From positions 2,232,001-2,296,000 of the forward strand of contig NZ_LR734808.1 in NCBI RefSeq assembly GCF_902506655.1: a stretch of DNA of 64,000 nt. The letters run 5' to 3'. The notes beneath the pieces are model-generated. The model had not been told where the DNA came from and did not search any database. It was given only the letters and a program-made list of their open reading frames with translations. A program made the translations under genes and the position numbers. Of the stretch, positions 1-64,000 are shown piece after piece (the stretch's first letter is position 1; every line of letters starts with the position of its first letter). Source of the DNA: Marinoscillum sp. 108 (lineage in GTDB: Bacteria; Bacteroidota; Bacteroidia; Cytophagales; Cyclobacteriaceae).

Positions 1-321
1 AGCATTTAAAATATATACGGTTGAACTCTCTCCTCTGGTAATAGTGAGTTGATTGGCAACAGAATAGTCATAAACGGTTGTTCCATCTGACTCTCCATTC
101 CAAAAAACATCAATACTCGCTACACGATCATTGTCGTCATAGTTAAATTGCCACGACTCAACTTCCTCTCCAGCACCTCCTGAATAATCAATAGAGATTG
201 TCTTAATTAATGATGGCTCAACAATGACAGGATCCCCTCCTTCGTCATCTTTACACGAACTCATAAATATTGTACTAGCTCCAAGTACAATAGCACTCAT
301 AAACATCAGATACTTTTTCAT
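1..321 (-). CDS. Partial lipoprotein of unknown function (3' end beyond window)
   Basis: The frame is open from an ATG at 321-319 to the window edge, giving the first 107 residues; the C-terminus lies outside. The N-terminus begins MKKYLMFMSAIVLGA and continues to a lipobox ending SSC at about residue 23, followed by an acidic KDDEGG linker typical of surface lipoproteins in Bacteroidota. The visible body is rich in short beta-like stretches with aromatic and Asp residues (WQFNYDDNDRV, TVYDYS), reminiscent of DUF4595-type secreted repeats, but this is a weak resemblance. It lies 84 bases after the sugar permease gene on the same strand, a wider gap than any inside the preceding operon, so membership of that operon is uncertain. 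Confidence 0.7.
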   Translation of the reverse strand, partial: MKKYLMFMSAIVLGASTIFMSSCKDDEGGDPVIVEPSLIKTISIDYSGGAGEEVESWQFNYDDNDRVASIDVFWNGESDGTTVYDYSVANQLTITRGESSTVYILNA

Positions 322-405
322 AATTTAATCGTTTAATCGGGTTAAAAATTATTTTAAATACACGCTACTTATTATCCATTTAAAGCTGATTCATCAATAC
401 TTATA

Positions 406-1410
406 TTAATTTCCTCCAGAAAGTATGATGAGCACAAGTCCGGAAATAAAGAGCAGGAACATTAAGAACAAAAGCATATTCACTGACCTGCCACCTCCTT
501 TAAATTCTTTCCATATAAATACTCCCCAAAGCGCCGCAACCATTGTAGCTCCTTGTCCGAGTCCATAGGATATTGCGGTACCTGCTTTACCGGCAGAAAG
601 AATACTTAAAATCATTCCAAGCCCCCAGATTAATCCACCGATTACACCTACCAGGTGTGTGGAGAAGCCCCCTTTAAAGTATTCCTTGTAGGTAACAGGC
701 TGTCCGACAAAGGGTCTTTTCATAATGATTGTATTGAAAAGGAAATTGCTGATGAAAATACCGATCGCAAAAATGAAGAAGGCAGTATAAGGCGTTGCCA
801 ATCCTGCCAATGGTGCTTCAAAACTATTGACATCCATAGCAGCAGCAACAAACCGATAGAAGAAAGACATGAGTACTCCTGCGATTAAGGCAAGCCAGAT
901 TCCCTTTGACGATGATTTTTTACCATCCTTTGTCATTTTTCCTGAAGCAATTCCATTCAAAATGATAGCAATCATGATCAATGCCACACCGATGAAAAGC
1001 ATAACAGGATCGCCTTTGGGTGCACTCACGTAATTCACTATCACCCCCAACACCAAGGCTATTCCGACACCCAGGGGAAATGCCACCGCCATGCCGGCTA
1101 TTGAAATGGATGCTGAAAGAAGAATATTGGAAGCATTGAAAATAACACCTCCTATAATTGCGCTCCAGATGGTGCTGCTACTCAGCTGTCCCAAGTCCTC
1201 AACAAATCCCCGACCTTGATCACCTGTGCTTCCCAATGTCAAACCAAAAAGAACGGATAGGATGAGGATTCCTATGACGTAATCCCAATAGAACAATTCA
1301 AAGCGCCAGGTCTTTGCCGCCAATTTCTGGGTATTGCCCCATGACCCCCAACACAGCATAGTGATGATGGTAAAGAACACTGCAATCGAGTAACTACTAA
1401 TAATGTACAT
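406..1410 (-). CDS. GRP/DMT-type sugar permease, probable ribose transporter (RusT-like)
   Basis: This 334-residue integral membrane protein has about ten hydrophobic segments and almost no soluble domain. It starts directly with a membrane segment containing CWGSWGNTQK, and later has GVALIMIAIILNG and AISYGLGQGATMVAALWGVFIWKEFKG, the pattern of GRP-type sugar permeases and the related ureide permeases in the DMT superfamily. It is the last gene of the nine-gene operon, 12 bases after the esterase gene. In the B. thetaiotaomicron rus locus the equivalent gene encodes the inner-membrane ribose permease. With a ribokinase at the other end of this operon, uptake of ribose or a small riboside is the best inference. 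Substrate is not shown by the sequence. Confidence 0.8.
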   Translation of the reverse strand: MYIISSYSIAVFFTIITMLCWGSWGNTQKLAAKTWRFELFYWDYVIGILILSVLFGLTLGSTGDQGRGFVEDLGQLSSSTIWSAIIGGVIFNASNILLSASISIAGMAVAFPLGVGIALVLGVIVNYVSAPKGDPVMLFIGVALIMIAIILNGIASGKMTKDGKKSSSKGIWLALIAGVLMSFFYRFVAAAMDVNSFEAPLAGLATPYTAFFIFAIGIFISNFLFNTIIMKRPFVGQPVTYKEYFKGGFSTHLVGVIGGLIWGLGMILSILSAGKAGTAISYGLGQGATMVAALWGVFIWKEFKGGGRSVNMLLFLMFLLFISGLVLIILSGGN

Positions 1411-1422
1411 AGGTCTATTTGG

Positions 1423-2973
1423 TTATCTGTGAATTTTTCTTTGAGTAAACCTTAATGCTTCAGAGAGCCCAACTAAATCATTGGCGTCCCTTCCTGTGCT
1501 CTCCCTGACACGATACTCGTGGTAGACGTCTTCCTCACGTAAAAAAACATGAGCACAGCCATTGGCTTGATAATTTGGATTATCCTCTGTTGTATTGATG
1601 AAATACCATGTTCGGTGAAGTGCTTTTTTATTCTTACTAAATGCTTCTTCCAGGGAGCTACAATCCAATGGCGCATCAAAAACAACACAGGATGTAAAGA
1701 CTTCCGGGTTAAGTGCATATTCCAGAGCTGTAGCTCCACCCTTGTTATAGCCTATCAGTGCCCGAAATCGATAGCCACTTCTTGCTCTGTAATTCCTTTC
1801 AATATCAGGTATGATTGTCTCAAGAAGCCCTGTCTCATCCTCATTGATAAAAGCTACTATCATTGGTGCCAAGTGGCCTGTCTCCATGTCATATTGGACT
1901 TTCTCAATAATGTCCTTCTTCTCTTGAGATTGGAAGTCACCAATAAAAAAAACCACCGGATACAAACGATTTGATATGCTGTAGTCATCAGGCAGTACAA
2001 TCTCATATTGTGTCTCCTTAATTATCCTTATATCAGCGTTCGTTGGAATAGTATCCTCTACCGCTCTTATATCACCTCTGTATTTCTTTCCATCGAAAGC
2101 ATCACTGATAAAGCGTAGGCCATTGGGCAATGCTTCCCGCCAATACGAAAATTCATGACCTCCGTCCCTAACTCTAAACTCATGTGGAAAATTGCGATCT
2201 CGAAGTAGAATATGCAACTCTTCATTGCTTCTGCAAAGCGTATATTCGTCATCACCATTATCAATGTAGAGTTTAAGGTCACTAAACTTTGTGAGGTTTG
2301 GCGCTTTGAAGATATGGAAGGGAGAATGTTGCTTATAGTAATCTGTGATGCGATTCTCTCCTGTTTCACTAACACCGCCAAAAAGTCTCCCCCATTGATC
2401 ATCCCATCCTGACGCGTCTTCTGTCATGTATTGTTGATCTGTGCGAACAGATATACTTAGCGGAACGCTAATAGTAAAAACCTCAGGATGTTTCAGCGGT
2501 AGGATGAGGGCACCGTACCCACCCATGGAGTAACCCATTGTTGCGCGATGATCCCTGTCTGGAATTGTTCTGTAGGTATTATCAATAAAAGGAATAAGCT
2601 CATCGATAAACATATCCTCGTACAGGAATGTACCCGCATAGTCATTCACATAATAATTTCGGAACCCTTGCGGCATCACATAAATCATCGGCTGAATATC
2701 TCCCTGCTTCACGGCTCCATCTGTATACTGATTGACACGACCGTATTCTAACCATGAAGACTCATCATCTCCCAAACCATGAAGTAAATAGACAACAGGA
2801 TATGATTTTTTGGTAGCGTGGTACTCCTCTGGAAGAATGATCGAATACTTGACGGCTTGTCCCAATATCTCGCTTTCGATCGAGAGCCCTTCGATAATTC
2901 GCAAGTTCTCCTGTGCAAAACCTATGGAAAAGTTTAGCAAAAGAACGATCAATATTGAATGCATCTTTTTCAT
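1423..2973 (-). CDS. Secreted esterase with a degenerate second esterase half (copy B)
   Basis: A 516-residue protein with a signal peptide (MKKMHSILIVLLLNFSIGFAQ). Residues about 25-300 form an alpha/beta-hydrolase of the putative esterase (EstD/Fes, PF00756-like) type: oxyanion region YLLHGLGDDESSW, nucleophile S149 in GYSMGG, an acid-region GDDE, and H273 in GGHEFSYW. Residues about 315-516 look like a second copy of the same fold, but the nucleophile position is N410 (GYNKGG) and the HEYRVR segment is not followed by the GGH motif. So the first half should be active and the second inactive, perhaps for binding. It begins one base after the stop of the paralogous gene upstream. The substrate is unknown; an acyl ester on a ribose-containing compound would fit the operon (inference). 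Confidence 0.82.
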   Translation of the reverse strand: MKKMHSILIVLLLNFSIGFAQENLRIIEGLSIESEILGQAVKYSIILPEEYHATKKSYPVVYLLHGLGDDESSWLEYGRVNQYTDGAVKQGDIQPMIYVMPQGFRNYYVNDYAGTFLYEDMFIDELIPFIDNTYRTIPDRDHRATMGYSMGGYGALILPLKHPEVFTISVPLSISVRTDQQYMTEDASGWDDQWGRLFGGVSETGENRITDYYKQHSPFHIFKAPNLTKFSDLKLYIDNGDDEYTLCRSNEELHILLRDRNFPHEFRVRDGGHEFSYWREALPNGLRFISDAFDGKKYRGDIRAVEDTIPTNADIRIIKETQYEIVLPDDYSISNRLYPVVFFIGDFQSQEKKDIIEKVQYDMETGHLAPMIVAFINEDETGLLETIIPDIERNYRARSGYRFRALIGYNKGGATALEYALNPEVFTSCVVFDAPLDCSSLEEAFSKNKKALHRTWYFINTTEDNPNYQANGCAHVFLREEDVYHEYRVRESTGRDANDLVGLSEALRFTQRKIHR

Positions 2974-2974
2974 A

Positions 2975-4579
2975 CTAATTCTTCAAACTGTTCCTCAACG
3001 AAGGAAAGGATTCACTTAAACCATTTAGAAACGACTGGAAGGACTCCGCTCCTTGCCTCACCCGATATTCATACCCAATATCTGTCTCTCTTATTTTCAC
3101 ATAGAAATGATGATAGCCTCTGTAGCTATCGCCATCATCCGAAATGTCCAGATAATAAAAAATGTCCGTCTGAGGATCAACGCCTTCTTCCTGTAGTTGG
3201 GCGTCAAATAAAAAGCATGAGCCAAATAGACTTGAGTTTTCTGCAGCAAGATTTGCGGCATGCAATCCCCCTAAAGCGTTTCCTAAAATGACCCGGCTGG
3301 CCCTATCTGTGAGTGCACGATATTGAGTATCTACATATGAGATGATCTCCGCTATGCGATCACTTTCAAGGCTTTCAGAAACCGGAACCTCAACCACCAT
3401 AGAATTTTTCAACGTGCCGGCTGTCATGCCATTTCGCAAAAGAGAAAAGATCTCCGTAACGTTCGATTCCCGCTGACCTTCTTCGTAATCGTGAATCACA
3501 TACACAACCGGGTAGTCCACAGTACTTGTCGTATAGTCCACGGGCTTCAATATATTGATCTCAACACCGGAGATTTCTACTGATTCAAAATCGCTGCTCG
3601 TGATACGCTCACCTATTGTGACAGGCTCAGGATTAGAAGGGTGCGGAATCCCCTGAACAGAATTGCTGATGAATTTTAGTGCCTCAGGATAGGATTTTTT
3701 CCAATAGTCGAATGAATGACCACCGCTACGTACCCTATACTCGTGGGGTATTTGATTGTCACGCATCAGGGCATGCAAGGCGTCATTTGTAATAGTCAAT
3801 GTCTCCTCATCATCACCACAGTCTATTAGAAATTTCAATCCGGCAAACTGATCCTTATTGGAAGACGAAAAAAAATGAAAGGGACTATGCTGCTTAAAAT
3901 AGTCGGTAAGCCTTGCCTCACCGCTCGCACCTTTTCCACCAAAAATAGTCCCCCATTGATAATCAAATACACCCTGTGGCTCGCTGATGTACTGTTCGTC
4001 TGTCCGAAATGACATACTTAATGGAACACCGACCGTGAAAATATCCGGATTCAATGCTGGAAGAATCAATGCTCCATAGCCACCCATCGAATAGCCCATT
4101 ACCGCTCTTGCTGTCTTATCCTGCTTTGTTCTGAACAGGCTATCGATTGTTGGCACCAACTCAGTGGTGATCATATCCATGTATGGATAGCTACCTGTGT
4201 ATCTGTTTACATAATAGGTATTATACCCAATTGGCATCACATAGATCATAGGGACTATTTGATCATTGTAGAGATCTGAATAGTACTTGATACTGCCACT
4301 GGTGTACCATGCTTTCTCATTATCTCCAAAGCCATGCAATAGGTAGACAACAGGATATTCGTCAGTGGATTCATTGTAATCCTCAGGAAGCAGCACTGCA
4401 TAATTAATGTCTACCTTAAAAATCTGGCTTGACATTTTTTGATTTTCAAGTAGTCTGGAAAACGGAATAGGCTCATCCACCATGATCGGTTCACCTTTGC
4501 AGCCGAAAAGGCTCAGCATCAAGATGAGTACCAATAGCATGAATGGCAGACTTGCGCTATATCGTTCCATTCTAGTCAT
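2975..4579 (-). CDS. Secreted esterase lipoprotein with a degenerate second half (copy A)
   Basis: A 534-residue paralogue of the next gene with the same architecture. The N-terminus is a lipoprotein signal (LILMLSLFGC, Cys at about 27), so it is probably membrane anchored while copy B is likely soluble. The first half carries YLLHGFGDNEKAW, nucleophile S164 in GYSMGG, CGDDEETL and H288 in GGHSFDYW, a full catalytic set for a PF00756-type esterase. The second half (about 335-534) keeps the fold pattern but has A435 in GNALGG in place of the nucleophile, and RQGAESF where GGHSF would be. Its start overlaps the preceding glycohydrolase gene by 8 bases, which supports translational coupling. The two genes probably arose by tandem duplication of an already two-domain ancestor. 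Confidence 0.82.
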   Translation of the reverse strand: MTRMERYSASLPFMLLVLILMLSLFGCKGEPIMVDEPIPFSRLLENQKMSSQIFKVDINYAVLLPEDYNESTDEYPVVYLLHGFGDNEKAWYTSGSIKYYSDLYNDQIVPMIYVMPIGYNTYYVNRYTGSYPYMDMITTELVPTIDSLFRTKQDKTARAVMGYSMGGYGALILPALNPDIFTVGVPLSMSFRTDEQYISEPQGVFDYQWGTIFGGKGASGEARLTDYFKQHSPFHFFSSSNKDQFAGLKFLIDCGDDEETLTITNDALHALMRDNQIPHEYRVRSGGHSFDYWKKSYPEALKFISNSVQGIPHPSNPEPVTIGERITSSDFESVEISGVEINILKPVDYTTSTVDYPVVYVIHDYEEGQRESNVTEIFSLLRNGMTAGTLKNSMVVEVPVSESLESDRIAEIISYVDTQYRALTDRASRVILGNALGGLHAANLAAENSSLFGSCFLFDAQLQEEGVDPQTDIFYYLDISDDGDSYRGYHHFYVKIRETDIGYEYRVRQGAESFQSFLNGLSESFPSLRNSLKN

Positions 4580-6158
4580 TCAATGCCACTTTTTTAGAGT
4601 TGAATGGTTTCGCCGGAGCATCTGCATAGATCACAATTGATTTCATGTATATGCTATAATCAGCATCCTTATTGACCCAGACTATCTCAACATGATGGGG
4701 GCCGTTTTCTAATAGATACTTATGGTAGATGTCGTACTTTCTCACAATGTAGTCGTAAGGCATTTTGACCTGATCCACTTTCTCTCCATCTATGTAGATA
4801 TCCAATAGCGCAACATAATCGCTGGAAGATCGAGCACAGAGGCTATTCACATTCCCAAGAACCACTATTCCGTTTCCGGTGAAATCGATATTGATATTTT
4901 TATCGGTGAAATGTTGACGCAGGTACCTCTCTTCACTCGGGTACATACCTTCAAATGATTGTTCTAATGGCACAGTCTCAGGCTGCTGAACTTTTATAAA
5001 AACACTGTCATCATCGACCTTGCCTTCGTTTTCTTCCACCAATTGAAGCGTGTGCTTGAAGGTTAAATCATACACCTCATTCAGTGTGATCTCCATATAT
5101 GGGAATTTCAAATCTTCCACCTCCTCCAATGCCGGTTTCCAATAGTCTGGAATGTTTTTATACCCCATCATCACTCCCAATATTCCTGCCGCTGTAGCAG
5201 GGTTGCAATCAGAATCCTGACCACACCGGGTAGAAATGTCCATTGTTTCAAAAAAATCCTTCTGTCCATACAGCAATCCAATCACCACATATGCAGCATT
5301 CAATCGCGCATCAATGTTGAAGGAATTGTATACCCCCTCTGGGCAACCCTTATCGGATGAATGATACTTTTCAACTTCAAACCAGGTCTCTTTCCAATCA
5401 TTTGGATATTGCTTGTGCCATTTGATTACATCAGCGATTGTTTTATAAAACATACTTTGTGAAGGAATGGTCTTAAGTGCTTCAGAAACGACAAAATCAA
5501 GATCATCAGAAGTGTATGCCAACGTGTACATGGCCGAGATAAACACCCCCCCATACCAACCATCACCATAATTCATGATATGCCCGATACGGTCACAAAA
5601 ATCAGATGCAGTATTGGTCATACCCGGAGCCATCATTCCGGCAAAATCTGCTTCTATTTGAAAATCAATATCATCGGCATGCGGGTTGTTCATCCAATGG
5701 CCAGAGGCCGGAGGCATGATGCCGTTCAAGATATTGTATCGAGCCGCCTGATTGGCGTGCCAAAGCTTGTAGTCCTCATTGGCAAACTCCACTGCGAATG
5801 AATCTGTGGGGGCATTGAGACCAACTTTCTCAAGGATATTAACAAAAGTCAAATCAAGGTATACGTCATCATATAATCCGGGATCCAATTCATAAGTTTC
5901 TTTGATATAGTGATCATGCCAAACTATGTTTTGATAGTCCTGAATCATGGTGCCCTTAAATCGAAATTCTGTAGGTCCGCCAAATGTCACTCCTATCGTT
6001 TGCCCGGCCCAACCGCCACGGATCTTGTCCTTTAAGTCCACTTTTGAAATGGCATATTCCTGAGAATAAAGTCCTTGATTATCATTTTGCTCCTTGCAGG
6101 CATTGATTGAAACAAGCAAAATCGCTACTAAACAGATATAGGATAAATTCACTCTCAT
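4572..6158 (-). CDS. ADP-ribosylglycohydrolase family lipoprotein (third copy)
   Basis: A 528-residue secreted lipoprotein (LVAILLVSINAC lipobox) with an ADP-ribosylglycohydrolase (ADPRGH, PF03747) core at about 40-370 and a beta-rich C-terminal region at about 400-520. Family signs are GGWAGQTIGVTFGGP near the start, the acidic YDDVYLD segment, the aromatic MAPGMTNTASDFCDR helix, and the late metal motif D315-S-D317-C318 in CGQDSDCNPATAAG. In characterised ADPRGH proteins this motif reads DxDT/S and the Thr/Ser helps bind Mg; here it is Cys. The family cleaves N- or O-glycosidic bonds to ribose, and RusGH of the B. thetaiotaomicron ribose locus belongs to it. It overlaps the gene before by 4 bases and is closely similar to it. 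Confidence 0.85.
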   Translation of the reverse strand: MRVNLSYICLVAILLVSINACKEQNDNQGLYSQEYAISKVDLKDKIRGGWAGQTIGVTFGGPTEFRFKGTMIQDYQNIVWHDHYIKETYELDPGLYDDVYLDLTFVNILEKVGLNAPTDSFAVEFANEDYKLWHANQAARYNILNGIMPPASGHWMNNPHADDIDFQIEADFAGMMAPGMTNTASDFCDRIGHIMNYGDGWYGGVFISAMYTLAYTSDDLDFVVSEALKTIPSQSMFYKTIADVIKWHKQYPNDWKETWFEVEKYHSSDKGCPEGVYNSFNIDARLNAAYVVIGLLYGQKDFFETMDISTRCGQDSDCNPATAAGILGVMMGYKNIPDYWKPALEEVEDLKFPYMEITLNEVYDLTFKHTLQLVEENEGKVDDDSVFIKVQQPETVPLEQSFEGMYPSEERYLRQHFTDKNINIDFTGNGIVVLGNVNSLCARSSSDYVALLDIYIDGEKVDQVKMPYDYIVRKYDIYHKYLLENGPHHVEIVWVNKDADYSIYMKSIVIYADAPAKPFNSKKVALND

Positions 6159-7813
6159 TGTATCGGTAGGTTACTTGATGGTTCGTTTTCTGAAAAGACA
6201 ATCAAATCATTAATCCTATATTCATACTTAGGATCATGATTCACCCATTTCAGTTTAAGGGTATGCTTACCTTCTGTCAATTGATATTTCCAAGCTGGCT
6301 CCAATCTGCGGGCAGAATTCATCATAGGGAGCTTCACTGTTTGATCCAGCTCACCATCTATGTACACTTCCATAATGGCAACATATGGATCATCTGGCTC
6401 GGCCAATCCAAATGACTCTGACCCGTAGGTTCTTTTAGAAACACGATCTATATATGCCACATCCACCTTAGATCGTTTGGCCATATTCCCATATAGTAAA
6501 TATCCATTACCAGTAAATTCGAAATTGATCTCATCCGTAAATGATTCGTCAATCTTATTGCGCTCGATGGGATAAGTGTTTTCGAAATTCTGTTCGAATG
6601 CCACCGGAATCGGTTTGGCCAGAGGTATTTTGACTTCACTTCCATCAATGGATCCTCCCGCCTTTTCAATCATTCCCAGAGCGTGCTTCATACTCCATCC
6701 GTAAGCCCTGTTGAGTGAAACTGTGGTGTTTTCAAAATCATCCATTTCGATTTCCTGAAGTGGCTTTAACCAAAAGTCCGGAATACGATCATAGCCAAGC
6801 ATCACACCCAATACGCCACCGACAGTTGCTGGATTGCAATCCGCATCTTGCCCACATCTGGCAGCAATATCTATTGACTTTGAAAAGTCACCATCTCCAT
6901 ACAGCATACCAATTGCCACGTATGCTGAATTAATCTTTGCTTCAATATTAAACCCTAAGAAGACTCCCTTTGGACAGCCGGTATCATGGTTCCATTTCTT
7001 TTGAACTTCAAACCATGTTTGCTTCCAATCATTCGGGAATTCTTTCTTCCATTTTATCACATCACTGATGCATTCATAAAATTCGGTCCCTTCAGGAATC
7101 ACCTTGATGGCATTCTCAACGATATAAGTGGGTTCATCTGAGATAAATGCAAGTGAGTACAAAGCGGAAACAAATACTCCTCCATACCAGCCATCTCCAC
7201 TGTTCATCACATGACCTACCCGATCCGCGATTTTTGTTGCTTCGTTGACCATACCCGGTGCCATCAAGCCGATGAAATCTGCTTCGATCTGAAAGTCTAT
7301 ATCGTCTGCATGAGGATTGTTTTTCCAATGACCTGAAGCAGGTGGCATGATGCCGTTCAGGATATTATAACGAGACGCCTGATTGGCATGAGCCAGGTGG
7401 TAGGCAGTATTGGACCAATGCCTGGCAATAGAATCTGCGGAAGCATCAAGACCATGAGTCTCAAATGCCTGTACAAAATTGAGATCGGTATAGATATCAT
7501 CGAAAAGTCCTGGTTTCTTATCCCACCAGTATTTCACATAGTGTTCATTCCAGGGAATGTTTTGAGCATCATGAATCATAGAACCATTGTATTTGAACTC
7601 TACAGGTGCACCATATACCACACCAATGGTCTGGCCTGCCCAACCACCTTTGATCTTGTTCTGTAGGTCATCTTTCGAAATGCTAAAATCACTCTCAGCC
7701 AGAACACCTTCCGACTTCACATCTGCTGGTGCAGTAGTGCTACCACAACCTAACAACACAAGTGCGGTGACCAGAGAAAATACTTTACTTATTGGATTCA
7801 ATATATAGTTCAT
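6155..7813 (-). CDS. ADP-ribosylglycohydrolase family lipoprotein (second copy)
   Basis: A 552-residue lipoprotein (TALVLLGC lipobox) with the same layout as its downstream neighbour. The core shows GGWAGQTIGVVYGAP, the FDDIYTD acidic segment, NILNGIMPPASGHW, the GSGDGWYGGVF-like loop (NSGDGWYGGVF), and D323-A-D325-C326 in CGQDADCNPATVGG. The usual DxDT/S metal motif therefore carries Cys in the last position, as in the next gene. The C-terminal 150 residues form a separate beta-rich region with GNGYLLYGN and a terminal jelly-roll-like stretch (GKHTLKLKWVNHDP), resembling carbohydrate-binding modules. It is preceded by 11 bases after the first glycohydrolase gene. Probable role: release of ribose from ribosides at the cell surface; exact substrate unknown. 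Confidence 0.85.
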   Translation of the reverse strand: MNYILNPISKVFSLVTALVLLGCGSTTAPADVKSEGVLAESDFSISKDDLQNKIKGGWAGQTIGVVYGAPVEFKYNGSMIHDAQNIPWNEHYVKYWWDKKPGLFDDIYTDLNFVQAFETHGLDASADSIARHWSNTAYHLAHANQASRYNILNGIMPPASGHWKNNPHADDIDFQIEADFIGLMAPGMVNEATKIADRVGHVMNSGDGWYGGVFVSALYSLAFISDEPTYIVENAIKVIPEGTEFYECISDVIKWKKEFPNDWKQTWFEVQKKWNHDTGCPKGVFLGFNIEAKINSAYVAIGMLYGDGDFSKSIDIAARCGQDADCNPATVGGVLGVMLGYDRIPDFWLKPLQEIEMDDFENTTVSLNRAYGWSMKHALGMIEKAGGSIDGSEVKIPLAKPIPVAFEQNFENTYPIERNKIDESFTDEINFEFTGNGYLLYGNMAKRSKVDVAYIDRVSKRTYGSESFGLAEPDDPYVAIMEVYIDGELDQTVKLPMMNSARRLEPAWKYQLTEGKHTLKLKWVNHDPKYEYRINDLIVFSENEPSSNLPIQ

Positions 7814-7824
7814 GCTACTGTTTT

Positions 7825-9831
7825 TTATTTTGATTTATAAACACCCAATTCGGCAATGGACGTAAAGCCCGATACATTTTTGGTGTACTTGTTCCAATGA
7901 TCCTGAATCATGGCATCACCAATGATCCGGACTGATTTAGTTTTTACTGGTTTGAAGGTGATGACATATTCCGCGAAATGGGGCTGGAAGAAGACAATAT
8001 CCGTATCCGGTAAACCCGGCTGAATGCTCGTCCGCTCTGCGCTTACCCACTTTCCCTCTTCATTCTTGTATTGGACATTCAGGGAGGTAAACCACCCACC
8101 AAACTCTTCCATTCCGCCAGTATTAAATACCAGCATATCTATCTCTTGATCTTCTTCCCACTCATATCCATAATAATCCACTTTGGGGATTTTTGCTTTG
8201 GCAGCCAAACTATAGAAAACTGATCCTGCACCATTCAATTTCCCATCGCGAATAATTTCCGGAGTATCAGAATACATTGAATTACCGAATGTTGTCCAAC
8301 ACGAGTCAAGGACGTCTCTATTCAATGTGTTCACATTTGCTAGTACCGATTTAGCTGAGTTCGCCAGGTTTTCATTGCGGACCAGGAGTTCAAAATCCTT
8401 CTTTAAATATTTCTTTCCATTATCCAATTGGATGGTGATCTTATATTTCCCGGGTATCTCAGGCACTCCTGTGAGTCGCCCTTTTTCGAAAGATGTACCC
8501 TTGGGCAAATCACCCTGGACCAATGTCCAGTTGTAATTTTTATTTGCCTCACTATAAAAGGTGAAGTCCACTGCTTTATTGACCTCTAAAACTGCAGCAG
8601 GGCCTATATAGAACTCCAGTGGCACATCAAAAGTGGCTTTGGTGTTAATAATCACTTTCTCCTGCCCTGCTTCTCCTGTCACCTTCCCACCTTTACCTTT
8701 CACCAGGTTTAAGGTCATAGCCAACATCCTGTCTATTTGATCTTCAATACTTGCATCTGGCAATTCATGACGCGTTATATTAATATAGGTGTCATTAAAA
8801 GGCTTTACCCAACCCTCTATTGGTAGGTATAGGTTTTCGGGAAGCGCATCAAAACCGTATACTATTCCTAAAAGACCGGCAACAGTTGCGGCCTGATTGT
8901 CCGCATCAAAACCCATGGCACAAGAGAGGTCAAGGGTTCGTTGAAAATCACCCTCTCCGTACAACATTGCTAATATTCCACATGCTCCATTGAGGTTTGC
9001 ATTCCAAATGGTTTTGGTGAGGTCAGGTTCATTCACATAATACTTTTCTGCCATCTCCTTCCAGGCATCTTGCCACTTGTTGGGGTACTTTTTGTGCAAT
9101 GCAATCATATCACGAATGGTTTGTGCATAGCGACCATCAGCAGGGAGCTCTTTTAACCCTATGTCTATCAGCTTGCGAATATCCTTTTCGAAAAAAGCCG
9201 CTGCGTACATTGCTCCGTAGTGAACTGTTGGCTCGGCACCCCAGTCATCACTAGTGATACGAGCAGCCCAATCAGATTTCTGCGCAGCATACTGCACCAT
9301 CCCCGGAGCGGTATATGCCCATATTTCATTGATTAGCTGAGGGTCAATTTGAAACCAGTGCGGATTGATATTCTTGTCCCCTGTGAATGGTGGGGTGTAA
9401 CCGAAATGCATTAGACCTAAGGCAGCACGATTGGCGAGCCAAACTCTGTCGCGAATATGGTACATCCAGGCTTCACGCATTTGCTCATACGTAGGTTCAT
9501 ACCCATACTTTTCCATATTGAGCAGATACATGTACTCTACATCGGTATCATCATCTGAAAAAGCTCCTTCGTATTTTCTAAGCTTGTCCAGGTTTTTGGT
9601 GTACCCATATGGCCATTTACCTTCGTCACCAGGTGCGCTCACGTACTTGTTTTCATGTGGAAGACCATAGATATTACCAATCATCTGACCTACCCAAGCT
9701 CCTGCTATCTTATTCCTCAGCTCTTTCACTGAAATACTTTTGGAGCCGCTTTGAGCTTCCGAAGTTTTCGCTGAAAACAGCAATGAGGTTGAAATCGCGA
9801 TTACTAATATTAAATTTCTATTCATCATCAA
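7825..9831 (-). CDS. Multidomain ADP-ribosylglycohydrolase family protein (first copy)
   Basis: The longest of the three, 668 residues. A signal peptide ending near KTSEAQS is followed by an ADPRGH core at about 35-360, with GAWVGQMIGNIYGLP, the acidic FSDDDTDVEY segment that best matches the family's first metal motif, and D309-A-D311-N312 in GFDADNQAATVAG (family consensus DxDT/S). Next comes an Ig-like putative-Ig (He_PIG type) module at about 410-490 (LPKGTSFEKGRLTGVPEIPGKY), and a C-terminal region with a galactose-binding-like look (VRIIGDAMIQDHWNKYT). It overlaps the SusD gene by 4 bases. It is more distant from the other two copies than they are from each other, so its substrate may differ. 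No lipobox Cys was seen, so it may be periplasmic or secreted. Confidence 0.85.
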   Translation of the reverse strand: MMMNRNLILVIAISTSLLFSAKTSEAQSGSKSISVKELRNKIAGAWVGQMIGNIYGLPHENKYVSAPGDEGKWPYGYTKNLDKLRKYEGAFSDDDTDVEYMYLLNMEKYGYEPTYEQMREAWMYHIRDRVWLANRAALGLMHFGYTPPFTGDKNINPHWFQIDPQLINEIWAYTAPGMVQYAAQKSDWAARITSDDWGAEPTVHYGAMYAAAFFEKDIRKLIDIGLKELPADGRYAQTIRDMIALHKKYPNKWQDAWKEMAEKYYVNEPDLTKTIWNANLNGACGILAMLYGEGDFQRTLDLSCAMGFDADNQAATVAGLLGIVYGFDALPENLYLPIEGWVKPFNDTYINITRHELPDASIEDQIDRMLAMTLNLVKGKGGKVTGEAGQEKVIINTKATFDVPLEFYIGPAAVLEVNKAVDFTFYSEANKNYNWTLVQGDLPKGTSFEKGRLTGVPEIPGKYKITIQLDNGKKYLKKDFELLVRNENLANSAKSVLANVNTLNRDVLDSCWTTFGNSMYSDTPEIIRDGKLNGAGSVFYSLAAKAKIPKVDYYGYEWEEDQEIDMLVFNTGGMEEFGGWFTSLNVQYKNEEGKWVSAERTSIQPGLPDTDIVFFQPHFAEYVITFKPVKTKSVRIIGDAMIQDHWNKYTKNVSGFTSIAELGVYKSK

Positions 9832-11351
9832 TCGGGGTTTTGAGTAAGATTTGGATTAGTGTTGATGGCACTTTGAGGAATAGGAAAAAGCTTTTTAGCC
9901 GTACCTGAAGCGGGTTTTTCCCACCAGGAATTTCCCCATACTCCAAATCGAATTTGATCTTGTCGTCTGTGACCTTCCCAGGCAAATTCCCTCCCTAGTT
10001 CGTCCAATAATTCAGAATCTGTGAGATCGCCTACGGTATAAGGAGTGAGTCCAGCGCGTGTTCTAATCAACTGAAGATCCGGATCATCAATGAATTCACC
10101 AGCTCTCCCCAGACGGTGTAGCGCTTCCAGTTTTGTATAAAGCACATCCGCGTATCTGAAGAGCACGAAATCATTTTCCATATCCACCACGTCATAGCTG
10201 AGCTCTTCCTGATATTCATACTTCGCACATCGTGCACCTTCCCACTCACCTCTCGAATTGTAATCTTGAATGGTAGGACTGTATATGAAGGGCTCTCCTC
10301 CGATTACAATCGGATCACCTTTGATGTCATTTTGCTGTCCAAACAGGAAAGAATTTCTACGAATATCATTCTCAGAATACTTCGTGAAAAAATCTGGCTG
10401 CAAGACGAATCCATCCCATGGCACACCTGCCAAGTTAAACGTAGCAGTACTTGCAGAATTCAATGTCAGGTTCTGCCAATAGAAATGCTCATCTGTAAGC
10501 TGTGGGTGGTATGGGATAACGAATATATTCTCCCGCGAACCCTCATTATGCACTTCGAAATTGGTAAAGTAATTGGGTTCAATTTGATATGCCCCCAATG
10601 CTATCACCTGATCGCAGGCCAATACGGCTTCTGCAAATTTATTTTGGCCGATCCATTCCTGAGCGTTCAAATACATTTTAGCTAAAAAGGTATAGGCCAT
10701 TCCTTTGGTAACCCTACCATAATACTCTGCCGTAGGCACATCTTGCACTGCATCTACATTGTCCAATATCTCCTGAACTATAAAATCAAATACGAACGCT
10801 CTGTCCTTTTGCTGTGGTGGATCTTTCTCACTGAAATCAATAGAGAATGGGATATTTCCCCAATAATCCATGGCCCAGTAGTAATAGAAAGCGCGCAGAA
10901 TTTTTATCTCAGCAAGCACTCGCTCCTTATTCTCAAACTCTATTGGATCAATTACCAAGAGAGTTTCGTTGCACGCTGTGATGCCTTCGAAAACCATATC
11001 CCATGATTTGGTCAATATTTTGTTTCCCGCTGTAGCACTGTTGAGTGTATGCTTTTGTATCTCCTCCCATCTACCCTGATCATACCACTCCCCATTATGC
11101 TTTTGTGGAATGACCATTTCATCAGAGGCATTCTGCCCGAGTGACCAGAGTCGCTGCTCCTCTGGATAGGGTTGAAGCTTTACGTATGCGCGTCCTGCAT
11201 AAGCAATAACATCCTTTTCAGAATTGAAGAAATCATCAACCGGTATTTCGGAATAAACGGATTCTGATAAGTCGAAACAAGAAACTGTAAGGAGACTTAA
11301 CAAGATGAATGATGTTATAGTAAGTGTATACTTTTTCATAATTCGATTCAT
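9828..11351 (-). CDS. susD: SusD/RagB family substrate-binding lipoprotein (RusD-like)
   Basis: A 507-residue outer-membrane lipoprotein: KYTLTITSFILLSLLTVSC lipobox, then the SusD-type start FDLSESVYSEIPVDDFF. Helical TPR-like segments such as LAEIKILRAFYYYWAMDYWGNIPF and TKGMAYTFLAKMYLNAQEW are typical of the RagB/SusD fold. The C-terminus has the family's ELGREFAWEGHRRQDQIRFG signature, followed by LFPIPQSAINTNPNLTQNPD. It lies 6 bases after the SusC gene, the usual pairing. SusD proteins cap the SusC barrel and bind the ligand for import. The pairing with ribokinase and ADPRGH genes makes a riboside or ribose the likely ligand (inference). Confidence 0.93.
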   Translation of the reverse strand: MNRIMKKYTLTITSFILLSLLTVSCFDLSESVYSEIPVDDFFNSEKDVIAYAGRAYVKLQPYPEEQRLWSLGQNASDEMVIPQKHNGEWYDQGRWEEIQKHTLNSATAGNKILTKSWDMVFEGITACNETLLVIDPIEFENKERVLAEIKILRAFYYYWAMDYWGNIPFSIDFSEKDPPQQKDRAFVFDFIVQEILDNVDAVQDVPTAEYYGRVTKGMAYTFLAKMYLNAQEWIGQNKFAEAVLACDQVIALGAYQIEPNYFTNFEVHNEGSRENIFVIPYHPQLTDEHFYWQNLTLNSASTATFNLAGVPWDGFVLQPDFFTKYSENDIRRNSFLFGQQNDIKGDPIVIGGEPFIYSPTIQDYNSRGEWEGARCAKYEYQEELSYDVVDMENDFVLFRYADVLYTKLEALHRLGRAGEFIDDPDLQLIRTRAGLTPYTVGDLTDSELLDELGREFAWEGHRRQDQIRFGVWGNSWWEKPASGTAKKLFPIPQSAINTNPNLTQNPD

Positions 11352-11357
11352 TAGAAA

Positions 11358-14306
11358 TTAAAAGGTCGCGTTTACTCCCAGAGTAAGAGTGGTCGTTCTT
11401 GGATAGTAGGATAATCGGTCAATGCCGGGCTCTAAGCCCCCAAGATTAACTTCAGGATCGATCCCCTTATAACCCGAAATCCAAAAAACATTTTGTGCCG
11501 ACCCTGATACACTTAACCTGGATATGTATTTTGAATTCAAGTCGAAACCGTATTGAAGCGTTACGTTGTCCAGCTTTAAGAAGGAAGCATCTTCAATATA
11601 CTTTGATGAATAGGTGACGTTTCTAATAAATTCCGGGTTCTCCAATTGTGTATGTACAATATTGCGTAATCCAATGGCGGTCCAGGATTCATAATATAAC
11701 CTGTTAGAATTCAACACTTTGCCTCCGATTCCCCCACGAAACGCAAGATTTAGATTCCAGTTTTTGTAGGTCAAAGCATTACTCCAGCCAAGCACCGCAA
11801 TGGGGTTAGCACTGCCGATCTTCTCCCACTTACTCTTATCTACCTCTCCAACAGGGTTTTGATTTTTAAATATGTCGTTACCATGCTCATCAACACCTAA
11901 CCAAACGGGTCCATAAAAAGTACCGAGTTCTTCCCCTTCCTTGATTCGTTGTGACCACACGCCTATGGTACCTCCCAGAAAAGCTGTTTCGTAGGTTGAT
12001 TGCGTAAACTCGCTATTTGAAATTTTGTCCAGGAAATTCTTGTTGTGACTGGCGGTGAAAGTAGAACTCCAACCAAAGTTGCCCCTTTTCATAAGCATAG
12101 CGTTCAAGGTAAGTTCTACCCCCCGATTACTAATGGTTCCAACATTGGTAAATAAGTATGGGTACAAATAAGGTGGGACTGGCACCTGAAACTCCCAAAG
12201 CAAGTCGCTGGTTTTTCTTAGGTAATATTCAACACTGCCGCTGAGCCGCCGCTCAAACACTGAAAAGTCAACACCAACATTTAACTCTTGCTTCTTCTCC
12301 CATTTCAGGTCAGGGTTTGGATTCTGCCCTGGACCGTATGAATTGATCCACTCCTGATTATAAAACAAACTACCCACGCGCTCCAACAAAATCAACGATC
12401 TGTAAGGACTGAAATCCTGATTACCTGTAACCCCATAACCCAACCTAAGTTTCAAATCATTTATCCAGCTAATGTCTTTGAAGAGTGATTCTTCACTCAG
12501 TCTCCAGCCTAAGCTCACAGCTGGGAATAACCCCCATTTGTTGTTATCTCCGAATTTAGATGAGCCCTCCCTTCTCAAGGAGATCGACGCAAGGTACTTT
12601 TCATCATAATTGTACATGAGTCTTCCGAAAAGAGCTATAAGCCTACTTGATTCCTGGTAAGAACCCATTTCGGACTTTCCTTCTCTAAAGAATGAGCCTG
12701 CAGAAATATTATTGTGGAGAAACACATCCGTATCGAAATTGTAATTTCCCACATAAGAGCTATTCATTTCAAACTCTTGAAAGGTATATCCGGCAACTAC
12801 CTGAAAATCATGATCGTTTACTTCCTTTTGGTAATTGAACATGCTTTCGTATAGCGTATTACTATTGCGGCCATTTGATATTTCTGCTTCCCCATTTATA
12901 CCGAGAATGGTAGGATAATATTTCGTCTTATAGGAATTCTCTTCCCATTCCGATTTTTGTGTTGAGATGAAGTTGCTCCAGGAAAGATCATCTGTGATCT
13001 CTAGTGTTGCTCTAAGGTTTAGGACTATGTCATTCGTTTGTCCCTCTCGCGTTCTCTCATTCAGCATGGCAACAGGGTTGTAGTAACCCAGGCCTTGTTT
13101 GAATGAATAGCCTCCTGTAGCCGGATCAGAATCATCATAGACAGGCTGGGTAGGATTCTGGATAAATGCCTGACTGAATAGGTCGTAGTTGGCTGGGCTA
13201 TATTTCCTTAAGTTGTTCGTGAAATTGAAATCCAACAGTAACCTATCATCAAATACCTTTTGCTTAATGTTAGTCTTAAGAAGAATCCTTTCCGAAAGAT
13301 TATCTCGCAATAATCCCTGATCAGTACTGTGCGTTAGGGACGTACGATGAGAAAAGCTTTCACTTCCTCCAGAGAGCGAAATATTGTGCTGGTAGCTGAC
13401 CGGAAGATCGTTGGTGATTTCATCAAACCAGTCTGTTTCGCTACCAAAAAGACTACCTGTTTTAGAAGGCTGATAAGTTTCTATGGCATGTTTAAATTCT
13501 TTGGCAGATAAGTTTCTGACACCTCTTGGTGCCACTTGCACCGAAACCTGACCTGAGTATTCCAGTACTTGCTGTCCCTTTTTTGCCGCTTTGGTAGTGA
13601 TGATGATAACACCATTTGTACCTCTTGTGCCGTAGATGGCTGCGGCCGAACCGTCTTTAAGTACATCAAATGATTCAACGTCCTGAAAATTAATGTTCTT
13701 CAAATCAGCTCCAATGACTCCATCTATAATAATGAGTGGTCCCTGGCCTGATGTAAGTGTACTCACTCCACGCAAAAGGATTTGGTAACCAGACATTGGG
13801 TCTGCACCATTCGGTTTGGTGATGGTCAAGCCTGCTACCTTCCCCTGAATTAAGCCCATTGGATCATTGAATCCTCCTCTATTAAAATCTTCAGACTTCA
13901 CAGTGGTGACCGCTCCGGTAATTTCCTTTTTAGTCGTTGTACCGTATCCAATTACCACAATTTCATCTAAGGCCTGAGTTGACACGCTCATTTGGATATC
14001 AATCACACTTCTATTATTCGCTGAAACTTCGACAGTCTCAAAGCCAATCGATGAAAAAACTAAAATCCCTTCTGATGGCCCAGATAAGGCATAGCCGCCA
14101 TCTATATCAGTAATTGTGCCCGTCTGTGTGCCTTTGACATACACGCTGACACCCGGGATTGAATTATTTGTTTCATCCGTAACTTTCCCCTTAATGATGA
14201 TCTCACCACTTGATTGGGCCATCACTTTAGTAATCGGGCAGGTCACAAATACTGCAAGAAACAGATAAACAAAAAGTATAGAATGTTGCCTAGAATGTGA
14301 TTTCAT
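11358..14306 (-). CDS. susC: SusC-type TonB-dependent outer-membrane transporter (RusC-like)
   Basis: A 982-residue TonB-linked outer membrane protein. After a signal peptide ending near KVMAQ comes a carboxypeptidase-regulatory-like domain (about 38-115: KGKVTDETNNSIPGVSVYVKG), the TonB-box-like DEIVVIGYGT, a plug domain containing GLIQGKVAGL, LLRGVSTL and the SusC hallmark SAAAIYGTRGTNGVIIITTK, then a long beta-barrel ending with an aromatic C-terminal residue (LGVNATF). Length and domain order are usual for SusC. It starts 24 bases after the ribokinase stop and is followed by its SusD partner. It probably imports the glycan or riboside captured by SusD. Confidence 0.94.
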   Translation of the reverse strand: MKSHSRQHSILFVYLFLAVFVTCPITKVMAQSSGEIIIKGKVTDETNNSIPGVSVYVKGTQTGTITDIDGGYALSGPSEGILVFSSIGFETVEVSANNRSVIDIQMSVSTQALDEIVVIGYGTTTKKEITGAVTTVKSEDFNRGGFNDPMGLIQGKVAGLTITKPNGADPMSGYQILLRGVSTLTSGQGPLIIIDGVIGADLKNINFQDVESFDVLKDGSAAAIYGTRGTNGVIIITTKAAKKGQQVLEYSGQVSVQVAPRGVRNLSAKEFKHAIETYQPSKTGSLFGSETDWFDEITNDLPVSYQHNISLSGGSESFSHRTSLTHSTDQGLLRDNLSERILLKTNIKQKVFDDRLLLDFNFTNNLRKYSPANYDLFSQAFIQNPTQPVYDDSDPATGGYSFKQGLGYYNPVAMLNERTREGQTNDIVLNLRATLEITDDLSWSNFISTQKSEWEENSYKTKYYPTILGINGEAEISNGRNSNTLYESMFNYQKEVNDHDFQVVAGYTFQEFEMNSSYVGNYNFDTDVFLHNNISAGSFFREGKSEMGSYQESSRLIALFGRLMYNYDEKYLASISLRREGSSKFGDNNKWGLFPAVSLGWRLSEESLFKDISWINDLKLRLGYGVTGNQDFSPYRSLILLERVGSLFYNQEWINSYGPGQNPNPDLKWEKKQELNVGVDFSVFERRLSGSVEYYLRKTSDLLWEFQVPVPPYLYPYLFTNVGTISNRGVELTLNAMLMKRGNFGWSSTFTASHNKNFLDKISNSEFTQSTYETAFLGGTIGVWSQRIKEGEELGTFYGPVWLGVDEHGNDIFKNQNPVGEVDKSKWEKIGSANPIAVLGWSNALTYKNWNLNLAFRGGIGGKVLNSNRLYYESWTAIGLRNIVHTQLENPEFIRNVTYSSKYIEDASFLKLDNVTLQYGFDLNSKYISRLSVSGSAQNVFWISGYKGIDPEVNLGGLEPGIDRLSYYPRTTTLTLGVNATF

Positions 14307-14330
14307 AGTCCTTCTTTTAGTATTACTATA

Positions 14331-15260
14331 TTATTTAGATAGCCCGTTTTCAATCAATTGTAATTCATTGCGGTACGGAATGGAAGACTGAGCACCCATA
14401 CGAGTTACAGTTATTGAGGACGCTTTTGAAGCTGTTCTTACAGCCTCCTGTATGGTTTTACCTTCAGAAAGGCCAACCACAAGTGTGCCGCTAAAGCAAT
14501 CACCAGCAGCAGTAGTGTCGATGGCATCCACTTTGGTGGCCTCCACCAAAGAATACTCATCGTTCTCCTTGATAAAAGCACCCATAGCACCCATGGTAAT
14601 CACCACATTGGGCACACCCTTGTTGCTAATTATATCTGCAGCCTGCTTAGCACTATTAAAGTCAAATACCTTGATTCCAGATAGGATTTCCGCCTCGGTT
14701 TCGTTTGGTGTCACAAGGAAGAGGCATTTGAGTAGTTTGTCTGACAGGGTTCTGGCTGGTGCCGGATTTAGGATTACAGGAGTGCCTTTTTTCCAGGCCA
14801 ATTCTGCTGCATACTCTACAGTCTCCATGGGAATCTCTAATTGCATTAAGACATAGTCCGCCGCATCTAATTCGTTTTTAGCCTTTTCAATATCGTCGGG
14901 AACCAAACTTCCATTTGCGCCTGAAGCTACCGCTATGCAATTCTCACCATGAGAATCCACCATAATCAGCGCCACCCCAGATGAGTTTTTAGCGTCGGAA
15001 AATATAAAGTCAGTGTTGATTCCCTCAGCGTTATAAAGCTCGATGGATTGCTTTCCAAACACATCGTTTCCAGTTTTAGAAACGAATGTGACTTTACCTC
15101 CCTGACGAGCCGCTGCCACAGCTTGATTGGCTCCCTTACCCCCTGCATTCATTAGGAAAGTTCCTCCGATGACCGTCTCTCCTGGTATAGGTAGTCGATC
15201 CGATTTTATTACCATGTCTGTATTGCAACTTCCGATAACAAGAATTTTTTTATTGCCCAT
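14331..15260 (-). CDS. rbsK: Ribokinase (PfkB family)
   Basis: A 309-residue cytoplasmic PfkB-family kinase without signal peptide. It shows the N-terminal signature region NAGGKGANQAVAAARQG (about 39-55), the nucleotide region LVTPNETEAEIL, and the C-terminal PfkB signature DTTAAGDCFSGTLVVGL with catalytic Asp in the AAGD motif. The GSCNTDMVIKSDRLPIPGETV start and GGKGANQA closely follow known ribokinases (D-ribose + ATP to ribose 5-phosphate). It is the first gene of the operon, which places sugar phosphorylation beside the SusCD importer, as in the B. thetaiotaomicron rus locus. ATG at 15260-15258 is preceded by an A/T-rich leader and no Shine-Dalgarno sequence. Deoxyribokinase activity is possible. 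Confidence 0.92.
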   Translation of the reverse strand: MGNKKILVIGSCNTDMVIKSDRLPIPGETVIGGTFLMNAGGKGANQAVAAARQGGKVTFVSKTGNDVFGKQSIELYNAEGINTDFIFSDAKNSSGVALIMVDSHGENCIAVASGANGSLVPDDIEKAKNELDAADYVLMQLEIPMETVEYAAELAWKKGTPVILNPAPARTLSDKLLKCLFLVTPNETEAEILSGIKVFDFNSAKQAADIISNKGVPNVVITMGAMGAFIKENDEYSLVEATKVDAIDTTAAGDCFSGTLVVGLSEGKTIQEAVRTASKASSITVTRMGAQSSIPYRNELQLIENGLSK

Positions 15261-15585
15261 GTTTATTATTTGTATCTATCTTATTGAAGTGAAGGTAATA
15301 TTATAAACGATTGAAAATTGTCAATAAATGCCCTAAAATCATATTTACAATTAAACTATTCCTATTATAATCACCTGACATTTAATTATTTATAATTTCC
15401 CTAAAAATGCCATTCCGCATTTGCAAAGAGGTTTTAGCAGCATTCATTGACTGTTCGGAATTAAAGGGAGTGTATTGGACAAGATGATTAGAACTACTGG
15501 AATTACTTAATTACACTCTGAAATTTTCTGCACTAACACCGAACTTTCTTGAAATAGAAGGTGAGGAAGAAGAGCAAACTAACGC
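15261..15585. promoter_or_regulatory. Intergenic region carrying the probable promoter of the ribose-type operon
   Basis: The stretch has no convincing ORF. It must hold the start of the nine-gene operon on the minus strand. On that strand a TTGACA (15317-15322) and a TATAAT (15298-15303) stand 13 bases apart, too close for a standard sigma-70 promoter, and no clean Bacteroidota TAnnTTTG box at a good distance was found. The side next to citF (15420-15585) shows no strong hairpin with a T-tract. Confidence 0.3.
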
Positions 15586-17148
15586 TTAGTTCCGCAGTTT
15601 TCTGATGGTGTCTAAGATGGTACCATCCACCCACTTTACCACAGCAACAATTTCATCGTCAAAAACCTGCTTTTGAGGAACACCACAAATTCTTTCGGCT
15701 TCCTCCTTGAGCTCATGAATGGTTCTAATTGGCAAACCCGAATCCTTAACTTTATCCAACAGGTCGGTGCGCAATGGATTAATCGCAATACCTCGCTCGG
15801 TTACTATCACATCTATTAATTCACCCGGACCACAAATGGTGGTGACCTCCTCACGAACCACAGGAATCCGATCCCGGAAAAGCGGAATTGGGAGTATGGT
15901 ACACTTCGCAAATAAACAATTCTGCCACCCACCAATACCATGCAATAAAGCGCCATCAGAGTGTGTCACCACATTTGCATTGAAGTTAACATCCACTTCT
16001 GTTGCACCTAATATCACCACATCCAGTAACTGAGCGAAATTACCCTTACCATGATAATTGTAACTGGTGAAAGGGCTGGTGTTGACATGGTTCGGATTGT
16101 TTCGCATTGACTTCACACCTTCCAAATCGAAAGTCTGCCCATCGAGGATATATTCAACTAAACCTTCCTCCAACATTTCAACCAGAAACTTATTGCTTCC
16201 ACCACGTGCAAAACGTGCCTTCATTCCCTTTGCTTTTAACATTTCGGCAAAATAAATTCCAATCGAAAGCGCTGTCCCTCCAGCTCCTGCCTGAAAAGAA
16301 AAGCCATCGCGAATAATCCCAACCTGATCACAGAACTTTGAAGTTAATTCGGCTAGAAACAATCGATCCGGACTTTTGGTAATTGCTGTGGTGCCCGAAA
16401 CAATCTTTTCTGGAATTCCCACCTGTTCAAGCTGAACAACATGATCCACATAGTTCCCTTGAATATGCCAGGGCACACATGGAAACGGAACCAGGTTATC
16501 CGTTACCACAATCACTTTGTTTGCATATTGTGAGTCTGCCAGAGCAAAGCCCAACAGCCCACAAGCAGCAGGGCCATCCACACCGTTGGCATTGCCAAAT
16601 GAGTCTGCTGATGGAGCAGCAATCACCGCAATATCGATTTCAACTTCACCATCCTGAACCGCCTGATATCTCCCGCCGTGAGATCGCAACACCCCCACAC
16701 CTTTCATTTTACCAGCTGTAGTAAACCTGCCAAGTTGCCCATTCATACTACCCTCTATGTGATGAATAGTGCCATCTTCCAAATGCTTTATCAAAGGCGC
16801 ATGACAATCGAAAGAAGCGGATGGAAACCATACCAAATCCTTAACTCCCAATGCTGCGGCAATATCAAAAATCTGAATGGCGATAAGATCCCCATTTCTA
16901 AAATGATGGTGTGTCGAAATAGTCATCCCATCTTTCAACCCCGCATCGACTAATGCCTGCTTTAATGTTGGCACAAGCTTGTTTCCATCAGCAGGAAAGT
17001 CCGCACAAGATGAAATTAGTGGCCCGAATTTTCTGCCATTGGGGCGATGTTTTCCAATTCCTTTATATGGTATTTCTGATTTGCCATTAACCAGCGTAGG
17101 CACCGATCTACCTATCGCATTCACCACCATTGCATCCTTACCTTTCAT
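15586..17148 (-). CDS. citF: Citrate lyase alpha subunit (citrate CoA-transferase)
   Basis: A 520-residue cytoplasmic protein of the CitF family, normal length. Characteristic stretches are STHHHFRNGD, the glycine-rich FQAGAGGTALSIGIYFAEML and ARGGSNKFLVEMLEEGLVEYILDGQTFDLEGVKSMRNNPNH, and the C-terminal VTERGIAINPLR. CitF transfers the acyl carrier thioester from acetyl to citrate, giving citryl-ACP for cleavage by CitE. The gene begins 6 bases after the CitD-CitE fusion and lies in one operon with it and a DASS transporter. The genes for citrate lyase ligase (citC) and for prosthetic group synthesis and attachment (citG, citX) are not in this window, so they must be elsewhere if the lyase is active. 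Confidence 0.92.
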   Translation of the reverse strand: MKGKDAMVVNAIGRSVPTLVNGKSEIPYKGIGKHRPNGRKFGPLISSCADFPADGNKLVPTLKQALVDAGLKDGMTISTHHHFRNGDLIAIQIFDIAAALGVKDLVWFPSASFDCHAPLIKHLEDGTIHHIEGSMNGQLGRFTTAGKMKGVGVLRSHGGRYQAVQDGEVEIDIAVIAAPSADSFGNANGVDGPAACGLLGFALADSQYANKVIVVTDNLVPFPCVPWHIQGNYVDHVVQLEQVGIPEKIVSGTTAITKSPDRLFLAELTSKFCDQVGIIRDGFSFQAGAGGTALSIGIYFAEMLKAKGMKARFARGGSNKFLVEMLEEGLVEYILDGQTFDLEGVKSMRNNPNHVNTSPFTSYNYHGKGNFAQLLDVVILGATEVDVNFNANVVTHSDGALLHGIGGWQNCLFAKCTILPIPLFRDRIPVVREEVTTICGPGELIDVIVTERGIAINPLRTDLLDKVKDSGLPIRTIHELKEEAERICGVPQKQVFDDEIVAVVKWVDGTILDTIRKLRN

Positions 17149-17154
17149 AATTTG

Positions 17155-18366
17155 CTATTCTAATTCCTTATCGCTCCAATTTTTTTCCAGTCGACCAAGC
17201 GCAACTGCCAGATCGATTGTCCGCATTGCTCGTTTCACGACAGGCGCATCAATCATCTTTGTGCCAAGAGAAACAACCCCCAGTCCTTTTTCAGAAGCTA
17301 TTTTGAAGGCCTTAACAATTTTTTTTGCGGCCTCAATTTCGACTTCATTCGGCGCAAAATTTTCACGAATTATTGAAATCTGGCGCGGATGAATACAACC
17401 CATCCCTTCAAAACCCAAAGCCTTTGACGCCTGCACATTGGCCTTCAGAGCGATCATATCCCCCACATCACTAAATACAGAGTCAATGGCCTGTATCCTT
17501 GCCGCCTTACATGCATGAACTACCTGAACACGAGCAAAGAGCGATTCCACTCCTTCATTTGTCCTATTCACCCCCATGTCGGCGGCATAATCTTCCAAGC
17601 CAATGGCCATCGCCACAACGTTTTCCGCGGCTTTTGCGATCTCAAAAGAGTTCAACACGCCCAGCGCACTTTCAATGATTGGCATCAACCAAACAGGACG
17701 CTGTATACCCGTTTTATTTTGAATCAGGACAATCCTTTCATTTACTGAATGAATTTGCGCCGCACTTTCACATTTCGGCACCAGCACAAGATTGACATTA
17801 TGCGGAACCACATAGTCAAGATCCTCCAGCCCCGCAGGTATTTGATTGATCCTGACCATCCGTTCGACCCCCATGAAACTGAGGTTCCTCAGCGCATTTC
17901 TGACCAGCAAACGTGCTTCTCCTTTTTTATGAAAAGCAACCGCATCTTCTAAGTCTAAAATCACTCCCTCTGGCTTATGGATACCCGCATTGATCATCAA
18001 ACTGGGTGTGTTTCCAGGGAGGTACAAACGGGTAATTCGAGGTTGATCAGCAACAGTGTGGTATAGGTTTTCAGGCAGCATCTCCAAGAGGTATTGCTCA
18101 TCAGTTGGTTTCAACTGCTTTATCGCTGCTTCTACACGCGCCGCAATTACAAATGGCAAAGCACCTTTGTCAGATACCTCAAGAACCGCGTGTTCTATTG
18201 AGAAAAAATCAAGAATGGATTTACACAGAAGCCTGATGTCTTCTCCATAAAGCGCATTGACCTTGCTCAATACCTCGATCCGAATGCCTCCAGATTGGAC
18301 CAACTCCAAAGTTACCAAGCAGTCCGACCTGTCCTTTTCACCATTATTCCCTGCCGTTGCAATCAT
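17155..18366 (-). CDS. citE: CitD-CitE fusion: citrate lyase acyl carrier plus beta subunit
   Basis: At 403 residues this is about 100 longer than a normal CitE. Residues 1-90 read as a complete CitD acyl carrier: S14 in DRSDCLV sits where the prosthetic-group Ser of CitD is found, and SDKGALPFVIAARVEAAI matches the CitD end (DDKGAL...ARVEAA). Residues about 110-400 are an HpcH/HpaI-type CitE lyase: RLYLPGN, GVILDLEDAV with the metal-ligand region, VRINQIPAGLEDLD, LMPIIESALGVLN and GCIHPRQISIIRENF. So citryl-ACP cleavage to acetyl-ACP and oxaloacetate could take place within one chain. It sits between the transporter and citF. Action on a related acid such as citramalate cannot be excluded. 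Confidence 0.88.
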   Translation of the reverse strand: MIATAGNNGEKDRSDCLVTLELVQSGGIRIEVLSKVNALYGEDIRLLCKSILDFFSIEHAVLEVSDKGALPFVIAARVEAAIKQLKPTDEQYLLEMLPENLYHTVADQPRITRLYLPGNTPSLMINAGIHKPEGVILDLEDAVAFHKKGEARLLVRNALRNLSFMGVERMVRINQIPAGLEDLDYVVPHNVNLVLVPKCESAAQIHSVNERIVLIQNKTGIQRPVWLMPIIESALGVLNSFEIAKAAENVVAMAIGLEDYAADMGVNRTNEGVESLFARVQVVHACKAARIQAIDSVFSDVGDMIALKANVQASKALGFEGMGCIHPRQISIIRENFAPNEVEIEAAKKIVKAFKIASEKGLGVVSLGTKMIDAPVVKRAMRTIDLAVALGRLEKNWSDKELE

Positions 18367-18403
18367 TTTGAACCGATTAAAAATTTCACGAAAACAACCA
18401 TTA

Positions 18404-19906
18404 TTATTTTGCCCATATCGGTAAAGTCATTTCTAAATCCAACCAAGGAACGATTATGAAATATAGAATCATAGTCAGAAGAAATAAAGTAATCAGATTT
18501 AGCCAAAACCCTATCTTAACCATCTGCGAAACTGAAACTCTTTCACTTGCCAGCACCACAGTATTAGGCCCCGTAGCAGCGGGCATCATAAAAGCACAGG
18601 AACATGCCACTGTGGCAGGTATCATTATCAAAAGTGGGTTAACACTCGCCGCTATGGCCGTGCTTGCTAACACGGGCAACAAAATATTAGCACTGGCTGT
18701 ATTGGAATTGAATTCGGTAAAAACCAAAACAAAGGCCATTACAGTTATTAAAATGTAGAAAAAAGAGAAGCCACTAATAAATGAAAGCTGCCCTCCCAAC
18801 CAATCGGCTAATCCTGTGGACACAAAACCTTCGGCCACAGCATATCCACCTCCTACGATCATCACAACACCCCAAGGTACCTGACTAGCTTCCTTCCAGG
18901 TTATTAATCGCTTATCGTCACCTGCCGGAATCAAGAATAATATAATGGCTGAAGCCATTGCAATGGTACTATCATGTATTTGACCAGAAATCCCAAATAA
19001 ACCAGTCCATCCGGGAATGACCAATGAACCAAAGATTAGATCGTTTTTGAAAACCCAGGCAAAAACGGTAACCGCTGCGATATACAAAACTCTTTTTTCC
19101 CCTGATCTCATTTTACCCAATGCATCCAGCTCATCCTTGATAATTGTCAGGTTTTTACTCAGGTCTCCATCTATTTTAAAGTAGTTAATAATGAAATACC
19201 AAAACACTGGGATCAATATCACAAGTATTGGCACTCCAATCTTTAGCCAAACAAAAAAATTAACTGGTGGGGCTTCGGGAAACATCTTATCGAAAATCCC
19301 CACAAAAATCATATTGGTTGGGGAGCCAATAAGCGTGGCAAGCCCTCCAATAGACGCTGAGTAGGCAATAGCAAGCATTAATGCCGGTGCAAATCTATTG
19401 CTCTTTTCAACGTCTTCATCCTTACCAATGATGGAAAGACCAATGGGCAACATCATTAAGGCTGTAGTGACATTTGCTATCCACATCGAGACCAAAGCTG
19501 TTGCTATCATCATGCTTAAAACGATTTTTTGTCGACTTGTGCCGAAGACATGAATAATTGTAAGTGCAATTCGCTTATGAAGATTTTGTGTTTCAATGGC
19601 CTTTGCCAGAAAGAAAACCGCCAAAAACATGAGTGCATAATTATGCCCATAATTGGCTGCAGTTTCTGCTGGAGATAGTATGTGCATAGAGGGATATAGC
19701 ACCAACGGAATAAATGCAGTGACATAAACAGGAATTGCTTCGGTTATCCACCAGACGCTCATAAGCGCCACTACCGCTGCAGCTCCCTTAGCTTCTGGAT
19801 TCATACCATCAGGAGTGGGGAGAAATAAGATTATTCCAAACACCGCCATTCCTGTTAAAGCACCAATTGATTTCTTAGATAGCATTTCTTTCCTGCTTAA
19901 ATTCAA
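18404..19906 (-). CDS. DASS-family (SLC13) sodium:carboxylate symporter
   Basis: A 500-residue integral membrane protein with about twelve hydrophobic segments. The two family hallmark loops are visible: an SNT-like motif SPTNMIF in LATLIGSPTNMIFVGI, and NSNTASANILLPVLA in the second half, with the conserved PATGPNTVVLAS near the end. WWITEAIPVYVTAFIPLVLYP near residue 55 is typical of the Na+/sulfate-carboxylate symporter group. It leads the operon with the CitD-CitE fusion and CitF, so citrate or a di/tricarboxylate is the likely substrate (inference). ATG at 19906 is used; a second ATG at 19885 is nearly as good. A 154-base gap separates it from the divergent TPR-like gene. Confidence 0.88.
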   Translation of the reverse strand: MNLSRKEMLSKKSIGALTGMAVFGIILFLPTPDGMNPEAKGAAAVVALMSVWWITEAIPVYVTAFIPLVLYPSMHILSPAETAANYGHNYALMFLAVFFLAKAIETQNLHKRIALTIIHVFGTSRQKIVLSMMIATALVSMWIANVTTALMMLPIGLSIIGKDEDVEKSNRFAPALMLAIAYSASIGGLATLIGSPTNMIFVGIFDKMFPEAPPVNFFVWLKIGVPILVILIPVFWYFIINYFKIDGDLSKNLTIIKDELDALGKMRSGEKRVLYIAAVTVFAWVFKNDLIFGSLVIPGWTGLFGISGQIHDSTIAMASAIILFLIPAGDDKRLITWKEASQVPWGVVMIVGGGYAVAEGFVSTGLADWLGGQLSFISGFSFFYILITVMAFVLVFTEFNSNTASANILLPVLASTAIAASVNPLLIMIPATVACSCAFMMPAATGPNTVVLASERVSVSQMVKIGFWLNLITLFLLTMILYFIIVPWLDLEMTLPIWAK

Positions 19907-20060
19907 TCAAACCTATGCAATCCAAGCATTCAAAAATGATCAATAATCGTTCAAAATCACATTTTCAAAATTTTGATATTTCTAATTTTTTGCTCTTTAG
20001 TAGATATAAAACAATGAATATTCCCAATATTTGATAACTATAAAATAAGAATCACAACAA

Positions 20061-21587
20061 ATGATTAAATCGGAAGCCTTAATCTACTTAGTCAACTCCA
20101 TGACGAAACCTGAAAAGAAAGCTTTTAGGATAGCCACCGATTCTTCTGATGGAGCCTATTACCTCCAACTCTATGATCTGATTGATTCTAACAAGGAAAT
20201 AACCTCTGAGCAGCTAAAAGAAGAGTTCTCAATTAAGCTCCCAAAAGCATCATTTGACACCTCTGCCACTCATCTTTATAAGACGCTTCTGAATACCATG
20301 CTTGATCTGCGCAAAGACCAGGACAGCTACTATTCCTTATTTGACATGATCTTAAAAGCCCGGATACTTTTTGAGAAATCCTTGTATCAGGAGTGCTTTG
20401 ACACGCTAAAAAAAGTCAAAAAGAATGCCACCAAATATGAAAATTACTACGCCCTGCTCATCTCTTCCAGACTCGAGTTGGAGTATCAGCTTGCGTTGAA
20501 TTTTCCAGGGCTGGATGAAAAAGATTTATTACACAAGCACTTCAAGGTAAGCGAGACCTTACGCATCATTCAAAAGATTCATCAACAATCAGCACTGTAT
20601 GAGCTACTGAAATATCGCATGCTTCATCGAGGTAATGCTCGATCAGAGAAGCAAAAAACCGAGCTGAATGATTTGGTAGTAAGCGAGATGAGCATCGTTT
20701 CTTCATCAAACATTCAGAATTTTGAAATCAGCAAGCTGCATCAGCTTTTTCAGGCAAACTACCTGATTAGTGTTGGAGATTATAAATCTGCATTTCATTC
20801 CTTCAATGAACTCAATAACTTACACGAGGCTAATAAACATTTATGGTCTAATCCACCCATTTACTATGTGTTATCCATCGAAGGAGTACTGGATAGCTTG
20901 AGAAGTTTACGTGAGTACAAGGGGATGAGTCATTTTGTTCAGCAACTAGAGAAAATCGACACACCCTTTCTAAGCTTCAATACCAATGTTGTTTGTTTAA
21001 TCTTTCTATATGAGCTTTTTCCCTTCCTGGATCGTGGTGATTTTGGATCCTGTGAACAACTCATGAAAAAATATGATGCCAAATTGCTCAAAAAGGTTCA
21101 ACTCCTAAGCCTTGCTCGCAATGCCGAACTACACCTTTATCTTGCTTTGATCTATTTTGGCTTGCGGGACTTTCAAAAAGCAAAGAAGTGTTTGAGTAAA
21201 ATCATATTTACCAATAGAGATTACTCCTACCTACCCGTATTCAGAACTATTCGGTTGGTAAACCTTATGATCCTCTATGAGTTAAAGGATACTGAGTTTA
21301 TAAAGTATGAATCCCGATCTATCAAAAGGGACATCAATGCCGCTGGGAAAGAATACAAAATCGAGAAGAAAATCATCAGCTTTGTCAATAAGACTAACCT
21401 TCCGGTTTCAATAGTTAAGAGAAAGCGACTTTGGGAAAATTTAAAGAAGGATTTTGAGATCATTAATCATGATGTCTATGAGCAACAAACACTTCGACTC
21501 TTTGATTTCTCTGCCTGGATTGAGAGCAAGGTGAGAAGAATCCCTCTGGCTGAAATCTTAAACAACCGGGTTTCTCAGGAACACTAA
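20061..21587 (+). CDS. TPR-like helical protein of unknown function
   Basis: A 508-residue soluble protein with no signal peptide and no membrane segment. It is almost entirely helical, rich in Leu, Lys, Tyr and Phe, with repeated TPR-like or alpha-solenoid units (for example ELHLYLALIYFGLRDFQKAKKCLSKII and FEISKLHQLFQANYLISVGDYKSAFHSFNEL). The first 80 residues (EALIYLVNSMTKPEKKAFRI) may be a separate helical bundle. I recognise no enzyme motif and no HTH. It is one of only two plus-strand genes in the window and is transcribed away from the citrate operon, so a regulatory or scaffolding role is conceivable, but nothing in the sequence proves it. Confidence 0.75.
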   Translation: MIKSEALIYLVNSMTKPEKKAFRIATDSSDGAYYLQLYDLIDSNKEITSEQLKEEFSIKLPKASFDTSATHLYKTLLNTMLDLRKDQDSYYSLFDMILKARILFEKSLYQECFDTLKKVKKNATKYENYYALLISSRLELEYQLALNFPGLDEKDLLHKHFKVSETLRIIQKIHQQSALYELLKYRMLHRGNARSEKQKTELNDLVVSEMSIVSSSNIQNFEISKLHQLFQANYLISVGDYKSAFHSFNELNNLHEANKHLWSNPPIYYVLSIEGVLDSLRSLREYKGMSHFVQQLEKIDTPFLSFNTNVVCLIFLYELFPFLDRGDFGSCEQLMKKYDAKLLKKVQLLSLARNAELHLYLALIYFGLRDFQKAKKCLSKIIFTNRDYSYLPVFRTIRLVNLMILYELKDTEFIKYESRSIKRDINAAGKEYKIEKKIISFVNKTNLPVSIVKRKRLWENLKKDFEIINHDVYEQQTLRLFDFSAWIESKVRRIPLAEILNNRVSQEH

Positions 21588-21633
21588 AAGTTTATCATCC
21601 GAGCTCTTTACAAATTACCCCGACAGCAATCCT

Positions 21634-21657
21634 TGCTTAAATGATCTTTGTTAAGCA
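21634..21657. terminator. Hairpin between convergent genes, possible bidirectional terminator
   Basis: A perfect 7-bp inverted repeat TGCTTAA/TTAAGCA with a 10-base loop lies in the 75 bases between the converging ends of the TPR-like gene and the fucose operon. There is no strong T-tract on either side, so termination is only suggested by position. Confidence 0.35.
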
Positions 21658-21662
21658 GAGAT

Positions 21663-22811
21663 TCATTCCATCCGATCCAGGAAATTGGGGAAATCCTCTA
21701 TTCGCTCGCAGCAAACCTGCTCCATCACCTGCTGCAGCTGTGTTTTGAGTAGTGAGATGGCATGGTCACCACCCCTGCTCCCCAAGGCTGCCACACTGTA
21801 CATGAATGTGCGACCCAAAAAGGTAAAGTCTGCCCCGGATGCCAATGAGCGGGCAATATCCGGACCCGAGCGTATTCCACTGTCCATCATGACAGTGAGT
21901 TTGTCTCTGTACTGCTCAGCTATGTATTTTAAGGGCTTAATGGTGGAGTTACCTGCATCCAGCTGCCTCCCACCATGGTTGGAGACGATGATACCATCCA
22001 ACCCAAGCTTCACAGCTTTCTCTGCATCGGCTTCACATGCCACGCCCTTCAGCACTATTTTTCCTTTCCACATGTCTCGAATCGGTGCGATTTTTTCCTC
22101 GTTGAGCCTTCCGGAAAACGTCTGATCCATGTACCTGCCCAGCTGCTTCATGTCCAGCCCTTTCGGCATGTAGGGTTTCATGGTGGTGAAGTTGGGCTGT
22201 CCGTGAATCAACGTTCGCAGTGCCCAATCCGGCCTGCCCATGATTTGAAGCATATTGGACAAGGTCATTCGTGGTGGCATGGCCAGTCCATTGCGGATGT
22301 CTCTGGGTCTGAAACCAAAAGTAGGGACGTCACACAACAGCACCAGCACCGAACAGCCTGCGGCATCCGCTCGTCGTATAATATCATCGCGTAGGGCGTT
22401 ATCAGCAGGATGATAGAGTTGAAACCAGGCCTTGCCATCGGTGAGCTCACTGGCCCGCTCTATATCCATGGTAGTAACGGTACTCAGGATAAACGGAATG
22501 TTATGTTCATGAGCGGCCTTTGCCAAAATCTCAGGAGCTTTGGGCCACATGAGACCCTGCAACCCAACGGGCGCAATGCCAAACGGAGCGTCATATACAT
22601 GGCCAAACAACTCCGTTTTCATTTCTGATTTGGTATGTTTGGTCAGGTATTGCGGGATCAGCTGTACCTCGCGAATTTCTTTGGTATTTCGTGCCAGATT
22701 TACATCCTCATTGCATCCACCATCCAGGTATTCAAAGGCAAATCGCGGGATTTTCCTTTTGGCTTTCCTGATCAGATCATCAATTGCCGGATATCGGGAA
22801 TCGTAACTCAT
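21663..22811 (-). CDS. lldD: FMN-dependent L-lactate dehydrogenase (alpha-hydroxy-acid oxidase family)
   Basis: A 382-residue cytoplasmic flavoprotein of usual family length. Visible landmarks: FAFEYLDGGCNEDVNLARN, APVGLQGLMWPKAPEILAKAA, the substrate and FMN region LKGVACEADAEKA, the active-site VSNHGGRQLDAG (catalytic His and substrate-binding Arg), and the phosphate-binding DSGIRSGPDIARSLASGAD followed by FLGRTFMYSVAALG. These enzymes oxidise L-lactate to pyruvate. It is the last gene of the fucose operon and overlaps the mutarotase by 4 bases. Since the non-phosphorylating L-fucose route ends in pyruvate plus L-lactate, this gene closes the pathway. Another (S)-2-hydroxy acid is possible but less likely here. 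Confidence 0.9.
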   Translation of the reverse strand: MSYDSRYPAIDDLIRKAKRKIPRFAFEYLDGGCNEDVNLARNTKEIREVQLIPQYLTKHTKSEMKTELFGHVYDAPFGIAPVGLQGLMWPKAPEILAKAAHEHNIPFILSTVTTMDIERASELTDGKAWFQLYHPADNALRDDIIRRADAAGCSVLVLLCDVPTFGFRPRDIRNGLAMPPRMTLSNMLQIMGRPDWALRTLIHGQPNFTTMKPYMPKGLDMKQLGRYMDQTFSGRLNEEKIAPIRDMWKGKIVLKGVACEADAEKAVKLGLDGIIVSNHGGRQLDAGNSTIKPLKYIAEQYRDKLTVMMDSGIRSGPDIARSLASGADFTFLGRTFMYSVAALGSRGGDHAISLLKTQLQQVMEQVCCERIEDFPNFLDRME

Positions 22812-23137
22812 AGTTGAAAAATTTTATCCATTAACACCCACTTTTCTCCCCACTGTGCGAATGGCAACCGCTGCTGGTACTGGTCCATCAGGCGCTCCCA
22901 CTCCTGTACTTTCAGATTGCCGGCATCCAGTCGTCCTTTGGCTTCAAAACTAAACGACTCCTCAGCCTCTATCATCATGAATAAGCGCGTGGCTACCTGA
23001 TAGATCTCCATGTGGCGAATTCCCGACCCCTTGATACTCGCGATGATCTCCGGCCACACGTTTTCATGATGCTCGATGTATTGCTCGATAAGTTGCGGAT
23101 CGTCTTTTAAATCCAGCGTTAAGGCATATCGTTTCAT
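22808..23137 (-). CDS. L-fucose mutarotase (RhaM-like, DUF718)
   Basis: A 109-residue protein with the compact ferredoxin-like fold of the L-rhamnose mutarotase family: MKRYALTLDLKDDPQLIEQYIEHHENVWPEI at the start, then IRHMEIYQVATRLFMMIEAEESF and WGEKWVLMDKIFQL at the end. The family interconverts anomers of 6-deoxy-sugars. It overlaps both the fucP gene before it and the lactate dehydrogenase gene after it by 4 bases. Location in a fucose operon makes L-fucose the likely substrate; this would supply the anomer preferred by the dehydrogenase. Confidence 0.87.
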   Translation of the reverse strand: MKRYALTLDLKDDPQLIEQYIEHHENVWPEIIASIKGSGIRHMEIYQVATRLFMMIEAEESFSFEAKGRLDAGNLKVQEWERLMDQYQQRLPFAQWGEKWVLMDKIFQL

Positions 23138-24435
23138 ATACGCTGATGTTTGACCGCTACTCTGCGCCCATAAAATGCAATGATAAAGAAGCAGAGTAAG
23201 GGCAGTACAAAAGAAAAGTTTACTTCGGAAACACCAAGGATTTTCAGGTCGGCATAGCCTGTACCACCAAGATCCAGCACCATTCCCTGCAAGGTAGGCA
23301 TCAAGGCTCCGCCCACAATGGCCATCACCAGACCTGCGGCTCCTATTTTGGATTCATCTTCGGTTAAGCCTTCCAGCGCCACTCCATAGATGGTCGGGAA
23401 CATCAAAGACATACAAAATGAAATCGCCACCAGGCAATACAGCCCCGGCATACCTGTGATGAAAATGGTGCCCAGGGTAAATACCACCGCCATTAGGGAT
23501 AGTCCCATCAAAAGCTTGCCTGAATCCACATATTTCAGCAAAAACGTGCAGATGAACCTGCCAATGAAAAATGAAATGAACGCAAAGAACTGGTAAGTTC
23601 CAGCCTCATCGGCAGGCAAGCCAATAGCCTCTGCATATTGATAAATGTAGGTCCAGCACATGATCTGCGCTCCTACATAAAATGCCTGGGTGATTACTCC
23701 CTCAATGTATACCGGCTTCTTCATCAGTGATTTGAAGACCTTACTGAGTGGGCTGTGCATTTCTTCGCCCTTGCCTTTAGGCATTTTGTTCACTACGATG
23801 AGCACCAGCACTGCAATGACGGACAACCCCAGCACAACATACGGATCACGAATGACCATCAGGTCTGCAGTAGTGATGGCCGCCTTCTCCAGTTCGGGCA
23901 GTTCTGAAAAGACCACATCATCTGACTTGAGTTTTTTCAATACGAACTGCTGTGCTACCACCAAACCTCCGATTAATCCCAGTGGATTGAAAGCTTGCGC
24001 CAGATTTAATCGTTGCGTGGCAGTGGAAGAGTCTCCCATGGAGAGTATGTAAGGATTGGCGGTGGTTTCCAGAAAAGCCAGGCCAAAAGTGAGTATGTAT
24101 AGACCCAGAAGGAAAAAGGTAAAACTCTCTGAAATGGCCGCCGGATAGAATAACAATGCTCCGGTAGCATACAATGACAGGCCTATCAATATTCCCACTT
24201 TGTAAGAATACTTTCTAATAAACAGCGCCGCTGGCAATGCCATGGTGAAGTAGCCGCCGTAAAAAGCCAGCTGCACCAGTGAGGCCTGAAAATTATCCAG
24301 CTCAAGTACTTTTTTGAAGGCGGTCACCATGGGGTCAGTAACCGCATTGGCAAACCCCCACAATGCAAAAAGGGAGGTAATCAGAATAAAGGGGAATACA
24401 ATGGACCTGGAAACTACAGGGATATTTTTCATCAT
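23134..24435 (-). CDS. fucP: L-fucose:proton symporter (FucP, MFS)
   Basis: A 433-residue MFS permease with twelve predicted segments. FucP-type signs are ALWGFANAVTDPMVTAFKKVLELDNFQASLVQLAFYGGYFTMALPAALFIRKYSYKVGILIGL at the N-terminal half, the LGLAFLETTANPYILSMGD loop, RLNLAQAFNPLGLIGG, and YGVALEGLTEDESKIGAAGLVMAIVGGALMP later on. This is the standard pattern of FHS-family L-fucose permeases. It lies 15 bases after the L-fucose dehydrogenase gene in the operon. It would bring fucose released by the GH29 enzymes of the neighbouring locus across the inner membrane. Confidence 0.92.
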   Translation of the reverse strand: MMKNIPVVSRSIVFPFILITSLFALWGFANAVTDPMVTAFKKVLELDNFQASLVQLAFYGGYFTMALPAALFIRKYSYKVGILIGLSLYATGALLFYPAAISESFTFFLLGLYILTFGLAFLETTANPYILSMGDSSTATQRLNLAQAFNPLGLIGGLVVAQQFVLKKLKSDDVVFSELPELEKAAITTADLMVIRDPYVVLGLSVIAVLVLIVVNKMPKGKGEEMHSPLSKVFKSLMKKPVYIEGVITQAFYVGAQIMCWTYIYQYAEAIGLPADEAGTYQFFAFISFFIGRFICTFLLKYVDSGKLLMGLSLMAVVFTLGTIFITGMPGLYCLVAISFCMSLMFPTIYGVALEGLTEDESKIGAAGLVMAIVGGALMPTLQGMVLDLGGTGYADLKILGVSEVNFSFVLPLLCFFIIAFYGRRVAVKHQRI

Positions 24436-24450
24436 TTTGAGTTTTAGGAA

Positions 24451-25233
24451 TTAAGAAATAGCACGATCCAGGTGAACGTATCCACCATCCACAAAAAGCC
24501 ACTGACCTGTGGTGTGTGAACTTCGTTCGGACAATAAAAACACGGTCATGGCCCCGATCTCATCTGAGGTGGTCATGCGCTTTTCCAATGGGATTTTGGA
24601 AGTAATGCCAGCCAGCACTTCATCAGGATTTCCTAGGGTTTTGATCCAATTTTCATATTGTGGGGTCATTACTTCTGCCGGCACAATGGCGTTGACACGT
24701 ATCCCAAAGGGGGCCAGTTCCACCGCCCATTCCCTGGTGAGTGCCAGCTGAGCACCTTTGCTGGCAGCGTACCCGGAAGTGTTTCCCTGCCCAGTGACTG
24801 CCGTTTTGGAACTCACGTTGACAATCGATCCTTTAGACTCCTTCAGGTAAGGGAAGGCATAATGTACCAGATCATAATAATGGGTCAGGTTGAAGATCAC
24901 TGACTCCCTAAAGCGGTCAGGGCTTCCATTGACCAACCCAACACCGTCATTCACTCCGGCATTGTTCACCACGCCATCAATTCTTCCAAACTCCTGGACC
25001 ACTTCCTTGACAATGCCCTCACAAACATCGCCTTTCCCAAGCTCTGTATTGATCACGTGCGATCTGCCTCCTTGCTCATCGATCTGAGCCTTGAGACTGG
25101 CGGATGCTGATGACGCCCGCCCTACAATGACGGGAATGGCGCCTTCATGAACCAGGTTCCACACAATGGCTTCTCCGATGCCTTTGGCACCACCGGTCAC
25201 AATGACCACTTTATCTTTTAGATGTAAATCCAT
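24451..25233 (-). CDS. L-fucose dehydrogenase (SDR family)
   Basis: A 260-residue classical short-chain dehydrogenase: cofactor motif TGGAKGIGEA (about 13-22), NNAGVNDG, catalytic Ser in IVNVSSKTAVTGQGNTSGYAASKGA with the YxxxK pair, and GQWLFVDGGYVHLDRAIS at the end. The last stretch and the VNDGVGL loop are found in L-fucose dehydrogenases of the non-phosphorylating pathway. Expected reaction: L-fucose + NAD(P)+ to L-fucono-lactone. It shares one base with the fuconolactonase gene before it and precedes fucP. Assignment of this SDR rather than the one at 26926 to the first step rests on sequence resemblance and gene order, so an exchange of roles is possible. Confidence 0.82.
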   Translation of the reverse strand: MDLHLKDKVVIVTGGAKGIGEAIVWNLVHEGAIPVIVGRASSASASLKAQIDEQGGRSHVINTELGKGDVCEGIVKEVVQEFGRIDGVVNNAGVNDGVGLVNGSPDRFRESVIFNLTHYYDLVHYAFPYLKESKGSIVNVSSKTAVTGQGNTSGYAASKGAQLALTREWAVELAPFGIRVNAIVPAEVMTPQYENWIKTLGNPDEVLAGITSKIPLEKRMTTSDEIGAMTVFLLSERSSHTTGQWLFVDGGYVHLDRAIS

Positions 25234-26063
25234 TATTCCTTCAGTTTATAAAATTTACTTGCAGTATTCCCATAGATCGCCGCTTGCTCATCTTCACTCA
25301 GGTGCGAAAGCATTTTCTTCAATGCTGACACCACCTGAGCGTACGTTCCCGCAACCAGACACACTGGCCAGTCTGAGCCATACATGAGTCGCTCAGGTCC
25401 GAAATGTTCCAAACAGAAGTCGACATAGGGCTTCAGGTCCTCAGGGGTCCAGGTCTCCCAATTCGCTTCAGTGATCATTCCTGAGAGCTTCACATACACA
25501 TGATCAAATGCAGACATCTGCTTCATGTACTTCGCCCAGTGCTCAAAAGAAGAAGCAGCGATATTCGGCTTACCAATGTGATCAATGACCAGTGGCATCT
25601 CCGGCAGGGCCTTTACAAATCTCATGGCCTCCTCCAGTTGATTTTCAGTGATCAAAATATCATAAGTCAGGCCCTTTGCGCCTAATAAGCTCACCCCCTT
25701 GATGAATTCCGGATCGGTCATAAACCCATCCGGCTCTGCCTGCAGGATATGGCGCACTCCCCTGAAGCTGTCATGCTCAGAGCACAGAACCACTTGATCC
25801 TCCAGAGTGGCAGATTTCAGATCCAACCAACCCACTACACCTTTAATCCAGGGATTGGCCTTTGCCAGATTGAGCAAAAACCAATTCTCATGCTCAGACT
25901 GATCGGCCTGCACCGCGACACAACCATTGATCCCTTCTGCTTTCAGTAATGGTTCCAAATCGGCAGGCATGAAATTGCGCCGGATCACGCGCATTTCATC
26001 TGTGATCCACGCGCCCTTCACCGGATGGTAGTGCCAGAAATGCTGATGTGAATCTATTTTCAT
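25233..26063 (-). CDS. L-fuconolactonase (amidohydrolase family)
   Basis: A 276-residue metal-dependent hydrolase of the amidohydrolase-2 type (COG3618). The metal-site motif DSHQHFWHY occurs at residues 3-11, the His in DHIGKPN is near residue 160, and the terminal YGSDWPVC carries the catalytic Asp (about 230). Further family signs are FMPADLEPLLKAEGINGCVAVQADQSEHENWFLL. It would open L-fucono-1,5-lactone to L-fuconate. It overlaps the FAH-type hydrolase by 4 bases and the L-fucose dehydrogenase by 1 base, consistent with tight co-translation of consecutive enzymes. Confidence 0.88.
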   Translation of the reverse strand: MKIDSHQHFWHYHPVKGAWITDEMRVIRRNFMPADLEPLLKAEGINGCVAVQADQSEHENWFLLNLAKANPWIKGVVGWLDLKSATLEDQVVLCSEHDSFRGVRHILQAEPDGFMTDPEFIKGVSLLGAKGLTYDILITENQLEEAMRFVKALPEMPLVIDHIGKPNIAASSFEHWAKYMKQMSAFDHVYVKLSGMITEANWETWTPEDLKPYVDFCLEHFGPERLMYGSDWPVCLVAGTYAQVVSALKKMLSHLSEDEQAAIYGNTASKFYKLKE

Positions 26064-26908
26064 CCCTTGTAGGCAACTACTTCCTGACGTGCCTGCCCGA
26101 GTCCTTCGATGCCCAGTTCAATCACATCACCTTCTTTGAGGTAAACGGGCGGCTTAAACCCTAAACCCACCCCTTCGGGTGTGCCGGTAGATATGATATC
26201 TCCCGGCATCAGACTCATGTACTGCGACAAATAGGAAATGACTTCCTGGACGTTGAAGATAAAGTCGTCGGTATTGCCATCTTGCACTTTCTTGCCGTTC
26301 AGTTTCAACCAAAGATTGAGCTTATTGGGATTCGCTACTTCATCCCTGGTGACCAGATAGGGTCCGAGTGGGGCAAACGTATCGCAGCTCTTACCCTTCA
26401 CCCACTGTCCGCCACGCTCCAACTGAAACTCGCGTTCACTCACGTCATTGTGCAGTACATAACCCGCCACGTAATCCAAAGCCTCTGCTTCGCTTACATA
26501 GTTGGCGCGTTTGCCAATCACCACAGCCAGTTCTACCTCCCAGTCTGTCTTCTTACTGTTTTTGGGTATCACAATGGTGTCATTGGGTCCGATCACAGAA
26601 GAGGTAGCCTTAAAGAATACCACCGGCTCAGTGGGTACGGTCATACCACTTTCCTCTGCATGTTTGCGGTAGTTCAGTCCAATACAAATGATCTTGCCTG
26701 GCCTTCTTACCGGTGCCCCTAGCCGGACATCATTGCTCACGACTGCTGCTTTAGAAGCGTCAAATGTCGCCTTCAGCTTTTCCAATCCCCCATCGGCGAA
26801 GAAGTCTTCGTCATAATCTCTGACGATGTTGCTCACATCATATCTCACACCGTCTATTTCAATCCCTGGTTTCTCTGAGCCAAAAGCTCCAAATCGAATT
26901 AATTTCAT
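26060..26908 (-). CDS. 2,4-diketo-3-deoxy-L-fuconate hydrolase (FAH family)
   Basis: A 282-residue fumarylacetoacetate-hydrolase-fold protein. Metal-site residues are visible in DWEVELAVVIG and the HNDVSEREFQ helix; GLNYRKHAEESG, GKSCDTFAPLGPYL and ISTGTPEGVGLGFKP are strong family signatures. In the L-fucose route of this type the enzyme splits 2,4-diketo-3-deoxy-L-fuconate into pyruvate and L-lactate. The N-terminal LIRFGAFGSEKPGIE domain is usual. It lies 17 bases after the SDR gene that would make its substrate and overlaps the fuconolactonase gene. The FAH family is diverse, so the assignment depends on the operon. Confidence 0.86.
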   Translation of the reverse strand: MKLIRFGAFGSEKPGIEIDGVRYDVSNIVRDYDEDFFADGGLEKLKATFDASKAAVVSNDVRLGAPVRRPGKIICIGLNYRKHAEESGMTVPTEPVVFFKATSSVIGPNDTIVIPKNSKKTDWEVELAVVIGKRANYVSEAEALDYVAGYVLHNDVSEREFQLERGGQWVKGKSCDTFAPLGPYLVTRDEVANPNKLNLWLKLNGKKVQDGNTDDFIFNVQEVISYLSQYMSLMPGDIISTGTPEGVGLGFKPPVYLKEGDVIELGIEGLGQARQEVVAYKG

Positions 26909-26925
26909 ACTGTTTTCTATTTCAA

Positions 26926-27705
26926 TTAAGTATTTAATGTCAAAAATCCTCCATCTATGCTGAAGTCACTGCCCGTGATAAATGAAGACTCATCGGCACA
27001 TAAGTAGAGTACCAAATCCCCTATTTCGTCAGGTTTACCCATTCTTCCTATAGGCTGTGTTTTGGACAAAGTCTCAAACATCTCCTTTTCATTTCCAGGA
27101 TAGGCTTTCGCCAAAAAACCATCCACAAATGGTGTGTGTACCCTTCCAGGCGAAATGCTATTGCACCTGATTCCATGGCCCAGACAATCCTTAGCCACTG
27201 ATAAAGTCATGGCATGCACTGCCCCCTTGCTGGTGGAGTAGGCCAGCCGATCACTGAGGCCCACGTGCGCAGCAATGGAGGAGATATTTACAATCGCACC
27301 TCCTTTGGCCTTCATGGACTCCACACCCGCCTGCAGTGTATTAAATACACCTTTGATGTTCACCTGATAGATTCGGTCCAAATCCTCGGGGGTGGTGTTG
27401 AATATGTTTCCCACATGGGCGATCCCGGCATTATTGACCAGAATGTCAAGCGAACGATTGCCCAGTGCTTTGGAAAAAGCGCCCTTCACATTTTCATGGT
27501 CAGAGACATCACATGGGTGGGCCTCAGCCTTTCCTCCATTCGCCTCTATTTCCTTTGCTACAGATTGGGCTCCCTCCAGACTAAGGTCCAAAATAAGGGA
27601 GGTGGCTCCCTGCTCTGCCAGTGTGGTGGCGATGGCCCTTCCTATTCCACTACCTCCACCCGTCACGATGGCGGTCTTTCCTGTTAAATCAAATTTATTC
27701 TTCAT
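26926..27705 (-). CDS. 2-keto-3-deoxy-L-fuconate dehydrogenase (SDR family)
   Basis: A 259-residue SDR: cofactor loop TGGGSGIGRA, DLS acidic residue after beta-2, NNAGIAHVG, catalytic Ser in IVNISSIAAHVGLSDRLAYSTSKGA with YxxxK, and the final TGSDFSIDGGFLTLNT. Sequence and position fit the enzyme that oxidises 2-keto-3-deoxy-L-fuconate to the 2,4-diketo acid. It overlaps the UxaA-type dehydratase gene by 4 bases, so it follows directly the enzyme expected to make its substrate. It is clearly distinct from the SDR at 24451-25233, which fits two different oxidation steps. Confidence 0.84.
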   Translation of the reverse strand: MKNKFDLTGKTAIVTGGGSGIGRAIATTLAEQGATSLILDLSLEGAQSVAKEIEANGGKAEAHPCDVSDHENVKGAFSKALGNRSLDILVNNAGIAHVGNIFNTTPEDLDRIYQVNIKGVFNTLQAGVESMKAKGGAIVNISSIAAHVGLSDRLAYSTSKGAVHAMTLSVAKDCLGHGIRCNSISPGRVHTPFVDGFLAKAYPGNEKEMFETLSKTQPIGRMGKPDEIGDLVLYLCADESSFITGSDFSIDGGFLTLNT

Positions 27706-29309
27706 AATGATACTCCTCTTTTCCAGGGTATAAAATCGTTTTGTTCTAGTTTCATTGCCTTGGTCTGCTCCCCACTAGCGACCGCTATTATCTTCTCCAA
27801 TAATTCATCTCCCGCCTGTTCGATGGTTTTCGTTCCTTCTATCACTCCGCCAGTATTCACATCTATGATGTCATTCATTCGAGCCGCCAGGGTGCTATTG
27901 CTGGACACCTTGATCACAGGTGTTATCGGGTTTCCGGTGGGAGTCCCCAGGCCTGTGGTAAACAAGATAATGTTGGCACCTGATCCGGCTAAGCCTGTGG
28001 TGGACTCTACATCATTGCCCGGGGTACAAAGTAGATTTAGTCCCGGCCTGGTGACAGGCTCAGTATAGTCAAGAATGTCAGCAACGGGCGCCGAACCTCC
28101 TTTTTTGGCCGCTCCTGCGGACTTGATGGCATCAGTAATGAGTCCATCCCGGATATTTCCCGGAGAAGGATTCATATCAAAACCACTCCCCACCGCCTGG
28201 GCGTGGGATTCGTAGGCGCGCTGAATACGAACAAACTTCTCTGCCAATTCCTGTGACTCGCACCGATCTATGATGTTCTGTTCTACCCCATTCAGTTCAG
28301 GGAACTCACTCAGGATGGTGGAAGCTTTTAACACAGCCAGTAAATCAGATACTCGCCCTAATACAGGATTGGCCGAAATGCCTGAAAAACCATCAGAGCC
28401 ACCACACTCCAGACCAAGTACCAGTTTGTCGAGCGTGGCAGGCTTGCGCTCTGTTTCATTGGCTTGCTTCAAAGCTTCCAGTGTCTCAGAAATAGCCAAA
28501 GAAATGAGCTCCTCTTCTGAAGCCATTTGCTGCTGCTCGAAGTAGAGTACTGTTTTTTCACTATCAGGGTAAAGCTCCTTCTGCAGGGACCTGAACCAGT
28601 CCGCCTGCGCATGCTGACAACCCAAACTCAGCACAGTGGCTCCGGCTACATTGGGATGGTGCACGTACCCCGCCAATAGCCTCAGCAATGTTTCGGCATC
28701 CTGTCGTGTGCCCCCACAGCCTCCATGATGGTACAAAAACCTGATCCCGTCAATGTGCTTAAAAACCTGCTCAGTAGCATAGGTGGTTTGAGTTACCTGC
28801 CCGGATAAGTGCTTACTCACAAGGCTCTCGTACTTGTTGGGTTTGTAGTAACCCAACTGCTTGATGAGGGCTTCCTCGATCACCTTCAGGTTTCTGTTTT
28901 CACAAAATACCAATGGGATGAATAACCAGTAATTGGCGGTGCCTACTTTACCTGAAGATCTGTGATAGCCACTAAAAGTGCGTCCCGCCCATTTGCTCAC
29001 ATCAGGAGTCTGCCAGGTGTATTTTTTGCGATTCTCCAGCGAAAGTGGCTCTGCAAAATGTTTGGTATTTTCTATGGTAAGTAAAGACCCGGCGGGCAAA
29101 TCCTTCTGCACCACACCCACAGGAACGCCATACATAATGACCTGCTGCCCTTTGACAAGATCCTCCAACAGCATCTTGTGTTTTTGTGGGATGGTCTCTT
29201 TTACCTCTATAGATAGCCCCATATCAACCACAGTGCCTGCAGTCAGCTCTTTCAGAGCTACCAGCACATTGTCCTTAGGGTCTATCCGCAAAATATCGTT
29301 TTCTTTCAT
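27702..29309 (-). CDS. UxaA-family dehydratase, probable L-fuconate dehydratase
   Basis: From the ATG at 29309 the protein has 535 residues; the frame is open further upstream to 29420, but that would run into the divergent LacI gene, and the first conserved residues (MKENDILRIDPKDNV) follow this ATG. An N-terminal SAF-type domain (1-80) is followed by the altronate dehydratase body: GYHRSSGKVGTANYWLFIPLVFCENRN, YHHGGCGGTRQDAET, LSLGCQHAQ, LGLECGGSDGFSGISANP and LLCTPGNDVE. The Cys-rich loops probably bind metal. Known members dehydrate D-altronate or related sugar acids. No enolase-type fuconate dehydratase is present in this otherwise complete operon, so this protein most likely fills that step (inference). 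Confidence 0.85.
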   Translation of the reverse strand: MKENDILRIDPKDNVLVALKELTAGTVVDMGLSIEVKETIPQKHKMLLEDLVKGQQVIMYGVPVGVVQKDLPAGSLLTIENTKHFAEPLSLENRKKYTWQTPDVSKWAGRTFSGYHRSSGKVGTANYWLFIPLVFCENRNLKVIEEALIKQLGYYKPNKYESLVSKHLSGQVTQTTYATEQVFKHIDGIRFLYHHGGCGGTRQDAETLLRLLAGYVHHPNVAGATVLSLGCQHAQADWFRSLQKELYPDSEKTVLYFEQQQMASEEELISLAISETLEALKQANETERKPATLDKLVLGLECGGSDGFSGISANPVLGRVSDLLAVLKASTILSEFPELNGVEQNIIDRCESQELAEKFVRIQRAYESHAQAVGSGFDMNPSPGNIRDGLITDAIKSAGAAKKGGSAPVADILDYTEPVTRPGLNLLCTPGNDVESTTGLAGSGANIILFTTGLGTPTGNPITPVIKVSSNSTLAARMNDIIDVNTGGVIEGTKTIEQAGDELLEKIIAVASGEQTKAMKLEQNDFIPWKRGVSL

Positions 29310-29394
29310 AGTGAACAGATCATCAGTAATCAGTACGGGTACATATTTAGGGAGAGATGAATGCGAATTCAATCGATTGTCGGTATAATTGCTG

Positions 29395-29408
29395 TGCACA
29401 TTTGTGCA
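29395..29408. promoter_or_regulatory. Palindromic operator candidate between the LacI gene and the fucose operon
   Basis: TGCACA-TT-TGTGCA is a perfect 6-2-6 inverted repeat in the 113-base gap between the two divergent start codons (29309 and 29423). It ends 15 bases before the LacI ATG. A TATAATTG at 29384-29391 is close to the Bacteroidota TAnnTTTG -7 box for the plus strand. Position and symmetry suggest the site bound by the divergent LacI-type regulator, controlling both directions. Confidence 0.55.
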
Positions 29409-29422
29409 TAAATGATTCAAAC

Positions 29423-30430
29423 ATGGCTCAATACATTACCATCAAGGAAATAGCCACCAAACTGGGCATATCCCATACCACTGTATCAAGGGCTCTTAAT
29501 GATCATCCGCGGATCAGCAAAGCCACTAAGGAAAAGGTGCAGCAACTGGCAGAAAAGCTCGGCTACAGGCGAAATGTGAGTGTCCAGGTGTTTACCAGGG
29601 GTGAAAGCAAACTCATCGGGATGATTGTGCCTGATCTGAGTATCCATTTCTTTGCGCGAGTAGTTCAGGGGGCGCAGAGCACCCTATCCAGGCATGGGTA
29701 TGGCATTATCATCTATGATACGCTGGAGTCGCTAAGTCAGGAAATCCAGGCTATTCAAAGCTGCCTGGATCATCGTGTAGCTGGTATCCTTGCGGCTATT
29801 TCAATGGAGACCACCTCTTTCGATCATTTTTTATCTCTTTCCAGACACGACGTTCCCCTGGTGTTTTATGATCGTGTGGCCAACTTTTTACCAGTCCCCA
29901 AAGTAGTGATCAATGATCACCAGGCGGCCTTTGATGCCACCCAATTTCTGATACAAAGCGGGAGAAAACACATCGCACATATCACCGCCAGCATCAACCT
30001 CAACAATAGCAATAATCGATTATATGGTTATTTGGATGCACTGAGTGCTAACAACCGGGACGCTGATGAGCAGCTTATCCACTACTACCAATTGGATCCT
30101 TCGTCCATCGACAGTTTCATAGAAAGGGCTCTCCTCCACCAACCCGACCTTGATGCCATTTTTGTTTTCAATGACTATGTCGCGAGCCATACCGTAAATG
30201 TGCTGCACCGGTTGGGAAAGCGGGTGCCTGACGATATAGCCGTGATGGGTTTCTCAAACGAACCGGTCGCCACCCAAATGACCCCTCAGCTCTCAACGGT
30301 AAAACATGCCGGTGAAAAAATGGGGCAACTGGCCGCTCAAAAGATCGTTTCCATCCTGGCTAAGCAGGAACCACTTGTCAATGAGAAAATCGTCATCAGC
30401 CCGGAATTGATCATTCGCGAAAGCACCTGA
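29423..30430 (+). CDS. LacI-family transcriptional regulator
   Basis: The start is placed at the ATG at 29423 because the conserved HTH follows at once (TIKEIATKLGISHTTVSRALNDHPRISKATKEKVQQLAEKLGY, residues 4-46); an upstream ATG would add 22 unconserved residues. The protein has 335 residues: HTH, hinge helix, then a periplasmic-binding-protein-like sensor (LIGMIVPDLSIHFFARVVQGAQ, VLVVINDHQ-like VVINDHQAAFDATQFLI, IFVFNDYVASHTV, DIAVMGFSNEPVATQMTPQLSTV). It diverges from the fucose operon, and the gap has a palindrome. It is most likely the fucose-responsive repressor or activator; its ligand is unproven and could be fuconate or a later intermediate. Confidence 0.9.
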   Translation: MAQYITIKEIATKLGISHTTVSRALNDHPRISKATKEKVQQLAEKLGYRRNVSVQVFTRGESKLIGMIVPDLSIHFFARVVQGAQSTLSRHGYGIIIYDTLESLSQEIQAIQSCLDHRVAGILAAISMETTSFDHFLSLSRHDVPLVFYDRVANFLPVPKVVINDHQAAFDATQFLIQSGRKHIAHITASINLNNSNNRLYGYLDALSANNRDADEQLIHYYQLDPSSIDSFIERALLHQPDLDAIFVFNDYVASHTVNVLHRLGKRVPDDIAVMGFSNEPVATQMTPQLSTVKHAGEKMGQLAAQKIVSILAKQEPLVNEKIVISPELIIREST

Positions 30431-30469
30431 ACCCTCTGATTTCTTTTCAAAGGAAAGTCTGAAATATTA

Positions 30470-31804
30470 TCAGGAAGGCTCCATGAGCTCTTCTTCTATT
30501 TCCTCCAAAGATTTCCCTTTGGTCTCGGGCATCATGAAATGAACAAACAGCAATTGTAAAATCATGAAGCATCCGAAAAAGGCAAAGGCCACCCATGGTT
30601 CAAAAGTATTGATCAGCACAGAGCCGGAAAGGGTAATCAATGCTGCAAAGACCCAGTGCGTGCCGCTTCCCCAGGCCTGCCCATAGGCCCGTACTTTATT
30701 CGGAAATATTTCGGCAATGAATATCCAAATCACGGCACCCTGACCCACCGCGTGAGAAGCAATAAACATCAGGATAAAGATCAATTTGAAAGTGGCATCT
30801 GCTTCACTATAAAACCCATACGAAACCATGAAAAGGCTGATGATATAACCAAGAGATCCGATGTACATGAGTTGTTTACGTCCCGCTTTGTCGATAAGTG
30901 ACATGCCAATAAAAGTAAAAAGCAAATTGACCAGCCCTATGGCAATGGAACTAAACAGGGACCCCGATGAACCAAAGCCTGCTTTCACTAAAATTTCGGG
31001 TGCGTAATAGAGAATGAAATTGATACCGGACAGCTGATTGAAAAAAGCGATCAGGAAGGCCAACACGAGTGGTTTCTTATATTTTGGAGAGAAAACCTTA
31101 TCAGAATCCCCTTTGGTTCGCTCATAATCCTCCTCAATGGCATAAAGCATCTCGGCAGCCTCCTCTTTGGAGTCGGTCAGATTTTCGAGCACCTTCTTCG
31201 CCCGGTCAGCATCGTGTTTATACAAAACCAACCATCTCGGGCTTCGGGGAATTCCGAATACCATCAGGGTATAGAGCAATGCCGGGAGTCCTTCGATACC
31301 CAGCATAATACGCCAGTCAAGGTCTCCACCTACTCCTTCCAGAAGGTAATTGGAAATGAACGCCGCCAATATGCCAAACACGATATTGAACTGATACAGG
31401 ATGCCCAGCCTGCCACGATTATTGGCCGATGAAATCTCAGAAATATAGGTTGGCGCAGCGATGGAGGACACCCCCACACCCAGACCACCCAGAAACCTGA
31501 AGAAAGAAAATGAATAGGGATCTGGCGCAAGCGCTGAGCCAATGGCGGATATAAAATAAAATACTCCTATCCAGATTAGGGTGGTTTTTCTCCCCCACAC
31601 GTTGGTGGGGTATCCGGCACAGAGCGCCCCTACCACTGTACCCCACAGCGCCATGGACATGATGAAGGTACCATGAAACCAATCTGAGGTCTGCCATAGC
31701 TCCTTGATCGGGAGGTTGGCACCTGAAATAACCACTGTATCAAACCCAAAGAGGAACCCCGCAAGGGAAGCTACCACTGAGGCCACTAATAATTTTCTAT
31801 TCAA
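30470..31804 (-). CDS. Sugar porter (MFS, XylE/GLUT type)
   Basis: A 444-residue MFS sugar porter with twelve segments. Family motifs are GFLFGFDTVVISGA at the start, VWGRK after segment 2, FRFLGGLGVGVSSIAAPTYISEISSANNRGRLGILYQ, the PRSPRWLV loop (usual PESPRWL), QLSGINFILYYAPEIL and the closing PETKGKSLEEIEEEL. The gene is 13 bases after the GH88 gene and ends 39 bases before the end of the convergent LacI gene. With the ROK kinase and GH88 it forms a three-gene unit that would take up and begin processing a hexose or uronate product. The substrate cannot be read from sequence. Confidence 0.9.
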   Translation of the reverse strand: MNRKLLVASVVASLAGFLFGFDTVVISGANLPIKELWQTSDWFHGTFIMSMALWGTVVGALCAGYPTNVWGRKTTLIWIGVFYFISAIGSALAPDPYSFSFFRFLGGLGVGVSSIAAPTYISEISSANNRGRLGILYQFNIVFGILAAFISNYLLEGVGGDLDWRIMLGIEGLPALLYTLMVFGIPRSPRWLVLYKHDADRAKKVLENLTDSKEEAAEMLYAIEEDYERTKGDSDKVFSPKYKKPLVLAFLIAFFNQLSGINFILYYAPEILVKAGFGSSGSLFSSIAIGLVNLLFTFIGMSLIDKAGRKQLMYIGSLGYIISLFMVSYGFYSEADATFKLIFILMFIASHAVGQGAVIWIFIAEIFPNKVRAYGQAWGSGTHWVFAALITLSGSVLINTFEPWVAFAFFGCFMILQLLFVHFMMPETKGKSLEEIEEELMEPS

Positions 31805-31817
31805 TTTGATAGAGCCG

Positions 31818-33023
31818 TTAAACCGGTTTCTTTCCCTCCCTGATTCGCTTGAGTCTGGTAAGCCCCTCTATGTAATAGTAATCTGCATAGATGATGGAAT
31901 AATCGATTTCGCTGCCATTGGGGTAGTGCCCCGTGGAATGCCTTAAAAATGCCGGGTTGCCATCTTCCGGGCAGTACCTGGGAGAGGAAAGTTCCTCCAG
32001 CATGGCGATGGCCTTATCCCGGTACTCTTTTGCTAATGCTTTATCCGAATATTCTGCCAACTCCAGCAGAGCAGAGGCCACCACCGCGGCTGCCGATGCG
32101 TCTCTGGGCTCGTCGGGGATATTCGGTGCCTGAAAATCCCAATAAGGAATGAAATCTTCCGGCAGATTATCCAGATATGGTCTCGTTACTTTTTGAGCAA
32201 AGTCTAAAAATTTAGGGTCTTTCGTCTCGCGATAAACCATGGTGTATCCGTAGATGGCCCAGGCCTGACCCCTGGCCCACATGCTTTCGTCACTATACCC
32301 CTGATGTGTCACGCCTTTGATTCTTTCGCCTGTCTCCCGATCATATACCACCACATGGTAAGAAGTGAAGTCGGGACGGAAGTGATTCGCCATGGTGGTT
32401 TCAGCATGGGCTACCGCGATCTGATAAAGCGAACTGTCTCCACCATTTTTTGATGCCCAGAACAAGAGTTCCAGATTGATCATGTTGTCCATGATTGTAT
32501 TGTGATTTGGCCACTCCATATTGGGAACTGGACGGGGCCACGAAAGAATGGTACCAACGGCTGGGTTATAAAGCGTAGCTAAAGTATCCGCAGTTCTCAA
32601 GATCACTTTTTTGTATTCGGCATTACCCGTCAGTCTGTATCCATTGCCAAAGCTATTGAACACCTGAAACCCCAAATCATGATCGGTGGCTGGCTTTTCA
32701 GACAGAGGCCTGAGGTATTGCGTGAATTGATCGGCCACTTCTTTCAGGTTGGGTTCCTGACTGTACTCATACAGATACCACAAAGTCCCGGGCCAAAAGC
32801 CACTCGTCCAATCCTGATAGGTCACATAGTTCCATTCTTTGCTTTCCGGCGCAATGTTTCTTGGGAGCGATTTCTCGTCATCCGGAATTTGGCTGATGGT
32901 TTGATCTGCCTGCTCTACACAATACTGAAGGCTTTCATCTACATCAAAGACCTCTTTTTGCTTTAGGTGACATCCATAGGAGATCAAAACAACACAAACT
33001 ATACCCAATGTCTTTCTAATCAT
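31818..33023 (-). CDS. GH88 unsaturated glucuronyl/galacturonyl hydrolase (lipoprotein)
   Basis: A 401-residue secreted lipoprotein (VVLISYGC lipobox, Cys 18) with the (alpha/alpha)6 GH88 fold. Signs are YQDWTSGFWPGTLWYLYEYS (70-88), D114/D116 in ATDHDLGFQ, D179 in NTIMDNMINLELLFWA (the two regions where the catalytic Asp residues of unsaturated glucuronyl hydrolases lie), VTHQGYSDESMWARGQAWAIYGY and IDYSIIYADYYYIEGLTRL. GH88 removes the 4,5-unsaturated uronic acid left at the non-reducing end by polysaccharide lyases. It fits the two heparinase-type lyases and the PL7 enzyme of this locus. ROK kinase gene precedes it by 35 bases. Confidence 0.92.
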   Translation of the reverse strand: MIRKTLGIVCVVLISYGCHLKQKEVFDVDESLQYCVEQADQTISQIPDDEKSLPRNIAPESKEWNYVTYQDWTSGFWPGTLWYLYEYSQEPNLKEVADQFTQYLRPLSEKPATDHDLGFQVFNSFGNGYRLTGNAEYKKVILRTADTLATLYNPAVGTILSWPRPVPNMEWPNHNTIMDNMINLELLFWASKNGGDSSLYQIAVAHAETTMANHFRPDFTSYHVVVYDRETGERIKGVTHQGYSDESMWARGQAWAIYGYTMVYRETKDPKFLDFAQKVTRPYLDNLPEDFIPYWDFQAPNIPDEPRDASAAAVVASALLELAEYSDKALAKEYRDKAIAMLEELSSPRYCPEDGNPAFLRHSTGHYPNGSEIDYSIIYADYYYIEGLTRLKRIREGKKPV

Positions 33024-33058
33024 CGTATTAATATTTCATGGCTTGATGCCTGTTATCC

Positions 33059-33976
33059 TTAATTATTTACTAAAAGTGCCGCGCCAAAAACTCCCGCACT
33101 ATCTCCCAGAGATGGCTTGAGCACCGGTGCATTAAATTCATTGTTGAACACATATTGAGCAATGGCTGCCTTACCCTCAGTGTAGAGTTCGTCTACATTG
33201 CCTACGCCGCCTCCTATCACGATCACATCTGGATCCAGTATGTTGATTACCAAACTCACTGCCTTACCAAAACCCTGCATGAGCCTGTGCAACGTATCTA
33301 CTGCTATGCTATCCACACCAGCTCTGGCATCACATACAATGTCCTTTAGCGGCTTCTTCACGCCCGTTCGCGACTCATAATACCACTCCAGAGCGGGCCC
33401 GGACAGTATACTTTCATTGTCTCCGGATTTACCACAAAAGCACTGCCGGCCCTGAAAACCGGGGAGCTCATTGTGTCCCCATTCACCCCCGATGCCATGG
33501 TGTCCATTAATGACCTGGCCATTCACCACTACTCCGCCGCCTACGCCGGTTCCCAAAATGACTCCAAACACTACTTTTGCATTCGGTAACTCCTTGTTGA
33601 CCACACCCATCTTTGCTTCGGCCAGGGCAAAGCAGTTGGCATCATTGGCCATAATCAGCTCTGTACCCAGTAAGGCTTCCAGATCTTTCTTTACCCGCAT
33701 GCCATTCATCACGGTGGCGTTGCAGTTTTTCATCAATCCCTCCCGGGTCAATGTTCCGGGGGTGCCCATACCGAGCCTGGATGGTGTATGACCAGTGTGA
33801 GCTGCCATCGACTGATAGAGTTTGTCAATCTGTGACAATACATGCTGATATCCCTTATGGGCCCCGGTAGGTACCCGTTCACGGAAAAGCACGTTCTTAT
33901 CCCGGGCATTGTCCAGTACCACACCCTCTATCTTGGTGCCGCCCATGTCCATCCCCCAAAGTGTCTGATCCGTCAT
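33059..33976 (-). CDS. ROK-family sugar kinase with altered zinc motif
   Basis: A 305-residue cytoplasmic kinase: ATP-binding MDMGGTKIEGVVLD at the start, GTPGTLTREG, catalytic Asp in MANDANCFALAEA, VILGTGVGGGVVVNG, and the C-terminal VIGGGVGNVDELY. The family zinc motif normally reads CxCGxxGCxE after a GH; here it is GHNELPGFQGRQCFCGKSGDNE, so the third Cys is Asp. Substrate might be glucose, fructose or mannose; mannose would fit the GH92 gene of this locus, but this is only context. The gene is the first of the unit with GH88 and the sugar porter; the leader has a tandem ACTGCGGG repeat (33999-34017 on the minus strand). Confidence 0.88.
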   Translation of the reverse strand: MTDQTLWGMDMGGTKIEGVVLDNARDKNVLFRERVPTGAHKGYQHVLSQIDKLYQSMAAHTGHTPSRLGMGTPGTLTREGLMKNCNATVMNGMRVKKDLEALLGTELIMANDANCFALAEAKMGVVNKELPNAKVVFGVILGTGVGGGVVVNGQVINGHHGIGGEWGHNELPGFQGRQCFCGKSGDNESILSGPALEWYYESRTGVKKPLKDIVCDARAGVDSIAVDTLHRLMQGFGKAVSLVINILDPDVIVIGGGVGNVDELYTEGKAAIAQYVFNNEFNAPVLKPSLGDSAGVFGAALLVNN

Positions 33977-34065
33977 CTTGTTGTACCCCTTGCCCGCAGT
34001 TTCCCGCAGTATATGTTATTCAATGTTGTCATTCTCGCAGTATTCGGAGACCTACTTTTCTTTGC

Positions 34066-34332
34066 TTACTTTCTAAGCCAGCACTTGACACAAAAACCCA
34101 GAGAGCATTGCATCAAAACTGTGGGAACAATGATCGGTCTAATGGCCAAAAAGCGGTATGAATTATCAGCCATTGCCCATAACTTATGATTCAATAAGTG
34201 TATTTTGAGTGTCCATGAACCGTTTTTGAAATATTCGGGGCCATTATCACTCCTCAGCCCTATGTGCCTTCCACTTCCGGGCGTCACGCCCTGATTTATA
34301 CTATAAAATATGATCTGCCCACATTGGAGTAT
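34066..34332 (-). pseudogene. Possible fragment of a transposase/integrase core
   Basis: The minus-strand frame is open for about 88 codons and contains the string GLRSDNGPEYFKNGS, which resembles the central D of the DDE motif (SDNGxEY/F) in rve-type transposases of IS3/IS481-like elements. The first and last acidic residues and flanking conserved parts are absent, and a stop lies just before. So it would be a short decayed remnant at best; a chance match is possible. Confidence 0.35.
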
Positions 34333-34400
34333 TCAATGGTCGATTGTGGTGTCATTACACATATCCAATAACCTGGGTACTCACTGAGCCAATAAAACAT

Positions 34401-34433
34401 AAAAAAAGGCCTCGCGCTTCATGCACGAGACCT
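34401..34433 (-). terminator. Rho-independent terminator after the GH29 gene
   Basis: On the minus strand the stem AGGTCTCGTGC ... GCGCGAGGCCT (with G:T pairs) has a short ATGAA loop and is followed by a run of seven T. It starts 57 bases after the fucosidase stop codon and ends transcription of the GH29-containing unit before the ROK kinase unit begins. Confidence 0.8.
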
Positions 34434-34489
34434 ATATTCCCACAACTCACAACCTACAACCTAAACCACCGAGCTATGGGACTTTTTGA

Positions 34490-35848
34490 CTAAAGCTCAA
34501 TCATAATAACAGAAACCGCGCCATCTACGGCCTCCGCAGGCAAGGCAATGCCAGACTCATCAAATGATAAAACCTGGGTGTTATCGGCCAAAAGTGAAGC
34601 TTTTTTTACCTTAATCTCTGAATTGATCTTTAGGACTCCATCCTCCGGCCAATCAAACACATGCGCATAGATCACACCGTCTTTGGCTGTGTATCGTCCC
34701 CACTCAGGTCGGTCATACGGACTAGCGCTTGCTCCATACAGGGCTTCTCCATTGACATCTATCCAATCGCCCATGTCGCTGAGTCGTTCCACACTCTCTG
34801 GAGGAAACAATCCCTGAGGGTCAGGACCAATGTTGAGTAGGAAATTTCCACCTTTTGACACGATATCCACCAACTTCTGGATCAGGTCCTCGCTACTCTT
34901 CCAGTTGGTATCTGATGGCTTATAGCCCCACGAACCATTCATCGTCATGCACGATTCCCAGTCTTCATCAATACCTGTAGCAGGTATCTCCTGCTCAGGC
35001 GTACCAAAATCTCCGGCAAAATTTCCTTCTTTGTCCATGCCTTCCATTCCATTCCGGCCTTTGTCCACCCGATTATTGACAATCGTACGAGGCTGCATCT
35101 CCAATATCATATTGTACATCTCTTTGCCCATCTCAGTGGTGTAATCCGGAATCCAGTCCCCATCAAACCACACCACACCTACGTCTCCATAATTGGTGAG
35201 CAATTCCTTCACCTGTGGCTTTAAGTAGTTTTCATAGTATTTAGGGAATTCAGGATTAAAGACAGATTGATCTTTCTGCCCGGCATTGTAATTCGGGTAC
35301 AAAGGAGCCTGCGCCTGTGGGTGATGCCAATCCACGATGGAGTGGTAGAAGCAAAATTTGATACCGGCTTCCTTACAAGCTACCGATAGTTCTTTGATGA
35401 TGTCCCGCTTGAATGGGGAGGAGTCCATGATGTCATAGTCCGTCACTTCTGAATCCCACAAGCAAAATCCATCGTGGTGCTTCGAGGTGATCACAATGTA
35501 TTTCATACCAGCATCTTTGGCCATGCCCACCCATTTTTTAGCATCAAACTGGGTCGGATTGAAGTTGGCTACCACTTGGTTTTCATAGTCCTCAATGGTG
35601 TAATCCAGCTTGTCCATGATCCATTCTGCACCGCCCTTGCAAACCTCGCCATTGCGCTCACCACCAGGTACGGCATACGCACCCCAGTGAATAAACATTC
35701 CGAATTTGGCATCACGCCACCAGGCCATTCGTTCATCGTCACTAATGGCTGCCACTTCTTCCGCCTGACTCTCTTCCTTTGCCTTTTGCTGACAGGCAGA
35801 TCCAATGAGTATCAGAGCTACCAATAAGTAATTTGTTGCTTTCTTCAT
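34490..35848 (-). CDS. GH29 alpha-L-fucosidase (lipoprotein)
   Basis: A 452-residue lipoprotein (LILIGSAC lipobox at about 19). GH29 signs: KFGMFIHWGAYAVPGGE (48-64), WVGMAKDAGMKYIVITSKHHDGFCLWDSE, nucleophile D229 in GVVWFDGDW, GTPEQEIPATG in the acid/base region, SCMTMNGSWGYKPSD and SKGGNFLLNIGPDPQG. The family releases alpha-linked L-fucose by retention. The C-terminal about 90 residues form a beta-sandwich (YAHVFDWPEDGVLKI). It is the last gene of its unit before a strong terminator. The fucose set free would be used by the operon at 21663-29309. It is only distantly related to the second GH29 at 54296. Confidence 0.93.
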   Translation of the reverse strand: MKKATNYLLVALILIGSACQQKAKEESQAEEVAAISDDERMAWWRDAKFGMFIHWGAYAVPGGERNGEVCKGGAEWIMDKLDYTIEDYENQVVANFNPTQFDAKKWVGMAKDAGMKYIVITSKHHDGFCLWDSEVTDYDIMDSSPFKRDIIKELSVACKEAGIKFCFYHSIVDWHHPQAQAPLYPNYNAGQKDQSVFNPEFPKYYENYLKPQVKELLTNYGDVGVVWFDGDWIPDYTTEMGKEMYNMILEMQPRTIVNNRVDKGRNGMEGMDKEGNFAGDFGTPEQEIPATGIDEDWESCMTMNGSWGYKPSDTNWKSSEDLIQKLVDIVSKGGNFLLNIGPDPQGLFPPESVERLSDMGDWIDVNGEALYGASASPYDRPEWGRYTAKDGVIYAHVFDWPEDGVLKINSEIKVKKASLLADNTQVLSFDESGIALPAEAVDGAVSVIMIEL

Positions 35849-36013
35849 TTGTATTTAATTTCTACTTTCCGGGTTTTACAATTTCGATCTTCACTTTACT
35901 ATTCACATGACTAAGGTAGAAACACCTGTCGTTTGCGCTTATAACTATTGTGTCTTATGTGATTAATTATGGCCCAGTTTAACTATTTGTATCCATGCTC
36001 CGTCGGGGTATGG

Positions 36014-36787
36014 TTACTGCTTAGTAAATACTTTAAAATTCTTGTATCGTGCAGACCGGGTAAACATGTGTCGCAACCCTATTCTACCCTCTGTCACTGG
36101 CTTTGTACCAGACAAGTCCCATTCATAGGTTTTATCACGATCATCCCCAGCCACACGAAGGGTTAACTCATCCTTCGTTTTGGTCCAGGTGAGGTGATAA
36201 GTTTTGCCCGGCAAAAACAACCCCGTTCGTTCATATGCCGGAGGTACTTCCGTCTCCCCGAAGGTTTCCTTGCTGTTGGCCGGATAGCGTCGCACACGCA
36301 GGTAATCGTTGCCAGGATCTTCGTTGACCATTGGAAAAGCGGCATAGCTGACGTGAATGGTATTCATATTGAGCCAGTATTTGCTCATGGTTGGCACCCT
36401 GCGATAGTCCGCCCACTCGGTGATGTCCTTGCCAAACTCACCCTCACCAATTCCGGTGGCCTGAATAAACAAGATGTTCACGTTGATCTCCTGCTCATCG
36501 GTCCGGGTGTAGTCATATTCGATCTTTACATCGCCCTCAAAAGACGATTTAGTCCAAAGTACCGCATGGTGGGCATCATCCCGGTTTACAGGGCCGGCAC
36601 TGAAAGTCATCCCCTCTCTGGAGTTTTCGATGGTGGCCAGCTCACCATCCAAAAACCATTGGTCAGTCCAGTCTCCGGTACAGGAATCTGAAAATACCTC
36701 CACCCACGGTTCGGAACTACTTTCCTTCTGTGATCCGGTGGTACACCCCAAGAGCATTAGAGTCAAAACCACTATGCTTATTTTCAT
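36014..36787 (-). CDS. DUF1961-family secreted lipoprotein
   Basis: The start at 36787 gives 257 residues beginning MKISIVVLTLMLLGC, a good lipoprotein signal; an in-frame ATG 78 bases upstream would place a 26-residue extension before it. The body matches the DUF1961 pattern: SCTGDWTDQWFLDGELATIENSREGMTFSAGP, DAHHAVLWTKSSFEGDVKIEYDYTRTD, VNILFIQATG and PTMSKYWLNMNTIHVSYAAFP. The predicted fold is a concanavalin-like beta-sandwich, and the family occurs in polysaccharide loci, but I do not know a proven activity. It stands between the sulfatase and the GH29 gene, so a role in binding or cleaving the same glycan is likely. Confidence 0.82.
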   Translation of the reverse strand: MKISIVVLTLMLLGCTTGSQKESSSEPWVEVFSDSCTGDWTDQWFLDGELATIENSREGMTFSAGPVNRDDAHHAVLWTKSSFEGDVKIEYDYTRTDEQEINVNILFIQATGIGEGEFGKDITEWADYRRVPTMSKYWLNMNTIHVSYAAFPMVNEDPGNDYLRVRRYPANSKETFGETEVPPAYERTGLFLPGKTYHLTWTKTKDELTLRVAGDDRDKTYEWDLSGTKPVTEGRIGLRHMFTRSARYKNFKVFTKQ

Positions 36788-36851
36788 TAAATCGTGCAAA
36801 CCAAAAACTTTATAGGGTTGGGAAGAAAGCCACATATGATAGGAAGAGTTT

Positions 36852-38498
36852 CTACCAGAAATCATTGCCTTTCTCTACCTGCAAACTTCTGTACTTCTCA
36901 ATAAACAGGCTGTCAAGCTCTGGAGAGTCCTTGTATTTCACACGCAGTTCGGTGAGCTTGGCTTTCAACTCATCGACTACTTCTGCATAGGCAGGATCGT
37001 CAATGACATTGTTCATTTCCTTTGAGTCATTGAGGCGATCATACAGCTCCCACTCATCCACATCAAAATAGAAATGAGCCAATTTGTATTCTTCGGTGAC
37101 AATCCCATAATGACGCTTCACCATGTGTACACTTGGGTATTCATAATAGTGATAATAAACCGCATCACGGTCCCACTTTTCTTTGTCACCAACCAGCAGT
37201 GGCATCAAACTCTCGCCCTGCATATCCGATGGTGGAGTAATGCCTGCCGCACTCAGTAATGTTTGTGCAAAATCGAGATTCTGCACCATCTCAGTTTCCA
37301 CTGTGCCTGCTTTCACTGTGCCGGGCCAGCGAACCATCAGCGGGGTTTTGAACGACTCGTCATAGATGAATCGCTTATCAAACCAGCCGTGCTCACCAAG
37401 GTAAAAACCCTGATCGGAAGTATAAACGACGATGGTGTTTTCGGCTAGACCACTTTCATCCAGGTAATCCAACACCCGACCCACATTGTCATCTACAGAA
37501 GAAATACATCCGAGATAATCCTGCATGTAGCGCTGGTACTTCCACTTCATTTTTTCCTCATCCGTAAGCGAAGGCCAGTTTTGCTCAAACCAGCTATTGA
37601 TAGAATCAAGAATAGGGTCGTACAAAGCTTTCTGCTCCTCAGTGGCTCTGCCATACGGGCCATAAAATCCATTTTCAAACTCCTCTACTTTAGGTGAAGC
37701 CTTGTCACCCATCTTCTCCACAAGCTCTGGTCTGATTTTACTATCGTGGCTGTACATCATGTGCGTGAGTAGGTTCATCTCCGCAGTTTTAGCCGCAGTT
37801 CCCCGGTTTTTATAATCATCAAAAAGACTTTCCGGCTCTGGAAACTGCTTCTTGGTGAACTCTGCAAACTTATCAGGCCTTGGCCACCACGGACGGTGCG
37901 GAGCCTTGTGCATGTACATCATCATGAAAGGTTTCTCCTCATCACGCTTCTCTTTGAGCCAGGTCAATGTCAGGTCGGTAATCACATCGGTGACATAGCC
38001 CATGATGGTAGTATCACCTGACGGAGTATTAAAATCCGGATTGAGGTAATAACCCTGACCTGGGAGGATCATGAAATCATCGACTCCTTTGGGGTTGTTG
38101 CCAAAGTGAAGTTTACCAAACATGGCAGTTTGGTATCCATTGGCTTGAAAAATCTGAGGAAAGGTCACCTGAGTAGTATCAAATGGCATGAGGTTATCAA
38201 TCTTGCCATTGATGTGGGTATGTTTTCCTGTGAGGATCGTCGCTCGTGATGGTGCACAGATAGAGTTGGTCACTGTGGCATTGCTAAAGCGCATACCTTC
38301 ATTGGCCAGTCGGTCAATGTTGGGTGTTTCGATGAGCTCACTTCCATAAGCACTGATGGCTTGGTAAGCATGGTCATCTGACATGATGAATAGAATGTTT
38401 GGCCGCTTTGGGGATTGAACCTCCTCTTTTTGAGGACTGCAAGCATACAGTACCAAAACACCAATTGCCACTTGTAAAAATCGAATTTTCATCATCAT
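36852..38498 (-). CDS. Sulfatase, Cys-type formylglycine (lipoprotein, copy 1)
   Basis: A 548-residue type-I sulfatase with a lipoprotein N-terminus (VLVLYAC). The calcium-site motif is SDDHAYQAISAYG (about 40-52). The formylglycine signature has C81 in SICAPSRATILTGKHTH, needing oxidation by an FGE or anSME maturase not seen in this window. Further signs: GYQTAMFGKLHFGNNPKGVDDF, YTSDQGFYLGEHGWFDKRFIYDESFKTPLMVRWPG and LYDRLNDSKEMNNV near the end. It is strikingly similar along its whole length to the sulfatase at 43676. Two further ATG codons follow the chosen start. It lies 35 bases after the lyase gene and would remove sulfate esters before lyase or glycosidase action. Confidence 0.93.
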   Translation of the reverse strand: MMMKIRFLQVAIGVLVLYACSPQKEEVQSPKRPNILFIMSDDHAYQAISAYGSELIETPNIDRLANEGMRFSNATVTNSICAPSRATILTGKHTHINGKIDNLMPFDTTQVTFPQIFQANGYQTAMFGKLHFGNNPKGVDDFMILPGQGYYLNPDFNTPSGDTTIMGYVTDVITDLTLTWLKEKRDEEKPFMMMYMHKAPHRPWWPRPDKFAEFTKKQFPEPESLFDDYKNRGTAAKTAEMNLLTHMMYSHDSKIRPELVEKMGDKASPKVEEFENGFYGPYGRATEEQKALYDPILDSINSWFEQNWPSLTDEEKMKWKYQRYMQDYLGCISSVDDNVGRVLDYLDESGLAENTIVVYTSDQGFYLGEHGWFDKRFIYDESFKTPLMVRWPGTVKAGTVETEMVQNLDFAQTLLSAAGITPPSDMQGESLMPLLVGDKEKWDRDAVYYHYYEYPSVHMVKRHYGIVTEEYKLAHFYFDVDEWELYDRLNDSKEMNNVIDDPAYAEVVDELKAKLTELRVKYKDSPELDSLFIEKYRSLQVEKGNDFW

Positions 38499-38533
38499 CG
38501 CTTATTACTCCTTACTTGTATTCTTTAAAATTT

Positions 38534-41263
38534 CTAATCTAATGTAATCTCTCTGAAACCTCCTGCACCAAACTCTTTTGCTCTTTTCCCATGGCCAATG
38601 CGAACGGTCACCTCATTATCCAGCATCAGCTTGCCATCTTCATATGTCAGCACCACATTGCCAATGTTTTCAGTAGTGATGGCATATCCGTGACCTTTCA
38701 AGACCTTACCATTCCCCATAAAAAAGATCAAACCTCCCTCTTCTTCCTTACCAATCAGGGCATAGGCAGCATCACTACTCATATCCATATGTTTCGCCTC
38801 TTTCCCATCTTTGGATGAAAAGACATGGTCTTCTCTACCCGATTTATGGGTCACTTTTATTCCCACAAAATCACTACTTCCTTTTTCATCTTCAAAGCCA
38901 TCGATACTGGCTATGCTTCTGCCCTCATCTGAGGTAAAAGGTTCGAATACTGAAACGAATGGATGCTCCCAGGCTTCGCCGTGCTGCCGTGCCGCAAAAG
39001 TCAAATACGGCGCCTCGCCCACCTCATACGGCAAGCGGCCTTTTTCTTTAAAAGCTTTATTGGGTGGAGATTTGATAGAAAACACCTCACGACCATCGGT
39101 ACCTTTCATCCACAGGTTCATGAAAACATCCTCTTCTCCTTGAGGCATGTCTATCTTCCACTGCACCTGATAGTCTTTATCCGTTTTCACCGATTTTTTG
39201 TCCCACATATAATCCAGCGCGTAAAGATGTCCGCCGGCAAATGCCATTTCCTCACTTGGTGTCAAATCCAATGTCTGATCAGACTCATCCATCACTTTCA
39301 TAGTCTGCCCCAGGTTGTGGTAATAGTAGTCATGAAACTTATCCCCCTGACGCTGCTTTTTCGAGCGAAAAATATCAATGTAATAACCGGTGGCCTCTCC
39401 CGTCTTCACAATGCTCACAAGTCGACTTTGGTCACTGCGCGTTTCCGGCTCCAGGAAGAAAACATCCGAATAGGTAATATCGGGATAATAGCCTTCTTTT
39501 TGTCCTGATTTAGGATACTCGCCCATCAAATCAAAGGCGTGGTAGCTCAGCATTTCTGTATAGGACGATGCACCATCTACCATCACGGTATTGTGCGCAG
39601 GAAACTGCGAATAGTACTCCAAATAGATCGGCTGCAGATAACCCGCACCCTTGCCGGGATCTGCCCCCTGCACAAAGCCTTTTCCGTACAGTTCCATGTT
39701 GATCCCATTGGCATGCATGTGATTGCCCAGAGACCCATTAAGCGATACCATCATCCCATCCTGGCCCTCACCCATGCGCTGAACATGCCAGCTTACATTG
39801 GGAGCATAAAAAGTCTGTGTTAGATAATCACCTCTGTTTCCAGCTTCGTATTTTGGGTTTAGTTCCAATGGACTGGATGCAAAAAATGAAGCAATTTCAG
39901 CACGTGGTTTCTGGGATTTCTTACCCTCCTGCCCTTCCCCAAACAGACGATACATCGCCGTGTAGGTGATTTCACGCTGCTGATCACCATTTTTCTGTGC
40001 GATGCGAATCATATCGCTCATTGGTTCGGTGGTGGCCGGCCCGTAATACGTATCGCCAAAAGCCACGGTTTGTCCATTGGGAAAAAGGTACTGAGGCAGC
40101 ATCTGTACTGCTTCATCCATCACCGGCATGTACGGCAGCAGGTTATGGTCGAAAGTATTGTAAAAATCCACCATAAAATGCGTGAGGTCTTTGGTCACTC
40201 CTTGCGAATATCCCGGACACTCAGCCCATACGCCATTCTCAAAATCATAACCGTATACCAAAAACTTATTGAGCGACCACTGACGGGCTGAGGTTTCATT
40301 GAGGATGTAATTGATGTAGTACTCGCGGCCTTTGCCATCTGTATAGTGTCCATTGCTTTGCAACACCATGGCCGCCTTCAGGATGATCTTGGCCTGATGC
40401 AGGTTCCAGTTGTTTTGTGGCACGCCGTTTTTGATGATCAGGTCATTCCATTTTTTGATGGTGGCGTCATATTTACTGATCTTCTCCTGATGATTTTGCT
40501 CAATATACCGGTGTAAAAAATCGTATAGCTCGGCCACTTCGATGAGGGTAGATTCGTGGATCACCTGAAAGCACGTCAACCCCACCAGCGTTTGAATGTG
40601 CCCATTGAGCAGGTCGATAGGCTCACTGCGATAATACATACCCATCATGTAAGTATCGAAAATATCCATAGCAAACCGGGCATAACGCTCACCCCCCTCC
40701 AACCAATACACAAACGCCGCATCTTTAGCCAACCCAATGATCCGTTGATTGTGCCGATGTATGATACCGCCTGTTTCCGCCTGAGCTACCCATTCCAGAG
40801 GCTTTCCTTCTTTGGTTTTGTTTCGCAGATACAATCCTCGTTCATCGTCCATGTAGGGAATGATGTCTTCCAGATCAGGCATAACATAGTCGGTGGTGTA
40901 ATCACGCGATCCGGTATAACGAACGGTGGGCACTGGCACCTCGCCATCTGCATGCGAATAATAAATCCCGTTGACATAGACATTGGATGACCTGGTTTTC
41001 CAGTACATCATCAGTCTGGAAACCATCCACTCCGGATCACCAACGTGCCGCTCCACATGCTCATCTAGCCGACTATGAATTCCCGCCAGCACATCCTGTG
41101 CCCATTGCTCCTTGCTTATAAGTTGCTCTAGTTCCTTTTTCTCGCTTTGCGTAATGTAAATCCGCGGATAACCATCTTCCAGATTCTGTGGAAGCGGTAT
41201 CTGGGCCTGAGTATAAATCCCCAAACACCATATCAAACTGGTCACTGCGAAAAACCTTTTCAT
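38534..41263 (-). CDS. Large heparinase II/III-fold polysaccharide lyase
   Basis: The start at 41263 gives 909 residues with a proper signal peptide (MKRFFAVTSLIWCLGIYTQAQ); ATG codons further upstream add an unlikely leader. An (alpha/alpha) toroid domain occupies about 30-450 (ENGVWAECPGYSQGVTKDLTHF, NNWNLHQAKIILKAAMVLQ), and a heparinase II/III beta domain follows, with GNHMHANGINMELYGKGFVQGADPG near 510 bearing the likely catalytic His region and FPAHNTVMVDG after it. The family cleaves uronic-acid-containing glycans by beta-elimination, leaving an unsaturated uronate for GH88. I do not assign a PL family number. It is followed 35 bases later by a sulfatase. Confidence 0.85.
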   Translation of the reverse strand: MKRFFAVTSLIWCLGIYTQAQIPLPQNLEDGYPRIYITQSEKKELEQLISKEQWAQDVLAGIHSRLDEHVERHVGDPEWMVSRLMMYWKTRSSNVYVNGIYYSHADGEVPVPTVRYTGSRDYTTDYVMPDLEDIIPYMDDERGLYLRNKTKEGKPLEWVAQAETGGIIHRHNQRIIGLAKDAAFVYWLEGGERYARFAMDIFDTYMMGMYYRSEPIDLLNGHIQTLVGLTCFQVIHESTLIEVAELYDFLHRYIEQNHQEKISKYDATIKKWNDLIIKNGVPQNNWNLHQAKIILKAAMVLQSNGHYTDGKGREYYINYILNETSARQWSLNKFLVYGYDFENGVWAECPGYSQGVTKDLTHFMVDFYNTFDHNLLPYMPVMDEAVQMLPQYLFPNGQTVAFGDTYYGPATTEPMSDMIRIAQKNGDQQREITYTAMYRLFGEGQEGKKSQKPRAEIASFFASSPLELNPKYEAGNRGDYLTQTFYAPNVSWHVQRMGEGQDGMMVSLNGSLGNHMHANGINMELYGKGFVQGADPGKGAGYLQPIYLEYYSQFPAHNTVMVDGASSYTEMLSYHAFDLMGEYPKSGQKEGYYPDITYSDVFFLEPETRSDQSRLVSIVKTGEATGYYIDIFRSKKQRQGDKFHDYYYHNLGQTMKVMDESDQTLDLTPSEEMAFAGGHLYALDYMWDKKSVKTDKDYQVQWKIDMPQGEEDVFMNLWMKGTDGREVFSIKSPPNKAFKEKGRLPYEVGEAPYLTFAARQHGEAWEHPFVSVFEPFTSDEGRSIASIDGFEDEKGSSDFVGIKVTHKSGREDHVFSSKDGKEAKHMDMSSDAAYALIGKEEEGGLIFFMGNGKVLKGHGYAITTENIGNVVLTYEDGKLMLDNEVTVRIGHGKRAKEFGAGGFREITLD

Positions 41264-41449
41264 AGTATGAAGCATCATATTACCGGCCAAATCATAGCTG
41301 AAATTCAGGCTCAAGTTCAGCACATTCATCGCTTTATGGTATAACCTGCCATTCAAGAACTATCAATTATGATTCATTGATTGATATGATGGTTCTGATC
41401 AATCAATATCATTCATATACCTGCTGATACTCGCTTCATGATATAACAT

Positions 41450-41485
41450 AAAAAAAGAGCCGTCCAAATAACTTTGAACGGCTCT
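41450..41485 (-). terminator. Rho-independent terminator after the PL7 gene
   Basis: Minus-strand stem GAGCCGTTCAAAG ... TTTGGACGGCTC, with a short central loop, is followed by six T. It begins 21 bases after the PL7 stop codon, and the 240 bases up to the next gene hold no ORF. So the PL7 gene is probably transcribed alone. Confidence 0.85.
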
Positions 41486-41505
41486 CCAAATCTTATTGTA
41501 GTTAG

Positions 41506-43155
41506 TTAGCGCTTAATAATTCTGCTTGTTTGGGTCTTACCATCGAGCGTATATTCAAAGAAATAGACACCCTTTTTCAAACCATCCACATCCACTTGCA
41601 ACTGGTGATTACCCTGACTCAAAATATGCGGTTCAATTCTTCTCAATACTCTACCGTCCATTCCTAACAGTCGGCCATCGAAGAAGCTTTCTTTATCCAG
41701 CATAATATCCAGCGTAAATGATGAGAAAGTTGGATTCGGATATATACCAAGTGCCACATCCTTTTTCGACTCATCGAGAGGGCCACCCAATCGTGCAGAA
41801 GCCCCTGCACATGTCACGACATTGAGCGAGCTGTTATATACCAATGAAGCGTGAGTGACGTCATCCACACATAAGTTTACCGATACGCCACCCTTTGCTG
41901 TTGAAGAGGTTACAAGTTCGACTGTTCCATTGGAATCCGTCGAACCTGAGACAGTTTCGTTAAAAGTACCAGAGAATGTACCGGTGACGGTAGCATTCGC
42001 AACCGCACTCCCATTGTTATCCAAAATGGTAACCGTAGCCGTTCCATGCTTCTTTCCCTTGCCCGCTCCTTGCGTCCCAGTGACAATGGCAGAAACATAG
42101 GTATTCGTGGCTGGCCCGGAGCTAGTCCCGGTAACACTTACCACACTTGAAGTTGTCGAAGCAGATGCATTGTCCGTAGCTACCGCGGTGATGTCATAAG
42201 AACCAACACCGATGGTCCAGTTGATGGAATAAGGACTAGAAGTATCTACACCAACACTGCTACCATTCACAAAAAACTCTACCTGGGAAACAGACCCGTC
42301 GCTATCAGCAGCATTGGCCGATATGGATACATTGTCACCATTGTTGAATGTGGCGCCATTGGATGGCGATGTGATACTTACCGAAGGAGCACTATTTCCG
42401 GTTCCTCCACCAGAACCTTCATACAACTCATCAAAGTGGGCAGTGGCCTCACCATTGTCCTGCAGGTAAACACCGGCTTTCCAGTAACTTGGCCAGTCCC
42501 AGTAAGAAACATCCATATTGACCTTTTCCACACCCTGAAATTTGATGATCATATTTCCACCTACTAACTGAATTTCACAATCAAAATACCCACCTGGATC
42601 TGCACCCAGATCGATGTGAGTCGTGGCTTGTCCACCGGCATCAGTTTTGATAGCAGCCCATATGTGATTTACAGGAGATTTTGTCTGATGCTTGTAAATG
42701 CGCAAAAGCGGTTTATTAGGACCATTACCCGCATTGGCGTCATCATGAATTTGCATCACAGTCACCTGATCGCAGGTCTGCTGTACGATATCTATCCTAC
42801 CGAATAGCTGCTGATCATTTACCGTAAGGTCCCAGTTTCTGAGGTCTCGGAGCTCTGTTCGCTGACTCCCTCCTGATTGATTAAAAGCCACTTTATCGCC
42901 ATCGGCAACATAAAAATTGCTATTCGTGAAGCCGTTAATGATATCCGACTGAGTAGCCATTGTAGAGCTTGTGGGGGCCTGCAATTTACATTCTCCCATG
43001 AAAGCCTGGAATCTGGGAATGTCATACGGCGCGCTATAGGTTTGAGCTGTTGCACTATTGTTAATTAATAAACATGCCGAAAGCGCGAATAAACCTACCA
43101 TGAGTGGTCCGCTGAGTCGAACCCAAATGGAATTTAATGTAGTTGTTAGATTCAT
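41506..43155 (-). CDS. PL7-type lyase with Ig modules and T9SS sorting domain
   Basis: A 549-residue secreted protein with signal peptide ending ATAQ (about 37). Residues 40-248 are a PL7 (alginate lyase 2) domain with all three hallmark motifs: RTELR at 99-103, QIH at 135-137 and YWKAGVYLQ at 224-232. Next come a bacterial Ig-like module (about 257-345: SITSPSNGATFNNGD), a second Big1-like module (about 350-440), and a C-terminal T9SS type-A sorting domain (LGIYPNPTFSSFTLDI ... GVYFFEYTLDGKTQTSRIIKR). Known PL7 enzymes cut alginate or other polyuronates. It is the only protein here with a T9SS tag, so it is likely released or surface displayed. It has its own leader and terminator. Confidence 0.92.
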   Translation of the reverse strand: MNLTTTLNSIWVRLSGPLMVGLFALSACLLINNSATAQTYSAPYDIPRFQAFMGECKLQAPTSSTMATQSDIINGFTNSNFYVADGDKVAFNQSGGSQRTELRDLRNWDLTVNDQQLFGRIDIVQQTCDQVTVMQIHDDANAGNGPNKPLLRIYKHQTKSPVNHIWAAIKTDAGGQATTHIDLGADPGGYFDCEIQLVGGNMIIKFQGVEKVNMDVSYWDWPSYWKAGVYLQDNGEATAHFDELYEGSGGGTGNSAPSVSITSPSNGATFNNGDNVSISANAADSDGSVSQVEFFVNGSSVGVDTSSPYSINWTIGVGSYDITAVATDNASASTTSSVVSVTGTSSGPATNTYVSAIVTGTQGAGKGKKHGTATVTILDNNGSAVANATVTGTFSGTFNETVSGSTDSNGTVELVTSSTAKGGVSVNLCVDDVTHASLVYNSSLNVVTCAGASARLGGPLDESKKDVALGIYPNPTFSSFTLDIMLDKESFFDGRLLGMDGRVLRRIEPHILSQGNHQLQVDVDGLKKGVYFFEYTLDGKTQTSRIIKR

Positions 43156-43675
43156 TTTAATTGTCTTTAATTGGTTAGAAAATTGGCAATCTCATTGGGA
43201 ATGCCTTGTTGCAATTTCACTGAATGAAATTGGTCACCAATAGTTAGTCGACTAGTTGATTGGTTTACCAATTTTACAAAACAAAGTATTGACAAACAAG
43301 AATTTTTGCCATTTTCATACATGCAAACGTTTTCTATTTGGTATTTTAATATTTTACAGCTAACTAATTAACATCCTGTCTATTTAAACCAATCGACAGA
43401 CAATGCCTCTTAGTTTGCAACTAATTAAAATTGGCGTATCAGAATAATGGAATAATGGTGGATGGATTCCCTTCAGGCATTTAATGATCCTTGACCTGTT
43501 TTGCCGCGAAAATTTTTGTGATCTCTGCTGTGTATTATTTTAGGATGCAACACATTGATAACCTCATCGGTCACCTGTGCCAGTTTTGAGGTTTGTGAAT
43601 CTTCTCTGTTCATTATAAACACGAGCTCCATTCTGACGGAACAAACCTATGTGCGCAGTAAACCACACTTGTGAT
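43156..43675. promoter_or_regulatory. 520-base leader of the PL7 gene with several palindromes
   Basis: The region has no convincing gene; a 52-codon minus-strand frame (43473-43631) is unsupported. It contains two related inverted repeats, ATTGGT-C-ACCAAT (43229-43241) and ATTGGT-TT-ACCAAT (43259-43272), 74-117 bases upstream of the PL7 ATG, with AGTCGACT between them. Farther up is AAACGTTT inside GCAAACGTTTTC (43323-43334), which looks like a LacI-type operator centre. A minus-strand TACTTTG is near the usual -7 box. Together these suggest regulated, independent expression of the PL7 gene. Confidence 0.5.
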
Positions 43676-45319
43676 CTATTTCTTTACCTGTCTGTCTTCC
43701 GCCAACTTCACAAACTTTTTGTCTAGTTCCTGAGAATCCTTATACTTTAATCTCAACCTCGCCAACCTTGCTTTCAGGTCAGCTACCTGATCCGTGTACG
43801 CCGGATCGTTGATCACATTCTTCATTTCCTTGGGATCTTTCAAACGGTCGTACAGCTCCCACTCATCTACATCGTAGTAAAAATGAACGAGCTTAAATTC
43901 TTTGGTCACTATACCATAATGACGCTTCACCATGTGCACGGATGGGTATTCATAAAAGTGATAATAGACCGCATCTCTCGTCCATAATGAATCGCCTCCG
44001 GTGAGCAAAGGCATCAAACTCTCACCCTGCATATCCCCAGGGGCATTTATGTAGGCAGCTTCCAGAAAGGTTTGCGCAAAGTCGAGGTTTTGAACCATTT
44101 CTTCATTGGTCGTTCCGGGAGTAATTTTATTGGGCCAACGGATCAGCAAGGGTGTCTTGAAAGACTCATCATAGATGAAGCGCTTATCGAACCACCCATG
44201 CTCGCCCAGGTAAAACCCCTGATCAGAGGTGTAGATGACCATGGTATTCTCGGCCAACCCGCTTTCATCGAGGTAGTCAAGCACCCTTCCCACATTTTCG
44301 TCGACCGACTCTATGCATGCCAGATAATCCTGCATGTAGCGCTGGTATTTCCAGCTGATTTTCTCCTCATCCGTCATGGTGGGCCAGTTCGTCTCAAAGT
44401 AGTCGGAGATGGAATCAAGCACATTGTCATATTCTGCTTTTTGCTTATCCGTCATCCGCGCATAGGTTTTATAGCCCCATGTCTGATTCCCGGGCACCAC
44501 AGGCAGCACTTCTCCCATGCGATCCGTCGTTTCGTGTCGCACTTTACTGTCGCTGTTGTATTTCATGTGCTTCAGGATGTTCATCTCAGCAGTTTTGGCC
44601 GCTGTTCCTCTGTTTTTGTAGTCGTCGAACAATGTTTCCGGTTCCGGAAAAGTCATTTTGGAATACTTCTGAAACTTATCTCCTCTGGGCCACCAATTTC
44701 GATGAGGTGCCTTGTGCAGATACATCATCAAAAATGGCTTTTCAGGATTGCGTTTTTCCTTTAGCCAGTTGAGCGTCAGATCCGTGATAATGTCCGTGAC
44801 ATATCCCATAATGGTGGTATCTCCTCGTGGAGTAATGAAATCAGGGTTCAGGTAATCTCCCTGACCCGGAAGAATCATAAAATCATCCACTCCTTTAGGG
44901 TTGTTTCCAAAATGTAGCTTTCCGAACATGGCGGTCTGATAACCTGCTTCCTGAAATAACTGTGGGAAGGTCACCTGTGTGGTATCGAAGGCCGATAAAT
45001 TGTCAATTTTCCCATTGATGTGTGTGTGCTTTCCGGTAAGGATGGTGGCTCGTGAAGGTGCACAAATGGAATTGGTCACGCAGGCATTTTTGAACAAAAT
45101 GCCCTCATTGGCTAGCCGATCAATATTAGGTGTTTGAATCAAATGATCGCTATAAGCGCTGATGGCCTGATAGGCGTGATCATCTGACATGATGAAGAGG
45201 ATATTGGGTCTGGAATCCACAGGTTTCTCCTTCGGCGTGCAGGCACTAAAGAGCACTAAAAAGGACATTGCGATAAAAGCCGCGGTGTTGGTCTTGTATA
45301 AGTTTTGCATTTTGATCAT
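43676..45319 (-). CDS. Sulfatase, Cys-type formylglycine (lipoprotein, copy 2)
   Basis: A 547-residue paralogue of the sulfatase at 36852, sharing long identical stretches (SDDHAYQAISAY, SICAPSRATILTGKHTHINGK-like region, EHGWFDKRFIYDESFKTPL). The formylglycine Cys is C86 in SICAPSRATI. The lipobox is LVLFSAC. Differences are concentrated in the middle (about 235-290), near the part that usually shapes the substrate pocket, so the two copies may remove sulfate from different positions. It overlaps the heparinase-type lyase gene by 4 bases, in the same lyase-then-sulfatase order as the other pair. Confidence 0.93.
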   Translation of the reverse strand: MIKMQNLYKTNTAAFIAMSFLVLFSACTPKEKPVDSRPNILFIMSDDHAYQAISAYSDHLIQTPNIDRLANEGILFKNACVTNSICAPSRATILTGKHTHINGKIDNLSAFDTTQVTFPQLFQEAGYQTAMFGKLHFGNNPKGVDDFMILPGQGDYLNPDFITPRGDTTIMGYVTDIITDLTLNWLKEKRNPEKPFLMMYLHKAPHRNWWPRGDKFQKYSKMTFPEPETLFDDYKNRGTAAKTAEMNILKHMKYNSDSKVRHETTDRMGEVLPVVPGNQTWGYKTYARMTDKQKAEYDNVLDSISDYFETNWPTMTDEEKISWKYQRYMQDYLACIESVDENVGRVLDYLDESGLAENTMVIYTSDQGFYLGEHGWFDKRFIYDESFKTPLLIRWPNKITPGTTNEEMVQNLDFAQTFLEAAYINAPGDMQGESLMPLLTGGDSLWTRDAVYYHFYEYPSVHMVKRHYGIVTKEFKLVHFYYDVDEWELYDRLKDPKEMKNVINDPAYTDQVADLKARLARLRLKYKDSQELDKKFVKLAEDRQVKK

Positions 45320-47256
45320 TCTGACAAAGGGCTATAAGTCACTGTGATGGTACCTTTAGTTATTGAATCCTTGAAATCCACTCCAATTCGATAGGCAGGG
45401 GCTCCTTCTCGCAAATGCTCTACAGGCACCAACTCATCCAAAATTTGTAGTTCACCATCAGAGCTGCTTACTTCTGCTTTTACTTTCATTCCATTTTCCG
45501 TCAGGATCACGGTTTTCTCACCTACCACTTCATAATCGGCCAGGGTCATGATGGCCGTGCCGAAGGTCACAGGTTTGCCTGCTGAGAATTGATCGGTAAC
45601 CGTTATTTTTCCAACACCGGACTTGTCATTTTGGACAGTTCGTATCAAGGTATTCAGGTAAGGAATTTCATAAGCAGTAAGTAAATCCATCACAACCTGA
45701 TCTTTCTCATCCGTAAAGTTCGCTTCCAGCACCTTCCCTTTAAACTCCCTTCCCTTTGACTGAAGGGTGCCATCAATGCGCGGTACGGGGTGCCCCCAGG
45801 AGCTGCGTGCCGGGTTATCATCAGAAAAGGCCCCGGCGATGTATGAAGGCGCTCCAATATCCCCTGCCAAAATTTCCTCTCCATACGCTATTATATAGCT
45901 TCCCACATCCATGTGGTTGTGGTTTTCATTGTTGTGCCCGGCTTTAATCGATATAGAAAACGGCACTTCTTGCTGTCCGCGTGAAATCACCACGCCATAA
46001 TCCTCAAAATACGTCACCGAAGGCAGGGCAACAGGTAATGGTTCTTCGGAAATGTACTTCTTGTAGTCAGCACCCAAAACGATAGACTTAACTGCCTCAT
46101 CAGGCTTGAAGTAACTGGATTTTTGTGCACCGTAGTATTTGGTGGCCATGAGATAAGCGAAATTGTCACTTTCTTTTTTAACCCGTGTGACACCATCAGA
46201 AAACGGTGAATAGAGCCCGGGATGAATTTGAAAAACTTCCGGAAAATTGGCCACTCGTCGAAGTTTTTCCGGATCATTAAATTCGAACAAGTTGATTTTA
46301 CCATCAGTATAATCGTGAAGGATCTCTGCCAGGTAGAGGTAGTGCCCAAAGCCATAACTCCAATAGCCTGTTCCCTCAGAGCAATAGCCATCCTCTCCAA
46401 AACCGGACAGATAATATTTCATACTATTGATCGCGCTACCTATGGCCTGTACGCGTTCGTCATAGTCATCCGAAGAAACGATTATGGTAAAAAGTGAACC
46501 ACTGGTACACACAGAATTCCAGTTGCTCGTGCTCCTGATCCAGTTGTTACTTTTCGGCTTCAGCTCTTTGGTAGATTGCAGATAGGAATCGGTAATTCTC
46601 CAGCGCAGTTGCCCGTTAATCTCCACCCGTAATTCATCAGATAATTTATCCTCCAGTACAGCATCAGCCAGTGCCAGCACCAAACCAAACTTTCTGGCAC
46701 CCAAATCAATATGCACCCGCTTGCCTTCGAGTACCGTATTTTCATCATCATCGTGATTGGGGTGAAGCCAGGACTTCATCGCCATGATCGCCCTGATATG
46801 CTCTTCTATTGGTTTGAGGTAGCGGCCGTCATTGAGCATGCACTCCGCCAGTATGTATTTTTCAAGCCGATCCATGGTTCGGTAATATCTCGGCTTGTAG
46901 ATGCCCCGGTTGCCTTCTTTATTGGCTCTTCTGTATATCTCATCGCTAATCGGCACCTCTGGCGAACGATCTATCAGTTCATCAGCTTCCTTGAGGTAAT
47001 ACTTACCCAAATCAGTGGAGCCAAAGGCCACCCAATACGAGCGATCTGTATAAGCAGGTGCTGGCTGATAAGCCTCTTGGGGCACTACCTCCTTCAACAG
47101 TGCCAATTGCCTAGCATTAGGATGAATGGTATCGCCTTGCACCAGGGAAAGATACTCTCCGATATCCAGTGCTTTTTCCTTCTCGGAAGGCTCTTGCGAG
47201 CACTGCACTAAAAGAAAGGCAGAACAGAGCAGTGTTATAAAGTATGGGAATTTCAT
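45316..47256 (-). CDS. Heparinase II/III-family polysaccharide lyase (lipoprotein)
   Basis: A 646-residue lipoprotein (SAFLLVQC lipobox). The helical toroid at about 60-390 shows NNWIRSTSNWNSVCTSGSL and YCSEGTGYWSYGFGHYLYLAE, a strong pattern for uronate lyases of this fold. The heparinase II/III beta domain has NENHNHMDVGSYIIAYGEEILAGDIGAP at about 440-470, with the His residues of the active region, and SSWGHPVPRIDGTLQ after it. It would cleave a uronic-acid-containing chain by beta-elimination. It is shorter than and only distantly related to the lyase at 38534. It lies 3 bases after an esterase gene, overlaps a sulfatase gene, and belongs to the same transcription unit. Confidence 0.87.
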   Translation of the reverse strand: MKFPYFITLLCSAFLLVQCSQEPSEKEKALDIGEYLSLVQGDTIHPNARQLALLKEVVPQEAYQPAPAYTDRSYWVAFGSTDLGKYYLKEADELIDRSPEVPISDEIYRRANKEGNRGIYKPRYYRTMDRLEKYILAECMLNDGRYLKPIEEHIRAIMAMKSWLHPNHDDDENTVLEGKRVHIDLGARKFGLVLALADAVLEDKLSDELRVEINGQLRWRITDSYLQSTKELKPKSNNWIRSTSNWNSVCTSGSLFTIIVSSDDYDERVQAIGSAINSMKYYLSGFGEDGYCSEGTGYWSYGFGHYLYLAEILHDYTDGKINLFEFNDPEKLRRVANFPEVFQIHPGLYSPFSDGVTRVKKESDNFAYLMATKYYGAQKSSYFKPDEAVKSIVLGADYKKYISEEPLPVALPSVTYFEDYGVVISRGQQEVPFSISIKAGHNNENHNHMDVGSYIIAYGEEILAGDIGAPSYIAGAFSDDNPARSSWGHPVPRIDGTLQSKGREFKGKVLEANFTDEKDQVVMDLLTAYEIPYLNTLIRTVQNDKSGVGKITVTDQFSAGKPVTFGTAIMTLADYEVVGEKTVILTENGMKVKAEVSSSDGELQILDELVPVEHLREGAPAYRIGVDFKDSITKGTITVTYSPLSE

Positions 47257-47259
47257 GAT

Positions 47260-48123
47260 CTATTGTTTGGGTTTTCCTTTGATGTAACCAATGGATTTCA
47301 AGAACTTGTCTGTTTCGAGTAATGTAAGTGTATAGAATTTTCCATCGTACTTGTTGTTATTAAAAAAACCATGCCCCGCCTCATCATAGAGAAACAGGTC
47401 ACACCTCACGCCTACCGAATCCATTTTAGATTGATAACTTTCAGCTACTGACACTGGGATCAAATGATCCTCCCTTCCCAAAAACACGATCGTGGGCGGT
47501 GCGCTCTCAGTAATGTTGTGAGCGGGTGAAATCTCCCTCCAGCGCGCACCCATACGCTCCTTCTGAAATCCTTGAGGGCCATTGTCAAACACGGGATTGA
47601 AAAGCACCAAAGCATTGGCCTTTGAGCTGAGACTAAGATCTTCATCCGGCTCATCCAAGCCTGGTAATACGCCACATGCAGCCGCCAGATGTCCCCCAGC
47701 CGATCCACCTGAAGCAGCAATTTTATCCGGATCAACATTCAGCTCCTCTGCATGCTCCCGCAAAAAACGAATGGCAGATTTGGCATCCGCTACCGATTCA
47801 TAGGGGGTGGTTTGATGTCGGTTTTTCACCCGATAATCTACCAGTACTGTGATCATGCCTCGAGAGGCGAAATATTCAGCCTGTGGCTCAAACTGCCCGA
47901 TAGTACCTCCATTCCAGCCACCACCAAAAAAGAAAACGATGGTTGGGTATTTTTTTCGATTCTTGAATTTGGGAGGATATCTCAGGATCATATCCAGCGC
48001 TACCGTATCCATGACTTTATAGGTGATCGTATCTGGCTGCAAGCGGTCAGAATCAACCAAATACTGCGACTGAACACTCGATGACCAGATCAATAATATG
48101 ATCAGAAAAAAGAATCCTTTCAT
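47260..48123 (-). CDS. Secreted alpha/beta-hydrolase carbohydrate esterase
   Basis: Start at 48123, one base after the upstream sulfatase stop, gives 287 residues with signal peptide MKGFFFLIILLIWSSSVQSQ. It is of the BD-FAE/acetyl-esterase type: oxyanion motif FFFGGGWNGG (the HGGGW region with Phe in place of His), nucleophile in ASGGSAGGHLAAACG, Asp in FLGREDHLIPV and His in DEAGHGFF. These enzymes deacetylate or remove other acyl groups from polysaccharides. Position between a sulfatase and a lyase suggests removal of ester groups that block the lyase. The loss of the usual His in HGGG is worth noting but is not unusual across the family. Confidence 0.85.
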   Translation of the reverse strand: MKGFFFLIILLIWSSSVQSQYLVDSDRLQPDTITYKVMDTVALDMILRYPPKFKNRKKYPTIVFFFGGGWNGGTIGQFEPQAEYFASRGMITVLVDYRVKNRHQTTPYESVADAKSAIRFLREHAEELNVDPDKIAASGGSAGGHLAAACGVLPGLDEPDEDLSLSSKANALVLFNPVFDNGPQGFQKERMGARWREISPAHNITESAPPTIVFLGREDHLIPVSVAESYQSKMDSVGVRCDLFLYDEAGHGFFNNNKYDGKFYTLTLLETDKFLKSIGYIKGKPKQ

Positions 48124-48124
48124 T

Positions 48125-49921
48125 TTACATCTTTTCCAGACTGACATAATATGCCCCTAAGGTTTCACCATTATCCAGGGTAAACCAGGTCTGCAGTTTG
48201 CTTTCCCCTACTTTCAAGTCTATGACAAATTCCACATACTCAGCAGTGGGATCCACTTCTTTTACCTCATCTATGTCCTGAATATTAAGCCTTGCTTTCG
48301 AAACTGAAATCGAAGTACTTTCAACACTTTCCGTAACGCTGGTTCCTGGCAGCGATGGCCGCACTTCTGCTATTTCATGCAATGACAAATGAGTCTCCTC
48401 TGGCCACCTGCGAAGCTTCACGCTGTAACTTCCGCTTTCCTGAACATCAACCAGCCAGTATCCATTGTCCTTAACCGCCGTACGGATGTGCCGCTGGTGC
48501 CACGGGCTGGCCTCTGCTTCTGTATGCCAATCATGAGCAATTAATCGGGTAGGATTATCTGCACTGTGTCCCACATAGATGAAAGGCTGGTCTTCATAGG
48601 TGGGTGAGATCTTGGCCCACCACGAGTCATAGTAGTCCCGGTAGGCCTGTACCTTATCAGGATATTGATCTGCTATATTGGTCTGCTGCCCGGGATCAGT
48701 CTCGATGTTGTAAAGCTCCTCTCCGTCCACCAATCGCCATTTACCCTGCATCAGAGAAGTTCTTCGCCATGGTTGTGGCACCTCTATGCGCTGCGAGTTA
48801 GTAATCACTATCCGGTCTGCAAATGCTGAGTGATCTCCATTGATCAGGGGCACCAAACTTTGCCCATCGAACTGTATTTTTGGATTCACCTTCAGGTTGC
48901 ATAAGTCCACAAGTGTAGGCAATACATCGTAGTGAGCCGTCAACTCGTCAATATCCTTGCCCTGATTTATCTCCCCACGGTCCCATCGGATGAACAAAGG
49001 CACCCGATGACCACCCTCATATTTGCTGGCTTTTATTCCACGCATTCCGGCGTTGAAGCCCTGGCCAATAAAACCATCCAGGCGATGACCTTCTGCCTTG
49101 GCGCCATGGGCAGTGCCATTATCCGTAGTGTACACAATGATGGTATTGTCAAGCTTTCCACTTTCCTTCAGGTAGGCCATCAACTTACCTACATTCTCGT
49201 CAATGTTTCTAATCATGCCCAGGAAAGGTGCGTGAGGAATGCTATCGTTTCCTTCCAGGTCCTTGTAATATTTATCCTCCACGAAATATGGAGAATGTGC
49301 CGTATTGGAGGGTATATAGCAAAAGAAGGGCTGGTCCTCTCTCGAATCGATCCATTCGATCGCCTCTTCAAACCAAATATCAGCACTGTAGCCCTCATAC
49401 TGCTGCAGCACTCCATTGTGGAGATACGTGTCATTGAAATAGTCATTATCCCAATAATCCATGGTCTGCTCCATACCACCTCCGCCGTGCGTAAGCACCT
49501 CATCAAACCCATTGTCCTGAGGCCTGAAAGGGTAGTTATCGCCCAAATGCCACTTACCAAAAATACCCGTGGAATAGTCGTTGTCTTTAAAAATCTCTGC
49601 CGCGGTAGTTTCGCGCTCCAGCAACAGGGAGCGACCATTTACGGTATGCCAAACCCCTGTGCGATTGCTATGATGTCCGGTGATTAGTGCCGCTCTCGTT
49701 GGGGAGCAGGTCGGGCTCACATGGTAATCCGTAAATCGAACACTGCTGTCATGTAGCTGATCAATGTTGGGCGTTTGGATAAAGGGATTGCCCAAAGCAG
49801 AGATATCTCCATAGCCCTGATCGTCAATCAGGATCAGGATTACGTTGGGCTTTTTAGCAGAAGTGGTCTGCGGCGAACAAGAATGAAGGTTTAAAACCAA
49901 AATCAAAATAGACATCCTCAT
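48125..49921 (-). CDS. Arylsulfatase-like sulfatase with C-terminal beta domain (lipoprotein)
   Basis: The chosen start at 49921 gives 598 residues with a short lipoprotein signal (MRMSILILVLNLHSC); in-frame ATGs at 49963 and 50053 are possible but give long leaders. The sulfatase core shows ILIDDQGYGDISALG, formylglycine C72 in SPTCSPTRAALITG, GIFGKWHLGDNYPFRPQDNGFDE, YTTDNGTAHGAKAEGHRLDGFIGQGFNAGMRGIKASKYEGGHRVPLF and LYNIETDPGQQTNIA. The last about 170 residues form an additional beta-rich domain (NGYWLVDVQESGSYSVKLRRWPEETH). It belongs to a different subgroup from the other two sulfatases. It is upstream of the esterase and lyase genes and probably leads their unit. Confidence 0.9.
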   Translation of the reverse strand: MRMSILILVLNLHSCSPQTTSAKKPNVILILIDDQGYGDISALGNPFIQTPNIDQLHDSSVRFTDYHVSPTCSPTRAALITGHHSNRTGVWHTVNGRSLLLERETTAAEIFKDNDYSTGIFGKWHLGDNYPFRPQDNGFDEVLTHGGGGMEQTMDYWDNDYFNDTYLHNGVLQQYEGYSADIWFEEAIEWIDSREDQPFFCYIPSNTAHSPYFVEDKYYKDLEGNDSIPHAPFLGMIRNIDENVGKLMAYLKESGKLDNTIIVYTTDNGTAHGAKAEGHRLDGFIGQGFNAGMRGIKASKYEGGHRVPLFIRWDRGEINQGKDIDELTAHYDVLPTLVDLCNLKVNPKIQFDGQSLVPLINGDHSAFADRIVITNSQRIEVPQPWRRTSLMQGKWRLVDGEELYNIETDPGQQTNIADQYPDKVQAYRDYYDSWWAKISPTYEDQPFIYVGHSADNPTRLIAHDWHTEAEASPWHQRHIRTAVKDNGYWLVDVQESGSYSVKLRRWPEETHLSLHEIAEVRPSLPGTSVTESVESTSISVSKARLNIQDIDEVKEVDPTAEYVEFVIDLKVGESKLQTWFTLDNGETLGAYYVSLEKM

Positions 49922-50122
49922 CGCTGAATGCAAAACGTATAGGAATGTCTTGTTCACTGCCATTTTGGAATCTGTCATTAGGAGACTGCTGAGTAGTTTG
50001 ATAAACATTGGTTTACTGATAAGAATTGTTTCACGAATAACAAAGCTGGTCATAGTCTGAAAACGATGATATCATCTATAGTTCATTGACTATAAACAAT
50101 GACTCGTTGACATCCATCCTGA

Positions 50123-53100
50123 TTATTTAATCAAATCACTTGGCGCATAGCCAAATTGCTTTTTAAATCGTCGGCTGAAGTAGAGTGGATCATTGAACCC
50201 GACCGTATTGGCTACCTCGGAAACATTGAAGTTTTTGGTTTTTAAAAGAGAAGCCGCTTTTTTCAACCGAATGGTTCTGATAAACTCATTGGGCGACATG
50301 TCTGTGAGCTCAGTAATCTTCCGATATAGTTTTGAGGAGCTGAGGGCCAATTCCGAACTCAGAAAAGCTGGAGTCAAATCAGGGCTCCCAAGGTTGGCTT
50401 CTATGATTTCCTTTATTTCCGAAATCAAATCAATGTCCAGTTGTGAATGTGCCAGGCTGGTCACATCACTTTCTGTTTCATCAGAAAATCGCTGCTTAAG
50501 TTCCAGTCTGGTTTTGATGATATTATCTATTCTGGATTTCAACAACGAAGGATCAAAAGGTTTCACCAGATAACCATCAACACCAATTTTATACCCTTTG
50601 ATTTTGTTTTCATTTTCACCCAGGGCCGTGAGTAACACGATAGCGGTATGACTGATTTTCTCATCACCTTTGAGGGCTTGTACAAATTCGAAACCATCCA
50701 TGACCGGCATCATCACATCCACCACACAAAGCACCGGTTTTACCTTTCGGCAAAGCTCCAGTCCCTCTTTTCCATTCTCCGCACCATAGATCTTATAGTA
50801 CTCAGAAAGATACTCCATCACATAGTTTCTCAGTTCAGGATTATCGTCTATCACCACCACTGACGACTTCACATCGGTGTTGGTCTTGGGTGCTACATAG
50901 GCATCAAGGGGATTCGATGATTTCATTGAACCCAGTAGTTCCACTTCTTGCTTTTCATCAATGAAGCTGGAGATTTCACTGCTCTCAAAAGCGCTTTTGG
51001 AGATTGGTAGCTCCACCGTAAATATGCTGCCTGAATCCGTGGAGCTCTTGACCGATATGCTGCCTTTGTGAATCTCTACCAAAGACTTGACAAGCGACAA
51101 CCCAATACCCGTACCTGTTGTACTCTCTTTGCTATTGGTGGCCTGATAAAACCTGGAGAATATTTTCTCCTGACTCTCAGCAGGGATTCCAATTCCATCG
51201 TCACTCACCTCTATGAGCAGGGTTTTGGTGTCCTTCTCTTTCACACCCACAAACAGGTCGACATGACCATGGCTATTGGTAAACTTCAGGGCGTTGGACA
51301 GCAAGTTGTACAGTATTTTATTGTACTTGTCAACGTCTATCCAGCACACGATCGACTCATCTTCTACATGAAAATTGAAGTTTATGTTTTTGGACTCAGC
51401 CAAATCTATGAATGAGTAGAAAATATTATTGGTGTAGGGTAAGATGTCAACTTCAGACACTTTCAACTTCACTTCCCCGGCTTCTGCCCGCCTGAATTCA
51501 AGGATTTGATTGACCAGTCTCAGCAGCCTGTTGGTACTGTGGTCTATCAGGTTTGCTTTGTTTCTGATGAATTCATTACTGTTTTCATGCTCCAAAATTT
51601 GCTTGACCGGACCCAATATCAAGGACAAAGGTGTTCTCAGCTCATGAGAAATGTTGGTGAAAAATCTCAGCTTTTCATTGTTGAGTTTTTCATCCCGCTC
51701 CCGCTGTACCTTTTCGGTCAGGAGCTCTTGCTTTAACTGAATCCGAAATTTGATTTGTTTCCTCATGAAATACCCAAACAGACCCAATACCAGAGCCATC
51801 AGCGCAATTCCCTGATAACTCGCCCAAAATGGAGGCAAGATCTGAATGCTGTAGGAGGAAACCTCACTCCATTTTCCATCACTGTTGCTGGCCCTAATCT
51901 TGAAATTGTAGGTTCCATGAAGCAAATTGGTGTATTGCACTGTTCTGGAGTTGCCACTGGTTTCTACCCAATCCTCATCAAAACCTTCCAGCATGTATTG
52001 AAACTTATTCAAACGCTGGTTGGTATAGGAGGCCGTAGAAAATTGAATGGAGAAGTTCCTGTTTTCATGGTTTAAACTGACGCTTCTGGAATAATTCAGG
52101 CTCCTATCGAGGAGCACCTGCCCATTGAGCTGTACGCCGGGCAAGACCAGCTCATTGTTTACTTTAAACTCCGTGATGATTGGCTTGGGCGACCACTCAT
52201 TTTCCTTAATATTCAATGGAGAAAAACTGATCACGCCATTTTTTCCTCCTAAATAAACCTTCGAGTTATTGAAATTGTAAAATCCGCTGGAACTGAATAC
52301 ATCGAGCCTGTTCCCACTGTTTACATTGTAAATATTGGCCTGGTTGCTACCCACATCATAGCGGCATATGTTGTTGTTGTTCATATTGAGCCACAAAAAA
52401 CCATTGGCGTCCTCCACCACATCTGTCACCCACTTATCCTTCAATTCTTTGGGTTCGGATATTTGCCTGAAGGCATTGCTTTCCGGATCAAAGACACCCA
52501 GTCCTTTTCGCGTGGCTGCCCAAATCATCCCGCGGGAATCAATGTTGACGTCACTCACATTTTGGTGTGGAAGCCCTCCGGAAGTTTGGCTCTCGGCCAG
52601 GAATACGTCGGCCTTTCCATTGGCCAAATTGTACCTGACCGCACCGCTTTCGGTAGCAAACCATAAATTATCATCAAGGTCTACCCCCACCTTGTTGATG
52701 TCAAAACCCGGCAAAATGCGAAGAGAAGGCTTATAGGTTTGCATATCTAATAACAGGGCACCTTCGCCATGAGAGCATACTACCAGCTTTCCTGCAAATA
52801 CTCTGAAGTCAAAAATGGGTGTGTTATTAAAGCCTACATCCACTATGCTTGAGCTTTTTTTGAGGTAATCGTAGATCAGTATTTTCCCATTCCACAAGCC
52901 GCAGTAGAACACAATGCCGTCATGCGAATAGATACTGGCTATATCATAGGGGCCGTTGAATAGCGGAACAAAATTACCCTCATCAGAAATGAACAGACCA
53001 TTGTGTCTGGTCGCCACCACAACTTCATCCTGATAGGTCTTGGAAAAGCCTCTGATTCTTGGCGCCTGGTTATCTATGTACTTCGATATGTCCTTGTTGA

Positions 53101-54160
53101 TTTTAAATTGATTTTCATAAGGATCATACTTATCCAGTCCTTCCTCTGTACCGATCCAAAGTACTCCTGATGGATCAAAATAAAGGGCAGAAACCAAATT
53201 ATCCACAAGCGAATTATCCTCTGACAATACTGAAAAATACCATTGAAATTTACCTTCACTAATATCCTCCAGTGCATCGCAAACCAACAAACCGCCGAGG
53301 GTTCCGACCCAATATTTACCATCCGGTGCCTGGGCCACACATAGAAAATAAGGTCCTAACTTCTCGCTTACTTTATCATCGGGAATTTCCAGATTATTAA
53401 ACTCATTGAGGCTCCTGTCAAACTTGTAAAGTCCTTTTCGGGTTCCGACAAAAATACCTCCCTGCTCATCTTCATAGATAAAGTACAAATAAGGATTTAC
53501 AGCGCTGGCTCCGGGCACTTCCAGTGTGAAATATTCGATTTCCGAGATGATTCCAGTACTCCCGAGTTTGACCTTTGCTACACCGGCACTTTCATAAGCA
53601 CCTATCCAAATATTTCCCTGACTGTCTTCAAAAATCTCCTTCACATAGTTAACCCCTTCCAGCGGAACCTTGGTGAAGGTGCTCTTATCCGGCTCAAACA
53701 TGTACAGACCGGAATCTTTAGTCCCCACCCAAACCCGATCAAACCGATCCAGGTAGATAGAGCGGATTTCCTCATCTGGTAAACTATTCGGGTCATCGTC
53801 ATCAGACAAGTAGGTAGTGAAAACATGCGTATCCAGATGCAAACGAGACAACCCTTTTCTGGTCCCAATCCATAGGCTATTCTTGGCACTGTCTAATTTC
53901 AGTGCTGTGATGTCATCATTGTACAAGGTGTTTCTAACCTCATCATTGCTGAGGAAGTTTTGAAACTGAAACCCATCGAACCGGTTAAGCCCATAGAATG
54001 TACCCAGCCAGATGAACCCCTGATTGTCCTGAACGATGTGTCGAATGGAATTATGCGACAGTCCATCCTTATCATTGTAATGCTCAAATTCTATACTTTG
54101 AGACCCGGCGTAAAAGCACGACAGGATAAGTAAGAATATGATGGGTAAATGTTGTTTCAT
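50123..54160 (-). CDS. Hybrid two-component sensor-regulator (HTCS)
   Basis: A 1345-residue one-chain regulator. Signal sequence (1-20); two regulator-propeller blades repeated through about 25-660 (GFIWLGTFYGLNRFDG, LWIGTRKGLSRL, VWVGTKDSGLYMF); Y_Y_Y domain about 690-770; membrane segment about 775-795; histidine kinase with H839 in NISHELRTPLSLILGP; ATPase with NLLSNALKFT and GTGIGLSLVKSLVEIHKG; receiver with D1148 in CVVDVMMPVMDGFEF; AraC-type HTH in the last 100 residues (SKLYRKITELTDMSPNEFIRTIRLKKAASLL, VANTVGFNDPLYFSRRFKKQFGYAPS). HTCS proteins sense a periplasmic oligosaccharide and activate the surrounding locus. It lies among the glycan genes, so it is their likely regulator. Confidence 0.96.
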   Translation of the reverse strand: MKQHLPIIFLLILSCFYAGSQSIEFEHYNDKDGLSHNSIRHIVQDNQGFIWLGTFYGLNRFDGFQFQNFLSNDEVRNTLYNDDITALKLDSAKNSLWIGTRKGLSRLHLDTHVFTTYLSDDDDPNSLPDEEIRSIYLDRFDRVWVGTKDSGLYMFEPDKSTFTKVPLEGVNYVKEIFEDSQGNIWIGAYESAGVAKVKLGSTGIISEIEYFTLEVPGASAVNPYLYFIYEDEQGGIFVGTRKGLYKFDRSLNEFNNLEIPDDKVSEKLGPYFLCVAQAPDGKYWVGTLGGLLVCDALEDISEGKFQWYFSVLSEDNSLVDNLVSALYFDPSGVLWIGTEEGLDKYDPYENQFKINKDISKYIDNQAPRIRGFSKTYQDEVVVATRHNGLFISDEGNFVPLFNGPYDIASIYSHDGIVFYCGLWNGKILIYDYLKKSSSIVDVGFNNTPIFDFRVFAGKLVVCSHGEGALLLDMQTYKPSLRILPGFDINKVGVDLDDNLWFATESGAVRYNLANGKADVFLAESQTSGGLPHQNVSDVNIDSRGMIWAATRKGLGVFDPESNAFRQISEPKELKDKWVTDVVEDANGFLWLNMNNNNICRYDVGSNQANIYNVNSGNRLDVFSSSGFYNFNNSKVYLGGKNGVISFSPLNIKENEWSPKPIITEFKVNNELVLPGVQLNGQVLLDRSLNYSRSVSLNHENRNFSIQFSTASYTNQRLNKFQYMLEGFDEDWVETSGNSRTVQYTNLLHGTYNFKIRASNSDGKWSEVSSYSIQILPPFWASYQGIALMALVLGLFGYFMRKQIKFRIQLKQELLTEKVQRERDEKLNNEKLRFFTNISHELRTPLSLILGPVKQILEHENSNEFIRNKANLIDHSTNRLLRLVNQILEFRRAEAGEVKLKVSEVDILPYTNNIFYSFIDLAESKNINFNFHVEDESIVCWIDVDKYNKILYNLLSNALKFTNSHGHVDLFVGVKEKDTKTLLIEVSDDGIGIPAESQEKIFSRFYQATNSKESTTGTGIGLSLVKSLVEIHKGSISVKSSTDSGSIFTVELPISKSAFESSEISSFIDEKQEVELLGSMKSSNPLDAYVAPKTNTDVKSSVVVIDDNPELRNYVMEYLSEYYKIYGAENGKEGLELCRKVKPVLCVVDVMMPVMDGFEFVQALKGDEKISHTAIVLLTALGENENKIKGYKIGVDGYLVKPFDPSLLKSRIDNIIKTRLELKQRFSDETESDVTSLAHSQLDIDLISEIKEIIEANLGSPDLTPAFLSSELALSSSKLYRKITELTDMSPNEFIRTIRLKKAASLLKTKNFNVSEVANTVGFNDPLYFSRRFKKQFGYAPSDLIK

Positions 54161-54295
54161 CGGGGTACCGCTTTGCGCACAATAATCTAATTCATTCTTG
54201 ACAAAAAAGCTGGAAATGGTGCTCCAAAAGGAAAAACAGGGAGCTGATCCGGATGATTCTTCCTATCCAATTCACGATTTCGCATAGATGATCAC

Positions 54296-55612
54296 CTATT
54301 TTTCCGGCAGCACAAACTCTACATTTGTCAGCTTCACCACGATGGGGTTTGGCCAGATCTTGTCGTTGTAAACACGCTGAGCTCTGGTGACTGATATCTC
54401 CAAATTATGTGAACGCTGAGTGAATAGTGAGACTGGTTTGTTAGTAGGTGAATATTCCACCACCATATCATTCTGCCCCAGCACAGAAATCTCAGTCTCC
54501 TCTGTTGCGCGGATACTCTCTGTGTAAAACAGTCGTCTTTTACCTTTGAACCACTCTGGCTGATTGGTAATGAACACATAGGCGGTATTTTCGTCTTTGG
54601 CTTTAGTAAACCACAAATCACCATCTTTGATTTGAGTGGGCGCGGTTCTTACATTTTTGACCGCTTCATCGTTAATGAACATCCAAAGGGCCATTTCACG
54701 CAGACGCTCTTCCTGCTCAATGGGTATTTCGCCATTGGGTTTCGGCCCCACGTTCATTAGAAAATTACCGCCTTTGGCCCTGATCTCAATCAGCTTGTTA
54801 ATCAAATCACCACCGTCTTTGTAAACTTCGTTGGTAGGCTTATAAGCCCACTGCGTACCCATGGTCATGCATGTCTCCCAGGGCCCGGGCATGGGTTCGT
54901 TCGGGATTTTCTGCTCCGGGGTATTCATCTCCCCACGGGTTACCACGATTTCAGGATACTTTTCGTGCACATATTGCACCAGATTCTTCTTGGAAAACGA
55001 GTCGAAAAATGCAAAATCGACTTTGCCATAGTTGGTGAATAATTCATCCACCTGCTTTTTGGAGTATTCAAACAGTTCCGCGTTTTCAGTCACCTGGGTC
55101 ATAGGCCCTTTGCGCGAGATCAGGTGTCCCTGCTGATGGATGAAGCTGAAATCTTCAGGAGAATAGTAGAAGCCCACTTTCAGCCCAAACTTTCGCAAAG
55201 ACTGAACCAGCATACCGGTAATGTCCTTACCGTAAGGGGTGTTCATGATATTGAAATCGGTGGTTTGAGTATCCCACATACAAAAGCCATTGTGGTGCTT
55301 AGTAGTAAAAACCACATACTCCGCGCCGGTTAACTTAAACAACCTGGCCCATTCGTCGGGATCAAATTTGTCGGGATAGAAGGTCTTCGGGAGTTCATTC
55401 ATGTACCGCTGAAGGTAATCTTCTGATGCACCCACCATGGAGTGGCTGATGACACTCCCAAGCTGTGAATCCATACTCCAGTGTATGAATATCCCAAATC
55501 CCATATCCATAAAATCTTCTTCCAATTCGGGTTTATTTTTCAGCTGGCCAAAAAGTGAAACACTCAACATACACAGCAGCATGGTCATCAAAAATTTTTT
55601 GAGTTTATTCAT
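54296..55612 (-). CDS. GH29 alpha-L-fucosidase, second type
   Basis: Start at 55612 gives 438 residues with signal peptide MNKLKKFLMTMLLCMLSVSLFGQ; an ATG at 55651 that overlaps the upstream gene by 4 bases would add 13 polar residues. GH29 signs are MGFGIFIHWSMDSQLGSV, YVVFTTKHHNGFCMWDTQTTD, nucleophile D204 in FAFFDSFSKKN (family usually WFDG), TPEQKIPNEPMPGPWETCMTMGTQWAYKP and AKGGNFLMNVGPKPNGEI. The GAYG-like loop after the HW is replaced by a longer SMVGASEDYLQ insert, so the pocket differs from the fucosidase at 34490. A different fucose linkage or sulfated fucose is plausible. HTCS gene lies 135 bases downstream. Confidence 0.9.
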   Translation of the reverse strand: MNKLKKFLMTMLLCMLSVSLFGQLKNKPELEEDFMDMGFGIFIHWSMDSQLGSVISHSMVGASEDYLQRYMNELPKTFYPDKFDPDEWARLFKLTGAEYVVFTTKHHNGFCMWDTQTTDFNIMNTPYGKDITGMLVQSLRKFGLKVGFYYSPEDFSFIHQQGHLISRKGPMTQVTENAELFEYSKKQVDELFTNYGKVDFAFFDSFSKKNLVQYVHEKYPEIVVTRGEMNTPEQKIPNEPMPGPWETCMTMGTQWAYKPTNEVYKDGGDLINKLIEIRAKGGNFLMNVGPKPNGEIPIEQEERLREMALWMFINDEAVKNVRTAPTQIKDGDLWFTKAKDENTAYVFITNQPEWFKGKRRLFYTESIRATEETEISVLGQNDMVVEYSPTNKPVSLFTQRSHNLEISVTRAQRVYNDKIWPNPIVVKLTNVEFVLPEK

Positions 55613-55647
55613 GGTCTTGTTCGTTCGTGGTTTATCGTTTAATTCAT

Positions 55648-57306
55648 TCATAAATCCCCCTCTATCAGGGGCCAGGAGTCAAAATCTCTGTTGAGCTTTT
55701 GGCCATCTAATGATTGCATCACCCACTGGTTGTGCGGGGCTTTGGTATCGTAGCCCAGTAGTGGGCCATCGGGAAACTGAAATTGAGTATTTAGTACCTC
55801 AGGGTCAGGGTTTTCACGAATCACCTCCTCGAATATGGCAGCAGTCTGAACCTCCTGAAATACGGCCACCAGTCCAAACTCACTGGTGGAATAGATGATA
55901 ATGCTCACATCATTGGGCCCTGAATAAGCAGACCAGTTTCCCTCTTCTGCTATTACCTGCATTTCATGTGGAACCGACACAGGACCTGCAGCACAGGCAA
56001 AGTTTTCGTACACGCCGGTGTTATTCCAATGCATAAAATCATCACCGGGACCTGAGAGGTGAAATACCTCAGACAGATGATCAGCAGTATCGTTGAGAAA
56101 AAGGCAAATAGGTCTGGTGACGATTTGTGATTTCCTGCCCCTGTTGACACCTCCGGCGCTCAGCAGAAAATGCCGACCAGCACTGCTGATCTCCGGGGAG
56201 GCTTCCGGGCCGTGCCCCTGGCGCACAAAATATCCGTCCTCTTTGTCAAAAAGCAACTCAACAAACCGATCTGCCGGACGATAAGGCATACATGCTCCCA
56301 TGAACGCATGCCTCATGGCCACTCCAACATGATCATCATAATCATCTATGGCAGCATAGCTTAGCCAGGATTTTACGAATGCCGAGTGATAATCTGTGGT
56401 GAGTTCCTGGATGCTTGCTTTTTCATATCTTCTGCGCATCGGTGGGAAATGTTTCAAATTGAAGCTGCTCAGCCCATAGCTCCAGTTGATATAATCAAGC
56501 ACCTCTCTGGCCGTTTTACTTACTTTTTCAGACGCAAACGCTTCAATATTGAGTAAAGCAGTAATGGTGTATCCCAAATATGGAATGGAATTGAATTCAT
56601 ATAAACCATTGGTTTTCATTTCTTCCATGAGGGATAACAGTTTCTCCTCCATACCATTCCGAACATTGTCATAGTAGCGGTCCGTATTGCCGTGCAGCTG
56701 TACCCAACGATTTTTGAGGTAACGAGAGCCTTCGGTCATCAGCATATGGTTCTCAGTTTCCATCACCATTCCCAAAGTTCTGGGAACTGTATAGCTGAAC
56801 TTGCCTCCATCCTCTATCATCAATACCTCCAGCAGGTACTTTTTGGTTTCAGGATATAAGACATCTGGTCGTTCACCAAATTTCCAAAGGATGGTGGTCA
56901 GGATGGTGAGTGTAAAATCATAATCTCCTTTGGGGTTCATGGACCAAGAGGAACCGCAATTTCCCCAAACCGGAAGTCTTTGTATAACGGCATTTACGTC
57001 TGACACATCTTGCCGCAATAGCAGCCTGGCCAGAAGAATGATAGCGGCATCCCCCTTTTTCACTAACATGTCCTCGGTAATGGGCATGGCAGCAATGGTC
57101 TTGTAAATGCTATCGGCAAAAGCAGATTCCTTTTTCCATTCCAGTGTCCGATCATGAGGAACATCCACATTCCCAGCCTCCATCTCCACATCACGGTATT
57201 TGATAGCCCCTAAAACCTGTGATTTGAGCTGAATGTTGTTGGCTAATAACAACATCGCAATGGAAAAAATAACGATGTATTTTACTACTTTCTTCACCTT
57301 AGACAT
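55648..57306 (-). CDS. Secreted protein of unknown function, possible helical-toroid enzyme
   Basis: A 552-residue protein with an N-terminal hydrophobic signal or anchor (VVKYIVIFSIAMLLLANNIQ). I do not recognise the family. The central part is helical with GNCGSSWSMNPKGDYDFTLTILTTILWKFG, the repeated-looking METENHMLMTEGSRYLKNRW (about 185-204) and SIPYLGYTITALLNIEAF, features found in (alpha/alpha)n toroid lyases or hydrolases. The second half has GHGPEASPEISSAGRHFLLSAGGVNRG and beta-like stretches (VSIIIYSTSEFGLVAVFQEV). It lies between GH92 (70 bases before) and GH29 (coupled), so it is likely a glycan-active enzyme. No catalytic residues can be named. Confidence 0.75.
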   Translation of the reverse strand: MSKVKKVVKYIVIFSIAMLLLANNIQLKSQVLGAIKYRDVEMEAGNVDVPHDRTLEWKKESAFADSIYKTIAAMPITEDMLVKKGDAAIILLARLLLRQDVSDVNAVIQRLPVWGNCGSSWSMNPKGDYDFTLTILTTILWKFGERPDVLYPETKKYLLEVLMIEDGGKFSYTVPRTLGMVMETENHMLMTEGSRYLKNRWVQLHGNTDRYYDNVRNGMEEKLLSLMEEMKTNGLYEFNSIPYLGYTITALLNIEAFASEKVSKTAREVLDYINWSYGLSSFNLKHFPPMRRRYEKASIQELTTDYHSAFVKSWLSYAAIDDYDDHVGVAMRHAFMGACMPYRPADRFVELLFDKEDGYFVRQGHGPEASPEISSAGRHFLLSAGGVNRGRKSQIVTRPICLFLNDTADHLSEVFHLSGPGDDFMHWNNTGVYENFACAAGPVSVPHEMQVIAEEGNWSAYSGPNDVSIIIYSTSEFGLVAVFQEVQTAAIFEEVIRENPDPEVLNTQFQFPDGPLLGYDTKAPHNQWVMQSLDGQKLNRDFDSWPLIEGDL

Positions 57307-57375
57307 GCTTGACCTGTTCTTTATCCTAATCTATGTTAGGCGAGTTTTCAATTCTGAATTCGTTTACTCGCGGCA

Positions 57376-59709
57376 TTAGTGAACCACATCATCGGTGCTA
57401 ACCGGAGCATCTGTCATCTGAAGTACCAGCCTACCACCTTCAGTAATCTGGCGATGATTGATCGTGTTGCCATTGACCCGTTTATTATTCCAATGTGCCG
57501 ATTCTACATAGACATGATCCGGGCTGTTGTTAATGGTTTCAATGGTGAATTCGGACCGGGAGTAAAAATCCGGGTTCAAGTCAATACGTACCTTATCAAA
57601 AATGGGACTACCAATTTGGTATTCGGGATCTTCGTCCGTTCCCCCATTCATTTGAAATAAGCCTATTTTCATCAATACTGCCAAACTTCCCATCAAACCC
57701 TGATCTTCATCTCCATTGTAGCCGGAAGCGGGAGATAATCCACTAAAGGTTTTCCTGACCACATTGCGCGACCAGTATTGGGTCAGGTCTGGTCTGCCTA
57801 TTTTTTGAAAAACAAATGCGGTCTGTATGGAGGGTTGATTTCCATAATTAATGGGTATTCTTCTGTATTCTGGGTGTTCTTCCACGTCGTGAGAAGTGCC
57901 CGCCGTGAATCCCAATTTAATGGCCTCTTCAAATTGCCTATTGAGTTTTTGCACCGCTTTTTCTTCGCCACCCATCAGCTGAGCCAACCCCGCTAAGTCA
58001 TGTGGCACAAACCAGGTAGCCTGAGCACTGTTTGCTTCTATAAATCCAACTTTGTAATCGTAGGGATCGAAATCTTCGTGCCACTGGCCTTCCACGTTCT
58101 TTGGACGCATCCATCCCGTAGATTCATCATAAACGTTTTTGAAATTTTCAGATCGCTTTAAGAAATACCTGTAATCCTCCTGATGCCCTAGTTTTTTGGC
58201 GAATTGGGCAAGTGTCCAATCCTGATAGGCATACTCCATTGTGAGACTTCCGCCATCCTGATGACCTCCAAATTTTCCTTCCGGCAAAGGATAGGGCACG
58301 TAGCCTTTTTCCAGGTAGTATTTCAAACCCCCTCCTAAATTGGTATCGTGCTCATAGCCTGCTTTTTCCATGATACCGCCGGGCATATGATTCTTTTTCA
58401 GTACTTGATAAATTTCCTCCAGATCTCCATCAATCAACCCTTCCTGAACCGCGCTCACGATAAAAGGGGTGCTCGATGCACCAGTCATCACATAGGTGTA
58501 ATTCCCTCCTGATGGCCCCCTGGGCACCAGGCCACCATCTTTTTGATACTGTAAAAGCGAAAGGACAAACTGTTGCTTTATCTCAGGATAAACAAGCCCC
58601 CATAGCGTATTGATGGTCCACTGGGCTCCCCAAAAGGAATCGGAGTTAAAGTGGTTGAACTGAGGTTTGCCACTATTATCCAGAGGTAGTTGTCCCACCC
58701 TGAAGGTCGCACCGGTATTGTCCGGATAGGCACCATTTGCGTCGTTGATAATTCTTCTTCCCTGCAGGGCATGCCATAAGTCTGTATAAAATCTTCGCTG
58801 GTCTGTTTCGGTGCCGCCCTCTACTTTGATTCTGCCCAATAAACCATTCCATTCATTCTTAGATTGGGACACCACACGGTCAAAATCCCAGTGTGGCAAT
58901 TCTTCCTTGATGTTCAACCCGGCATTGTCCACAGAGGTGTAGGAAATCCCTACTTTCATGAGGACTTCCTCTTCAGGGTTCGTGAGTCGAACCAAATAGT
59001 TTTTGGTCTCACTGTCTTGTTCAATAGCCGCTACGTCTGTGCTGAACATTACTTTAAAGTACACTGTAAATGGTTTGGGCCTTCTTCCGGTAGCCTCCAT
59101 GACCACTTTTCCCGAAAGTTCATTATCACCGCTCAGCGTCAATTCACCATCAATGTTTGCACAAGGCCCCAGCATGGTATGAAGGTTAAATAACATGGCA
59201 GGACGTGCGTTTTTTGGAAAGGTGTATTGATGCAACCCTACACGCGTAGTACTGGTTAATGCTGATTTTATGCCATACCTATCAAGTTCTACATAGTGAT
59301 ATCCGGGTGATATTTTTTCAGTTTCATGACTGAAACCGGAATAAAAATCCTTGTAGATGGTATTTTCATTCGCATCTGATAGGGTCACTGGCATTACAGA
59401 CACTCCAGACATTTGCCATGCATGAATGTGGCTAAATCCCTTGATGGTATCGGTTTTATACCTGTAGCCGCTTCCCCATGCACCATCAATTTCGGTATCA
59501 GGGCTGAGATTCACCATCCCAAACGGTCTGCTTGCTGATGAGAAGAAAAACCACCTGGAATTCTCGGTGTCCAAAGCAGGATAAACCAACTCGGTCAGTG
59601 ATTTGGTGTCCTCAAACTTGTCTGGCGCATTCACATTTAGTTTGCATGAACCAGCAACACCCAGCATCAGGCATAGTAAAAAATGTATGTATAATTTATT
59701 CTTAACCAT
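57376..59709 (-). CDS. GH92-family protein with Gln at the catalytic acid position
   Basis: A 777-residue lipoprotein (LMLGVAGSC lipobox). GH92 signs: SRPFGMVNLSPDTEIDGAWGSGYRY, IKGFSHIHAWQMSGVSVMPVT, FYTDLWHALQGRRI, DSFWGAQWTINTLWGLVYPEI and GYNGDEDQGLMGSLAVL. The two Asp residues of the base region are kept (D667, D669). The YGNEPS motif, whose Glu is the catalytic acid in characterised alpha-mannosidases, reads YGNQPS here (Q625, codon CAA). Such Gln variants are known from GH92 enzymes acting on mannosyl phosphodiesters. The family is calcium-dependent and acts on alpha-mannosides. It is followed by the unknown 552-residue gene and preceded by SusD 385 bases away. Confidence 0.9.
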   Translation of the reverse strand: MVKNKLYIHFLLCLMLGVAGSCKLNVNAPDKFEDTKSLTELVYPALDTENSRWFFFSSASRPFGMVNLSPDTEIDGAWGSGYRYKTDTIKGFSHIHAWQMSGVSVMPVTLSDANENTIYKDFYSGFSHETEKISPGYHYVELDRYGIKSALTSTTRVGLHQYTFPKNARPAMLFNLHTMLGPCANIDGELTLSGDNELSGKVVMEATGRRPKPFTVYFKVMFSTDVAAIEQDSETKNYLVRLTNPEEEVLMKVGISYTSVDNAGLNIKEELPHWDFDRVVSQSKNEWNGLLGRIKVEGGTETDQRRFYTDLWHALQGRRIINDANGAYPDNTGATFRVGQLPLDNSGKPQFNHFNSDSFWGAQWTINTLWGLVYPEIKQQFVLSLLQYQKDGGLVPRGPSGGNYTYVMTGASSTPFIVSAVQEGLIDGDLEEIYQVLKKNHMPGGIMEKAGYEHDTNLGGGLKYYLEKGYVPYPLPEGKFGGHQDGGSLTMEYAYQDWTLAQFAKKLGHQEDYRYFLKRSENFKNVYDESTGWMRPKNVEGQWHEDFDPYDYKVGFIEANSAQATWFVPHDLAGLAQLMGGEEKAVQKLNRQFEEAIKLGFTAGTSHDVEEHPEYRRIPINYGNQPSIQTAFVFQKIGRPDLTQYWSRNVVRKTFSGLSPASGYNGDEDQGLMGSLAVLMKIGLFQMNGGTDEDPEYQIGSPIFDKVRIDLNPDFYSRSEFTIETINNSPDHVYVESAHWNNKRVNGNTINHRQITEGGRLVLQMTDAPVSTDDVVH

Positions 59710-60094
59710 TTATATTCTCTTTAAAGAATCATGAGTTGAGTTTTCGACGAATCACACAGAATGCATTTCCGGCTTTTCAACACTTCGACTTTACTCATTT
59801 GATGTTTTCATGGATATGATTTTCCCAGGCTCCTCTGATCATGAGAAGGGCTGAAAAAAATCACATAGACCCTCTAGCTTTAATTTGTTAAGCATACCAC
59901 TTGCTTATCTGGCAGATGTCACTCCTAGTACGCCAGCCAATCAGAACCTGATTTCGGCATACTTCCTCCTACTAAAAAAATAGAGTGAGAACCGGATGAA
60001 ACACTACCAGAGTGAAGCTTCAAAAGGCAGACAAAAAAGTTTCATCCGCCTTTTGAAACAACATTGACATTAGAAGATTATAAAAACCAATCTG
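59710..60094. other. 385-base gap between SusD and GH92 genes
   Basis: No coding frame with support. It holds a perfect 10-bp inverted repeat (TTCAAAAGGC/GCCTTTTGAA, 60019-60028 and 60048-60057) with a 19-base loop, starting 38 bases after the susD stop on the minus strand. It lacks a clean T-tract after the stem, so it may be an attenuator or mRNA-stabilising hairpin that lowers expression of downstream enzyme genes relative to SusCD. A second promoter for GH92 may also lie here; none was clear. Confidence 0.4.
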
Positions 60095-61936
60095 CTAGTA
60101 TCCATCATTTTGGGAAATGGATGGAATGGTTCTATCAATCTCTTTCTGAGGAATCGGACGCAGATAATGCGTGCTCTTCATTTGACCTAATGCTACAGTC
60201 CATGGGTTCATGGACGAGGTGCGCTCGACCAGTTTTTCAGTTCTTTTCAGGTCGTACCATCTGCAGTATTCACCCATCAATTCCCTGGCACGCTCATCCA
60301 ATATCATATCGATATCCAGGTTTCCGTTAGCTCTGTAGGATACTGTAGCCATAGAGGAGAGATTGGCTGGCTGTGATGCACACAAAGGATCACTTCCTGC
60401 ATTGGCACCAAGTGCTCTGTCAACTATCGCATTATAATAAACCTCTGCACCCCCCAGGTTACCATTGGACGCTCCCTTCAGGATGGCCTCAGCGGCGATC
60501 AAATAAGCTTCAGCAGATCTGAAAAGCGCCAGATCAAATGTCCCTTGTGCTTCGTCATACGGGAGACCTGGCTGCCAGAACTTCCACATAAGAGGGGTCA
60601 TATCCTTGATGTGATAAGGCGTAACAGGATTAATCCCGATTTCATCCAGATTCAGTACGGCATAGCGCTTGCTACCTCCTACATCCATACCCTTGTCCGA
60701 AGCGCTGGCAGGATTGTTCCATGGAGGAAAATAAACAACCGTATCTCCTGTTGCAATATTGATGGTGGTACCTGGATTATTAAGATCCGGAACAAAGTCG
60801 TTAACGTCACTTAAGGCGTACATCGCTTCTACAAAATTGTGATGATATCTGGTATCGAGTGTCGGATCAAACAACCTGTAGGTCGCTGGAGTAGTGATGT
60901 AAGTGTTTCTGCCTCCATGACGGTTATAGTCGCCCGTTCTTCCCGGAGAGCCGGGGATACTTTCGGCATCACCCCCGAAAAGGGAATGGTAATCATTACC
61001 TATCTGGTACTCGCTAGGCTCATCATTATCACTACCATTGGTTTGAATATTGTCGCTATACTGTACTGCAAATACGATTTCCGCATTTTTATCATTCTGA
61101 GCCGGGAAAGTCTCCTCCAGCGGATTCTCAGCGTGAAGCGGGAATAACTTGTGATACTCTGGCTCCAGCGGATACTCTGCTATGATCATATCTGCATAAT
61201 CAACTGCTTTGTCAAAATCAGCGGCCGTTCCTCCCAGCGAATTGTTATAATTCCATCCTCTTGTGAGGTGAACTCTGGCTAAAAGAAACTGTGCAGCACC
61301 TTTTGTGGCTCTGCCATATTCCGTATTCCCTTTAGTGGGCAATACTGCTTCTGCCTCTTCCAAATCTTTGATGATCTGATCATAAACCTGATCTGCAGGT
61401 ACTTTGGTCACTTCTCTGCTGGCGGTAGTAGTCTCCACCAAAGGCATCGGAATATCGCCCCACTGCTGCACAGCATAGAAATAAGCAAATGCTCGCAGGA
61501 ACTTGGCCTCTCCCACTCTGATAGCCAGGACATCAGCGTCTATTCCCTGAACATCATGCTGTCTTGAGATCGCAGTATTGGTTCTGGAAATTTGACTGTA
61601 GAGCAAATCCCACAAGTTTGTAGTTGCGCCTACATTAGGGGTAAATCGGGTATCATAGGTGTTTAGTACACTCCCCTGATTTCCGCTGCCTGCTTCATCC
61701 CAGGCCAGGCTGGTGAAGAGGTCCGTACCCATCATCACCAAATCACGCTCTTTGTGTATTTCCCTAAGCTTGGTGTAGTTTGACCGAACAAGATCCTCGA
61801 ACCCTTGCGCAGTAACGTAATAATTATCTGTGGTCTGATAGGAAACCGAATTCTCATCCAGGAAATCCTCGCAACCGGTACTGAACAGCGTCACAAGTAC
61901 CAGAGCTACTATATATTGTTTATTAATTAGTTTCAT
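60095..61936 (-). CDS. susD: SusD/RagB family glycan-binding lipoprotein
   Basis: Start at 61936 gives 613 residues (MKLINKQYIVALVLVTLFSTGC lipobox, then EDFLDENSVSYQTTDNYYVTAQGFEDL); a frame extension to 61981 adds 15 residues without signal logic. SusD landmarks: EAKFLRAFAYFYAVQQWGDIPMPLVET, TKGAAQFLLARVHLTRGWNYN, and the C-terminal DMILDERARELMGEYCRWYDLKRTEKLVERT with HYLRPIPQKEIDRT. It follows its SusC partner by 31 bases. It would capture the sulfated, fucosylated oligosaccharide at the cell surface. Length is slightly above the family mean, with an insert (about 220-330) that may shape glycan binding. Confidence 0.94.
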   Translation of the reverse strand: MKLINKQYIVALVLVTLFSTGCEDFLDENSVSYQTTDNYYVTAQGFEDLVRSNYTKLREIHKERDLVMMGTDLFTSLAWDEAGSGNQGSVLNTYDTRFTPNVGATTNLWDLLYSQISRTNTAISRQHDVQGIDADVLAIRVGEAKFLRAFAYFYAVQQWGDIPMPLVETTTASREVTKVPADQVYDQIIKDLEEAEAVLPTKGNTEYGRATKGAAQFLLARVHLTRGWNYNNSLGGTAADFDKAVDYADMIIAEYPLEPEYHKLFPLHAENPLEETFPAQNDKNAEIVFAVQYSDNIQTNGSDNDEPSEYQIGNDYHSLFGGDAESIPGSPGRTGDYNRHGGRNTYITTPATYRLFDPTLDTRYHHNFVEAMYALSDVNDFVPDLNNPGTTINIATGDTVVYFPPWNNPASASDKGMDVGGSKRYAVLNLDEIGINPVTPYHIKDMTPLMWKFWQPGLPYDEAQGTFDLALFRSAEAYLIAAEAILKGASNGNLGGAEVYYNAIVDRALGANAGSDPLCASQPANLSSMATVSYRANGNLDIDMILDERARELMGEYCRWYDLKRTEKLVERTSSMNPWTVALGQMKSTHYLRPIPQKEIDRTIPSISQNDGY

Positions 61937-61967
61937 TTTGTAAAATTTTGTGTTGGAAATAAACCGA

Positions 61968-64000
61968 CTAGAAAGAGACATTTAAACCAAACAAATAGGT
62001 CGCAGATGGAATACCATCATTGTAAGTGCTGGAGTTAAATTCCGGATCCATTCCATCAAAATCGTGGAAAACAAATGGATTGGATACCTGGACATACATC
62101 CTGAAGTTGCTAAACCCGAATTTATCCAAGCCCGTAGACGGCAATGTGTAGCCCAATGTGATGTCAGAGATTCTGACAAAACTCGCATCCTGATAGAAAA
62201 TCGCTCCTCTGTAAGGATTATTCGCAATACCTGGTCCATAGTACTCATTGGAAGGATTGTTAATCGTCCAGTAATTGAGGTTCAGGGCATTGTATCTTCC
62301 CGCTCCAACTTCACCCATGGTTCCAGATAGCATGCTGTTTCTGTACGTAGCTCCCTGGCTTGTGTAGATCAGGAAAGAAAGGTCGAAATTGCCATAGGTA
62401 AACTTATTGGTCATACCCATTGTCCAGTCAGGCTGCTCAGAGCCAATCACTTTCCTATCATCCTCACCTTCATTTGAAGATATCTGACCATCATTATTTT
62501 GATCCACCACCTTTACCGAACCAGGTACCTGGTTGTATTCAGAAGCAGCTTCTTCTTCATCCAATTGCCAGATTCCGTCAAACTCATAATCGTAGTGAGA
62601 CTGTAGTGGGTGCCCTACAAAAAGGCCTGTAGCAATATCAGCCTGTATTCCATCATTACCAATGGAGAGGATCTCATTAACATTTCTGGCAAAGTTGACA
62701 CTTGTGGTCCATTTGAACTTCGAATTGACAACATTCACTGTGTTCAAGCTCAGCTCCACTCCTCTGTTAGCCACTTCACCCACATTGGTGGTGACACTAC
62801 TGAAACCTGAAGAGGTCGGGATTTGCTCATTATAAATCAAATCCACTGTTTTTCGGTTGTATACTTCCAAACTGGCACCGATCCTGTTTTTAATGAATCC
62901 CATATCAAGACCGATATTCAATTCCTTACTTTTTTCCCATTTCAGGTTTCTGTCTGCCAAATTTGACGGAGCAAATCCGTATGCCTCTGAACCATCAAAG
63001 TCATAAGGCGTATTGACCAATCGTGCTTGCGTGCTGTATGGAGAAACAGAACTGTTACCTACCAAACCATAACTCACTCTCAACTTCATATCGGAAATAG
63101 CCTCAATGCTATTAATAAAATCTTCTTCACCCAGTCTCCAGGCCACTGCTGCGGATGGGAAAAAGTCCCATTTGTTACCCTCACTCAATTGTGAAGCGCC
63201 ATCCCATCTGCTGGTAAGCGTGAGTATGTATTTGCTTTTGAATCCGTAAATGAGTCTTCCCATATAGGAAAGCAAAGATCTTTCGGTCAGTCTTGTGTCC
63301 AACTCGACAGGTCGGCCTGTGCCATAAGCGTACCAGAGAGAATTGTAGGGAAGTTCATCCACGTAGCTATCCATTTCTTCGTTTCGCTCCTGAAAGCTAC
63401 TTTGCACTCCAGTCAGCGTGAAATCGTGCTCACCAACCTTCTTGTTATAGGTGATAATGTTATCCAGGGTATAATTGGATATATCATCCGTCTGGCGAAA
63501 TGATCTTGGCAGCAAGGTAGTTTTCCTGTCTTTGGTCATCGTACCTCTGAACTGACCAAATCTGGAATTATCCACGCTGGCAGAAAGAGATGATTTGATA
63601 GATAATCCATCCACTGGAGTCAGTTCGATGTAAGCATTTCCGAAGAAAGTGTTAGACCTGGTTTCATCCTGAAAGTTGTAAGGATCAATTTCAATGAGAG
63701 GATTCAAAACCTGCTTATCGTTGATGCCCATCCAGGCAGCGTAACCATTCCATTCAAGCTCCTGGTTTTCATCAGGATTAAGTACCTCATCGTAGTGCGC
63801 AACACCTGTTGGTCTCGCTCTGTAGGCACTTCTCAATGCTTCATTGGAGCCCATTTCCTGCTTCGCCAGACTGTAATTAGCTGTGAAACCTACCTTCAAA
63901 AAGTCATTGACTTTACTATCCATGCTACCTTTAATGTTGTAACGCTGGAATTTTGTGTTCTTCAAGTTTCCGCCTTCATTCAAATACCCGGCTGAAAAAT
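61968..64000 (-). CDS. susC: SusC-type TonB-dependent transporter (partial, N-terminus beyond window)
   Basis: The frame is open from the right edge of the window and ends at 61968, giving about the last 677 residues; the true start is outside. The visible part is the beta-barrel half of a SusC protein: GYLNEGGNLKNTKFQRYNIKGSMDSKVNDFLKVGFTANYS, SRWDGASQLSEGNKWDFFPSAAVAWRLGEEDFI, LRVSYGLVGNSSVSPYST, LKWEKSKELNIGLDMGFI, and PDWTMGMTNKFTYGNFDLSFL, ending YLFGLNVSF with the terminal Phe. Plug and N-terminal domains are not covered. It is immediately upstream of its SusD. The start of the locus and its promoter are outside the window. Confidence 0.95.
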   Translation of the reverse strand, partial: FSAGYLNEGGNLKNTKFQRYNIKGSMDSKVNDFLKVGFTANYSLAKQEMGSNEALRSAYRARPTGVAHYDEVLNPDENQELEWNGYAAWMGINDKQVLNPLIEIDPYNFQDETRSNTFFGNAYIELTPVDGLSIKSSLSASVDNSRFGQFRGTMTKDRKTTLLPRSFRQTDDISNYTLDNIITYNKKVGEHDFTLTGVQSSFQERNEEMDSYVDELPYNSLWYAYGTGRPVELDTRLTERSLLSYMGRLIYGFKSKYILTLTSRWDGASQLSEGNKWDFFPSAAVAWRLGEEDFINSIEAISDMKLRVSYGLVGNSSVSPYSTQARLVNTPYDFDGSEAYGFAPSNLADRNLKWEKSKELNIGLDMGFIKNRIGASLEVYNRKTVDLIYNEQIPTSSGFSSVTTNVGEVANRGVELSLNTVNVVNSKFKWTTSVNFARNVNEILSIGNDGIQADIATGLFVGHPLQSHYDYEFDGIWQLDEEEAASEYNQVPGSVKVVDQNNDGQISSNEGEDDRKVIGSEQPDWTMGMTNKFTYGNFDLSFLIYTSQGATYRNSMLSGTMGEVGAGRYNALNLNYWTINNPSNEYYGPGIANNPYRGAIFYQDASFVRISDITLGYTLPSTGLDKFGFSNFRMYVQVSNPFVFHDFDGMDPEFNSSTYNDGIPSATYLFGLNVSF

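Follow-up and report, generated by a model that had tools for sequence, protein, structure and literature searches.

A probable variant of the rus locus with three ARH-fold enzymes and two esterases in Marinoscillum sp. 108

Introduction

The ribose systems of Bacteroidota are known chiefly from the gut, and nucleosides are the assumed source of the sugar. The rus locus of Bacteroides thetaiotaomicron, to which a 2020 paper by Glowacki is reportedly devoted, comprises the regulator BT2802 and BT2803-2809. As a stand-in for it we used Bacteroides faecis MAJ27 (L124/G407), which we take to be a close relative; here the order is RusR, two kinases, SusC, SusD, a DUF4978/GH35-like protein, a nucleoside hydrolase, and the permease. 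Elsewhere, rus loci may include genes of the ADP-ribosylglycohydrolase (ARH) family, as do those of B. faecichinchillae (kinase, kinase, permease, nucleoside hydrolase, ARH) and of genome G347 (ribokinase, ARH, nucleoside hydrolase, permease).

In this work, we analyzed a stretch of 64,000 nucleotides from Marinoscillum sp. 108 (hereafter, the window). It harbors a locus that is best read as a new RUS variant: three ARH-fold enzymes are combined with a pair of esterases, a nucleoside hydrolase is absent, and citrate genes often lie near loci of this kind. Such a variant points to an unrecognised ribose-bearing nutrient of mostly uncultured Bacteroidota, for the finding of which the ARH/esterase cassette represents a defined enzyme set.

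Materials and Methods

Genes were called as six-frame ORFs, with overlaps resolved by length; this procedure concealed the permease of locus L139 and parts of L164. The permease neighborhoods are those of the best 80 of at least 576 permease relatives and, since only these were kept, the counts over the 80 loci hold for the closest relatives. Downstream genes are out of view at four of the loci with the ARH/esterase cassette: L121, L144, and L164 stop shortly after the permease, and L135 has its permease ahead of SusC. Nucleoside hydrolase relatives were counted at an identity of at least 30% to one such protein; citrate genes were searched for by blastp, tblastn, and profiles.

Results and Discussion

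Organization of the locus

The sequence-only reading had proposed a nine-gene operon on the minus strand with gaps of 24 bases or less, and its ORFs, spacings, and gene families all check out. The nine ORFs are intact and run from 15260 to 406, the spacing in the 5' to 3' direction being 24, 6, -4 (overlap), 11, -4, -8 (overlaps), 1, and 12 bases. The locus includes the following genes:

20061..21587, plus strand, divergent: BT2802-family (RusR family) protein, putative regulator (NF058569.1, 695.9 bits, cut-off 550)
18404..19906, minus strand: DASS (SLC13-type) anion symporter (TIGR00785, 260.7 bits, cut-off 198.6)
17155..18366, minus strand: fusion of CitD (acyl carrier) and CitE (lyase beta subunit type) (TIGR01608, TIGR01588)
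15586..17148, minus strand: CitF, citrate lyase alpha subunit type (PF04223, 460.4 bits; TIGR01584, 501.3 bits, cut-off 501.45)
14331..15260, minus strand: ribokinase (TIGR02152, 368.8 bits, cut-off 299.65; NF008353 above cut-off)
11358..14306, minus strand: SusC-type outer-membrane receptor (TIGR04056, 724.9 bits, cut-off 368.25)
9828..11351, minus strand: SusD-type lipoprotein (PF07980, 78.9 bits, cut-off 23.1; PF14322)
7825..9831, minus strand: ARH-A, ADP-ribosylglycohydrolase-family protein with C-terminal beta domains (PF03747, 108.2 bits, cut-off 26.2; model and fold search)
6155..7813, minus strand: ARH-B, ADP-ribosylglycohydrolase-family protein with a C-terminal beta domain (PF03747, 130.9 bits, cut-off 26.2)
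4572..6158, minus strand: ARH-C, ADP-ribosylglycohydrolase-family protein (PF03747, 125.6 bits, cut-off 26.2)
2975..4579, minus strand: esterase 1, with a feruloyl-esterase-like domain followed by a second one (PF00756, 130.2 bits, cut-off 22)
1423..2973, minus strand: esterase 2, same architecture as esterase 1 (PF00756, 137.7 bits, cut-off 22)
406..1410, minus strand: RusT-type permease (PF07168, 72.9 bits, cut-off 27; PF06800, 34.2 bits, cut-off 26.3)
1..321, minus strand: DUF4595-like gene, partial (PF15283, 30.8 bits, cut-off 34.2)

The DUF4595-like gene extends beyond the window start (266 aa in full); its relatives lie directly 3' of the permease in 12 other loci, and it is a probable tenth member of the operon. 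This gene, the RusR-family gene, and the DASS-CitDE-CitF block had been overlooked in the sequence-only reading. Secretion of the operon enzymes was read by eye from signal peptides and lipoboxes in the translations.

Comparison with known rus loci

The likeness to rus proposed earlier is borne out: the locus encodes a ribokinase, a permease of RusT type, SusC and SusD, and a protein of the BT2802 family. The B. faecis locus shares a BT2802-type protein (46%), the ribokinase (59%), SusC (27%), the SusD family, and the permease (71%); the latter is 69-72% identical to those of four Bacteroides rus loci (69-71% for B. faecichinchillae and B. faecis). The B. faecis locus differs in its two kinases, its DUF4978/GH35-like protein, and its nucleoside hydrolase; in the 21 kb retrieved, neither an ARH nor an esterase relative was found. 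The ARH genes had been equated with RusGH; this finds no support, since the B. faecis counterpart is the DUF4978/GH35-like protein, whereas the genes of the window belong to PF03747. The reported lack of a nucleoside hydrolase extends to the whole genome, where no PF01156 gene was found.

The loci with a single ARH gene (B. faecichinchillae L117, Limnovirga soli L168, and G347) share the ribokinase (58-61% identity), the permease (59-69%), and an ARH gene (53-54% to ARH-C); none has the esterase cassette, and a nucleoside hydrolase occurs in L117 and G347. The whole cassette, with its order kept and identities of 45-73%, is found in Lentimicrobium, HGW-Bacteroidetes-1, and a Draconibacterium MAG (L139, L120, and L181), with a ribokinase upstream (an end piece only in L181) and a DUF4595-like gene downstream. 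Unlike the locus under study, these three carry citrate-type genes downstream of the permease, and in L139 and L120 a RusR relative immediately adjoins the ribokinase.

Distribution of the ARH/esterase cassette

The recurrence of the gene order in other genomes, which had been suggested as a check, was confirmed: the cassette is present in 13 of the 80 permease loci (the best 80 of at least 576). Its proteins are 38-73% identical to those of the window, except for one end piece of 116 aa (32%). Since the identical order recurs in other genomes, it is not due to chance. In 10 of 12 cassette genomes examined, a ribokinase is located upstream at the distance of one SusC gene, on what seems to be the same contig (in one of them as an end piece only). 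Three fragments in which an esterase adjoins the permease (L119, L130, and L166) were counted among the 67 non-cassette loci; 55 of these 67, drawn from the same best 80 of at least 576, show at least 2.5 kb downstream of the permease.

No nucleoside hydrolase is in view at the 13 cassette loci, and one is present in 23 of the 67 others (best 80 of at least 576). Thus, the nucleoside hydrolase is variable within the rus kind, and the loci with the ARH/esterase cassette make up a conserved subtype.

The three ARH-family proteins

No PF03747 gene other than the three of the operon was found in the genome (5.2 Mb). The proteins (528-668 aa) have extra C-terminal domains. The listed start of ARH-A is TTG, the codons after it being ATG; in ARH-B and ARH-C, a lipobox is visible by eye. 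The predicted models of ARH-A and ARH-B (pLDDT 86.1 for the latter) adopt the ARH fold, with a target TM of up to 0.75 in the fold search. The identity to the solved ARH-fold enzymes listed is 11-18%, and for this reason a ribosidase activity is assumed here.

Two motifs of ARH-A (SDDDTD and GFDxDN) are conserved in 13 of 13 aligned sequences, and DDxYxD and GxDxD of ARH-B and ARH-C in 12 of 12 and 13 of 13, respectively. As to TDDT and DxDT, presumably the metal-binding Asp motifs of the ARH family, a TDDT-like run is nearly kept in ARH-A and is absent from ARH-B and ARH-C, whose Asp residues are invariant; DxDT is kept in none of the three. The operon had been said to hold two more copies of one ARH gene. 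Three PF03747 genes are indeed present, but the term is inexact: ARH-B and ARH-C form separate clades (95/93 and 99/100), also distinct from the ARH genes that stand alone in other rus loci, and ARH-A is far from both. The ARH-B/C clade is not confined to ribose loci, because three (L066, L069, and L071) of eight further genomes with close relatives are without an adjacent ribokinase; in L069, a GH26 gene lies where the ribokinase would be.

The ADP-ribosylhydrolases ARH3, ARH1, DraG, and 6dre share the fold with ARH-A and ARH-B and, possibly, the paired Asp motifs; they differ from the present proteins, which appear secreted (signal peptide by eye) and carry extra C-terminal domains. A main function as ADP-ribosyl-protein hydrolases was dropped, since the proteins look secreted and sit in a SusCD operon. 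ARH3-type enzymes cleave poly(ADP-ribose). This, together with the fold of the models, would be consistent with uptake of ADP-ribose, poly(ADP-ribose), or fragments of modified proteins. We consider such a diet improbable: no phosphatase, pyrophosphatase, or nucleobase gene is among the families found in the operon, the genome search for a nucleoside hydrolase was negative, the C-terminal beta domains of ARH-A resemble carbohydrate-binding modules in the fold search, and the two esterases would be left unexplained. ARH-A, ARH-B, and ARH-C are candidates for extracellular, glycan-active ARH-fold enzymes, none of which, to our knowledge, has been described so far.

Esterases and proposed route

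The pair of esterases noticed previously corresponds to two PF00756 genes, but the catalytic serine is found only in the first half of each protein, where 25 of 25 aligned sequences have it; the second domain is without it. The nearest PDB chain to esterase 2 is the ferulic acid esterase 7xrt (E 8.2e-47), and the specificity of either enzyme cannot be read from its sequence.

An acylated ribose source is our best guess for the locus, which likely represents a distinct, conserved RUS subtype. As for the substrate, the order of steps, the cell location, and the regulation, we infer that SusC/SusD would import a riboside, or an oligomer of ribosides, that bears acyl groups. The esterases, read as secreted, would remove these groups, and the three ARH-fold enzymes, which differ in lineage, would cleave the ribosyl linkages, the ARH family being active on alpha-ribosidic bonds; the RusT-type permease would then import free ribose, which the ribokinase would convert to ribose 5-phosphate.

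Citrate genes beside the cassette

DASS, the CitD-CitE fusion, and CitF sit between the RusR-family gene and the ribokinase. The solved relatives of DASS are mostly di/tricarboxylate carriers, and SLC13A1 and a phosphate transporter match too. The alpha, beta, and acyl-carrier subunits of citrate lyase are recognisable, all below the curated cut-offs; the CitD part matches TIGR01608 at 8-84 (59.2 bits, cut-off 63.5) and the CitE part TIGR01588 at 109-389 (261.2 bits, cut-off 443.4). The SDC serine of the fusion is kept in 13 of 13 aligned sequences.

Among the best 80 of at least 576 permease relatives, 8 of the 13 cassette loci have genes for a citrate-type transporter or a lyase downstream of the permease; positives that are query members match by construction, because the queries came from the window and the cassette loci. 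None of the 67 others has such genes there; a citrate gene of another family would escape, because Pfam was run on chosen neighbors alone. The genes are DASS (L120, L139, L150, and L187), CitMHS (L122, L185, and L186), and CitDE plus CitF (L122 and L181); the CitMHS of L186 is a TIGR00784 citrate:proton symporter (544.1 bits, cut-off 259.7).

Two readings differ in which acid the esterases release. This adjacency hints at a food molecule carrying both ribose and an organic acid; on one reading the acyl group, by inference, is citrate or a close hydroxy-acid, which the esterases would release, DASS/CitMHS import, and CitF/CitDE split, in a single pathway. The position of the block and the contrast between the two sets of loci argue for it, and the four distinct citrate-gene arrangements, that of the window included, speak against a single inherited accident. 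We regard this pathway as possible, though doubtful, since CitG (PF01874) was not found in the genome, the lyase subunits score below their cut-offs, and a literature search found no ribose-citrate compound. Moreover, of 12 cassette genomes, 6 have CitF on a different contig from the cassette, and in 4 it was not found; cassette locus L136 shows no citrate gene in the 4.8 kb in view; at some loci, visual inspection showed terminator-like hairpins that separate DUF4595 from the transporter; and the non-cassette locus L159 has a distant DASS relative (93.5 bits, left uncounted) some 9 kb upstream of the permease.

According to the other reading, citrate genes and cassette are co-located, having moved jointly or never parted, only because the donors meet both foods, and the esterases would remove acetyl or feruloyl groups, as the ferulic acid esterase match of esterase 2 suggests. 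The CitF of the window clusters with that of cassette genomes, linked or unlinked (100/99), and no CitF was found in the other sampled genomes of its class; both are expected if one donor group gave the block. In addition, the 8 of 13 (best 80 of at least 576) are not eight independent events, because the cassette loci may share descent. Against it stand the 67 non-cassette loci of the same sample, many from Bacteroidales by title, in which no citrate genes were found downstream, with at least 2.5 kb in view at 55 of them. We give this reading a chance slightly short of even. The uptake of an acylated riboside, preferred above, leaves room for either acid.

The RusR-family gene and regulation

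The BT2802-family gene lies 4.8 kb from the ribokinase, with three genes in between, and its product would be expected to control the locus. Its closest relatives adjoin the ribokinases of rus-type loci in other genomes: within the 30 loci retrieved, that of the window included, the four top relatives outside this genome are next to a ribokinase that is accompanied by a permease gene or an ARH gene, and the remaining 26 (again with that of the window) show no ribokinase, permease, or ARH gene within about 1.5 kb.

The regions upstream of the ribokinase and of DASS gave no common motif, ungapped matches being no better than in shuffles: of 60 dinucleotide shuffles, 33, 29, and 6 reached the best match at widths of 18, 22, and 26. 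Co-regulation of the two genes is thus unsupported. The fullest form of the citrate proposal would have as substrate a riboside or ribosyl glycan that carries citrate, or some hydroxy-acid like it, in ester linkage, an undescribed bacterial food whose parts would go to the ribokinase and to DASS/CitMHS plus CitF-CitDE under one RusR-type control; we hold it to be rather unlikely.

The 508-aa RusR-family gene was also considered as a stray TPR protein, Pfam giving only sub-cut-off TPR matches; this was rejected, as NCBIfam identifies the BT2802 family. Relatives of this family are present in 79 of 395 genomes of the phylum, and in 7 of the 12 cassette genomes examined a RusR relative is divergent next to the ribokinase.

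Structure and extent of the operon

From 15260 down to 406, the window harbors a minus-strand run of nine closely spaced ORFs, and family profile searches confirmed the protein families that the sequence-only reading had assigned to them. The set of nine genes thus stands, but not the size given to the unit, since it extends further on both sides, as follows.

406-15260 (-): ribokinase, SusC, SusD, three ADP-ribosylglycohydrolase-family (ARH) proteins (ARH-A, ARH-B, ARH-C), esterases 1 and 2, RusT-type permease
L083:9521-10321 (locus reaching beyond the window start): DUF4595-like gene 3' of the permease; Pfam 30.8 bits, below the cut-off of 34.2
15586-17148 (-): CitF, upstream of the ribokinase, same strand as the operon
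17155-18366 (-): CitD-CitE fusion, likewise
18404-19906 (-): DASS symporter, likewise
20061-21587 (+): 508-aa gene, divergent, beyond DASS; NCBIfam "BT2802 family ribose utilization protein", 695.9 bits, cut-off 550
Next to the unit, 21663-26908 (-): L-fucose block, i.e., lactate-dehydrogenase-like, mutarotase-like (below cut-off), FucP, L-fucose dehydrogenase, fuconolactonase-like and didehydro-deoxy-rhamnonate-hydrolase-like genes

DUF4595-like relatives lie directly 3' of the permease in 12 other loci. Probing the whole genome retrieved no PF03747 genes other than the three ARH genes of the operon and no PF01156 nucleoside hydrolase, whose absence from the operon had been noted before. The L-fucose catabolic genes adjoin the 508-aa gene, and the region downstream of the operon, directly before the window (L083:142-8947), encodes a CBM4_9 protein that ends in a Por sorting tail, a hybrid two-component regulator of 1393 aa and a GH20 enzyme.

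Relationship with known ribose-utilisation loci

RusR, judging from the NCBIfam family name, is presumably BT2802. Relatives of the 508-aa gene occur in 79 of 395 genomes of the phylum, and neighborhoods were fetched for 30 loci, our own included. The four best relatives outside our genome (134-355 bits) adjoin a ribokinase and a permease or ARH gene; the remaining 26, among them our own, have no ribokinase, permease or ARH gene within about 1.5 kb, in our case because the citrate genes intervene between the 508-aa gene and the ribokinase. The genome also has a second gene distantly related (23%) to the 508-aa one (G000:C1:3628881-3630392), and the phylum has many genes with 20-27% identity to it, none of them beside a ribokinase in the loci fetched.

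An alignment scan of the named genomes confirmed at least 576 permease relatives, the best 80 of which were analysed. These 80 include the rus loci of Bacteroides faecis, B. faecichinchillae, B. faecalis and B. oleiciplenus, whose ribokinases and permeases are 59-66% and 69-72% identical to those of the window; their 508-aa relatives share 44-48% identity, and the two tested both exceed the BT2802-family cut-off. From these three shared genes, and in agreement with the earlier label "rus-like", the locus is, on sequence grounds, of the RUS kind.

PMC12596196 describes the Rus PUL as BT2803-2809 and names RusR. The comparison with B. thetaiotaomicron was made through the B. faecis sequence, where RusR is followed by seven genes, the count expected of BT2803-2809, in the order kinase-kinase-SusC-SusD-DUF4978-nucleoside hydrolase-permease. 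As its glycosidase, this stand-in has a DUF4978/GH35-like protein instead of an ARH enzyme, so the proposed equation of the ARH genes with RusGH fails in B. faecis.

A conserved ARH/esterase subtype

The kinase-SusCD-ARH-esterase order, for which a genome search had been suggested, is not peculiar to the window: 13 of the best 80 (of at least 576) permease loci carry the ARH/esterase cassette, nine of them in the same order SusD-A-B-C-esterase 1-esterase 2-permease. According to these data, the locus is real and belongs to the known RUS type, of which it is a conserved and uncommon version. By title, the hosts are mostly Bacteroidales-type MAGs, including Lentimicrobium, Paludibacter and Draconibacterium.

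Loci with the window's order: L120, L121, L122, L139 (permease from a scan match, not a called ORF), L144, L150, L181, L186, L187
Other cassette loci: L135 (ribokinase-permease precede SusC), L136 (without esterase 2), L164 (several genes masked by the ORF caller), L185 (begins at a contig end inside ARH-B)

Nucleoside hydrolase genes, counted by ≥30% identity to a single protein of this type, are seen in none of these 13 loci versus 23 of the other 67.

Whole-genome ribokinase searches covered 12 of the 13 cassette genomes (L164 left out). The enzyme is 51-71% identical in 11; the twelfth, G403, has a best full-length match of 45% and a 64% end piece at the contig end of the cassette. Counting this piece, the ribokinase lies one SusC-length 5' of SusD on the same contig in 10 of 12, as judged from coordinates and contig extents (coordinates alone for G399), SusC itself being read in L136 (partial), L238 and L239. 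The exceptions are G398 (carrying L135), with a different order, and G404, with the ribokinase on a separate contig. A RusR relative is divergent next to the ribokinase in seven of the 12 (one truncated by a contig end), and in G401 and G405 each gene sits at a contig end; whole-genome searches gave no RusR match in G398 and G399 and only a weak fragment in G403.

ARH enzymes and esterases

ARH-B (12 rows, 95/93) and ARH-C (13 rows, 99/100) form separate clades in a phylogeny of 48 ARH proteins, and single ARH genes from other rus-type loci fall outside both. The copies apparently go back to an old duplication and were passed on as a set. The Asp motifs are invariant inside each ARH group. AlphaFold models of ARH-A (pLDDT 80.7, 14 sequences) and ARH-B (86.1, 27 sequences) match the ARH-fold structures ARH3, DraG and Thermus 2yzw at 11-18% identity; the highest target TM was 0.70 for ARH-A and 0.75 for ARH-B. 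By E-value, the top matches of ARH-A, a CBM among them, are sialidases and other multidomain enzymes, which in our reading come via its C-terminal domains.

In eight genomes with close ARH-B/C relatives, these are adjoined by a ribokinase in five (L064, L065, L067, L068, L070; in L067 a SusCD pair and permease sit between). Three loci (L066, L069, L071) lack it there, so this clade may also act outside ribose loci. In a different layout, ARH genes of L067, L069 and L071 adjoin FGE-sulfatase-domain proteins. ARH-A relatives (44%) lie next to a 683-688-aa gene in L072:9176-13110 and L073:7479-11443; the L072 neighbor is a GH13 alpha-amylase-family protein, which hints at possible glycan substrates for enzymes of the ARH-A type.

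Both esterases consist of two alpha/beta-hydrolase-like halves. Among 25 aligned proteins (13 + 12, the window's included; cassette loci and L130; ≥38% identity, ≥80% length), the first half always keeps G-F/Y-S-M-G-G and a His. At the matching column of the second half Ser is found in none (one has a gap), L120 esterase 1 and L187 esterase 2 having a Ser one position further on; since this Ser is not kept, the second half is probably a binding or structural domain.

Citrate-type genes and the possible substrate

The best reading is that the substrate is an acylated riboside, which retains the decorated ribose source of the sequence-only reading without its ARH-RusGH equation; that the acyl group is citrate would be the most daring interpretation compatible with the evidence. 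In the 80 permease loci, searched by blastp, tblastn and profiles, citrate-type genes follow the permease in eight of 13 cassette loci (DASS in L120, L139, L150, L187; CitMHS in L122, L185, L186; CitDE and CitF in L122, L181) versus none of the 67 others, 55 of which have at least 2.5 kb visible 3'; owing to the common ancestry of the cassette loci, these counts do not represent independent events. TIGR00784 identifies the L186 CitMHS as a citrate:proton symporter (544.1, cut-off 259.7). Four of the five cassette loci without such genes had the downstream region out of view; the fifth, L136, is genuinely negative across 4.8 kb.

That the citrate genes and the cassette merely lie together has a probability just short of even. 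In the window, the citrate-type genes are on the opposite, ribokinase side compared with the other cassette loci, and the regions upstream of DASS and ribokinase share no motif above chance. CitG (PF01874) was not found in the genome and the lyase subunits score from just below to well below curated cut-offs, both counting against a working citrate lyase; the carrier SDC serine, which we take to be the prosthetic-group attachment residue, is kept in 13 of 13 aligned sequences. Two observations weaken the case somewhat: the three loci in which ARH relatives have no adjacent ribokinase, and L159, one of the 67, where a gene related to DASS lies about 9 kb 5' of the permease.

CitF is present in eight of 12 cassette genomes (on the cassette contig in two), in neither of two Bacteroides rus genomes and in 38 of the 395 phylum-sample genomes, no other of which is marked as our class or nearer. 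In a tree without the G403 split copy and the G401 second copy, our CitF groups with seven cassette-genome proteins (100/99), outside of which fall 14 background sequences and that of L076. ARH-A has no match in three sampled species of the genus and, among 147 other genomes of the family, a near full-length relative (42%) in G483 alone; cassette MAGs hold relatives at 51-70%. This distribution and the CitF tree would fit the RUS genes and the citrate genes having been acquired laterally from a single group of donors.

In L076, L077 and L079, three or four ARH genes cluster with genes for ABC transport, sugar-binding ones or others. No CitF was seen beside the clusters of L077 and L079; in L076, CitDE and CitF adjoin the ARH genes, possibly an independent version of the ARH-citrate link.
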